Of a DNA stretch of 23,324 bases, positions 1 through 23,324 are shown in pieces. The notes beneath the pieces were generated by a model, which saw nothing but the letters and a program-made list of their open reading frames with translations, was not told the origin of the DNA and ran no database searches. Location of the stretch: positions 1 to 23,324 of the IMG/VR virus record IMGVR_UViG_3300021602_000153; one strand, 5' to 3'. Numbering within the stretch: position 1 is the stretch's first letter; the number at the start of each line of letters is the position of its first letter. The stretch is from a virus. Made by a program: the position numbers and the translations under genes.

Positions 1-2
1 TT

Positions 3-1556
3 GGTGCGGTTAATACACTACCGGAGATTGATGGCGTCAATCGAAGACTACCGTTGGTGGTTAACGTTAACGGAATTCTTTACCCATCACTGGCCATGGA
101 AATATTACGTGTTGCTGCTGGTGATACTACATTCCAAGTTAAGCTAAGTGAACTGGGGGTGGATAAGATGCGTATCAAAAAGTTCGGCCCCATTACCACG
201 GACCACTTGGGTCGTATTTGGATTGATTGGAGTCAAAAACCTATTAACATTAGCATTATGGATTTACCTGAAAATCTAAATGGTGCCATTGTTATAGTTG
301 GGCCAGCCGCTGCTGGCATCAGTAATCCGGTGCCCACTGCGGTAGGCGCCCAGTTTCCACATTACGTGCAGGCAGTTGTAGCTGGTACTTTACTAAACAA
401 AATTAATATCACTCGCCCGGATTTTGCAGATGGTGCAGAAATCTTGACATTAGTGATACTGAGCGTTATACTATTATTACTATCGAGGTGGACTTATGTT
501 GGAATTCTTGCTAGCGTTATTGTGCTTGGGGGCTGTGTTTACGGCAGCAGTTATCTTTATGATAATTATCGTTGGCTTTTGGATATCACTGGCATCGTTG
601 CTGGTCTTGTTATTGTTCTTTTCCATGCTTATATCGTTAGGTTTGTAGGTGAGTTCCTACAAAAGCAACAGATTAAAAAACAATTCGGCAGTTATCTGTC
701 ACCAGACTTAGTAGCTAAGTTACAACGACAACCAGAATTATTACGTCTAGGTGGAGAAGAACAAGAACTTACAATTATATTTACTGACGTTCGTGGCTTT
801 ACTGCGATATCAGAACATTACGGACGTGATGTGCAGGGTCTTACTAAAATAATGAACCGTTACATGACTGCTATGACTAAGAAGATTTTAGAAAACAATG
901 GAACACTAGACAAATATATCGGAGATGCCCAGATGGCATTTTGGAACGCACCGCTTGATGACGTTAACCACGCTAAGAACGCAGTACGTACAGCATTGCA
1001 AATGATGGAAAGTTTAGATGAATTTAATAAAGAAGTTACAGCAGAAGGTGTTCCAGCTTTTGGTATGGGTTTGGGAATTAATACTGCCACCGTTGTGGTG
1101 GGCAACATGGGCAGTGATCAACGGTTTGACTATACTTGTCTTGGCGACGGTGTTAATTTGGCGTCAAGACTCGAGGGCCAGACTAAGCCGTACGGCGTCA
1201 AAATTATTCTCGGCCCAATAACAGCAGAGCAAGTTAAAGATGAATACTTTGTGCTTGAGCTAGATAAGATTGCGGTAAAGGGCAAGAAAGTTGGCGTTAA
1301 TATCTTCACTGTGCTTGACCTATATCCCGGTGCGCATGGTGAATATGAAATGGGGCGCGGAGATCATGAAGAAATGTTAACAGCATATCGCAATCGAGAA
1401 TTCGAACACGCTATATTTTTATGTGATAGTTTGATAGGCGAATTCGATGGACAGATGGATGCTTACTATGCAATGTGGAAAGATCGCTGTAAAGAAATGA
1501 AGCTGAGTAATCTGCCACACAATTGGGACGGCACATACGTATCAACAAGCAAATAA
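3..1556 (+). CDS. CHASE2-domain class III adenylate cyclase, 5' end outside window
   Basis: Membrane sensor enzyme predicted to make cAMP from ATP. The frame is open from base 3, and the residues before the TTG at 54 (GAVNTLPEIDGVNRR) continue a CHASE2 domain, so the true start lies upstream of the window. Order: end of the extracytoplasmic CHASE2 sensor, about three membrane segments (bases ~440-640), a short linker, then the cyclase domain. Counting from base 3, the metal-binding aspartates are D262 (FTDVRGFT) and D308 (KYIGDA). Adenine-selecting K304 and D376 are present, as are transition-state N385 and R389 (GDGVNLASR), so the domain looks active as an adenylate rather than guanylate cyclase. 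The last ~120 residues form a tail that recurs as a separate gene at 8290-8643. In bacteria CHASE2 cyclases often sit beside FecR-domain genes, and one lies at 5022-6140 here. The signal sensed is unknown. Confidence 0.9.
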   Translation, partial: GAVNTLPEIDGVNRRLPLVVNVNGILYPSLAMEILRVAAGDTTFQVKLSELGVDKMRIKKFGPITTDHLGRIWIDWSQKPINISIMDLPENLNGAIVIVGPAAAGISNPVPTAVGAQFPHYVQAVVAGTLLNKINITRPDFADGAEILTLVILSVILLLLSRWTYVGILASVIVLGGCVYGSSYLYDNYRWLLDITGIVAGLVIVLFHAYIVRFVGEFLQKQQIKKQFGSYLSPDLVAKLQRQPELLRLGGEEQELTIIFTDVRGFTAISEHYGRDVQGLTKIMNRYMTAMTKKILENNGTLDKYIGDAQMAFWNAPLDDVNHAKNAVRTALQMMESLDEFNKEVTAEGVPAFGMGLGINTATVVVGNMGSDQRFDYTCLGDGVNLASRLEGQTKPYGVKIILGPITAEQVKDEYFVLELDKIAVKGKKVGVNIFTVLDLYPGAHGEYEMGRGDHEEMLTAYRNREFEHAIFLCDSLIGEFDGQMDAYYAMWKDRCKEMKLSNLPHNWDGTYVSTSK

Positions 1557-1562
1557 TTGTAG

Positions 1563-1592
1563 TAAAACTGCAATAATTAAATATCAGTTTTA
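1563..1592. repeat. Inverted repeat after the cyclase gene
   Basis: TAAAACTG (1563-1570) and CAGTTTTA (1585-1592) are perfect 8-base complements around a 14-base AT-rich loop. It lies 7 bases past the cyclase stop codon. It could be a weak terminator or an operator. The stem is AT-rich and no clear T-run follows, so a terminator role is uncertain. The rest of the 119-base gap up to 1676 holds a TAAATA motif at 1596-1601 and nothing else I recognise. Confidence 0.35.
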
Positions 1593-1675
1593 TTGTAAAT
1601 ATTACTATGATAGTTTAAATCGGGTACAAGATAGAGTATCGCTGGAACTCGTAACCAGTAACTTTTGGATCACAA

Positions 1676-2476
1676 ATGTCAGAAAAAAAGTACAGAACAA
1701 TTTTTATTTCCGACGTTCATCTAGGAACCAAAGACTGCAAAGCCAATCAATTAAATAATTTTCTTAAACACAATACATGCGATACGTTATACATGGTAGG
1801 TGATATAATTGACGCATGGAAAATTCAACAGAACAGATGGAAATGGAATCAAAGTCATAGTAATGTTATCCGTCGGGTACTTGGCCATGCTAAACGAAAT
1901 ACAAAAATAATTTACATAGCGGGTAATCATGATGAATTTCTTCGCCCCTTAATACCTTATGGCATTGGATTTGGAAGTATTGATATAGTAAATCAAGCAG
2001 AACACATGGGCATAGATGGAAAAAGATATCTAGTCACACACGGAGATTTATTTGATGGCATTACTAGATTAGCACCATGGATCAGTTTTTTAGGTGATAA
2101 GGCGTATGATACCGTACTTTCTCTTAATAGCAAATTCAATTGGATTCGACATCGCATGGGGTTTGGCTATTGGAGTCTTAGTCAATATCTTAAACGTCGA
2201 GTTAAACGAGCAGTAGACTTTATATTTCAATTTGAAAAGAACTTAGCTACATATTGCAAAAAACGTGGATATGATGGAGTGATATGCGGTCACATACATC
2301 ATGCAGAGATTAAAGAAATAGATGGTGTTACGTACATGAACGATGGGGACTGGGTAGAATCATGTACTGCACTAGTAGAACATCATGATGGCCGTTGGGA
2401 AATAATTACGTGGGTTCAGGAGAAAGATCATGTGGATATTACTACTGATAGCAGTACACATCAACAACCCGAATGA
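1676..2476 (+). CDS. LpxH-like calcineurin-type metallophosphoesterase
   Basis: Predicted two-metal phosphoesterase of the UDP-2,3-diacylglucosamine diphosphatase (LpxH-like) group, 266 aa. The metallophosphoesterase signature is complete and in order: ISDVHLG near residue 11, GDIIDAW near 42, GNHDE near 83, THGD near 120 and GHIHH near 202, giving all expected metal ligands. LpxH itself splits UDP-diacylglucosamine in lipid A synthesis. Proteins of this broader group are often encoded beside a family-4 glycosyltransferase, as here (2585-3592), which points to glycolipid or surface-sugar work rather than a confirmed LpxH reaction. ATG start; the preceding bases show only a weak ribosome site. 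The 3' end overlaps a small gene in another frame (2430-2603). Its substrate cannot be read from sequence. Confidence 0.8.
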   Translation: MSEKKYRTIFISDVHLGTKDCKANQLNNFLKHNTCDTLYMVGDIIDAWKIQQNRWKWNQSHSNVIRRVLGHAKRNTKIIYIAGNHDEFLRPLIPYGIGFGSIDIVNQAEHMGIDGKRYLVTHGDLFDGITRLAPWISFLGDKAYDTVLSLNSKFNWIRHRMGFGYWSLSQYLKRRVKRAVDFIFQFEKNLATYCKKRGYDGVICGHIHHAEIKEIDGVTYMNDGDWVESCTALVEHHDGRWEIITWVQEKDHVDITTDSSTHQQPE

Positions 2477-2603
2477 TGTACCAGCAAAGGTACACATTCC
2501 GTTCGAAAATCAAGCAGCATGTGAGTATGCTAAAACCAATATGACATATTGGATTAAATTTGAAAATTTTAAGGTAGTAGGCGAATGCAAAAAACAATCC
2601 TGA
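2430..2603 (+). CDS. Small hydrophobic-leader protein with two cysteines, 57 aa
   Basis: Unrecognised small gene overlapping its neighbours in a different frame. The protein begins MWILLLIAVHINN, a short hydrophobic stretch that could be a membrane anchor or signal, followed by a polar part with C31 and C53 (FENQAACEYAK and VVGECKKQS). A strong ribosome site, AGGAG, sits 7 bases before its ATG, inside the 3' end of the phosphoesterase gene. Its stop lies 19 bases inside the glycosyltransferase gene, so the three genes look translationally coupled. The layout of a hydrophobic start, an aromatic patch and two spaced cysteines resembles small proteins I know from aquatic phages, but I cannot name a family. 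It is short, and the evidence is the ribosome site plus exact filling of the gap between two genes. Confidence 0.6.
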   Translation: MWILLLIAVHINNPNDVPAKVHIPFENQAACEYAKTNMTYWIKFENFKVVGECKKQS

Positions 2604-3592
2604 TAGTAACAGATAATTTACCGGAGCAGATTAATGGCGTGGTTACGACCTACAAAAATATTGAGGCTTATGCGATTCGGGACAACTATCGTGTTGTATA
2701 TCTTGATCCCGGGCGGTTCCGCTATGTTGATTGCCCTGGCTACAACCAAGTCAAGATTGCCTTTCCGAGGAAGGTGGGCAAGATACTTGAGGAGATCAAT
2801 CCGGATCATATCCACATCGCCACGGAGGGTCCTGTTGGTTTGTGTGTTAGACAATATCTTGACAAACACAATTATAGGTACAATACTGCTTATCATACTA
2901 AGTTTCCGGAAGGACTTAGAAAACTTTTTGGAATACCTGAAGCCCTTACTTGGCCTTTAATAAGATGGTTTCATAAACATAGCGGTAAAGTATTGACCAC
3001 TACGGAAAGCATGGTAGAAGAATTACGAGCCCATGGATTTGATGGTGAACTAGTGTCTTGGACTCGTGGGGTTGATCGTGAGATTTTTAATCCAAGCAGA
3101 AGAATAAGGGCCAACGAACAAACAGTATTGGTGTGTGTTGCCAGGGTGAGTAAAGAAAAGAATCTTGAAGATTTCTTTAAATTGGACTTTCCTAATTGTC
3201 GTAAGATAATGGTGGGAGACGGGCCTATGTTGTCAACCTATAAGAAGCAATATCCCGAAGTAGAGTTTGTAGGTTTAAAAACAGGAGCAGAGTTGGCTGA
3301 ATACTATGCTAATGCTGATGTATTTGTATTTCCAAGTCAGTGGGAAACATTTGGTATTGTTATGATAGAAGCTATGGCATGTGGAACTCCTGTTGCTGCT
3401 TATCCATGCCAAGGTCCAAAAGATGTTATTGATCAAGGCATAACAGGCTACATGGATGAATCATTATCTACTGCTACATATCGTTGTCTAGGTTTGAGTA
3501 GGGATCGGGTAGCAGTAGGAAGTCAGCGTTGGAGCTGGGAATATGCCTGGGAAATATTTAGGGCACATCTTGTTCCTGCAAAAATGGACTAA
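2585..3592 (+). CDS. GT4-family glycosyltransferase
   Basis: Predicted retaining GT-B glycosyltransferase that moves a sugar from a nucleotide-sugar donor to a lipid or glycan acceptor. The N-terminal half opens with ILIVTDNLPEQINGVV, the acceptor-side loop typical of GT4 enzymes. The C-terminal half has the VCVARVSKEKNLE strand, the VGDGP turn and the donor-site signature ending in ETFGIVMIEAMACGTPVAA, which contains the E-x7-E pair. At 335 aa it is a little short for the family but both Rossmann halves are present. It follows the LpxH-like gene, a pairing seen in bacterial glycolipid clusters. Bases ~2700-2820 are visibly richer in G+C than the rest of the gene. The stop overlaps the end of the convergent gene at 3589 by 4 bases, so no terminator separates them. 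Confidence 0.85.
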   Translation: MQKTILIVTDNLPEQINGVVTTYKNIEAYAIRDNYRVVYLDPGRFRYVDCPGYNQVKIAFPRKVGKILEEINPDHIHIATEGPVGLCVRQYLDKHNYRYNTAYHTKFPEGLRKLFGIPEALTWPLIRWFHKHSGKVLTTTESMVEELRAHGFDGELVSWTRGVDREIFNPSRRIRANEQTVLVCVARVSKEKNLEDFFKLDFPNCRKIMVGDGPMLSTYKKQYPEVEFVGLKTGAELAEYYANADVFVFPSQWETFGIVMIEAMACGTPVAAYPCQGPKDVIDQGITGYMDESLSTATYRCLGLSRDRVAVGSQRWSWEYAWEIFRAHLVPAKMD

Positions 3593-3900
3593 CTACTACC
3601 ACCACTGTCTGCGCTGTCATTTTTCTTATTAATTACTTCTTCAGCTTCTACACGTTCTGCTTCAATAGTTTTGCCGCGTAGATGCAATACAGTATTGACC
3701 TTTTGGTTAAGTCTAATCAAATCATTATCCAACATACGTATACGGTCGATCAAAGCGATAAGAACTGTATTAGCATCCGAAATAACTGGCTTGATTTCTG
3801 ATGTAGCCCACGACCATACATATTTTATAATGGCACCTAATCCCACTGCCGCAACAATAGGGAATCCATACTTACTAATTAAATCTGCTATATTGTCCAT
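3589..3900 (-). CDS. Small holin-like membrane protein (paralogue of 4079-4360)
   Basis: A 103-aa protein with one N-terminal membrane segment (about residues 12-33, GFPIVAAVGLGAIIKYVWSW), then an amphipathic helix and a charged tail rich in Glu, Lys and Ser. It matches the 93-aa protein at 4079-4360 over its first ~75 residues: shared LIS..GFPI.AA start, then ALI/ALDxR, an xxMxxDxIRI/L pattern and a closing VxxxLxL. Short one-helix proteins of this layout are common in aquatic myoviruses, and some are called holins or holin-like. A role in inner-membrane permeabilisation or lysis timing is inferred, not shown. Its ATG overlaps the stop of the preceding 59-aa gene as TAATG. It is the last gene of a three-gene block. 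Confidence 0.75.
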   Translation of the reverse strand: MDNIADLISKYGFPIVAAVGLGAIIKYVWSWATSEIKPVISDANTVLIALIDRIRMLDNDLIRLNQKVNTVLHLRGKTIEAERVEAEEVINKKNDSADSGGSS

Positions 3901-4079
3901 TATTCATATCCTCTTACAAATTTTTCTATAGGGTCCAGTTTAACTAATTGTCGCTTGCCGTCAATGTCAGTAAACTTAAACAAGTCACCCTCTTTCCATC
4001 CTATTGTATGAACATCAAGTTCTTCGTCTAAGATAATTTTGTCGTCACTTAAATCCCAAGTGTAGTCATAGTATAACAT
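3900..4079 (-). CDS. Hypothetical 59-aa acidic protein
   Basis: Small gene between two holin-like genes, joined to both by one-base TAATG overlaps, which strongly supports it as real. The protein starts MLYYDYTWDLSDDKI and ends VKLDPIEKFVRGYE. It is acidic with several aromatic residues, has no membrane segment or cysteine, and its alternating pattern (GDLFKFTDIDGKRQLVKLD) suggests a small beta-barrel or beta-sandwich. I do not recognise the family. Its position suggests expression with, and possibly a partner role for, the flanking membrane proteins. Confidence 0.75.
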   Translation of the reverse strand: MLYYDYTWDLSDDKIILDEELDVHTIGWKEGDLFKFTDIDGKRQLVKLDPIEKFVRGYE

Positions 4080-4360
4080 TAGTCTCTCCTAGCGTCTGAC
4101 TTACCATCGGCACGAGCAATACGATCTACGTCTGGTTTTAATCCTAGCGCATTTGATACTACTGAGTCTATGCGTATAACATCGTGATTCATTGTCTTAA
4201 CACGATTGTCTAATGCTGTAATGATACCGGCCATGCCCTTAACAGCTGACAATACTCCGGCTAGTAATAGTTTTATAGTAAGATATACAAAGTATCCACC
4301 TGCTATAGCAGCAGCAATAGGGAATCCTAGGTCACTTATAAGTTTGAATATTTCATTCAT
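4079..4360 (-). CDS. Small holin-like membrane protein
   Basis: A 93-aa protein with a membrane-buried N-terminal part (residues ~12-45, GFPIAAAIAGGYFVYLTIKL onward) and a C-terminal amphipathic helix with the pattern ALDNRVKTMNHDVIRID, ending in a charged tail. It is a paralogue of the protein at 3589-3900. This arrangement is familiar from small proteins of marine and freshwater T4-like phages, sometimes grouped with holins, but no biochemical role is established from sequence. It is the first gene of a three-gene block. A ribosome site (AGGAA) lies just before the ATG, and a CTAAATA motif lies 28 bases upstream of it (4389-4395), matching a phage late-promoter geometry. Confidence 0.8.
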   Translation of the reverse strand: MNEIFKLISDLGFPIAAAIAGGYFVYLTIKLLLAGVLSAVKGMAGIITALDNRVKTMNHDVIRIDSVVSNALGLKPDVDRIARADGKSDARRD

Positions 4361-4388
4361 TGTAGTTCCTATTTTATTATTATATTAA

Positions 4389-4395
4389 TATTTAG
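4389..4395 (-). promoter_or_regulatory. Candidate late promoter, CTAAATA
   Basis: Reading on the minus strand, AACTAAATATT lies in the 41-base gap between the second curlin gene and the holin-like gene, 28 bases before that gene's ATG. The core resembles the T4 late -10 element TATAAATA. The same core recurs upstream of several other genes in this window. Confidence 0.45.
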
Positions 4396-4401
4396 TTACT
4401 A

Positions 4402-5025
4402 TTAATTCCTAACGTAACTGTAACTCCCACAAGTCGTGCATTGAATCGCCATCGATCCTGTATTCGCTTGCGTGGGGTTGGTTTGCTGTATTGTCACTGT
4501 AGCACCAGCTGTGCCATTTAATCCAAGAGAAAAACTTTTATCTCCAGATCCAGATTGCGTAGAGTTAATCGTATTGCCGCTGTTAACAGTACCAGATTGG
4601 CCTGTTATGTTTAATGTATGATTGCCGGTACCGGCTTGATTCGCAGTTATAGAATTTGCATTGCCCACTAGATTTTGTATTGATGTTGTATGATTGCCAA
4701 CTCCATCTTGAAATAGTATTACACTATTACTATATCCATTGGGTATCTCAACTGCGGCTTTTTTATCACCTGTGCCCTGCTGTGTAATTCTCACATAGTT
4801 GGCATCACTGCCAGCAGTAGTTCCGGTAGTGGGAAGGTTGGCATTTACCCAAGTTTCAGGGGGTAAGTTTGCACCTATCGCAATTCGAGCATAATGATTG
4901 CCATCTGATTGTGTAATGTTAATGGAGTTATTATCCCCCACTTGATCTATGTAGACATTGGGATTCCACTGAGTACTTTGTGCCCAGACGGTAAATGGAA
5001 ACAATAATAGTAAAAGTAATTTCAT
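4402..5025 (-). CDS. Secreted curlin-repeat (CsgA/CsgB-like) protein 2
   Basis: Predicted substrate of the CsgG pore that could assemble into extracellular amyloid. A signal peptide (MKLLLLLLFPFTVWA, cleavage after A15) is followed by YIDQVGDNNSINITQ and then imperfect curlin-type units built on Asn, Gln, Gly, Ser and Thr, such as ITQQGTGD, NQAGTGNHTLNITGQSG and STQSGSGDKS. These keep the Q-x-G-x-x-N spacing of curlin repeats. The C-terminus is unusual: CTTCG gives a CxxC pair at residues 196 and 199, then SYSYVRN. At 207 aa it is longer than E. coli CsgA (151 aa). The ATG overlaps the FecR stop as ATGA, so the two are coupled. Whether it acts as fibre subunit or nucleator cannot be decided; the distinct tail would fit a CsgB-like role. 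Confidence 0.8.
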   Translation of the reverse strand: MKLLLLLLFPFTVWAQSTQWNPNVYIDQVGDNNSINITQSDGNHYARIAIGANLPPETWVNANLPTTGTTAGSDANYVRITQQGTGDKKAAVEIPNGYSNSVILFQDGVGNHTTSIQNLVGNANSITANQAGTGNHTLNITGQSGTVNSGNTINSTQSGSGDKSFSLGLNGTAGATVTIQQTNPTQANTGSMAIQCTTCGSYSYVRN

Positions 5026-6140
5026 TTTTGCACAATATTAATAACTGTATTGCCACCTGAATTAATACGATTACGTATCTCAACTGATCCTTGTATTTGT
5101 GTTAACACACTATTTTGTCGAGTAGGGGTTGTCACACATTGTTTATTTCCGCCATCATCACGACATAGAGTGACAACGGGTTCGTCAAGTGCTACTGTAA
5201 CACCAGATGTAGGAACATAGTCTGGTAATAACTTAGGAGCACCTGATATAGGCTTTAATAAGTTAGCTGTTTGCGCTGATAATTGTGCGTTAACTATGTC
5301 CAATAAGTTAACTAAAAAATCTTGTTCCAATAAGTTTTGGCTGAGTCGGTCCTTGAACACTTCTGCTTGTGCTATATCAATAGCGTTGTTTAGTCCTTCT
5401 GCCTTGAGAAAATCTACATCTAATGCGCCTAACTTTAACGAACCCTTTGCATTTTTATCTTCTTGCAATTCTTTCGGAGGATTAACGATTAACATATTGC
5501 TAATTTGATCTTCTGTTAATTTAAGTATGACAGGAGGTCTAGGTTTAAAATCTCTACTGTCTACTTTGGTTGCTTGAAATGGTTTGTTCATTACGATAAA
5601 TCCTACTTCTGTAGTAACTGATATTTCGCCTGTCTTACAATCACGTTCTACGTCACGCCATCCAAATGGACAGCTTGGTAATAGAATAATAGTGCTTCGA
5701 CCAAACTCATCTACCGTGGCACTAAAATCTGTTCCACGAACACCAATGGTGGCAACCGGAGTATTAACTGACACTGATTGCGGATTGTTCTTGGCAATTT
5801 GCCCACTGGCATAACGTACTGTGCCGTGTGCTACATTAACAGCTAACTTACCACCCTTGGTAGTAGCAGGGTCATATACAAAGTCATCTATAACTAAACG
5901 ACTATTTTCGTTTACCAGTACCTTTGTATCATCATCAAAGGTTATTCCCACTTTGCCCTGGGTTGTCCGAACCGCATCTTCCATCTCCACTTTTGTCCCC
6001 TTCTTCCCTTCCAGATTTTCCTTCTTGCGTTGTATATTTGGAACTGTGTTGGTAGTTTCTGTGACTGTCCCTATCGCGGCGTCGGATTTCTGCGATGTAC
6101 TCACTAAGCAAACCAATAGTACGACCATCCATAATTTCAT
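5022..6140 (-). CDS. Secreted FecR-domain protein
   Basis: Predicted periplasmic or exported protein of 372 aa. A signal peptide (MKLWMVVLLVCLVSTSQKSDA) is followed by a FecR domain at about residues 55-140: VRTTQGKVGITFDDDTKV, then a beta-rich segment and the hallmark NTPVATIGVRGTDF. The rest is a long helical and then beta-rich C-terminal part with no family I know. The last residues, NSGGNTVINIVQK, look like half a curlin repeat. FecR proteins usually work as periplasmic partners in signalling, and in bacteria they often accompany CHASE2 cyclases; one is at 3-1556. I chose the ATG at 6140 over the GTG at 6143 because GGAGG sits 4 bases before the ATG and only 1 base before the GTG. Its stop overlaps the next curlin gene. 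Confidence 0.85.
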   Translation of the reverse strand: MKLWMVVLLVCLVSTSQKSDAAIGTVTETTNTVPNIQRKKENLEGKKGTKVEMEDAVRTTQGKVGITFDDDTKVLVNENSRLVIDDFVYDPATTKGGKLAVNVAHGTVRYASGQIAKNNPQSVSVNTPVATIGVRGTDFSATVDEFGRSTIILLPSCPFGWRDVERDCKTGEISVTTEVGFIVMNKPFQATKVDSRDFKPRPPVILKLTEDQISNMLIVNPPKELQEDKNAKGSLKLGALDVDFLKAEGLNNAIDIAQAEVFKDRLSQNLLEQDFLVNLLDIVNAQLSAQTANLLKPISGAPKLLPDYVPTSGVTVALDEPVVTLCRDDGGNKQCVTTPTRQNSVLTQIQGSVEIRNRINSGGNTVINIVQK

Positions 6141-6152
6141 CACTCCTCCGAC

Positions 6153-6944
6153 TTATCTTGTATTGCTATTAACGGTAAATGTATTAGTGCTACCAACAGA
6201 CTTAATGTTTATAATACTGTCTGAACTAGTGCCACCCTGTGTGATGCTGGTTGTATTGCCTGATCCATTATAGTCTAATTTAACAGAATGTCCATTAGTT
6301 GCACCACCGCTTTGTGTGATTCCGGTAGTATTACTAGCACCAACAGTAGTGATATCAACGGTACCCTTATCGCCAGTCATGTTAAGTGTTGTGCTATTGC
6401 CACCACCACCTGTTTGACTAATTGTAGTGAGTGTAGAGTTAGCGTTAACCGTGGCAATTAAACTATTGTTTGCCCCTCCCGAGGTAACAGCAGTAAGACT
6501 GTTCCCAGACCCTAACACGTTAACATTAGCATTGGCTGTGTTGCCAGTTTGATTAATACTGATATAATTGCTTTCGCTAACTCCAGATCCAGAATTATTA
6601 CTGTTAATGACAGCAGTGGCGTTGTTACCAGTTACACCGTATATAACGGTAGGATTATTCATGCCATTACCGGTAGTAGTTTTTACACCCAGGCTCAGCA
6701 TATTGCCACTACCAATTTGATTGATGGTAATTTGATTGTTGTCTCCATAGATAGTACTGGGAGTACTATTACCTGACCCTATTCCCTGTATACCACGGAC
6801 AACGTTGCCTGCGCCGTCTTGCGTTATATTGATGGTAGCGTTGTCTCCGCTTTGATCAATATAGATACTATTGTCGGCTGCGATTGATAAACTAGCAAAT
6901 CCGATTAGTAGTAATGCCAATATTTTTTTTATTATTGTTGTCAT
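6153..6944 (-). CDS. Secreted curlin-repeat (CsgA-like) protein 1
   Basis: Predicted main curli-like amyloid subunit, 263 aa. A signal peptide (cleavage near SIA/AD, residues 22-23) is followed by YIDQSGDNATINITQDG, nearly the same opening as the second curlin at 4402-5025. About ten imperfect repeats follow with the curlin pattern of Gln/Asn and Gly spaced by short beta strands: ITINQIGSGNML, ISINQTGNTANANV, TTISQTGGGGNSTTL, TGITQSGGATNGHSV and TSITQGGTSSDSIINI. The mature protein is almost all Gly, Ser, Thr, Asn, Ile and Val with very few charges, as expected of functional amyloids. It follows csgG by 27 bases, with a ribosome site (AAGGAAG) and a small hairpin in the gap. Confidence 0.85.
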   Translation of the reverse strand: MTTIIKKILALLLIGFASLSIAADNSIYIDQSGDNATINITQDGAGNVVRGIQGIGSGNSTPSTIYGDNNQITINQIGSGNMLSLGVKTTTGNGMNNPTVIYGVTGNNATAVINSNNSGSGVSESNYISINQTGNTANANVNVLGSGNSLTAVTSGGANNSLIATVNANSTLTTISQTGGGGNSTTLNMTGDKGTVDITTVGASNTTGITQSGGATNGHSVKLDYNGSGNTTSITQGGTSSDSIINIKSVGSTNTFTVNSNTR

Positions 6945-6955
6945 TATACTTCCTT

Positions 6956-6970
6956 AAGGGTTGTGCCCTT
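6956..6970 (-). repeat. Small hairpin between csgG and curlin 1
   Basis: AAGGG and CCCTT are perfect 5-base complements around a 5-base loop in the 27-base csgG-curlin gap, directly before the AAGGAAG ribosome site of the curlin gene. It could affect mRNA stability or raise translation of the curlin relative to CsgG. No T-run follows, so it is not a typical terminator. Confidence 0.3.
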
Positions 6971-6971
6971 G

Positions 6972-7766
6972 TTATTGGGTTGGAGTTTCCTTAAAATCCC
7001 AAACTCCTCTTCGTTGACCTTCTTTAATCAACTCCACTACCGATGCTTCTATAGTGGTTTTAACTGCCAATGTTCCCGGCTCGTTAATCGTTAGACCTGA
7101 TTCGGCCTCAAATGCTTGTGTTCCATTATCTAGAAACTTTAAGACGGCTATACTATCTGATGTGCTATATACTGTTTTAGTAACTGTTACTGCCATCAAT
7201 ACCTTACCTGTATTAACACTTATAGCCCGTAGACTTATAGTAACAATGTCTTTACTATATTGAGTTTGTGGTCCAATGCCTAACCACCTAAACGCAGATC
7301 CACCAGACTCAGTGCTACTATCATATCCTATAATTCCACCTTCTATCAGCATACCAGCAAACATTAATGGCATTAATGGTTTAGCTTCTTTACCTTCATA
7401 CGATTCTCTCATTTGTCGTATTAGCTGTCGTTCACGAGTAAGTCCATCCAATGCCACCCGTTCTACTACCTCAAACCATCTCCCATTTCCTACATCTTGT
7501 AGGGCTTTAATTAGGAATGTGACACCACCTTGTGTTACAGCATTACTTAAACTGGCAATACCAGGAGTGGGTTTACGTTGTCCAGTTTGGTCAGCGAATG
7601 CGTATACAGCCACGACAACAGGTCTTGGATTAGCAGGAGGTGATATTGTATCAAACTCTTTTTGCATTTTATTCACAGCTACCTCTGGTTTATATTCCTT
7701 TCCCATTTTCTGTGAAATAGCACAACCTGACAATAACATGACTAATAGTAAGGCTAATAATTTCAT
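6972..7766 (-). CDS. csgG: CsgG, outer-membrane curli secretion pore lipoprotein
   Basis: Predicted nonameric outer-membrane channel for export of curlin subunits (type VIII secretion). The lipoprotein signal ends in LLSGC, so C15 would be lipidated. Family landmarks align along the whole length with E. coli CsgG: VVVAVYAFADQTGQRKP, an NGRWFEVVER segment, RERQLIR, the IEGGIIGYDS strand, the GSAFRWLGIG hairpin, the TQY and VSLRAISVNTGKVL strands, and a C-terminal GQRRGVWDF. It has 264 residues against 277 in E. coli. At the constriction loop, E. coli KPYPASNF is replaced by KPTPGIASL, so the Tyr and Phe of the eyelet appear to be Thr and Leu. The start codon overlaps the CsgF stop as ATGA, as expected for stoichiometric pore partners. 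Confidence 0.95.
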   Translation of the reverse strand: MKLLALLLVMLLSGCAISQKMGKEYKPEVAVNKMQKEFDTISPPANPRPVVVAVYAFADQTGQRKPTPGIASLSNAVTQGGVTFLIKALQDVGNGRWFEVVERVALDGLTRERQLIRQMRESYEGKEAKPLMPLMFAGMLIEGGIIGYDSSTESGGSAFRWLGIGPQTQYSKDIVTISLRAISVNTGKVLMAVTVTKTVYSTSDSIAVLKFLDNGTQAFEAESGLTINEPGTLAVKTTIEASVVELIKEGQRRGVWDFKETPTQ

Positions 7767-8227
7767 GGGCTAGATACTGGAAATTGAAATGACCCTAGTG
7801 GTATAGTCACACTAGTAGTGTTGCCCGTAGTATCAGTAACCTGCATATTAATATTGCTACCATCTTTGCTCCAAAAGATACTGTTGCCCTCAAAGTTTAA
7901 TGTACCTTGATTTGTGCCGCCATTGGCAAACATAGCAGTGGCCAAGTTTTGACTAATCTGTGCGTAGATCCGACTTTCTAAATTATTAAGAAATTTGGCA
8001 ATATTAGTGCTCTGCTTGTCTGCCTTTTCTTTATCTAGGGCAGCTTGTATATCTTTCTTAACCTGAGCTTGACGAGTAAATTCTTGGTTCTCTATAGTCA
8101 GGACATGGGCACTATAGCCGTTTCCAGTAAAACTGGGTGACTTAAACTGATAGTCTGCTATCGGGGTCGCGACGGCTTGCAAGGAGATCGCGGTAAAACA
8201 TAGCAGAGTTGTAATTATTTTTATCAT
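7763..8227 (-). CDS. csgF: CsgF, curli secretion accessory protein
   Basis: Predicted exported partner of CsgG; in E. coli CsgF plugs into the CsgG barrel and places the nucleator at the cell surface. A signal peptide ends near AVA/TP (residue 20). The mature start YQFKSPSFTGNGYS matches the FQFRNPNFGGNP segment of E. coli CsgF, which enters the pore. A helix (FLNNLESRIYAQISQNLATAMF) and a beta end (SNINMQVTDTTGNTTSVTI, compare QLQLNVTDRKTGQTSTIQV) complete the fold. I chose the ATG at 8227, not 8317, because AGGAG lies 7 bases before it and the signal peptide starts exactly there; the longer version would add 30 residues unlike a leader. Length is 154 aa, close to the family's ~138. It overlaps csgG by 4 bases. 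Confidence 0.9.
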   Translation of the reverse strand: MIKIITTLLCFTAISLQAVATPIADYQFKSPSFTGNGYSAHVLTIENQEFTRQAQVKKDIQAALDKEKADKQSTNIAKFLNNLESRIYAQISQNLATAMFANGGTNQGTLNFEGNSIFWSKDGSNINMQVTDTTGNTTSVTIPLGSFQFPVSSP

Positions 8228-8289
8228 ACTCTCGCTCCTACAAGTATTTAACAAAAAATTACAACCAGTTAAGTTGTCACATAATATGT

Positions 8290-8643
8290 CTAACCCTTGG
8301 GTACAATGCCAGTCCAAGCGGTATCTGGTTCGGATTCGATATACCCAAGTATTCGTGTTCGTAACACTTCGTAGAATGAATCAATTTGTTTGCCCCAAGA
8401 ACCCATTAGGGTATCAATTGCTGTAATACAAAAATGCCAATTTCTTTTACGATAATTATCCATTAAATCTTGGTGTAACTTTGTATAAACTTCTACTTTG
8501 GCAAACTCCGTTAATGGTAAGTTTTCCACCACACTATATGCGGTAATGGGATTGCTACTACGTATGGTTACTGTATCTAGTTCAAGAACTATATATTTTT
8601 CTTGTAGTTTTGATACCTCAGCGGTGCCGAAAATTATATTCAA
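8290..8643 (-). CDS. Stand-alone cyclase C-terminal tail protein
   Basis: A 117-aa protein that aligns from end to end with the last ~120 residues of the CHASE2 cyclase at 3-1556 and lacks the catalytic part. Shared points: IIxG at the start, the YxVLELD strand (YIVLELDTV against YFVLELDKI), a YRxR motif in the middle, LxGxxxxQxDxxY, and a final helix before a Trp-containing end. The first residues match the beta strand that closes the cyclase fold, so this looks like a domain cut at a sensible boundary. It starts at TTG with AGGAG 7 bases before, so it looks actively translated rather than a dead fragment. It is the first gene of the curli operon. It may bind or compete with the cyclase tail or a shared partner; this is inference. 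Confidence 0.75.
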   Translation of the reverse strand: MNIIFGTAEVSKLQEKYIVLELDTVTIRSSNPITAYSVVENLPLTEFAKVEVYTKLHQDLMDNYRKRNWHFCITAIDTLMGSWGKQIDSFYEVLRTRILGYIESEPDTAWTGIVPKG

Positions 8644-8668
8644 TTCGTATCTCCTGTTAAATAATTAT

Positions 8669-8675
8669 CTAAATA
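8669..8675 (+). promoter_or_regulatory. Candidate late promoter, CTAAATA
   Basis: ATCTAAATATAA lies 30 bases before the ATG of the phosphoesterase gene at 8706, in a 62-base divergent gap. The core is the same as at 4389-4395, 13805-13811, 17478-17484 and 20347-20353. I see no convincing promoter on the minus strand here for the curli operon. Confidence 0.45.
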
Positions 8676-8705
8676 TAACTACCTACCATAAAAAGATGAA
8701 CATAT

Positions 8706-9497
8706 ATGAATTTTAATTTTGACCTTATTAGTGATTTACATAGGGAAACCTGGCCTAATTTTGATTGGACCGGACAACCAACTGCACAGTATTGCATTGT
8801 AGCAGGTGATATCGCTAGAGATAGATCCCTTGTTGTAGATACTTTGAAACACCTTAGTGAAGTTTATACCGGGGTCTTTTATATTGACGGAAACGACGAG
8901 CATAAAGACCATGCGGAAAACTTGAATCGTAGCTACGCTGAATTAGCTGATCTTATTGGCCCTATGAAGAATGTGGTATATATGCAGGATAATGTGGTTG
9001 TTATGAACGGTGTCGCCATTTTGGCCACTAATGGATGGTGGAGTTATGACTTCGACCCTAACTTATCAGTAGACCAATCATTATTCTGGGTTCAACAGAA
9101 GGATGGAATTAGTCAGCAGGCTGCAATTAATATTAATGGAACAGCATATCGAGATGCAGGGTATTTGGTTAACAGCGTTTCTAAATTACAAACTTATAAT
9201 GATGTAAAATCTATAATTATCGTCACACATACAGTACCAACTCCAGAAATTATACAACATGATCTAGAACTAAAAGATACATGGCGATATAATTCCATGG
9301 GAAACAATTACGTAAATGCTGCTCTTGATTCAGATACTGAACGAAAAATTAAACTATGGTGTTTTGGCCATTATCATAGACCGGTAGATACAGTAATAGA
9401 TAGGGTTAGATATGTCAGTAATCCTCGCGGACGAGGAAATACTGAATATTCTCAATTTGCATACTACCCCAAAAGGATATCAGTTCCGGTTAATTAG
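8706..9497 (+). CDS. Calcineurin-like metallophosphoesterase
   Basis: Predicted cytosolic metal-dependent phosphoesterase of 263 aa; the substrate could be a nucleotide, nucleic acid or phosphoprotein. Signature motifs appear in order: LISDLHRE (residues ~7-14), VAGDIARD (~32-39), DGNDEHK (the GNH[DE] position, here GNDEH, near 60), VTHTVP (~178) and FGHYHRP (~222). The Asn-Asp-Glu-His order in the third motif is a slight departure from the usual Asn-His. It is unlike the LpxH-like enzyme at 1676-2476 and is not its copy. It stands alone on the plus strand, divergent from the curli operon and overlapping the end of clpS by 8 bases. A CTAAATA motif lies 30 bases upstream. Confidence 0.8.
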   Translation: MNFNFDLISDLHRETWPNFDWTGQPTAQYCIVAGDIARDRSLVVDTLKHLSEVYTGVFYIDGNDEHKDHAENLNRSYAELADLIGPMKNVVYMQDNVVVMNGVAILATNGWWSYDFDPNLSVDQSLFWVQQKDGISQQAAININGTAYRDAGYLVNSVSKLQTYNDVKSIIIVTHTVPTPEIIQHDLELKDTWRYNSMGNNYVNAALDSDTERKIKLWCFGHYHRPVDTVIDRVRYVSNPRGRGNTEYSQFAYYPKRISVPVN

Positions 9498-9798
9498 ATT
9501 CCGGTTCTATTTGAATCTTCAGTGGCATATTTACTGAACGTGCAGCCATTGAAACCTCAATTCCTTTTTGTTCTGCGATTTCATAAGGTAACACAGCTAC
9601 GACTGCGGAGCCGATTTCATGTATATCTTGTGTAATTTTTACAGCAGTATCTGGCGTATAATTAAAGAAGTTCATTAATGATTCAACTACGAATTCCATT
9701 GTTGTTCCGTCGTCATTTAAATAGATAACTTTAAACAGTGGAGGCTCTTTAATTTCCTGATTAACATCAGGTCTTGTGATTACATCTGCTTGTGACAT
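9490..9798 (-). CDS. clpS: ClpS, N-degron adaptor for Clp protease
   Basis: Predicted adaptor that delivers proteins with N-terminal Phe, Leu, Tyr or Trp to ClpAP. At 102 aa it matches the bacterial protein in length. The binding pocket is intact: N28-D29-D30 in VIYLNDDGTTMEF, gatekeeper M34, and H60 in DIHEIGSAVVAVL. The flexible N-terminal tail needed to engage ClpA is also present (residues 1-20). A working adaptor encoded by a phage would redirect the host's ClpAP, since no clpA or clpP is seen here. It is the last gene of the protein quality-control cluster (ClpX, bS21, Hsp20, ClpS), with its own leader carrying a TAAATA motif and a hairpin. Confidence 0.9.
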   Translation of the reverse strand: MSQADVITRPDVNQEIKEPPLFKVIYLNDDGTTMEFVVESLMNFFNYTPDTAVKITQDIHEIGSAVVAVLPYEIAEQKGIEVSMAARSVNMPLKIQIEPESN

Positions 9799-9818
9799 AC
9801 TAGTTCCTTAAGTTTAGC

Positions 9819-9838
9819 ACAGGGCGTAATTGCCCTGT
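9819..9838 (-). repeat. GC-rich hairpin in the clpS leader
   Basis: ACAGGGC and GCCCTGT form a perfect 7-base stem with a 6-base loop, lying between the end of hsp20 and the clpS ribosome site. It could end hsp20 transcripts or structure the clpS leader. No T-run follows on either strand. Confidence 0.4.
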
Positions 9839-9842
9839 ACTG

Positions 9843-9848
9843 TATTTA
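9843..9848 (-). promoter_or_regulatory. Candidate late promoter before clpS
   Basis: On the minus strand the sequence reads AGTAAATACAG, 44 bases upstream of the clpS ATG. It keeps the TAAATAC core of other candidate late promoters here but has AG rather than AC before it. Confidence 0.35.
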
Positions 9849-9858
9849 CTATATTTTA

Positions 9859-10305
9859 CTACGATTCGTATGCAATAAAAATAGTTTTAGGCTGAAGTGC
9901 TTCGGGAATATTACGCTCTAACCGTACAGTTAAAATGCCATTTTTCGACGATGCATTGGTTACTTCAACATAATCAGCTAGACTAAACGTGCGAACAAAA
10001 TTGCGAGCACTAATACCGTTATGCGAATATGTGTAACCTTCAGGAAGTTCTTTGTCCTGCCTTTTGCCAGTAACAATAAGAGTATTGTCCTTGACTTCAA
10101 CATTAACCTCACCCTCACTAAATCCAGCAGTGGCTACTTGAACTTCGAAAGTATCTAATCCGGTTTTAATAATGTTGTATGGGGGATAGTTAGTTCCTTC
10201 GTTACCGTGATGTTCAATTTGATTCAAAATACGACTGAATAATTGATCTACGCCGATAGCGTTGCGAGTGAATGGATTAAAATCCAAAGTGGTGATTTTT
10301 GTCAT
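9859..10305 (-). CDS. Hsp20 / IbpA-like small heat-shock protein
   Basis: Predicted ATP-independent holdase chaperone, 148 aa, with an alpha-crystallin domain at about residues 42-140. Diagnostic points: NYPPYNI before the domain, a central AGFSEGEVNVEV and LIVTGKR, the ISARNFVRTFSLADYVEV stretch shared with IbpA-type proteins, and the closing GILTVRLERNIPE. The C-terminal I-x-I-like motif needed for oligomer assembly is present (TIFIAYES). Small heat-shock proteins are common in T4-like phages of aquatic bacteria, where they may protect folding structural proteins. A good ribosome site (AAAGGAGAAAAC) precedes the ATG. A TAAATAC motif lies 65 bases upstream. Confidence 0.92.
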   Translation of the reverse strand: MTKITTLDFNPFTRNAIGVDQLFSRILNQIEHHGNEGTNYPPYNIIKTGLDTFEVQVATAGFSEGEVNVEVKDNTLIVTGKRQDKELPEGYTYSHNGISARNFVRTFSLADYVEVTNASSKNGILTVRLERNIPEALQPKTIFIAYES

Positions 10306-10370
10306 TGTTTTCTCCTTTAATTAAACGAAGTGACATTGTTAATAGGCCCAACCATCGGCACCTACAACAG

Positions 10371-10376
10371 TATTTA
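10371..10376 (-). promoter_or_regulatory. Candidate late promoter before hsp20
   Basis: On the minus strand ACAATAAATACTG sits 65 bases before the hsp20 ATG, in a 113-base gap that holds no gene. ATAAATA is the closest match in the window to the T4 late consensus TATAAATA. Confidence 0.45.
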
Positions 10377-10418
10377 TTGTACTATAAAATCATTAACTAC
10401 AAATATTATTTGGTAAAA

Positions 10419-10640
10419 TTAGTAGAATTTCTTGGGAAGTTCTTGGGCAGCTAGTCGCTTGCGTGAGCGTGATTTAGCTGCACCTTTCTTACGCTTACGT
10501 TCAGTGGTGGGTTTCTCATATGTTTCCCTGGCTCGTAGTTCGTCCAACAAGCCTGAGTCTTGTATTTTCTTTTTAAATTTCCTAAGTGCCTTTTCCACGT
10601 TTCCGTCATTGACAAATACTGTGTTTCCGTAAAGCTTCAT
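10419..10640 (-). CDS. rpsU: Ribosomal protein bS21
   Basis: Predicted small-subunit ribosomal protein of 73 aa, close to the 71 aa of E. coli bS21. The core [22 protein letters not shown] and [12 protein letters not shown] match the bacterial protein strongly, and the C-terminus is basic. bS21 sits near the anti-Shine-Dalgarno end of 16S rRNA and helps initiation. Phage-encoded bS21 is known from aquatic and very large phages and is thought to replace the host copy in ribosomes to favour phage messages. The ATG overlaps the ClpX stop as ATGA, so the two proteins are made from one message. Confidence 0.95.
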
Positions 10641-11827
10641 TCATTCTCCCTTGCGAGTGTTGCCGGAGTATTTACTAGTTTTGACGTAATTGCCACTGAT
10701 AGTATACTCTGTTTGCGATACTTAGGTAGGTCGAACATATGCGGTAATAGTATGCGTTCTAACTCTGTGTGCAGTCCACGAGCACCTGTTTTAGTTTTAA
10801 GAGTACGTTCTGCTATGAGATTTAGCGAATCTTTTTCAAAATTAAGTTCAACGCCATCTTGGTTAAACAACCACTTATATTGCCCAACGTAATTGTGTTT
10901 AACATCTGTCAATATGCTGATTAATTGGTCTTTGGTCAGACCTTGTAAATTTACTAAGTTACCAAACCTACCAACAAATTCCGGTATCATGCCATATTTG
11001 ACCAAATCATCTGGTGATGCCGCCATATTCTCCAGGGATTCTTCCTTGACAATATCAGCATTAAATCCCATGGTCGTTCCCTGCACTCTACTCTTTACAA
11101 TTTTATCAAGTCCAACAAATGCCCCACCGGAAATGAATAGGATATTAGTAGTATCAATCTCAACAGTGGTATCACCTCGTCGTATACCGGGAGGACTAAT
11201 CTTAACCTTGGTACCTTCGATTAATTTAAGCAAGGCCTGTTGCACACCTTCGCCAGATACGTCCCGGCTGACAGTAGCACTTTCGCTTTTGCGAGCAATT
11301 TTATCTATTTCATCTAAAAAGATAATACCGCGTTGTGTGCGCTCTACGTCCGAGTCAGCATTTTGGTATAATCTTAATATAACAGAGTCAACATCATCAC
11401 CGACATATCCCGCTTCGGTAAGGGTAGTTGCATCGGCTATGGCAAACGGTACGTTCAAATATTGTGATACAGTCTTTACCAACAGGGTTTTACCAGTCCC
11501 GGTGGGCCCAACCATTAATATATTTGCTTTGTCAATTTCGTTTTCAGTATTACTGATACGTTTATAGTGGTTGGTAATAGCCACTGCCAATACTATCTTA
11601 GCGCCGTCTTGACCCACTACGTATTGATCAAGATATTGTTTAATTTCACGGGGGTCTGGTATTTCCATTGTGGTGATGGATTTAGTTGTCCCTTGTTTAT
11701 TTTTTATTAGTTTACCGCAACGTTCGACGCAGTCGCTACAGATAGCAACGTTATCCTGCACGATAAAGGTAGTAACAGCATTCTTATGTTTATTACAGAA
11801 TGAGCAATGGTTAATTTTTTCCAACAC
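10637..11827 (-). CDS. clpX: ClpX, AAA+ unfoldase
   Basis: Predicted hexameric unfoldase, alone or with ClpP. Order: zinc-binding domain with C8, C11, C30 and C33; Walker A GPTGTGKT at 107-114; pore loop GYVG at 140-143; Walker B IIFLDEID at 168-175; pore-2 region [16 protein letters not shown]; and the sensor-2 region [13 protein letters not shown]. The ClpP-contact loop reads MGF at 253-255 in place of IGF, which should still bind ClpP. The RKH substrate loop of E. coli ClpX reads RRG here (~216-218), so tag choice may differ. The 396 aa are slightly fewer than in E. coli (424). Start is GTG at 11827 or TTG at 11824; AGGA lies just upstream. No clpP is seen, so it may pair with host ClpP. 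Confidence 0.95.
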
Positions 11828-11833
11828 GTTGTC

Positions 11834-13753
11834 CTAGGTCGATTGTGATTTAAGTTTTATTGAAATACGTTCTCTTTCAATATCACTTAATAAGTCAGGA
11901 TCGTACTCCCCTGACCCAATTTTTTCAATAAGATGATTTATATAGGCATCATCGTATACATAACTATCGCTAAGATTTTTATTTGTCTTTATCCAGTTAA
12001 CTCCATTGTATTTGTATAATGCACTGGGTAATACATCGACACGCAGAAACATATCACCTTTTTCAGCTGTGTTGGGAAATGCAATACCAAATCCTTTCAT
12101 TTCCCCTGCTTTTAAATCATTGTCTGCTTCCAGACCTAATTTGATATTGATTAGATCTCTATCACTTAAATTTAATTTGTCGACATGCTCAGAATGATGC
12201 CAGGGTAATTCTGATATCAATCCTTGATTATATTGCAATACATATTCTTTGAATGTGTTACCAGGGTTTTCTCCTTTCCAAACTTCCATTGCATGTTTTT
12301 GCAGATCGTTGCCGTATGGTTCAATATCTTCAAATAGATTTGTTTTAGCAATTAAGTTACCAGTTGGCAATTCTTCACTGACTGTTTCTTTTATCTGTGT
12401 AATTTGCTCATCAGTTAACGGCCCATCATCTGGCTCATATACTCTACTTTTCTCAACAATGGGTGCCGACGCAACTGGTTCCCTACGTTTTCTTTTCCAT
12501 ACACGAACCCTATGTTTTTTAATACCAGGTTGGTATTTGCGTGTTTTTTCTTTAGCTGGCGCGACTGGAACAGATATAGCAGCAGGAGCAGGTAATATTT
12601 TGCGAACCCAAGTCATACTTTCTGTTGCAGCAAGCAGCATCATAACCGCTAATGGATCAAATACAGCAACAATTATCATAATAACCCAGCGTACTGCACG
12701 TTCTAACATGCTTTGATCTGCGGTATCACCGTATACTAGTTCAGCAATGTATTTGATTGGCCCAACTTCTACTTCCAATTTACGATACTCTACTTCCAAA
12801 GTATATTTCTTTTGTGTTAGTGCCTCAATTTCCAAGTTGGCTGTTTTTATCTTTTCTTGCTGCTCATTTACAAGTACTTCAACTGAAGCAGTATCACCTT
12901 TGCCTAATTGATTACGCAGACGATCAATCAATTTGTTCGATTCAGCTACTTGTGTTTCTACTGTCTTTCGGACTCTTAGTATTTCGTCACGAGCGGCACG
13001 AATAATAGGATCTTTGTTGGCTTCTCCTAACTTAGTAATTACTGCCGTACGTTCTGTTTCACGGGCAGATTTCCAAATAGTAACTGCTCGTGCGGTACCG
13101 GTACCCCATTCTCCGTCCGCGTTAGCCCCAACTAAGGCTTGTGCCTTTTGTATTTCTTTAGCATCAATGAACTTTTGCAATTGTGAAAGTTGCTCGTCAA
13201 TTTTGGCAACTTGATCGCTATACAGCTTTGTTTGCCCATCAATAATCTTTTGCTGTTCGTCAATAACTGGCTGTACCCGAGATAATGCGCTGTCAATGCG
13301 CCCTTGTTCTGTTTGAATTTGGCTGTTTACATTGGCATCTGCGCCTGTGCCGGATGTTTCTAATGTCTTAGCACGTTCTTCAGCTTTGGTTACAATTTCA
13401 GCTTGACGTTTAAGTTCCACTGTGATACGTTGTATCTGGGCGGCGTTCTCTTGACCTGCGCCTACTTGTTCAATATGTGCTTTACTGAGAAAGCCAAATA
13501 TGCCCATACTGGTAAGGAACATCAAGATCATCACAGCAGAGACAAGGTAAACCTTCATTGATAATTTAACTTTGTGCCAGAATTCATGAAGCCAAACTGT
13601 TATTGATAATTTAGCTGTTCCAAGTATTACACCCATGATGACAATGGATATTGGGGCGCCGGCAAATATTGCAGCTAACCCGGCAATAGAATAAAATTCT
13701 GCAATAACACTAAGACATAGTGCTACTGCCAGCATAAGATAGGTTAGAAACAT
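11834..13753 (-). CDS. Large membrane protein with coiled coil and peptidoglycan-binding-like insert
   Basis: A 639-aa protein of a type I associate with aquatic T4-like phages; function unknown. Three membrane segments lie in the first ~95 residues, ending MILMFLTSMGIFGFLSKAHI. Residues ~100-350 are a long helical coiled coil. A fourth segment is at ~375-400 (WVIMIIVAVFDPLAVMML), followed by a basic linker and a ~200-residue cytoplasmic part. Within the coiled coil, near residue 205, IQKAQALVGANADGEWGTGTARAVTIW matches the core of PG_binding_1 domains (Q-x-x-L ... DGxxGxxTxxAV), which would face the periplasm. That could anchor the protein to the cell wall or signal envelope state for lysis timing; both are inference. 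ClpX follows 6 bases after its stop. Confidence 0.75.
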   Translation of the reverse strand: MFLTYLMLAVALCLSVIAEFYSIAGLAAIFAGAPISIVIMGVILGTAKLSITVWLHEFWHKVKLSMKVYLVSAVMILMFLTSMGIFGFLSKAHIEQVGAGQENAAQIQRITVELKRQAEIVTKAEERAKTLETSGTGADANVNSQIQTEQGRIDSALSRVQPVIDEQQKIIDGQTKLYSDQVAKIDEQLSQLQKFIDAKEIQKAQALVGANADGEWGTGTARAVTIWKSARETERTAVITKLGEANKDPIIRAARDEILRVRKTVETQVAESNKLIDRLRNQLGKGDTASVEVLVNEQQEKIKTANLEIEALTQKKYTLEVEYRKLEVEVGPIKYIAELVYGDTADQSMLERAVRWVIMIIVAVFDPLAVMMLLAATESMTWVRKILPAPAAISVPVAPAKEKTRKYQPGIKKHRVRVWKRKRREPVASAPIVEKSRVYEPDDGPLTDEQITQIKETVSEELPTGNLIAKTNLFEDIEPYGNDLQKHAMEVWKGENPGNTFKEYVLQYNQGLISELPWHHSEHVDKLNLSDRDLINIKLGLEADNDLKAGEMKGFGIAFPNTAEKGDMFLRVDVLPSALYKYNGVNWIKTNKNLSDSYVYDDAYINHLIEKIGSGEYDPDLLSDIERERISIKLKSQST

Positions 13754-13804
13754 AGTTAATTATTTGCCACAGATGGTAAAGTTATTAATTCAAATATCAT
13801 TACG

Positions 13805-13811
13805 TATTTAG
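13805..13811 (-). promoter_or_regulatory. Candidate late promoter, CTAAATA
   Basis: On the minus strand GAACTAAATACG overlaps the stop codon of the 131-aa gene and lies 51 bases before the ATG of the large membrane protein. It would drive the membrane protein, clpX and rpsU as one unit. Confidence 0.45.
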
Positions 13812-14203
13812 TTCCAAGTTCGATGTACTTCTTCTACCCACTCTAGTCCGTCATACTCAGCGACATTCCATTTAACTCCTGCGGGTACTTCTACGATCTT
13901 TAGTTTAGCATGACTACCATCGGCTTTGCTACCTAATTGGCGAATTACGTCAACTAGTATAGGATCATCACGATCAATATCATTGTCATGCCAAGTGTCT
14001 CCATTAACTTCGATCTGCGGCCCGTACAATGACTCGGTATGTCTATCAGGTCCTGCGACAAGAGTATAGGCAACTCCTGCTCGCTCTAAGTAAAGGAGTT
14101 TTGCTTCTTTGCTTAGTCCGAACCCACCATGCTTCGTGTTAATTACAATGTATTGTATTCCACGCAAATGGCGGATAAGATCTTCATGTTCCGGATTTGA
14201 CAT
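13808..14203 (-). CDS. Hypothetical 131-aa protein
   Basis: Soluble protein that I do not recognise. It begins MSNPEHEDLIRHLRGIQYIVINTKHGGFGLS, then has an alternating beta/alpha pattern and a distinctive DGLEWVEEVHRTWN end. HGGFGLSKEAKLLYLER followed by a region with D, H and W residues could be an enzyme core, but no known catalytic motif is complete. It overlaps the preceding 88-aa gene by 20 bases and is the last of three small genes. Its stop codon lies inside a candidate late promoter for the next gene. Confidence 0.65.
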   Translation of the reverse strand: MSNPEHEDLIRHLRGIQYIVINTKHGGFGLSKEAKLLYLERAGVAYTLVAGPDRHTESLYGPQIEVNGDTWHDNDIDRDDPILVDVIRQLGSKADGSHAKLKIVEVPAGVKWNVAEYDGLEWVEEVHRTWN

Positions 14204-14450
14204 TTCTTTTAGCTACCTTGCCTACAGTTATAATTGCTCCACGATAATACCAATCACCCCCAATTTCATCATCGGGGCGGTTTACCACTTTTCTAAAACT
14301 TGTGCCAGGACGATTCTTGGCATCCAGACTAAACTCATAGAATTCTTCTGGTGTTAAAATATATTCCTCAACTGGACCAGACGCAGTAGCATCTGTGTGT
14401 GCCAGTTCTAGTTGCTCAAAAATATTAAATTTTCTTCGTTTTACTTTCAT
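14184..14450 (-). CDS. Hypothetical 88-aa protein
   Basis: Unrecognised small protein with a basic start (MKVKRRKFNIFEQLE), an acidic middle (LTPEEFYEF) and a beta-rich end containing GGDWYYRGAIITVGKVAKRN. No membrane segment or cysteine. The ATG overlaps the stop of the 55-aa gene as TAATG and its 3' end overlaps the 131-aa gene by 20 bases, so the three are probably translated from one message. Confidence 0.65.
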   Translation of the reverse strand: MKVKRRKFNIFEQLELAHTDATASGPVEEYILTPEEFYEFSLDAKNRPGTSFRKVVNRPDDEIGGDWYYRGAIITVGKVAKRNVKSGT

Positions 14451-14617
14451 TAGTAATTTTCCTTAACAATATAGTATTGTGGTTTGGGATATTTCTCCAG
14501 GATTTTTTCTTCCTTAATATATTGATTCATTACAGGGGCAGTAAAAAATAATTTATCAAAAACTTTTTTGTTTGTGCCAGTTTCTACTACCGTTAAGTAC
14601 CACGATTTCACAGCCAT
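14450..14617 (-). CDS. Hypothetical 55-aa protein
   Basis: Small gene filling the gap between DNA ligase and the 88-aa gene. The protein starts MAVKSWYLTVVETGTNKKVF and ends KPQYYIVKENY; it is basic and aromatic-rich with a likely beta-alpha-beta layout. A ribosome site (AAAGGAAAT) precedes the ATG, and the stop overlaps the next ATG as TAATG. These two signals are the main support. No family recognised. Confidence 0.65.
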   Translation of the reverse strand: MAVKSWYLTVVETGTNKKVFDKLFFTAPVMNQYIKEEKILEKYPKPQYYIVKENY

Positions 14618-14629
14618 GTAATTTCCTTT

Positions 14630-16027
14630 TTAAAATTTCTCACCGGGCTCAGTGCCACGGAATCTAACGAATCTAGAAAACCTAAGACTATAAGTACCGT
14701 CTTGGGCTTGCGTAACTGCGCCTGCTTTAACTTCGACTATATGCCCCATTAAATTATCTTTGTTTAACCAAAACTCAGTACGATTAGCATCGGTATATCC
14801 ACCGCCCACGTTAACTTTAATAGTTTTACCGTTATCAATGCCTTCGCATACAAAGGCGCCTAACCGACCTACATTCTTACCAGTGCCTTCTTCAAATCCA
14901 ATAATAGCTAAGTCTACTGTAATAACGGGTTTCCATTTCATCCAAAAACTTGAACGTTTACATTCGTATGGCGCACCGATATCCTTAATCATAATGCCTT
15001 CAAATCCTGCTTCCACCGCATCATCTGCGTAACGTCTTAATTGATTATGCCCTTCACATGTATCTAGATCAACATTGATGCCATCCATAATATTAATACA
15101 ATTGGTATTGTCAAATATAGGACGCAATTTTTCCAATATTTCCAATCGTTTATATTGCTGAGCATTCCAGTATCCACGTTCAAAATCTTCTAGAGGAATA
15201 AAATCAAAAACATTATATACCATGTCAGAGGTATCGACGTTAGTTTTACGTTGAGCCTGCTTCATTAATGCTTGAAAGCTGGCGCCCATAATTTCACCAT
15301 CTAGTACAAATCCTGAATAAGATTCTTTTACTGCTGTGCGCAAATTCAGTTTGACTGATTCAATAGCTTCTACAATATGTGGGAAGTTATCAAATGGTTT
15401 ACCGCTTCGAGTAAACAGTTTCACACTAGTTTTTGTTACCAATGCTAATACCCGCACTCCATCTAACTTTTGTTCCAGACGTTTTACACCCTTCATTTTA
15501 TTAGGGTGCTCATCGGAATCTAACGCTAATTGGCATTCAAATACAGGAATAGCCCATTCAGTCTTACCTAAAATTTTGTTTAGAGTACGCTCTGTAATAC
15601 CACAGCGTAGGTCTTTAATTAGAACACGGCGGCATAATTGATTCCATTCAACAGTATCAAACCGTTGACTCATTTCTGCAATAGCATCACGGGCAGCATG
15701 GCCGGTCAGGCTACGTGTACGCAATGCTTCCAACATGGCCCAAAATTTAGGCCATGGATTAGGTTTATCAACAAGTCCGTCTGTCTCAGGAACCTTCTTG
15801 ACACCGAATACATAATAAGGGTTATATGCTTGATAGCAATTAAACAAAAAACATTGGGCGTTAGTTGAACCCAATTGTGCTGCCATCAATGCTTTCTCAA
15901 TTACGGATTCCTTGTGTAGCCTACTGTTGTCACTTTCAAGGTCTCTGATCCAGTCTGCTGCCAATTTAATTCCTTCAAAATTTTCTGTACTGTAATCTAT
16001 ATGATTAGAAGGTATGCTTGTATTCAT
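14630..16027 (-). CDS. ATP-dependent DNA ligase, T4-like
   Basis: Predicted enzyme that seals nicks during phage replication and repair, 465 aa against 487 in T4 gp30. The nucleotidyltransferase motifs are all visible: motif I KLDGVR with AMP-accepting K187; a downstream FTRSGK; motif III VLDGEIMG with E245; motif IV EGIMIK; and motif V WMKWKP. The N-terminal region contains LIKDLRCGITERTLNKIL, a stretch typical of T4-type ligases, and the C-terminal OB fold contains GRLGAFVCEG. I chose the ATG at 16027, which overlaps the preceding stop as ATGA; an in-frame ATG at 16045 would lie deeper in the neighbouring gene. It is the third gene behind a consensus sigma70 promoter, which fits early expression. 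Confidence 0.93.
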   Translation of the reverse strand: MNTSIPSNHIDYSTENFEGIKLAADWIRDLESDNSRLHKESVIEKALMAAQLGSTNAQCFLFNCYQAYNPYYVFGVKKVPETDGLVDKPNPWPKFWAMLEALRTRSLTGHAARDAIAEMSQRFDTVEWNQLCRRVLIKDLRCGITERTLNKILGKTEWAIPVFECQLALDSDEHPNKMKGVKRLEQKLDGVRVLALVTKTSVKLFTRSGKPFDNFPHIVEAIESVKLNLRTAVKESYSGFVLDGEIMGASFQALMKQAQRKTNVDTSDMVYNVFDFIPLEDFERGYWNAQQYKRLEILEKLRPIFDNTNCINIMDGINVDLDTCEGHNQLRRYADDAVEAGFEGIMIKDIGAPYECKRSSFWMKWKPVITVDLAIIGFEEGTGKNVGRLGAFVCEGIDNGKTIKVNVGGGYTDANRTEFWLNKDNLMGHIVEVKAGAVTQAQDGTYSLRFSRFVRFRGTEPGEKF

Positions 16028-16365
16028 GATTTTAATAACGCCCATGCTGCTGTTTTTTCTAAATCTTCTTCAAATTCTGGATAAACATCATCCAGCTTTT
16101 TCTTGTTGATCTTTGTGTATTCGTGATTTACACCACACTCCTTGCTCTTGGCATTGATCTTTCGTTGAATATGCCAGCCTTGTTCTTCGCGAATTTGTGT
16201 CTGAAGTTTCTTGCCACGCCGACCCCAAACAACCAAATATCGATTAATTCTTTGGAATGACCATTCCTCGGCTCCAGTAATGTTTTCGGCAAGTAAAATT
16301 ACACCCCATACTTTATCCTGATTCTTTTCTTCATCACGGCACCAGCCAATAAATTCATATTTCAT
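16024..16365 (-). CDS. WGR-domain-like protein
   Basis: A 113-aa protein whose middle reads NRYLVVWGRRGKKLQTQ followed by an HIQRKINAKSKECGVNHEY helix and strand, fitting a short WGR domain (WGR at residues 47-49). WGR domains occur in PARP enzymes and in some bacterial proteins, where they touch nucleic-acid ends. It begins with a beta-rich stretch (MKYEFIGWCRDEEKNQDKVWG) and ends in an acidic helix. It is joined to DNA ligase by an ATGA overlap, so a role at DNA breaks, for example guiding the ligase, is attractive but inferred. The domain call rests on one motif and its surroundings. Confidence 0.55.
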   Translation of the reverse strand: MKYEFIGWCRDEEKNQDKVWGVILLAENITGAEEWSFQRINRYLVVWGRRGKKLQTQIREEQGWHIQRKINAKSKECGVNHEYTKINKKKLDDVYPEFEEDLEKTAAWALLKS

Positions 16366-16368
16366 ATA

Positions 16369-16791
16369 TCACCAGCTGGAGTTATAAAATACTTTAAGTC
16401 CAAGGAATACTTCTGCCTTGGCTTTTTTAATAAACTCTAGATCTTGATCTTTGTATTCGTCGTCTCGATTTTCACCAAAGAAGAACCCTCCGGTAATTGG
16501 TAAATTACCAGCTTTGACATCGGCTTCTAACATGTCAAGGTCTTCCCATGATAGTTCTAGTTCGATATTATTGAAATTGTGATTTTCAAGCGGCGGATTC
16601 GATGAATTTTTACTGAGCCAGAGTCGTTCCATCCAACCTTGAAGATTAGGATGTTTGCGCCAATATGTTAATTCGGTGGGCTTTCTAAATTTTGTTGGAT
16701 CATCGTCTTCCTTTTCGTAATTCTCATCGCTATAATACTCATCATATGTACCGGCCTTGGCGGCAACATAAGCGTATTGATCTAATCCCAT
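16369..16791 (-). CDS. Conserved phage protein of the MGLDQYAY type
   Basis: A 140-aa acidic soluble protein starting MGLDQYAYVAAK and containing ELTYWRKHPNLQGWMERLW. This start and the WRKHPN-L-GWM segment mark a family I know from many phage genomes, sometimes labelled phosphoglycerate kinase without visible support. The C-terminal half holds ITGGFFFGENRDDEYKDQDLEFIKKA, ending in an aromatic tail. Its function is unknown. It is the first gene after the sigma70-type promoter at 16820-16848, with GGAG 6 bases before the ATG, so it is probably made early with the WGR-like protein and ligase. Confidence 0.75.
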   Translation of the reverse strand: MGLDQYAYVAAKAGTYDEYYSDENYEKEDDDPTKFRKPTELTYWRKHPNLQGWMERLWLSKNSSNPPLENHNFNNIELELSWEDLDMLEADVKAGNLPITGGFFFGENRDDEYKDQDLEFIKKAKAEVFLGLKVFYNSSW

Positions 16792-16819
16792 GTCTACTCC
16801 AAATGTTTAACGTGTACAT

Positions 16820-16848
16820 ATTATAGTGTGGACGGGAATATTTGTCAA
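16820..16848 (-). promoter_or_regulatory. Consensus sigma70 promoter (TTGACA-N17-TATAAT)
   Basis: On the minus strand a perfect -35 (TTGACA, 16843-16848) and a perfect -10 (TATAAT, 16820-16825) are separated by exactly 17 bases. It lies between the 205-aa gene and the gene starting at 16791, pointing at the latter, and should drive that gene, the WGR-like gene and DNA ligase from host RNA polymerase early in infection. Confidence 0.85.
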
Positions 16849-16854
16849 GACAAA

Positions 16855-17472
16855 TTAGTCATTACCTTCGGCATGAGCTTTATACTGTTTCCAGTGGCGT
16901 AAATAGTCTTGATTGAATGTGTTATCCTCAACCGATTCCACAAATTCCACTAATGGGCGACCCCACTCATAACATAATTGATCCAGCTTTTCCAGAACAT
17001 CGGGGCTGATTCTTAGTACAGAAGTTAGCCAATCTGATATAGCGGCATAGTCACCGGAGTTGATTTTCTGAACATACCAGTCAAGACGCTGTGGTTTCTT
17101 CAACATCTGGCGCCCAAGTTTTTCCAAGTGTGCCCAAACATGGTCACCTAATTGTAGAAATTCATGGTCCGCTATATGGGCTCTCTCATCACGGTCATGT
17201 GCTGCTATGGCGTTGGGGTCGGTAATCCCTCGCATCATGCGATCAAATTCGTCGTCACCAGTTGCTTCTGCAATGGGCATCGTAGGTTCATTTGGTGACT
17301 TTTTATAATTCTTTGCTATGAAAGCACCTTGATTGAAACTAGTACTTTTAGTACCAGCCGAAGCTGAATTATTTCGTTTACTCCATTCGTACCCAGCCTT
17401 GTGTCCGCTGCAATCTTTGGTACAAGGACTATTCATAAATTTTGCTTCTGTGGTGAATTCTTTTGCTCTCAT
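16855..17472 (-). CDS. Putative packaged or structural phage protein with capsid-targeting-like leader
   Basis: A 205-aa protein of unknown function. Its first residues, MRAKEFTTEAKF, resemble the T4 capsid-targeting peptide (MKTYQEFIAEA) that is cut after Glu by the prohead protease; here the cut would follow E9, although the residue three before the cut is Thr rather than Ile or Leu. Next comes CTKDCSGHKAGYEW, a small cysteine/histidine patch, then a low-complexity linker and a helical C-terminal domain (residues ~85-200) rich in Asp, Trp and Leu. No ribosome site is visible; a CTAAATA motif ends 5 bases before the ATG. It follows the two large probable structural genes. Confidence 0.65.
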   Translation of the reverse strand: MRAKEFTTEAKFMNSPCTKDCSGHKAGYEWSKRNNSASAGTKSTSFNQGAFIAKNYKKSPNEPTMPIAEATGDDEFDRMMRGITDPNAIAAHDRDERAHIADHEFLQLGDHVWAHLEKLGRQMLKKPQRLDWYVQKINSGDYAAISDWLTSVLRISPDVLEKLDQLCYEWGRPLVEFVESVEDNTFNQDYLRHWKQYKAHAEGND

Positions 17473-17477
17473 ACCAG

Positions 17478-17484
17478 TATTTAG
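17478..17484 (-). promoter_or_regulatory. Candidate late promoter, CTAAATA, next to the start codon
   Basis: On the minus strand TAACTAAATACTGGT runs directly into the ATG at 17472, leaving 5 bases between the core and the start codon. If used as a -10 element, the message would begin at or inside the start codon. Confidence 0.4.
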
Positions 17485-17489
17485 TTAGA

Positions 17490-18449
17490 TTAACTGGTTG
17501 GGGGCAGAGGGTACGGATACTGTGATGGCGTCAATGCAGCCATCGGTGGAGGTGGATTTGGGTCCACAGGCACGTTACTGGTAGTGGCAATCCCAGTTGC
17601 ATTGATATTAGTTTGTCCTTGACGTAATGCAGCTACTAGTGATTGCCCACCTAGAGTCGTTAAGTCCGCTACCGATTCAAGATATTGAAAAGAACTATTT
17701 GCTGATGTATCTTGCCCGTAGGTTGGTATCGAGATTACAAAACTGTAGATGGCTGGATTACTATTGGGTAATAGATTAGCAAATTGCACACTTGCACTTT
17801 CTTGAATGGTTTTCTCAGAATTTAATTGAGTCATCATATTGTTCCAGTTTGTATTTAAGTTGGCTGTTTGACTGGGGTAAGTAGTGATCAATGCGGGGAT
17901 AACATTTGAGTTGACCGACGGAATAAGACCATTACCACCTGCACTATTACTGGTCATGTTGGCCATCTGTCCGGAAAATGCGGCGTTGATATTATCATAT
18001 GTTCCCGCAGCCGGTCCAGTAGCAATTATAATTGGACCTTCCGGAGGACCATATGTACCACTGGCAGTGGCCTGCATATCATTGTAGATGCTGACCAAGT
18101 CAGACAAGTTCATGGAGTTAATCAGTGTAATAGTATTGGCTATAGCATTGGCAACTACTACCCCAGCAGCTATTCCCATGGAGTCATTAATAGTGATAGT
18201 CCCGCTAGGTCCTGATCCTGATCCCAAAGTATTAACAAGGCTATTGGCCACTGCTGGATCAACAGCCGATGTTTGTGCATTTACCAGTGGCAATCCAAAA
18301 TTTGTTTGTACATTGCTAACGGCATTGGCTAATCTAGGTAAATTTAACGAAGATATATTTGTTACCTGCTGTAGTGCAACCGACAAGGCCTTATTGGCCA
18401 ACGCTTGGTCCGGGGGAATTATTTGACTTAACCGATCTAATGCTGTCAT
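17490..18449 (-). CDS. Probable phage structural protein, 319 aa
   Basis: Unrecognised protein, very rich in Ala, Asn, Ser, Thr and Pro with few charged residues and no cysteine. It starts with an amphipathic helical part (MTALDRLSQIIPPDQALANK), has Gly/Ser-rich and Pro-rich loops (GSGSGPSG, GPPEGP) and ends in a proline-rich tail (DPNPPPPMAALTPSQYPYPLPP). The composition and its place behind a PAAR gene suggest a tail-tip, baseplate or fibre component. It overlaps the 332-aa gene by 4 bases (ATGA). Part of the evidence is composition only. Confidence 0.6.
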   Translation of the reverse strand: MTALDRLSQIIPPDQALANKALSVALQQVTNISSLNLPRLANAVSNVQTNFGLPLVNAQTSAVDPAVANSLVNTLGSGSGPSGTITINDSMGIAAGVVVANAIANTITLINSMNLSDLVSIYNDMQATASGTYGPPEGPIIIATGPAAGTYDNINAAFSGQMANMTSNSAGGNGLIPSVNSNVIPALITTYPSQTANLNTNWNNMMTQLNSEKTIQESASVQFANLLPNSNPAIYSFVISIPTYGQDTSANSSFQYLESVADLTTLGGQSLVAALRQGQTNINATGIATTSNVPVDPNPPPPMAALTPSQYPYPLPPTS

Positions 18450-19444
18450 GATAGTGAGCTCAGGGCTATTTTTGGTAAGTACTGATTTAATGTCGAATTA
18501 ACTGTACCATCAGGACTTGTATAAATGTTTTGACTGACCCCGTTAGTTCCGGTGACGGTTAATGTTTGAAAACTAGTGGGAAATAACTTATAGGGGTTTA
18601 ACAAGTCTGCCATAGTATTAATATTGGTGGTGGTAATTCCCATTATTCTTAATATTTGTGTTAACGGAGTACCGGTAATCTGCGTCATCGCTGCATACAT
18701 AGCCTTTTGATCTGCATCGGATGCAGGTACCGTAGGTGAAGCTAGATTTATTACAACATCTGGACTTACGCCAGCATTGGAAAAATATAACGCAATATCT
18801 GGTGTGATCCCACCAATGCTGGCCAACTGCTGTACTAATGCTAGGGGAGTTCCTAGTTCGTCAAGTTTACTAAGATCTATTAACCCGCCCAATTTAGCGA
18901 GATCATTACCCCATTGTGCTGTACATACGTTAACGCTGGTGATGCCACCACTGACCATATTGTCAGCATTGGTATAAGTACCGCCTAGATAATTTTGGCT
19001 GTTGACTGCCGAGTTAATAAAATTATTGGTAATCCCATTATATCCTACCAGTGCGCCGAATCCTTGACAAAAAATACTTAGATTTTGTGCGCCACCGGCC
19101 GGACCTTGACCCATATAGGAATATGCTGTTTCTAATAGCAGATTGCCAAATAAAACATTACCGGGGTATGCAATATTTCCCGTATGTACCGGTATACTGT
19201 CACCTAACGCCGCACAATTTCCAGATCCCAATGAATATAATTCTGGATAAATGGTAGGAGATAATTGTGCGCCTGACGAGGTAGCGGCGGCGATTGCATC
19301 TGTTAATGCAGTAATATAAGGTAAGTTATTAAAGGTTGACATGTTAGTTACAAACTGAGCATTAACGCTAATGCCTTGGTTGTGTAATAAACTGTCAGTG
19401 ACTGTTAATTGGAATGGAGTTAACAAACTAGCAGGTTGTGCCAT
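18446..19444 (-). CDS. Probable phage structural (tail-tip region) protein, 332 aa
   Basis: Low-charge protein rich in Ala, Asn, Gly, Leu and Thr starting MAQPASLLTPFQLTVTDSLL. It has a central LIDLSKLDELGTPLALVQQL helix pair, then a GVSPDVVINLASP segment and an NQYLPKIALSSLS end. Three cysteines lie in the first two thirds. I do not know the family. Similar composition and a 4-base overlap tie it to the 319-aa protein, and its ATG overlaps the PAAR stop (TAATG), so it probably works at the tail tip or baseplate. A role as effector carried by the PAAR tip is another possibility, without direct support. Confidence 0.6.
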   Translation of the reverse strand: MAQPASLLTPFQLTVTDSLLHNQGISVNAQFVTNMSTFNNLPYITALTDAIAAATSSGAQLSPTIYPELYSLGSGNCAALGDSIPVHTGNIAYPGNVLFGNLLLETAYSYMGQGPAGGAQNLSIFCQGFGALVGYNGITNNFINSAVNSQNYLGGTYTNADNMVSGGITSVNVCTAQWGNDLAKLGGLIDLSKLDELGTPLALVQQLASIGGITPDIALYFSNAGVSPDVVINLASPTVPASDADQKAMYAAMTQITGTPLTQILRIMGITTTNINTMADLLNPYKLFPTSFQTLTVTGTNGVSQNIYTSPDGTVNSTLNQYLPKIALSSLS

Positions 19445-19722
19445 TATGACCCTATCCTAACATTGGTGCTGGCATTTAATCTGGTATGCCCGCATGTGTC
19501 AACGTCCGACGCAGTTACTATAGGTTGCCCACCTGCTTTAACCGATGAATTTGTAGACATAGTACGTGCCGTGGTATGTGGAGGTTTGTAATTGGCATGT
19601 GAGCTAACTGAAGTCCCGCTAACTACAACGGGGACTCCATTAACTCTTACCGAATTTACTCCATTCATGGGCTTACCACCACATGAGTTTGCGTCAGTTA
19701 TTCGTACAACTCCACCTGCCAT
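19444..19722 (-). CDS. PAAR-type tail-spike tip protein
   Basis: Predicted zinc-bound cone that caps the membrane-piercing spike of the contractile tail, like T4 gp5.4 (97 aa; 92 aa here). The sequence is a chain of short beta turns: GGVVRITDANSCGG, VRVNGVPVVVSG, SVKAGGQPIVTASDVDTCGH and ASTNVRIGS, which gives the three-fold pattern of PAAR proteins. Candidate zinc ligands are C14, H42, H49 and C77 or H79. It sits between an Sm-like gene and two large structural-type genes, as expected in a tail module. Confidence 0.82.
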   Translation of the reverse strand: MAGGVVRITDANSCGGKPMNGVNSVRVNGVPVVVSGTSVSSHANYKPPHTTARTMSTNSSVKAGGQPIVTASDVDTCGHTRLNASTNVRIGS

Positions 19723-19725
19723 ATA

Positions 19726-20025
19726 TTATCCTAAAATAAGTTTTTTGCTTGGAACGTCGATTCCGGTAGTAACTTTAATGTATCGCTGCTTAACCCCATC
19801 TTCAGTTTCAGCAAACATTGCGATGTGCTTAATATTTAGTGCTACTTTTGCCCCTGGTGACGAGGTAAAAATGCCCTGCATTAATGCCGGGCCCTGGGGA
19901 CTAGGCGCTACTGCCAATGGTTCTGTGATATAGATATAGTCTGGGTCTGAACTTAATACTTTTGTGACTATTTCTTCGCCCGATGCCATCTTAAATGTGT
20001 ATACTTCGTTGTCTTTAATTTCCAT
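19726..20025 (-). CDS. Small Sm-like beta-barrel protein, function unknown
   Basis: A 99-aa protein beginning MEIKDNEVYTFKMASGEEIVTKVLSSDPDYIYITEPLAV. Five predicted strands with the turn MASGEEIVTKV recall the Sm/Lsm fold, and proteins of this kind are common in aquatic T4-like phages. RNA binding is only one possibility; a structural or chaperone role near the tail genes is as likely. It follows glutaredoxin by one base and precedes PAAR by 3 bases. Confidence 0.6.
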   Translation of the reverse strand: MEIKDNEVYTFKMASGEEIVTKVLSSDPDYIYITEPLAVAPSPQGPALMQGIFTSSPGAKVALNIKHIAMFAETEDGVKQRYIKVTTGIDVPSKKLILG

Positions 20026-20026
20026 A

Positions 20027-20272
20027 TTATCCTTTTAACTCTGTCCAAAATTCTTCTGGCTTACTAGCCAATCCTTGATACCCACCCTGAATGAGTGTAG
20101 TACCATTAAAGATCTGCGGTACACTACGTAGTCCTTGCTCAACCAAATAGTCACGAGCTTCTGTGCGAACACCTACATTCACTGTGGTATATTCAATACC
20201 TTTGCTTTCTAAAAGTGCCTTTGCCATGTCACAAAATGGGCAATCGTCCTTTGTATAAACTGTTAATTTCAT
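20027..20272 (-). CDS. Glutaredoxin
   Basis: Predicted small thiol reductant of 81 aa. The active site CPFC is at residues 11-14, the cis-proline turn SVPQIF at 50-55, and the GG of the glutathione-site loop at 63-64. It could reduce the phage ribonucleotide reductase, whose beta subunit is encoded at the right end of the window. That pairing is common in T4-like phages (compare T4 nrdC). It heads the block that continues with the Sm-like, PAAR and tail genes. A TATAAT-like hexamer lies upstream at about 20303-20308 but has no good -35. Confidence 0.92.
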   Translation of the reverse strand: MKLTVYTKDDCPFCDMAKALLESKGIEYTTVNVGVRTEARDYLVEQGLRSVPQIFNGTTLIQGGYQGLASKPEEFWTELKG

Positions 20273-20346
20273 CTTTTTTCCTTATGAACTCTTATTATAG
20301 CTGATATTTACCGGTAATAATATAGGCTATGATAAAACTGTAACGA

Positions 20347-20353
20347 CTAAATA
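20347..20353 (+). promoter_or_regulatory. Candidate late promoter, CTAAATA, next to the start codon
   Basis: ACGACTAAATATAATATT runs into the ATG at 20361, leaving 7 bases. As at 17478-17484, no ribosome site fits between the motif and the start codon. Both genes with this geometry have capsid-targeting-like N-termini. Confidence 0.4.
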
Positions 20354-20360
20354 TAATATT

Positions 20361-22253
20361 ATGAAAATATTTGAAGTGTTAACTCGCGGTATCGCTGAAG
20401 GTGGGAATGTGTTTACCGGTAAAACTGGTCCAATTCTTCGTGAAAACATTCCACCTACGTTAGAAGCTTATTTTGCTGAACTAAAATCTATTTTTCCCAA
20501 GAAAGCGGCCATTTTCAATACTAAACATTTTGAAGGCCTAGGATCAGTGGGCAAAAAAGCCATGTCGGGAGATATAGATTTAGGAGTTTCAGCTAGTGAT
20601 TTAGTGGATAAGGAAATGTCGGATCAGTCCATAGCATTATGGAATATTGATCCAGCCGACGTCAAGGCTACCTTTGATCAACTTACAAAACGAGCAAGGA
20701 CTGCCAAGCCCGAGCAATTACGAATGAAGGCATTTTTAATTAACTTGGTGTTATATATCAATAGTCATGCTGCCAGTCTATATTGCGATGAAAAGAAAGT
20801 ATCCGATGGTAACATATTTGGACTATTCCCACAGAAAGATATTGAAGGTAATGACGTTGGTCAGGGAGTTCAAATTGACTGGATGGTGGGCGATTTAGGT
20901 TGGTTACGTTTTTCATATTATTCATCTGCATATCCCGAAGGCTCCAATGTTAAAGGGTTGCACCGTACTCAACTTATGTTGTCTGCTTTCCAAGTAGCAG
21001 GATTATCATTCAACCACGTAAATGGTGTCAAAGATAAAGAGTCAGGTGAGATACTAGCTCGAGATCCGGTACAGGCATTGACGATATTAAACCAAAGACT
21101 TAATACTAACATTACGCCGGATGTGGCGGAAGATTATTATAAATTACACTCCGCTTTAAAATCACAACTCAGTCCCGAACACTACAACCATCTGATTAAT
21201 GTTTACTTTAAAATATTAGATTCTACTCGCGCCGATATTCCCGATGATCTACAGAAACAATGGTTAGCCAAGAAAGATGAACTGGGATTGACCGGCAAGT
21301 TCTTACCAGACGAGTCAAAATTAAAAGCTAATATGACAGAATCAGGAGTGGCTGGTGCAGACCGAGTTAAAAGCCGTGAAGATTTTAAACATTTCTTGAG
21401 CGATTATCAAAAACTTATTAGTCAGTTTCCCGGATTTACCAGCATGGTTCCCAGCGGAAGTTATAACTCAGACGCTACCAAGGAAGATTTCGGCGACATA
21501 GATTTAATAGTTCACATTCAATCTGAAGTAGATAAGAAAGAACTTAAAAAACAATTAGTAGATTTTTTCCATAAACAACCTGATACTGTTATAGTAGGAT
21601 TCAGTAACCCTAAGTATACTGGTAAAAGAACTTATAACTCAGGTGAGATTGTAACTGTTAGATATCACGATGCCGCGCTTGGCTACTCTGCACAGATAGA
21701 TAATATTATTGCGCTGGATCAAAAGGAAGCTGGGTTTAAACAACAATTCCTGGACATGCCAGCAGCAGTACAGGGGTTGGTACTGGGGTTGGTAAAAATT
21801 GCCACTATAGAAACTCCGCCTGATCAATTATTTGAACAACTAGGAATTCCAAATCCAGGGCCTTTAGGTAAAGATCAAGAGTATGAGTTTAATCTATCCA
21901 GCAACGAACTACAATTACGTCGAGTTCAATATGAACCTGGTACAGTTAAACAAGCCAGCAGGGAAGTATTATGGTCATCAACTGACTATGCCGACCTACA
22001 AAAGCTGTTATACCAGTATAATTTGAATGTTCCATTTGCCGATTTACTGCAACAAATTAAACGGACTATTAAGAATCCTCGCAGCAGAGAGCGCATTAAA
22101 GGTGTATTCTCTTCCATGGTATCTGTTAAGTCTGGAGAGGTTGGCTCACCTAAAGGTGCAGATAAAGAGCGTTCGCTTAATCTTGTTCAGCAGACTTTTG
22201 CAGAAAGTGCCGCGGAACAGATGCGAGCACTTGCTAATATTATGCGTGATTAA
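20361..22253 (+). CDS. Tandem nucleotidyltransferase-fold protein with capsid-targeting-like leader
   Basis: A 630-aa protein with two polymerase-beta-type nucleotidyltransferase domains. Domain 1: GLGSVGKKAMSGDIDLGV with G61-S62 and D71, D73, then a third acidic residue D173 (VQIDWMV). Domain 2: MVPSGSYNSDATKEDFGDIDLIV with G366-S367 and D379, D381, then D447 (AQIDNII). Both keep the full GS...DxD...D metal triad, so both could be active. The first ~15 residues, MKIFEVLTRGIAE/GG, resemble the T4 head-packaging peptide with an I-A-E/G cut site, so the protein may be packed in the head and injected. Single-domain relatives that also start with an EGGNVF-type segment occur in marine T4-like phages. 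The substrate is unknown. The stop overlaps the convergent nrdB end by 4 bases. Confidence 0.75.
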   Translation: MKIFEVLTRGIAEGGNVFTGKTGPILRENIPPTLEAYFAELKSIFPKKAAIFNTKHFEGLGSVGKKAMSGDIDLGVSASDLVDKEMSDQSIALWNIDPADVKATFDQLTKRARTAKPEQLRMKAFLINLVLYINSHAASLYCDEKKVSDGNIFGLFPQKDIEGNDVGQGVQIDWMVGDLGWLRFSYYSSAYPEGSNVKGLHRTQLMLSAFQVAGLSFNHVNGVKDKESGEILARDPVQALTILNQRLNTNITPDVAEDYYKLHSALKSQLSPEHYNHLINVYFKILDSTRADIPDDLQKQWLAKKDELGLTGKFLPDESKLKANMTESGVAGADRVKSREDFKHFLSDYQKLISQFPGFTSMVPSGSYNSDATKEDFGDIDLIVHIQSEVDKKELKKQLVDFFHKQPDTVIVGFSNPKYTGKRTYNSGEIVTVRYHDAALGYSAQIDNIIALDQKEAGFKQQFLDMPAAVQGLVLGLVKIATIETPPDQLFEQLGIPNPGPLGKDQEYEFNLSSNELQLRRVQYEPGTVKQASREVLWSSTDYADLQKLLYQYNLNVPFADLLQQIKRTIKNPRSRERIKGVFSSMVSVKSGEVGSPKGADKERSLNLVQQTFAESAAEQMRALANIMRD

Positions 22254-23324
22254 ATGTTGGGCAAGTCTTCGTAGTTTAAATCTGCACTCATAGCACCGAT
22301 AACATAATTGATCGATTCATTTTCCTGCAACGCTGTTTGTTTGTTCGATGGATTACTATGTTTGGTGAACCATGGGATAGGTGTAGTTCTTGGTGCGGTG
22401 CCTTGATACTTGATACCAATATCCTTTAGTGCTGCCACAGCAGTAAAGTCAACAAAGTCTTTTAGGATATTAGCATTGAGTCCAATAACCGGACCTTTGT
22501 TAAACAAATAGTCTGCCCATTCTTTTTCTTCTTGTATAACATCTAGGTATATTTGATATACCTCGGCTTCACACTCACCTTTAATGCTGGCAAACCTAGC
22601 ATCTTCCTTGACAACTTGATTGATAATCCAAGCAGTCCATTCCTTGTGTAAGATTTCGTCTTGCAAAATTAAGCTGATAATATTACCATTGCCAATAAAG
22701 ATACGGTTCTCAACCATGGCCAAACTTGTGGCAAATGATACCATGAAACGAAATGCTTCAAGTGCGTAGCTAGCGTGTAGTGCCAACCAAATTGCTTTGA
22801 TATGCTCTCGTTCATCAACAGCATATCCATTATTGTTTAGCTCTTTGCGGCAATTTAATCGGTGTAGATAGTCATAGTATTTTCCAATACTTGACGCCAT
22901 GCTAATAATTTCTTGAGTATCATGGATTGTGTTAAACACATCCTTTGGTACATTATAGATGTTACGAATAATATGGCTATAACTACGACTGTGGATGTTT
23001 GTTTCAAAGAATCCCCAGTTATACATCAGGGCTTCAAGTTCAGGAATACTACATACAGGTGTAAATACCTGTGTGGGACCGCGTCCTTGTACACTATCCA
23101 ATGCTGTTTGCCGCAACAAGTTACTGGTAAAGATATGTTTAACAGTATCGCTAGCGTCTTTAAAATCTCCCGCGTCTTTTGTTAGTGAAATTTCCTCTGG
23201 AACCCAAAAGAATCCTCTAGCTTCAGCATCAAATTTTGTTAACTTGTTATATTTTACTTCTTCAAAACGCTGTACTGTTACTGGTCCAGCAGGATCTAAA
23301 AACATCTTACGACTGAGGTAATCT
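22250..23324 (-). CDS. nrdB: Class Ia ribonucleotide reductase beta subunit, 5' end outside window
   Basis: Predicted diiron-tyrosyl subunit that powers NDP reduction to dNDP. Counting from the ATG at 23305: D70 (LDSVQGR), E101 and H105 (FFETNIHSRSY), radical tyrosine Y109, E183 (EAFRFMVSF), and E217 and H220 (QDEILHKEW) are the metal and radical residues. The C-terminal NYEDLPNI would dock on NrdA. E. coli has ETIH where this has ETNIH, one residue more between the two ligands. The frame stays open to the window edge (DYLSRK before MFLDPA), and that Met aligns with an internal residue of E. coli NrdB, so the true start lies beyond 23324. No nrdA is in the window. Confidence 0.93.
   Translation of the reverse strand, partial: DYLSRKMFLDPAGPVTVQRFEEVKYNKLTKFDAEARGFFWVPEEISLTKDAGDFKDASDTVKHIFTSNLLRQTALDSVQGRGPTQVFTPVCSIPELEALMYNWGFFETNIHSRSYSHIIRNIYNVPKDVFNTIHDTQEIISMASSIGKYYDYLHRLNCRKELNNNGYAVDEREHIKAIWLALHASYALEAFRFMVSFATSLAMVENRIFIGNGNIISLILQDEILHKEWTAWIINQVVKEDARFASIKGECEAEVYQIYLDVIQEEKEWADYLFNKGPVIGLNANILKDFVDFTAVAALKDIGIKYQGTAPRTTPIPWFTKHSNPSNKQTALQENESINYVIGAMSADLNYEDLPNI

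Follow-up and report, generated by a model that had tools for sequence, protein, structure and literature searches.

Marine viromes abound in phages that carry a curli module. The whole stretch of DNA analysed here (hereafter the window), an IMG/VR record of 23,324 bases, carries such a module together with a gene for a sensor cyclase, and it raises the question of what this enzyme senses, what its product controls and why a second gene resembling only its C-terminus lies a few kilobases away. The features discussed below are the following, with the basis of each assignment in brackets.

3-1556, + strand: CHASE2-class III nucleotidyl cyclase, residues ~167-683 of ~683 (Pfam, phrog_35576, homologue in contig L002)
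786-1169, + strand: active-site codons of the cyclase, class IIIb K/T pair (alignment to CyaB 3r5g and CyaC 1wc1)
1200-1553, + strand: C-terminal module of the cyclase, last strands and three-helix tail ending WDGxYxxTSK (homologous to ORF 8290-8643)
1676-2476, + strand: metallophosphoesterase downstream of the cyclase, predicted PlcP-like by its pairing with the next gene (conserved pairing)
2585-3592, + strand: GT4 glycosyltransferase, predicted Agt-like by context (pairing; PMC4796936)
3589-3900, - strand: small phrog_18771 protein, one apparent TM helix and a coiled-coil-like tail (55/55 phage cyclase loci)
4079-4360, - strand: second phrog_18771 paralogue (54/55 loci)
4402-5025, - strand: curlin-repeat protein (Pfam)
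5022-6143, - strand: exported FecR-domain protein, conserved C-terminus like one curlin repeat (domain and motif scan)
6153-6944, - strand: curlin-repeat protein (Pfam)
6972-7766, - strand: CsgG outer-membrane pore (6.9e-44)
7763-8227, - strand: CsgF, ATG at 8227 (1.1e-14)
8290-8643, - strand: stand-alone cyclase-tail protein, 117 aa, TTG start, AGGAG upstream (homology to the cyclase C-terminus)
8706-9497, + strand: divergent metallophosphoesterase, mpe2 (adjoins the tail gene in 39/41 loci)
9490-11827, - strand: clpS, hsp20, S21 and clpX, conserved neighbours of the tail gene (synteny)

Architecture and active site of the cyclase

The cyclase ORF is open from the contig edge and encodes 517 aa; its start codon is absent, the contig beginning inside the gene, and about 166 N-terminal residues are cut off. 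A 93% identical relative on a 157-kb phage contig with a T4-type major capsid gene (L002) has a complete ORF of 683 aa with a full CHASE2 domain (4.4e-36) and the cyclase domain, from which it follows that the window begins at about residue 167. The gene order of the window through clpX is repeated in L002, so the layout is real and not an assembly accident, and the reading frame is intact in near-identical relatives of the window phage. The cyclase belongs to a T4-like phage lineage. We did not find a T4-type late promoter, TATAAATA, in the 23,324-base window.

Within the window, the ORF matches Guanylate_cyc (PF00211) at 3.9e-19, with 69.4 bits against a curated cut-off of 21.9, the C-terminal half of CHASE2 (PF05226) at 2.5e-15, above the Pfam cut-off, and phrog_35576 with 617 bits. 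These domains, together with the complete gene in L002, bear out the first-pass annotation, which had recognised a phage-encoded CHASE2 sensor cyclase. It had also placed the catalytic domain behind an extracytoplasmic sensor, and CHASE2 is indeed flanked by TM helices, one on its N-terminal side and others on its C-terminal side; only its C-terminal part lies inside the window, the complete domain being seen in L002. The AlphaFold model of the L002 homologue (pLDDT 88.8) has helices at residues 308-326, 330-355 and 361-394, and in its catalytic part it resembles adenylyl and guanylyl cyclases of solved structure. As shown by the domain matches and the model, the protein is predicted to begin with an N-terminal TM helix, followed by a CHASE2 domain outside the cytoplasm and more TM helices, and then by the complete class IIIb catalytic domain with a helical tail that is conserved.

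The same annotation had described a full active site with a Lys/Asp pair for adenine. By alignment to 3r5g and 1wc1 and by a survey covering 88 phage and 80 bacterial cyclases, we observed that both metal-binding Asp residues (codons 786-788 and 924-926), the base-binding Lys (912-914) and the transition-state Asn and Arg (1155-1157 and 1167-1169) are all present. The Lys/Asp pair, which is of class IIIa type, is not: the specificity position (1134-1136) holds Thr, which places the enzyme in class IIIb. From its sequence, the cyclase probably makes cAMP. A different product, mainly cGMP or a pyrimidine cyclic nucleotide, or a product differing within the phage family, could be imagined since different residues occupy the specificity position (Thr in 75 of the 88 phage cyclases, Asp in 12 and Ser in HTVC008M; Ser in 75 of the 80 bacterial relatives) and since S. 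meliloti CHASE2 cyclases have been classed as AC/GC (PMC13001267). Nevertheless, the Lys is invariant and Thr is the residue found in the ATP-using class IIIb enzymes CyaB and CyaC, and we give this alternative little credence.

The Asp residue goes with an Asn-to-Ser replacement in 11 of the 12 phage cyclases that have it, Melnitz included. This catalytic type stands behind the same CHASE2 sensor in L042, L070, L078, L082, L090, L132, L134, L148, L151 and L156, and its occurrence in several branches suggests that catalytic cassettes are exchanged between phages. In another record (G009, locus L048), we observed tandem cyclase domains at 102020-102550 and 103704-104174, the second ORF having 409 aa.

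In the tree, the phage cyclases group in a single clade (SH-aLRT 100) that excludes the sampled bacterial sequences. A dN/dS of ~0.10 against four relatives, indicating purifying selection, and the presence in IMG/VR of at least 591 candidate relatives argue that the gene is not there by chance.

The curli module and what the cyclase may sense

As the first-pass annotation had noted, FecR and curli genes lie in the same window, namely those for FecR, CsgG, CsgF and two curlin-like proteins. It had proposed examining related phages for co-occurrence, and this association proved to be general: csgF, csgG, curlin and FecR genes accompany the cyclase in 53 of the 55 fetched phage loci in which 8 kb or more upstream of it was available. 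Most of these records are fragments, and the counts drawn from IMG/VR are minimum figures. In cultured Pelagibacter and Methylophilales phages the genes form csgF-csgG-curlin-FecR-curlin-CHASE2 cyclase operons, and the combination of T8SS, FecR and adenylate cyclase has been described in pelagiphages and marine viromes (PMC9599517). In view of these operons, of that report and of the 53 loci, the cyclase is not new in kind, and its combination with curli and FecR is already known. The features that are variant here are the opposite-strand cyclase, the PlcP-like/Agt-like pair downstream of it and the companion tail gene. Indeed, the cyclase is encoded on the strand opposite to the csg operon in both the window and L002, and not at the 3' end of the operon on the same strand, while csgG and cyclase share a strand in 45 of the 55 phage loci.

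The N-terminus of the phage FecR protein looks like a signal peptide, and its C-terminus is conserved and similar to a curlin repeat. When the C-termini were scanned for the curlin motif, the spacing of which was corrected twice ahead of the counts given here, 22 of 64 scored above the 95th percentile of shuffled sequences (3 expected) and 10 above the 99th; no internal segment did so, and most of the best matches lie within 3 residues of the C-terminus. This moderate likeness appears to favour a fibre-associated role of FecR over the iron regulation suggested for it in PMC9599517.

The most constant partners of the cyclase are the two phrog_18771 paralogues (~93-115 aa; 54-55 of the 55 loci), which lie upstream of csgF in most operons; proteins of this type are also encoded at L082 9790-10428 and L083 6900-7462. 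The published description of the module mentions a 'histidine kinase, sometimes two' (PMC9599517). Neither of the two paralogues was found to carry a kinase domain. In most loci, HTVC008M included, such small proteins occupy the site upstream of csgF, and they may be the proteins meant by that description. They also enter into another explanation of the module, in which it would serve lysis or pore gating, as proposed for the CsgGF of Melnitz (PMC9004378): CsgG/F would be a gated outer-membrane pore, the phrog_18771 pair holin-like and the cyclase a timer. The constancy of the pair agrees with it, and 20 residues of one member weakly match a holin family. That match is short as well as weak, however, and curlin-repeat and FecR proteins, needless for a lysis pore, are kept with the pore, so that we consider such a role quite unlikely.

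We then turn to the target of the cyclic nucleotide. A phage-encoded cAMP receptor was considered and rejected, because no protein with a cNMP-binding domain (PF00027) was found in 15 phage records that carry the cyclase; any effector would consequently be a host protein. The closest cellular sequences of the cyclase are mostly alphaproteobacterial, with 31-37% identity. In 22 of 73 bacterial loci a FecR-domain ORF ends at most 500 bp upstream on the same strand, and many loci have no detected FecR neighbour. In one locus (L165) this upstream FecR-domain protein also carries cadherin-like and RTX repeats, in two others (L173, L196) an HlyD adaptor lies upstream of the cyclase, and in two marine Alphaproteobacteria (L194, L203) a fusion of a cNMP-binding domain with HlyD is encoded directly upstream; sequences closely similar to this fusion occur in L199, L210, L212 and L229. 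Such a fusion possibly represents direct cyclic-nucleotide control of type I secretion. Around the 80 bacterial homologues, neither csgG nor csgF was detected at distances of up to 10 kb. These neighbourhoods (FecR, RTX adhesins, HlyD, cNMP-HlyD) point to surface-protein secretion and not to CRP-type catabolite control, and suggest, by gene context, that cAMP from such bacterial cyclases would act locally on the secretion of surface proteins.

On this basis we propose, with a probability of roughly 55%, that the cyclase is the sensor of the phage curli (type VIII secretion) module, reading the status of the fibre or of FecR and signalling by cAMP to a host effector, with the free tail tuning cyclases in trans. 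The CHASE2 domain would monitor the export or assembly of curlin fibres through the exported FecR-domain protein of the module, and the catalytic domain would make cAMP that acts on a cyclic-nucleotide effector of the host. We count against this proposal the opposite strand of the cyclase, the lack of PF00027 proteins, the frequent lack of a FecR neighbour and of csgG/F in bacteria, and the moderate degree of the FecR-curlin likeness.

The first-pass annotation had suggested a broader effect, in which a phage making cAMP could reset the catabolite, biofilm or motility programmes of its host. Such general reprogramming, in which cAMP would flood the host and reset catabolite, biofilm or motility control of the CRP type without involvement of the curli module, is consistent with the complete catalytic site, with an output that would have to pass through a host protein and with the window cyclase being encoded apart from the csg operon and on the opposite strand. 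It accounts poorly for the near-invariant linkage to csg and FecR genes (53/55 loci), and the bacterial neighbourhoods indicate secretion and adhesins instead; this claim was therefore not supported, and we regard it as unlikely. For the sensor of the curli module, the interest of the comparison is that it ties the phage cyclase to a bacterial theme (FecR, adhesin secretion, CHASE2 cyclase, cNMP-binding adaptor) and yields a hypothesis, open to test, on the input and the output of the enzyme.

Downstream of the cyclase, homologues of the metallophosphoesterase and of the GT4 glycosyltransferase are adjacent in 8 of the 9 alphaproteobacterial genomes that have the phosphoesterase (identities of 50-54% and 38-43%, respectively). 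LpxH-type NCBIfam models match the phosphoesterase below cut-off. By sequence and pairing, the two putative enzymes resemble the PlcP-Agt pair of membrane-lipid remodelling; we found no report of such a pair in phages in the literature.

The stand-alone cyclase tail

Between csgF and the divergent mpe2 gene lies a 117-aa ORF that aligns with the last ~117 residues of the cyclase (blastp 2e-12 in a one-sequence comparison; hhalign 99.5%, E 4.7e-23). A cyclase profile finds it through positions 559-677 in 17/17 phage records, with E values of 3e-12 to 3e-18. The ORF begins after the Asn/Arg motif and has no catalytic residues, which excludes catalysis by its product. In the model of this product (pLDDT 89.7) the structural elements follow one another as in cyclase residues 567-683, and in BFVD it matches a phage CHASE2 cyclase (E 1.6e-5), besides two phage proteins that are uncharacterised. 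Against solved folds Foldseek gave no match at E <= 0.001, and the highest VIA Z was 5.5; a DUF943 match at 0.0037 is below cut-off. As judged from these homologies, the ORF is a free-standing copy of the cyclase's C-terminal module, inherited as a gene in its own right. No account of the origin of this family from a signalling enzyme was found in the literature.

IMG/VR holds up to 398 candidate relatives of the tail, some of them perhaps cyclases, of which 80 were fetched. The neighbourhood clpX-S21-hsp20-clpS-mpe2 is kept: clpS and hsp20 adjoin the tail gene in the 80 as far as the flanks reach, including all 41 well-flanked loci, and mpe2 adjoins it in 39 of these. mpe2 is a calcineurin-type phosphoesterase with GNDE replacing GNHE, and a distant homologue in a Vibrio phage is annotated as a cAMP phosphodiesterase; on such resemblance a cyclic-nucleotide role for mpe2 is conceivable.

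The tail family forms one clade (SH-aLRT 100) outside the phage and bacterial cyclase tails, in a tree built on few alignment columns, and dN/dS is 0.08-0.15 in the closest pairs (0.31 in one pair). Single clade, synteny and purifying selection rule out a recent broken copy of the neighbouring cyclase. One could still see in the tail a functionless, decaying remnant of a duplicated cyclase, given its lack of catalytic residues and a shorter C-terminus in L006, L008, L043 and L070. The members share the same start residue and length, though, and together with the common clade, the invariable clpS and hsp20 neighbours, the low omega and the confident fold this makes decay very improbable.

The cyclase and the curli module are also carried by 14 of the 41 well-flanked tail loci, and the PF00211 domain is absent from 13 tail-bearing records of 90-347 kb, which are possibly incomplete. 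A role of the tail with curli only is thereby ruled out. Hundreds of related phages may keep the free tail, many of them without the cyclase. As most of the phages with the free tail have no cyclase, it may act on something other than a phage enzyme. Among 398 Pseudomonadota genomes the tail profile matched 60, nearly always in long, cyclase-sized frames, with two partial matches in frames of 228-241 aa and no free-standing full-length copy; the separate tail gene therefore looks phage-specific. It was not found among the INPHARED phages.

The most likely role of the free tail would be an in-trans tuning of CHASE2-type cyclases, of the phage or of the host, by competition for whatever binds the tail. 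That large T4-like phages use it as such a modulator, kept even without a cyclase, with host CHASE2 cyclases as the target, is a tentative extension of the family's distribution, and we hold it to be possible rather than probable. A free tail in phages without a cyclase nevertheless gives a starting point for asking how the cyclic-nucleotide signalling of hosts may be disturbed by phages.

Comparison with known systems

HTVC008M and Melnitz, both cultured, have csgF, csgG, curlin, FecR, a second curlin and the CHASE2 cyclase in one operon, and their cyclases are 39% and 42% identical, respectively, to that of the window. In contrast to these phages, the window has its cyclase on the opposite strand, followed by the PlcP-like/Agt-like pair, and possesses the stand-alone tail; the two small genes, upstream of csgF in their operons, are at the far end of the operon in the window. 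The Melnitz active site is the Asp/Ser variant, whereas that of the window is Thr/Asn.

The class IIIb enzymes CyaB of P. aeruginosa (3r5g) and CyaC of S. platensis (1wc1) share the catalytic fold (TM-score 0.87-0.90 normalised to target) and the K/T pair. They have regulatory parts of their own, where the phage cyclase has the CHASE2 sensor and the helical tail. The C-terminal tail of class III cyclases and ORF 8290-8643 have the same fold and W-x-G end motif, the latter being a separate gene.

The alphaproteobacterial CHASE2 cyclases (Bradyrhizobium, Rhodospirillales) have the same architecture, C-terminal tail included, often with a FecR-domain gene directly upstream. They differ in having mostly Ser instead of Thr and in being adjoined by adhesins and T1SS adaptors instead of csg genes, and the phage clade is separate from them. 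Finally, CyaD1, CyaD2 and CyaK of S. meliloti, CHASE2 cyclases that raise cAMP on a protein signal via an outer-membrane protein (PMC13001267), may be regarded as functional counterparts, likened by description and not by alignment, and by analogy they provide a precedent for a relay from the envelope to a CHASE2 cyclase.

Follow-up and report, generated by a model that had tools for sequence, protein, structure and literature searches.

Why should a virus carry an operon for the export of curli? Reports of phage curli date from 2020-2022 and did not agree on a function; the question is posed again by the window analysed here, a stretch of 23,324 nucleotides from IMG/VR virus record IMGVR_UViG_3300021602_000153. 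Our comparison puts the substrates back in place, reveals that some of them bear heads of a binding type and shows that these signalling genes also accompany a second exporter, so that the purpose of phage curli becomes directly testable. That a cAMP-signalling set is paired elsewhere with a different exporter suggests that the purpose is an altered surface of the infected cell, and we consider it reasonably likely, though well short of certain, that the window holds a phage-encoded surface-fibre cassette that serves a changed, adhesive cell surface and not lysis or import.

Composition and origin of the cassette

By profile matching, the window encodes a CsgG/CsgF channel, two curlin-repeat substrates, a FecR protein, a CHASE2 cyclase and a pair of small membrane proteins. 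A sequence-only reading had described CsgF, CsgG and two curlin-repeat genes as one tight minus-strand operon, and Pfam matches and short junctions bear this out over 4402-8227. On that strand csgF (7763..8227, ATG at 8227; Pfam E 1.1e-14) overlaps by 4 nt the gene for the outer-membrane lipoprotein channel CsgG (6972..7766; Pfam E 6.9e-44), which is followed after 27 nt by the first curlin-repeat gene, cur1 (6153..6944, 263 aa; Curlin_rpt 22.7 bits). After a further 9 nt comes the gene for the FecR-domain protein (5022..6143, GTG start; Pfam FecR E 2.1e-10, phrog_37870 E 8.5e-136), which overlaps by 4 nt the second curlin-repeat gene, cur2 (4402..5025, 207 aa; Curlin_rpt 22.1 bits and an excess of repeat motifs). 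The earlier list overlooked this FecR gene, the membrane-protein pair and a class III adenylate cyclase with a CHASE2 domain (3..1556; Guanylate_cyc E 3.9e-19, CHASE2 E 2.5e-15), which lies on the plus strand, opposite to the rest of the cassette. The ORF at the head of the operon (8290..8643, minus) is not a curli gene but aligns with the cyclase's C-terminus, scoring 29 bits against the cyclase profile; this ORF had no Pfam family above cut-off and no PHROG. Three small minus-strand genes stand downstream of the curli genes at 3589-4360, namely the first membrane protein (4079..4360; phrog_18771 E 3.7e-31), the second (3589..3900; phrog_18771 E 3.6e-28) and, between them, a 59-aa frame from the ORF list (3900..4079) that overlaps each by 1 nt and had no family match. 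A group 1 glycosyltransferase and a calcineurin-like phosphoesterase (Pfam) adjoin the cyclase. The order csgF, csgG, cur1 was found in 45 of 46 clusters, the remaining one (L047) starting after csgF, and FecR came next in 45.

A bacterial chromosome as the source was considered and rejected. The window is 92-94% identical to, and collinear with, a 157-kb record (G001) that carries the T4-type major capsid gene gp23 (PF07068, E 3.2e-98). The proposed check for a major capsid gene therefore succeeded in this near-identical record, there being none within the window itself. The gene was also present in 9 of 11 related contigs of 158-372 kb, and the G001 capsid was nearest, among the matches listed, to those of large phages such as Vibrio 2.275.O, Phosso, PA5oct and Serratia BF (62-67%). 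A megablast search of the entire window against 50,697 phage records gave no match. On this sequence evidence, the source is placed in a large, jumbo-type T4-like phage lineage.

The channel and its substrates

The predicted CsgG matches solved CsgG (PDB 3x2r group, including 6l7a) at E 1.7e-45 over residues 2-260 and has a lipobox, LSGC, within a lipoprotein signal; this signal and the signal peptides of the operon proteins were read by eye. Among the phage records, a further CsgG match was seen in a 1,499-base Salmonella phage record that bears no annotation. The Pfam match of CsgF spans model positions 5-132 of 132, and the part that is conserved is the N-terminal pore-binding stretch, which according to PMC7304575 sits inside the CsgG lumen. 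Of 46 CsgF ORFs, 44 show its motif and the other two are fragments; in one locus, L006, csgF is split into two ORFs. The CsgF profile matches E. coli CsgF over the signal peptide and mature N-terminus, and solved CsgF with E-values of 0.0014 (sequence) and 0.012 (aligned stretch), whereas the window CsgF alone found no CsgF among solved structures. The same paper gives Tyr66, Asn70 and Phe71 as the constriction ring of E. coli CsgG; in an alignment of three phages, read by eye, these positions fall on Thr/Ser, Ser/Gln and Leu, substitutions that may widen the pore. As the first reading had noted for the window, CsgE was not recognised; a search of 11 large related records, of which some may be incomplete, found it in none, and the E. 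coli control was detected. The host could supply CsgE, which is in any case said not to be essential for curli (PMC7029224).

The idea that the phage carries CsgG alone is rejected. Both curlin proteins exceed the curated Pfam Curlin_rpt cut-off of 20.7 bits, so the suspicion that they might fail to match curlin profiles is removed, and both contain more repeat motifs than their composition predicts (300 shuffles per protein). In Cur1, QxGxx[ND] was seen twice against 0.2 expected, a count reached by 6/300 shuffles, and N-x-hydrophobic-x-hydrophobic-x-Q five times against 0.24 (0/300); in Cur2 the respective counts were 6 against 0.24 and 4 against 0.32, each reached by 0/300. Across the clusters, Curlin_rpt was matched at E up to 0.01 by 25/46 Cur1 candidates, the other 21 missing this threshold, and by 25/38 Cur2 candidates. 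In an AlphaFold2 model of Cur1 (mean pLDDT 79.4) the signal helix is followed mainly by strands; a fold search with it returned 0/148 matches at E up to 0.001, and one with the Cur2 model from L047 likewise returned none at that level, its head domain giving IFT52-type matches only at E 0.5 and worse, among many others. Some heads could be recognised from sequence, with PA14 at the N-terminus of 4/38 Cur2 candidates and F5/8C in 2/38. The second curlin protein often bears an N-terminal head, a feature that is new as far as we searched.

A signalling set shared with another exporter

Pfam FecR was matched by 44 of 45 cluster FecR proteins. A strict curlin-like tail motif ends 36 of 41 complete curli-linked FecR proteins, against 1.85 expected by shuffling and 1/81 among other bacterial FecR proteins; it was found in 15/52 FecR proteins from the loci with the membrane pair, a set in which the window's lineage is over-represented. 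The window's own tail, ...GGNTVINIVQK, has the relaxed motif and not the strict one. Curli-linked FecR proteins are hence predicted to end in a curlin-like strand, again new as far as searched.

The cyclase gene of the window is truncated at its 5' end, where the contig begins (in the near-identical record the protein has 683 aa), and the metal Asp pair and the Lys, Thr, Asn and Arg positions are intact. Among 32 aligned rows, the Asp pair, Lys and Arg are kept in all 28 cyclases that cover these positions, and the catalytic Asn is Ser in 7/28, including Melnitz. A cyclase was found in 31/46 clusters, and in 23/23 of those where at least 8.7 kb extends beyond csgG.

The membrane-pair family was found in the locus of 38/46 clusters, an association that the sequences indicate and that is new as far as searched; small membrane proteins lie at most 1.5 kb before csgG in 32/46. 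Of the 50,697 phage records, the 6 from HTVC008M and Melnitz were the only ones with a match to the first protein at E up to 0.01. The second has, by eye, one transmembrane segment and a coiled coil. According to PMC9599517 a histidine kinase gene precedes csgF in the pelagiphage module, and the pair perhaps corresponds to the kinase genes named there; the window ORF preceding csgF had no kinase family match in Pfam. The late-promoter-like site TATAAATA lies no more than 150 nt away from the first membrane gene in 15/32 cases and from csgF in 15/44, compared with 1/205 internal gene starts and 27/475 other ORFs. No such site was found in the window, and in many relatives the cassette would be expressed late.

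In six other viral contigs (L266, L278, L285, L288, L301 and L306) and one MAG contig (L090), the same cyclase type and membrane pair are preceded by OEP- and HlyD-type genes and a giant FecR protein. The FecR domain, CHASE2 cyclase and membrane pair are shared (the pair being absent from L285), and FecR is fused to a protein of 1000-1700 aa. Upstream sequence of 1 kb or more was available for 31 such cyclase loci; a HlyD-type gene was present in 24 of them and a CsgG or Cur2-like gene in the other 7. OEP and HlyD were assigned by Pfam in L090 and by similarity to L090 in the others. A 250-aa ABC-like membrane protein is also present (no Pfam family; weak PDB match, E 0.074), and no ABC ATPase or ATPase part was found in these loci. 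Cadherin domains occur in 5/6 scanned viral giant FecR proteins (not L288) and in none from L090. RTX repeats were matched in 3/6; the motif GGxGxD occurs 0 or 1 times in each of eight giant FecR proteins, so the RTX assignment is Pfam's. A search for gp23, terminase and T4 portal on six contigs of the OEP/HlyD type found none, with the gp23 and portal controls silent and gp23 detectable in a separate search. The viral nature of these contigs therefore rests on the IMG/VR label, on ORFs read by eye (L304, its record and L306) and on one L304 protein that matches 39 phage records, 37 of them cyanophages by name, at 25-26% identity among the matches listed. The accompaniment of the FecR, cyclase and membrane-pair set by TolC/HlyD-type genes and a giant FecR appears, from these sequences, to be new as far as searched.

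We tentatively suggest, as a possibility somewhat short of an even chance, that several lineages of large aquatic phages share a FecR/CHASE2-cyclase/membrane-pair chassis on exchangeable fibre exporters, with FecR tied to the fibre and feedback via cAMP. Two exporter types would be involved, curli with a curlin-tailed FecR and a TolC/HlyD set whose FecR is part of a giant protein, in many cases one that bears cadherin domains. Since FecR would be physically tied to the exported fibre in both, the phage would sense its own surface fibre and set cAMP in the infected cell accordingly, so that adhesion of infected cells would be a programme under feedback control.

Purpose of the cassette and comparison with known systems

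In the mechanism that we propose, the host Sec pathway would export the curlin subunits during infection, CsgG with CsgF in its mouth would pass them without CsgE, and they would form amyloid at the infected cell's surface, with Cur1 as the fibre and Cur2 as a variable display subunit. FecR may join the curlin assembly via its curlin-like last strand, as is suggested by the sister loci, where FecR is fused directly to a large protein that is probably exported. It would report the state of export or of the fibre to the cyclase through the extracytoplasmic CHASE2 domain, and the cyclase would make cAMP in the infected cell. The adhesion might serve to capture hosts, to exclude rivals or to retain progeny. 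According to PMC9004378, no clumping was seen in cultures of Melnitz, which carries the cassette.

A fibre coat that acts mainly as a barrier to superinfection by other phages, and not as an aid to host capture, would be equally surface-directed, is suggested in PMC9599517, and would fit surface remodelling by the glycosyltransferase and phosphoesterase beside the cyclase. We nonetheless think it unlikely, since the PA14 and F5/8C heads on some Cur2 proteins and the sister cadherin domains suggest binding over mere cover, and late expression would shield the cell only briefly; neither point is decisive. The proposal made for Melnitz in PMC9004378 is that CsgG is a repurposed pinholin or secretin timing lysis, with the curlin-like genes incidental. 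It was drawn from an AlphaFold2 model and gene position, and the weak N-terminal match of the membrane pair to holin phrog_4898 (E 1e-4 and 1.6e-3) and the late-promoter-like sites agree with it. However, its premise of missing csgA/csgB fails: the absence of substrates is rejected, as the Melnitz record annotates two curlin-repeat proteins and both pass Pfam. Furthermore, the conserved part of CsgF is the stretch in the CsgG lumen, and CsgG aligns along its length with an outer-membrane channel and carries a lipoprotein signal (by eye), unlike a small inner-membrane holin. In sister loci, OEP/HlyD-type genes and a giant FecR take the place of the curli genes, which speaks for a surface fibre or adhesin and against the pinholin; we regard the Melnitz proposal as very improbable. 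An open CsgGF pore for nutrient uptake during infection is considered in PMC7029224 and PMC9599517; the failure to find a CsgE plug in any of the 11 records and a possibly wider ring would suit it, but it leaves the two curlin proteins, FecR, the cyclase and the exporter exchange unexplained, and we hold it to be highly unlikely. That the cassette is a stalled bacterial operon remnant, as the cyclase fragment and the split csgF might hint, is scarcely credible given the gene order kept in nearly all clusters, the recognisable FecR and the largely kept catalytic residues.

Compared with E. coli curli, the surface-fibre cassette shares the CsgG family, the CsgF N-terminus, curlin repeats and a lipoprotein signal (by eye), and differs in the substituted CsgG ring, in the added FecR and CHASE2 cyclase and in that no CsgE was found in the 11 records; CsgC and CsgD are described as absent from pelagiphages in PMC9599517. 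A cellular likeness exists in two Caulobacteraceae MAGs (L086, L087), where csgF, csgG, two curlin-like genes, FecR and a CHASE2 cyclase form one run among chromosomal genes; the membrane-pair family was not found in those stretches, and the curlin-like proteins of L086 miss E 0.01 for the Pfam curlin model. When 149 genomes sampled from the family of L086 were searched for the L086 FecR, it turned up in 2, both of them starting genomes. CsgG occurred at E up to 1e-20 in 6/385 genomes of the class, one being L086's own, and the other five had no FecR or cyclase by profile within the 16-17 kb read.

The closest comparison is with the pelagiphages, for which PMC9599517 describes a module of CsgF, CsgG, CsgA/B repeats, FecR and adenylate cyclase. 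The sequence-only reading of a phage-borne export unit with its own CsgF and substrates is supported, but the core module is not new. The HTVC008M and Melnitz operons have the same order as the window, csgF-csgG-curlin-FecR-curlin-cyclase, with CsgG 44% identical to both and FecR 40%. In contrast to that module, the window has its cyclase on the opposite strand, its membrane pair downstream and not upstream, and a cyclase fragment at the operon head, and the capsid of its near-identical record is nearest, among the matches listed, to large phages of other hosts. The sequences thus point to the module's occurrence in a jumbo-type T4 lineage, which is new as far as we searched.

The cassette in the window and its phage setting

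By homology, gene order and motif counts, the window (an IMG/VR record of 23,324 b) holds csgF, csgG, cur1, fecR and cur2 in a tight minus-strand run: csgF (from an ATG at 8227 to 7763), csgG (7766-6972), the first curlin-repeat gene cur1 (6944-6153), a FecR-domain gene (6143-5022) and the second curlin-repeat gene cur2 (5025-4402). Pfam backs each of these families, FecR as well as those that the sequence-only reading had named (CsgF, CsgG and two curlin-repeat proteins). A failure of the curlin proteins to match curlin repeat profiles, which that reading gave as a refuting outcome, did not occur: Cur1 and Cur2 both pass the curated cut-off, narrowly, and their curlin motif counts are above shuffled expectation. 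Three small minus-strand genes (4360-3589) follow cur2, and a CHASE2 adenylate cyclase recognised by Pfam (3-1556), cut by the contig start, is convergent to the run. At the operon head, an ORF at 8290-8643 is similar to the C-terminal end of this cyclase and has a counterpart in a near-identical record (L004:8121-8474); it may be a partial duplicate of the cyclase or a stand-alone domain. Adjoining the cyclase, at 1676-3592, are a calcineurin-like phosphoesterase (LpxH-like by eye) and a group 1 glycosyltransferase, which possibly serve surface remodelling.

The window is collinear with, and 92-94% identical to, the 157-kb record G001, which carries a gp23 capsid gene. Of 50,697 phage records, 2,481 match the G001 capsid protein. 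The 20 matches listed, at 62-67% identity, are all large phages (Vibrio 2.275.O, Sinorhizobium Phosso, the Pseudomonas PA5oct group, Serratia BF and Erwinia relatives), and pelagimyophages are absent among them. Nine of 11 further large contigs (158-372 kb), picked from the 80 carrying the window's membrane-protein family, also have gp23. The window itself encodes phage-type NrdB, ClpX and DNA ligase, and shows a PAAR match that stays under its cut-off. Phage-type genes for a ClpS-like protein (PHROG 'ATP-dependent protease'), Hsp20 and ribosomal protein S21 (9490-10640) adjoin clpX (10637-11827). Two adjacent proteins of 319 and 332 aa without a Pfam family (17490-19444), preceding the PAAR-like gene, are perhaps structural.

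Conservation across csgG loci

The best 80 of 144 viral CsgG matches, together with the window and two isolates, gave 83 loci in 46 clusters (95%). A FecR ORF was present in 45 of the 46, the exception holding just 848 b past csgG, and Pfam FecR was recognised in 44 of the 45. Of the 46 clusters 31 have the cyclase, including every one of the 23 that extend 8.7 kb or more past csgG; the window has it too. No cyclase was seen in the stretch available for L040 (6.1 kb) or L009 (4.4 kb), and in L079 it precedes csgF on the opposite strand. In the Melnitz phage (L003:12484-14535) and six others, 7 of 28 covered rows, the catalytic Asn of the cyclase is replaced by Ser, a change that may alter or inactivate the enzyme.

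The curlin model was matched at E up to 0.01 by Cur1 in 25 of 46 clusters, and also by 25 of 38 Cur2 candidates, some of which are truncated and one of which (L079) is unrelated; in L011 and L069 the space is too short for Cur2. A C..C..Q cap, defined after viewing the sequences, ends 29 of 32 complete Cur2 ORFs (L079 excluded), and the window's Cur2 does not fit it. Some Cur2 proteins carry a head domain, PA14 in 4/38 and F5/8C in 2/38. Direct scans found PA14 together with curlin repeats in the phage HTVC008M and in L027, and PA14 with a curlin match below cut-off in L005; F5/8C occurs with a curlin match in L046 and without one in L006. Several other Cur2 proteins also have a head, of which that of L047 was modelled poorly (mean pLDDT 63.1). 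At L037:12598-14951, and likewise in L036, L038 and L045, a small gene and one for an exported-looking protein of 664 aa stand after Cur2 and before a distant cyclase; these contigs reach 221 kb.

The FecR proteins share a tail. Among 45 curli-linked FecR ORFs (41 complete), a strict pattern, N-x-hydrophobic-x-hydrophobic-x-Q in the last 30 residues, fitted 36 of the 41 against 1.85 expected by shuffling, and 1 of 81 other bacterial FecR proteins; a relaxed pattern fitted 39 of 41, the window's included. Both patterns were picked after viewing tails. For FecR of the membrane-pair set the relaxed pattern fitted 41/52, versus 14/81 other bacterial FecR and 0/8 giant FecR (the domain fused to a protein of 1000-1700 aa). 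The strict one fitted just 15/52, and in the printed tails the N-Q spacing is often one residue longer. The unit of the strict pattern is enriched within Cur1 and Cur2 as well.

A CsgF profile of 19 rows, one from the cellular contig L086, matched the signal peptide and mature N-terminus of E. coli CsgF (E 0.0014), which the window CsgF alone did not find. According to PMC7304575, the N-terminal 27 residues of CsgF sit in the CsgG lumen, with contacts including Phe26, Phe31 and Leu42 and a ring at Asn36. In our hand-numbered alignment the Phe26, Phe31 and Leu42 positions are conserved and Asn36 is not. This evidence argues against the independent evolution or inversion of CsgF suggested in PMC9004378.

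Membrane pair, late-promoter-like sites and a putative second exporter

Two of the window's small genes (4079-4360 and 3589-3900) match phrog_18771. Loci from 38 of 46 clusters contain this membrane-protein family: in 32 clusters it precedes csgG by no more than 1.5 kb, on the same strand, and in the other six, including the window, it is downstream; two of the eight clusters without it have <300 b of upstream sequence. Among 50,697 phage records, matches to the family at E up to 0.01 are confined to the six records of HTVC008M and Melnitz. The best 80 viral matches to the family, biased to the window's lineage, provided 48 loci with wide flanks (36 clusters), of which 47 (36) have the cyclase, 39 (30) CsgG and none OEP/HlyD-type genes; 7 of the 9 loci without CsgG have a curlin or FecR gene close to the stretch edge. 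The one or two histidine kinase genes placed before csgF in PMC9599517 could be the same genes as this pair.

TATAAAT is given as a T4-like late promoter core in PMC9004378. TATAAATA lies <150 nt from the first membrane gene in 15 of 32 representatives and <150 nt from csgF in 15 of 44 (1.3 expected in each case). At internal starts it is nearly absent (csgG 0/46, cur1 0/46, fecR 0/45, cur2 1/38, cyclase 0/30), at other ORFs it occurs in 27/475, and the window has no such site.

A putative second exporter type was seen in the Rickettsiales MAG contig L090, which encodes OEP and HlyD together with a 1317-aa FecR protein, a CHASE2 cyclase and the membrane pair. Among the best 80 of 302 viral matches to its cyclase, the membrane pair follows within 2.5 kb in 68 loci, or 42 of the 47 clusters formed at 95%. 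Where 1 kb or more of sequence precedes the cyclase (31 loci, 25 clusters), 24 loci and 20 clusters have an HlyD-type gene there, and the remaining seven loci have CsgG or a Cur2-like gene. Nine loci in this sample extend 6 kb or more upstream: one has the curli cassette, and the other eight combine a giant FecR gene with OEP-, ABC-like and HlyD-type genes. The last three labels denote, in the viral loci, similarity to L090's proteins. The eight amount to about six distinct loci, because L266, L267 and L304 have identical coordinates. Scans of six giant FecR proteins (E up to 0.01) found FecR in six, cadherin in five and RTX in three (one below cut-off); the L090 protein has FecR and no cadherin. 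Among phage records, the only matches at E up to 1e-5 to the FecR part of L266's giant protein are the curli-linked FecR proteins of HTVC008M and Melnitz. Both exporters occur in contig L262, each paired with a CHASE2 cyclase of its own, and L321 and L325, which both start inside the first cyclase, have two cyclases adjoining a curli cassette. The ABC-like protein has no ATPase, and therefore the set is only a putative type I system. Searches of six OEP/HlyD-type contigs found no capsid, terminase or portal gene, and listings of open-licence papers yielded nothing on this arrangement.

The window most likely carries a surface-fibre cassette with cAMP signalling in which exporters are exchangeable; secretion, amyloid, adhesion, FecR-CHASE2 contact and a benefit of the cassette are inferences that go beyond the homology, gene order and motif counts shown.

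Cellular versions and published phage curli

Two Caulobacteraceae MAG contigs have csgF, csgG, two curlin-like genes, FecR and a CHASE2 cyclase (L086:7083-13103, L087:7037-13094) beside chromosomal neighbours, methylmalonyl-CoA mutase and acyl-CoA dehydrogenase in L086 and a TonB receptor in L087. They are exceptions, though rare among the genomes sampled here, to the statement in PMC9599517 that FecR and cyclase do not occur in bacterial curli operons. Five other MAG contigs (L084, L085, L088, L089 and L155) carry the cassette wholly or partly; the first four also have the membrane family and are probably phage DNA.

The sequence-only reading had proposed searching phage genomes for CsgF and curlin genes beside CsgG, and the cassette is indeed present in HTVC008M and four Melnitz strains, whose curlin proteins pass Pfam too, except HTVC008M's first. 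A CsgG match (39% identity) in an unannotated 1,499-b record, OR851715.1 (Salmonella phage S.Kent 1-2-1), may be host DNA. PMC7029224 describes CsgF/CsgG with hypothetical genes and proposes sibling capture, and PMC9004378 reports csgA and csgB as missing and proposes a lysis pore; PA14 goes unmentioned in the main text of these two and of PMC9599517. Since the whole module, FecR and the cyclase included, is described for pelagiphage podo- and myoviruses in PMC9599517, the core of the present finding is already published.

Follow-up and report, generated by a model that had tools for sequence, protein, structure and literature searches.

The 23.3-kb virus record analysed here (IMG/VR record IMGVR_UViG_3300021602_000153; all 23,324 nucleotides are referred to as the window) has T4-like content and encodes a 117-aa protein whose entire length shows genuine homology to the C-terminal lobe of class III cyclases of the CHASE2 type. 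We will refer to it as the "free tail". It represents a real, old family of phage proteins, intact in many freshwater phages, and is a fixed member of a phage ClpX-S21-Hsp20-ClpS-phosphoesterase neighbourhood; in this phage, its connection with curli and with the cyclase is incidental. Phage ClpS, Hsp20, bS21 and curli-cyclase clusters are known, and in the free tail a known enzyme lobe stands alone and is catalytically dead. An unnamed and widespread phage protein family is hereby identified together with its origin in a signalling enzyme, whose C-terminal lobe was detached and retained for another job, and a tempting but wrong curli link is corrected.

The Free Tail Gene

The gene lies at positions 8290..8643 on the minus strand and starts with TTG, as supported by the ORF call, BLASTP, the relatives, the profile and the AlphaFold2 model. 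An AGGAG ribosome-binding site (8651..8655, minus strand), conserved in near relatives, is situated 7 nt before this start, bearing out the own ribosome site and TTG start read earlier from the sequence. The start position is common to the relatives, as ATG, GTG or TTG, and a purine-rich ribosome site recurs before it in most of them. The csgF start is found 60 nt downstream, and the upstream neighbour is a divergent phosphoesterase gene. The description of the gene as leading an operon holds by position only. Promoter and late-promoter scans found no signal above chance; a terminator scan likewise yielded nothing above chance. The divergent gap between the phosphoesterase and tail starts spans 8644-8705 in the window and measures only about 24-27 nt in many relatives, where it is nearly invariant (gatacatatttaaaagga...) and is possibly a shared control element.

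Homology and Predicted Fold

Profile and HHalign comparisons agree on a whole-length match to the last ~120 residues of the cyclase, as the sequence-only reading had observed. By BLASTP, the free tail matches residues 382-478 of the window cyclase with 24% identity and 54% positives over 98 residues (E 2e-12). A profile made from 54 free tails only, with no cyclases, matches the same cyclase at E 3e-20, the C-terminus of the Melnitz cyclase at E 2e-11 and the last ~115 residues of the cyclases in 74 of 80 bacterial cyclase loci, HMM positions 2-115 aligning to the cyclase C-termini; the cyclase of HTVC008M lacks the tail by this profile. HHalign of free tails against bacterial cyclase tails returned a probability of 99.8 over 115 columns, and of 14,262 decoys, shuffled or reversed, none was a match at E<=10. 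In the window, the homologous lobe comprises residues 382-500 of the cyclase ORF (1197..1553, plus strand), as delimited by BLASTP, profile and structure prediction.

The AlphaFold2 model of the free tail, built on a 54-sequence alignment, reached a pLDDT of 89 and a pTM of 0.85, and consists of beta-alpha-beta-beta, then three helices, then a last strand (predicted elements E2-5, H7-14, E18-27, E33-39, H44-65, H69-79 and H88-103). Residues 384-483 of the window cyclase are predicted, with mostly high local confidence, to hold the same elements in the same order (E384-386, H388-394, E399-406, E415-421, H428-446, H450-460 and H469-483), so that the free protein is the whole C-terminal lobe and not the appended tail alone. 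As modelled, it is formed by the last beta-alpha-beta-beta of the catalytic domain plus a three-helix TPR-like tail. By Foldseek it matches a CHASE2 cyclase of viral origin (TM 0.69, 116 columns) and also two stand-alone, uncharacterised phage proteins from BFVD, A0A6J7WKR8 and A0A6J5T5F8, which have the same fold and a similar length (TM by target 0.89 and 0.78), show no difference from the free tail and are likely members of its family. Sequence and fold searches of the PDB gave no significant match to the tail among solved structures.

The model supports a tail that behaves as an autonomous folded module. In this sense, the suggestion that it is a protein-interaction module finds backing in the confident autonomous fold and in its conservation as a stand-alone protein, but not in the curli or cyclase partner with which it had been proposed to interact. 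The helical tail of CHASE2 cyclases, for which no solved structure was found, is predicted to fold and to be inherited as an independent module, and its binding partner therefore becomes a testable question for phages and for the many bacteria with such cyclases. No family in Pfam, NCBIfam, PHROG or PADLOC covers the tail protein (curated cut-off or E<0.001), only weak, chance-like matches being returned, and the literature searched contained no paper on it.

Residues Lost and Kept

CHASE2 class III cyclases (PF05226 + PF00211) and the free tail are homologous over the full length of the latter and share its predicted element order, but the free tail stands alone, without the CHASE2 domain, the membrane part or the catalytic residues, which agrees with the earlier claim that these were all lacking. 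The metal-binding Asp pair and the Asn/Arg helix are missing, as the free tail begins at cyclase residue 382, after both. A Lys in the beta7-beta8 loop of class III cyclases positions the triphosphate (PMC2576301; Lys1065 in PMC9223806); this loop is VKGK in the cyclases compared (K-G-K at 0.89-1.00), and its lysine, the one catalytic residue that the segment of the free tails would cover, is replaced in them. Judged on the Asp pair, the Asn/Arg helix and the VKGK Lys, the free tail is not a class III nucleotide cyclase.

Other positions are common to free tails and cyclase tails, namely His57, Tyr64, Trp69, Tyr91, Arg97, Trp110 and Gly112, including the W-x-G, and C72, L79, G81 and D88 are typical of free tails. 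The W-x-G end is present in the branch of free tails to which the window belongs. Another branch (L079-L086, L180-L200, L207, L215) ends after about 100-125 aa, without W-x-G, and adjoins an exonuclease in front, not the phosphoesterase.

A Conserved Phage Family

A search for stand-alone homologues, as suggested by the sequence-only reading, found 83 relatives in viral contigs, of which 80 loci were kept. The free tail is an intact, separate gene in 80/80; in each, a stop codon in the same frame lies shortly before the gene, and the start position is unchanged. Values of dN/dS between 0.04 and 0.18 in 17 pairs of free tails indicate that the family is under purifying selection. In a tree of 145 rows and few columns, made by a quick method and rooted at the midpoint, the free tails group in a single clade (SH-aLRT 99), separate from the tails of phage and bacterial cyclases, which points to one origin for the family; since they cluster apart from all cyclase tails, the free tail of the window is not derived from the window cyclase, and a copy of the local cyclase tail was ruled out on this basis. 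On this evidence, the family consists of a cyclase C-terminal lobe (CHASE2, class III) that is encoded as a protein of its own.

It could be argued that the gene is what is left of a deleted or duplicated cyclase gene, as the free tail covers exactly the C-terminal part of a cyclase. We regard this as extremely improbable: intact frames with their own start in 80 loci, the low dN/dS and a single old clade unrelated to the local cyclase copy describe a conserved stand-alone protein, with which the remnant alternative falls, and the decay in relatives that had been named as its mark was not seen.

In bacteria, sampled as 229 gammaproteobacterial and 240 alphaproteobacterial genomes, the free-tail profile was matched in 134/469 genomes, nearly always in cyclase-length frames; cyclase tails were found in 94/240 alphaproteobacterial (~39%) and 40/229 gammaproteobacterial (~17%) genomes, and free tails in none of the 469. 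The short bacterial frames examined as candidate free tails were frameshifted or contig-edge cyclases. A tblastn search of cultured phages with two family members found no free tail.

The Curli Cluster is not a Fixed Neighbour

The free tail of the window lies directly before csgF, and the cyclase is found 7 kb away, an arrangement shared with a few relatives. On the minus strand follow CsgF (7763..8230, its start taken at the ATG at 8230), CsgG (6972..7766) and two curlin-repeat proteins (6153-6944 and 4402-5025) with a FecR protein between them (5022-6143); the CHASE2 class III cyclase (54..1556, plus strand) has its N-terminus cut off by the contig end, and its relative in contig L002 is 683 aa long. 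Phage curli (T8SS) clusters with FecR and adenylate cyclase have been published (PMC9599517, PMC7029224, PMC9004378), and this part of the window is thus already known: as far as the accessible text of these papers goes, CsgF, CsgG, the two curlin-repeat proteins, FecR and the CHASE2 cyclase are shared with the published clusters, whereas the free tail, present in the window, is not described in it. Two paralogous proteins of ~100 aa with one apparent membrane helix each are encoded beside the cluster (3589-3900 and 4079-4360, minus strand); they had no Pfam match, and their family occurs in 45/80 CsgG phage loci, with at least two copies in 40; in Melnitz and HTVC008M it immediately precedes csgF. 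They may correspond to holin-like proteins or to those that other authors termed histidine kinases.

From this arrangement it had been proposed that the free tail tunes the phage's own cyclase or couples the cyclase to curli output, a reading also favoured by the co-occurrence of curli and cyclase in phages, both in large records and in PMC9599517. The linkage data weaken it to the point that we consider it very unlikely. Counted both ways, csgF is near in 7/80 free-tail loci, the other 73 having no curli nearby, and among 80 CsgG loci the free tail is present in 15 and the cyclase in 52, and most phages with curli and cyclase have no free tail; it is likewise missing from Melnitz and HTVC008M, two curli phages in culture. 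Fixed linkage to csgG, which the sequence-only reading had named as a check, was thereby ruled out, and the free tail is not a curli operon component by consistent csgG or csgF linkage. Furthermore, 20 large tail-bearing records (78-347 kb) include a class III cyclase in 6 and none in 14, and CsgG in 7 and none in 13; the 154-kb record of L004 has neither. Curli clusters are located directly downstream of the free tail in some phages. Of 80 clpS loci, 12 have csgF; the stretch between clpS and csgF varies, and of the three or more kinds of content distinguished there, one has no tail. The tail is missing from 31/46 clpS-csgF intervals.

Linkage to clpS and a Candidate Proteostasis Role

The fixed neighbour of the free tail is clpS, and not curli or the cyclase as had been supposed. 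In the window, ClpS (9490..9798), Hsp20 (9859..10305), ribosomal protein bS21 (10419..10640) and ClpX (10637..11827) are all encoded on the minus strand. The free tail lies downstream of clpS and on the same strand in 79/80 of its loci, the exception (L071) having no clpS in the locus, and hsp20 is present in 76, clpX in 59 and a phosphoesterase in 68 of the 80; in the reverse test, a free tail is found in 63/68 phage clpS loci whose downstream sequence exceeds 3 kb, and is missing from five with room for it. These figures are to be read as counts and not as probabilities, given the fragment records, the contigs shared by both searches and the kinship of contigs. In three contigs (L040, L344, L345) the clpS stop and tail start overlap by 4 nt as ATGA, and in L066 both genes abut; the phosphoesterase is missing from all four. 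Phage ClpS, Hsp20 and bS21 have been described (PMC9723584, PMC7824862, PMC6102473), and the free tail sits in such a bS21/Hsp20/Clp neighbourhood; the accessible text of these papers does not mention the tail protein. In most loci, the gene before clpX (11834-13753, minus strand, in the window) encodes a protein of 639 aa that has membrane helices at its N-terminus and a long coiled stretch; its only match, a weak one, was to a PHROG virion structural protein.

Given its overlap with clpS, its fixed place in the ClpX-S21-Hsp20-ClpS series and its TPR-like helices, our best guess, held tentatively, is that the free tail is a TPR-like interaction protein of cyclase origin that was repurposed to serve this phage proteostasis module as a partner. 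It would act as a non-enzymatic protein-binding platform made alongside ClpS, the likeliest form being an accessory adaptor or a chaperone-like partner, and during infection it might present or protect client proteins in a phage proteostasis programme; where clpS and the tail overlap, as in some phages, a balanced synthesis of both is suggested. Its retention without curli or cyclase is consistent with such a role, as are the homology, the fold, the single clade, the selection and the lost catalytic Lys. On the other hand, genes of T4-like phages may be neighbours because they share their timing and not their function, the five roomy clpS loci and the tail-less clpS-csgF intervals do without the free tail as L071 does without clpS, and for a protein descended from a cyclase, a role involving cyclic nucleotides is an obvious alternative.

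Alternatives Involving Cyclic Nucleotides

Next in rank after the proteostasis partner, and distinctly doubtful, is a trans-acting regulator of class III cyclases, in which the free lobe would either dock on a CHASE2 cyclase of the host or phage or compete with its tail for the partner of that tail, changing cAMP in the infected cell. The full-length homology, the core residues H57, Y64, W69, Y91, R97 and W110 common to both kinds of tail and the frequency of such tails in possible host classes (the alpha- and gammaproteobacteria counted above) point in this direction. However, the VKGK loop is gone and other positions are switched, 14 of the 20 large tail-bearing phage records do not themselves encode a class III cyclase, and the linkage is to clpS and not to cyclase. 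A more specific version seems to us improbable, in which the phage makes the free lobe, along with a phosphoesterase and ClpS, to inhibit host CHASE2 cyclases or to act as their decoy; if true, the phage would silence or reprogram host cyclic-nucleotide signalling with a piece of the targeted enzyme. Mimicry of the anti-phage cyclase of Pycsar was discarded, as the tail matches no PycC model.

The Neighbouring Phosphoesterase

The gene divergent from the free tail encodes a calcineurin-like metallophosphoesterase with intact motifs (8706..9497, plus strand), which had no sequence match in the PDB. The free tail could be its partner subunit, perhaps acting on phosphorylated small molecules or cyclic nucleotides, although we judge this unlikely. 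The phosphoesterase is near in 68/80 tail loci, and its metal motifs are kept in 86/87 distinct phosphoesterases of tail-bearing loci and lost in the 5 distinct ones of tail-less clpS loci, L287 being left aside as its contig ends before the tail's place; but this coincident loss concerns related loci and could go back to a single event, tails are present in records without a close phosphoesterase relative, including a 90-kb fragment, and in some lineages clpS and the tail are directly joined without it. The motifs lost in the tail-less clpS loci (L326, L329, L331, L332, L333, L337) are DxH, GD and GNxEH. ClpP is encoded nearby in four of these few loci (L329, L331, L332, L337).
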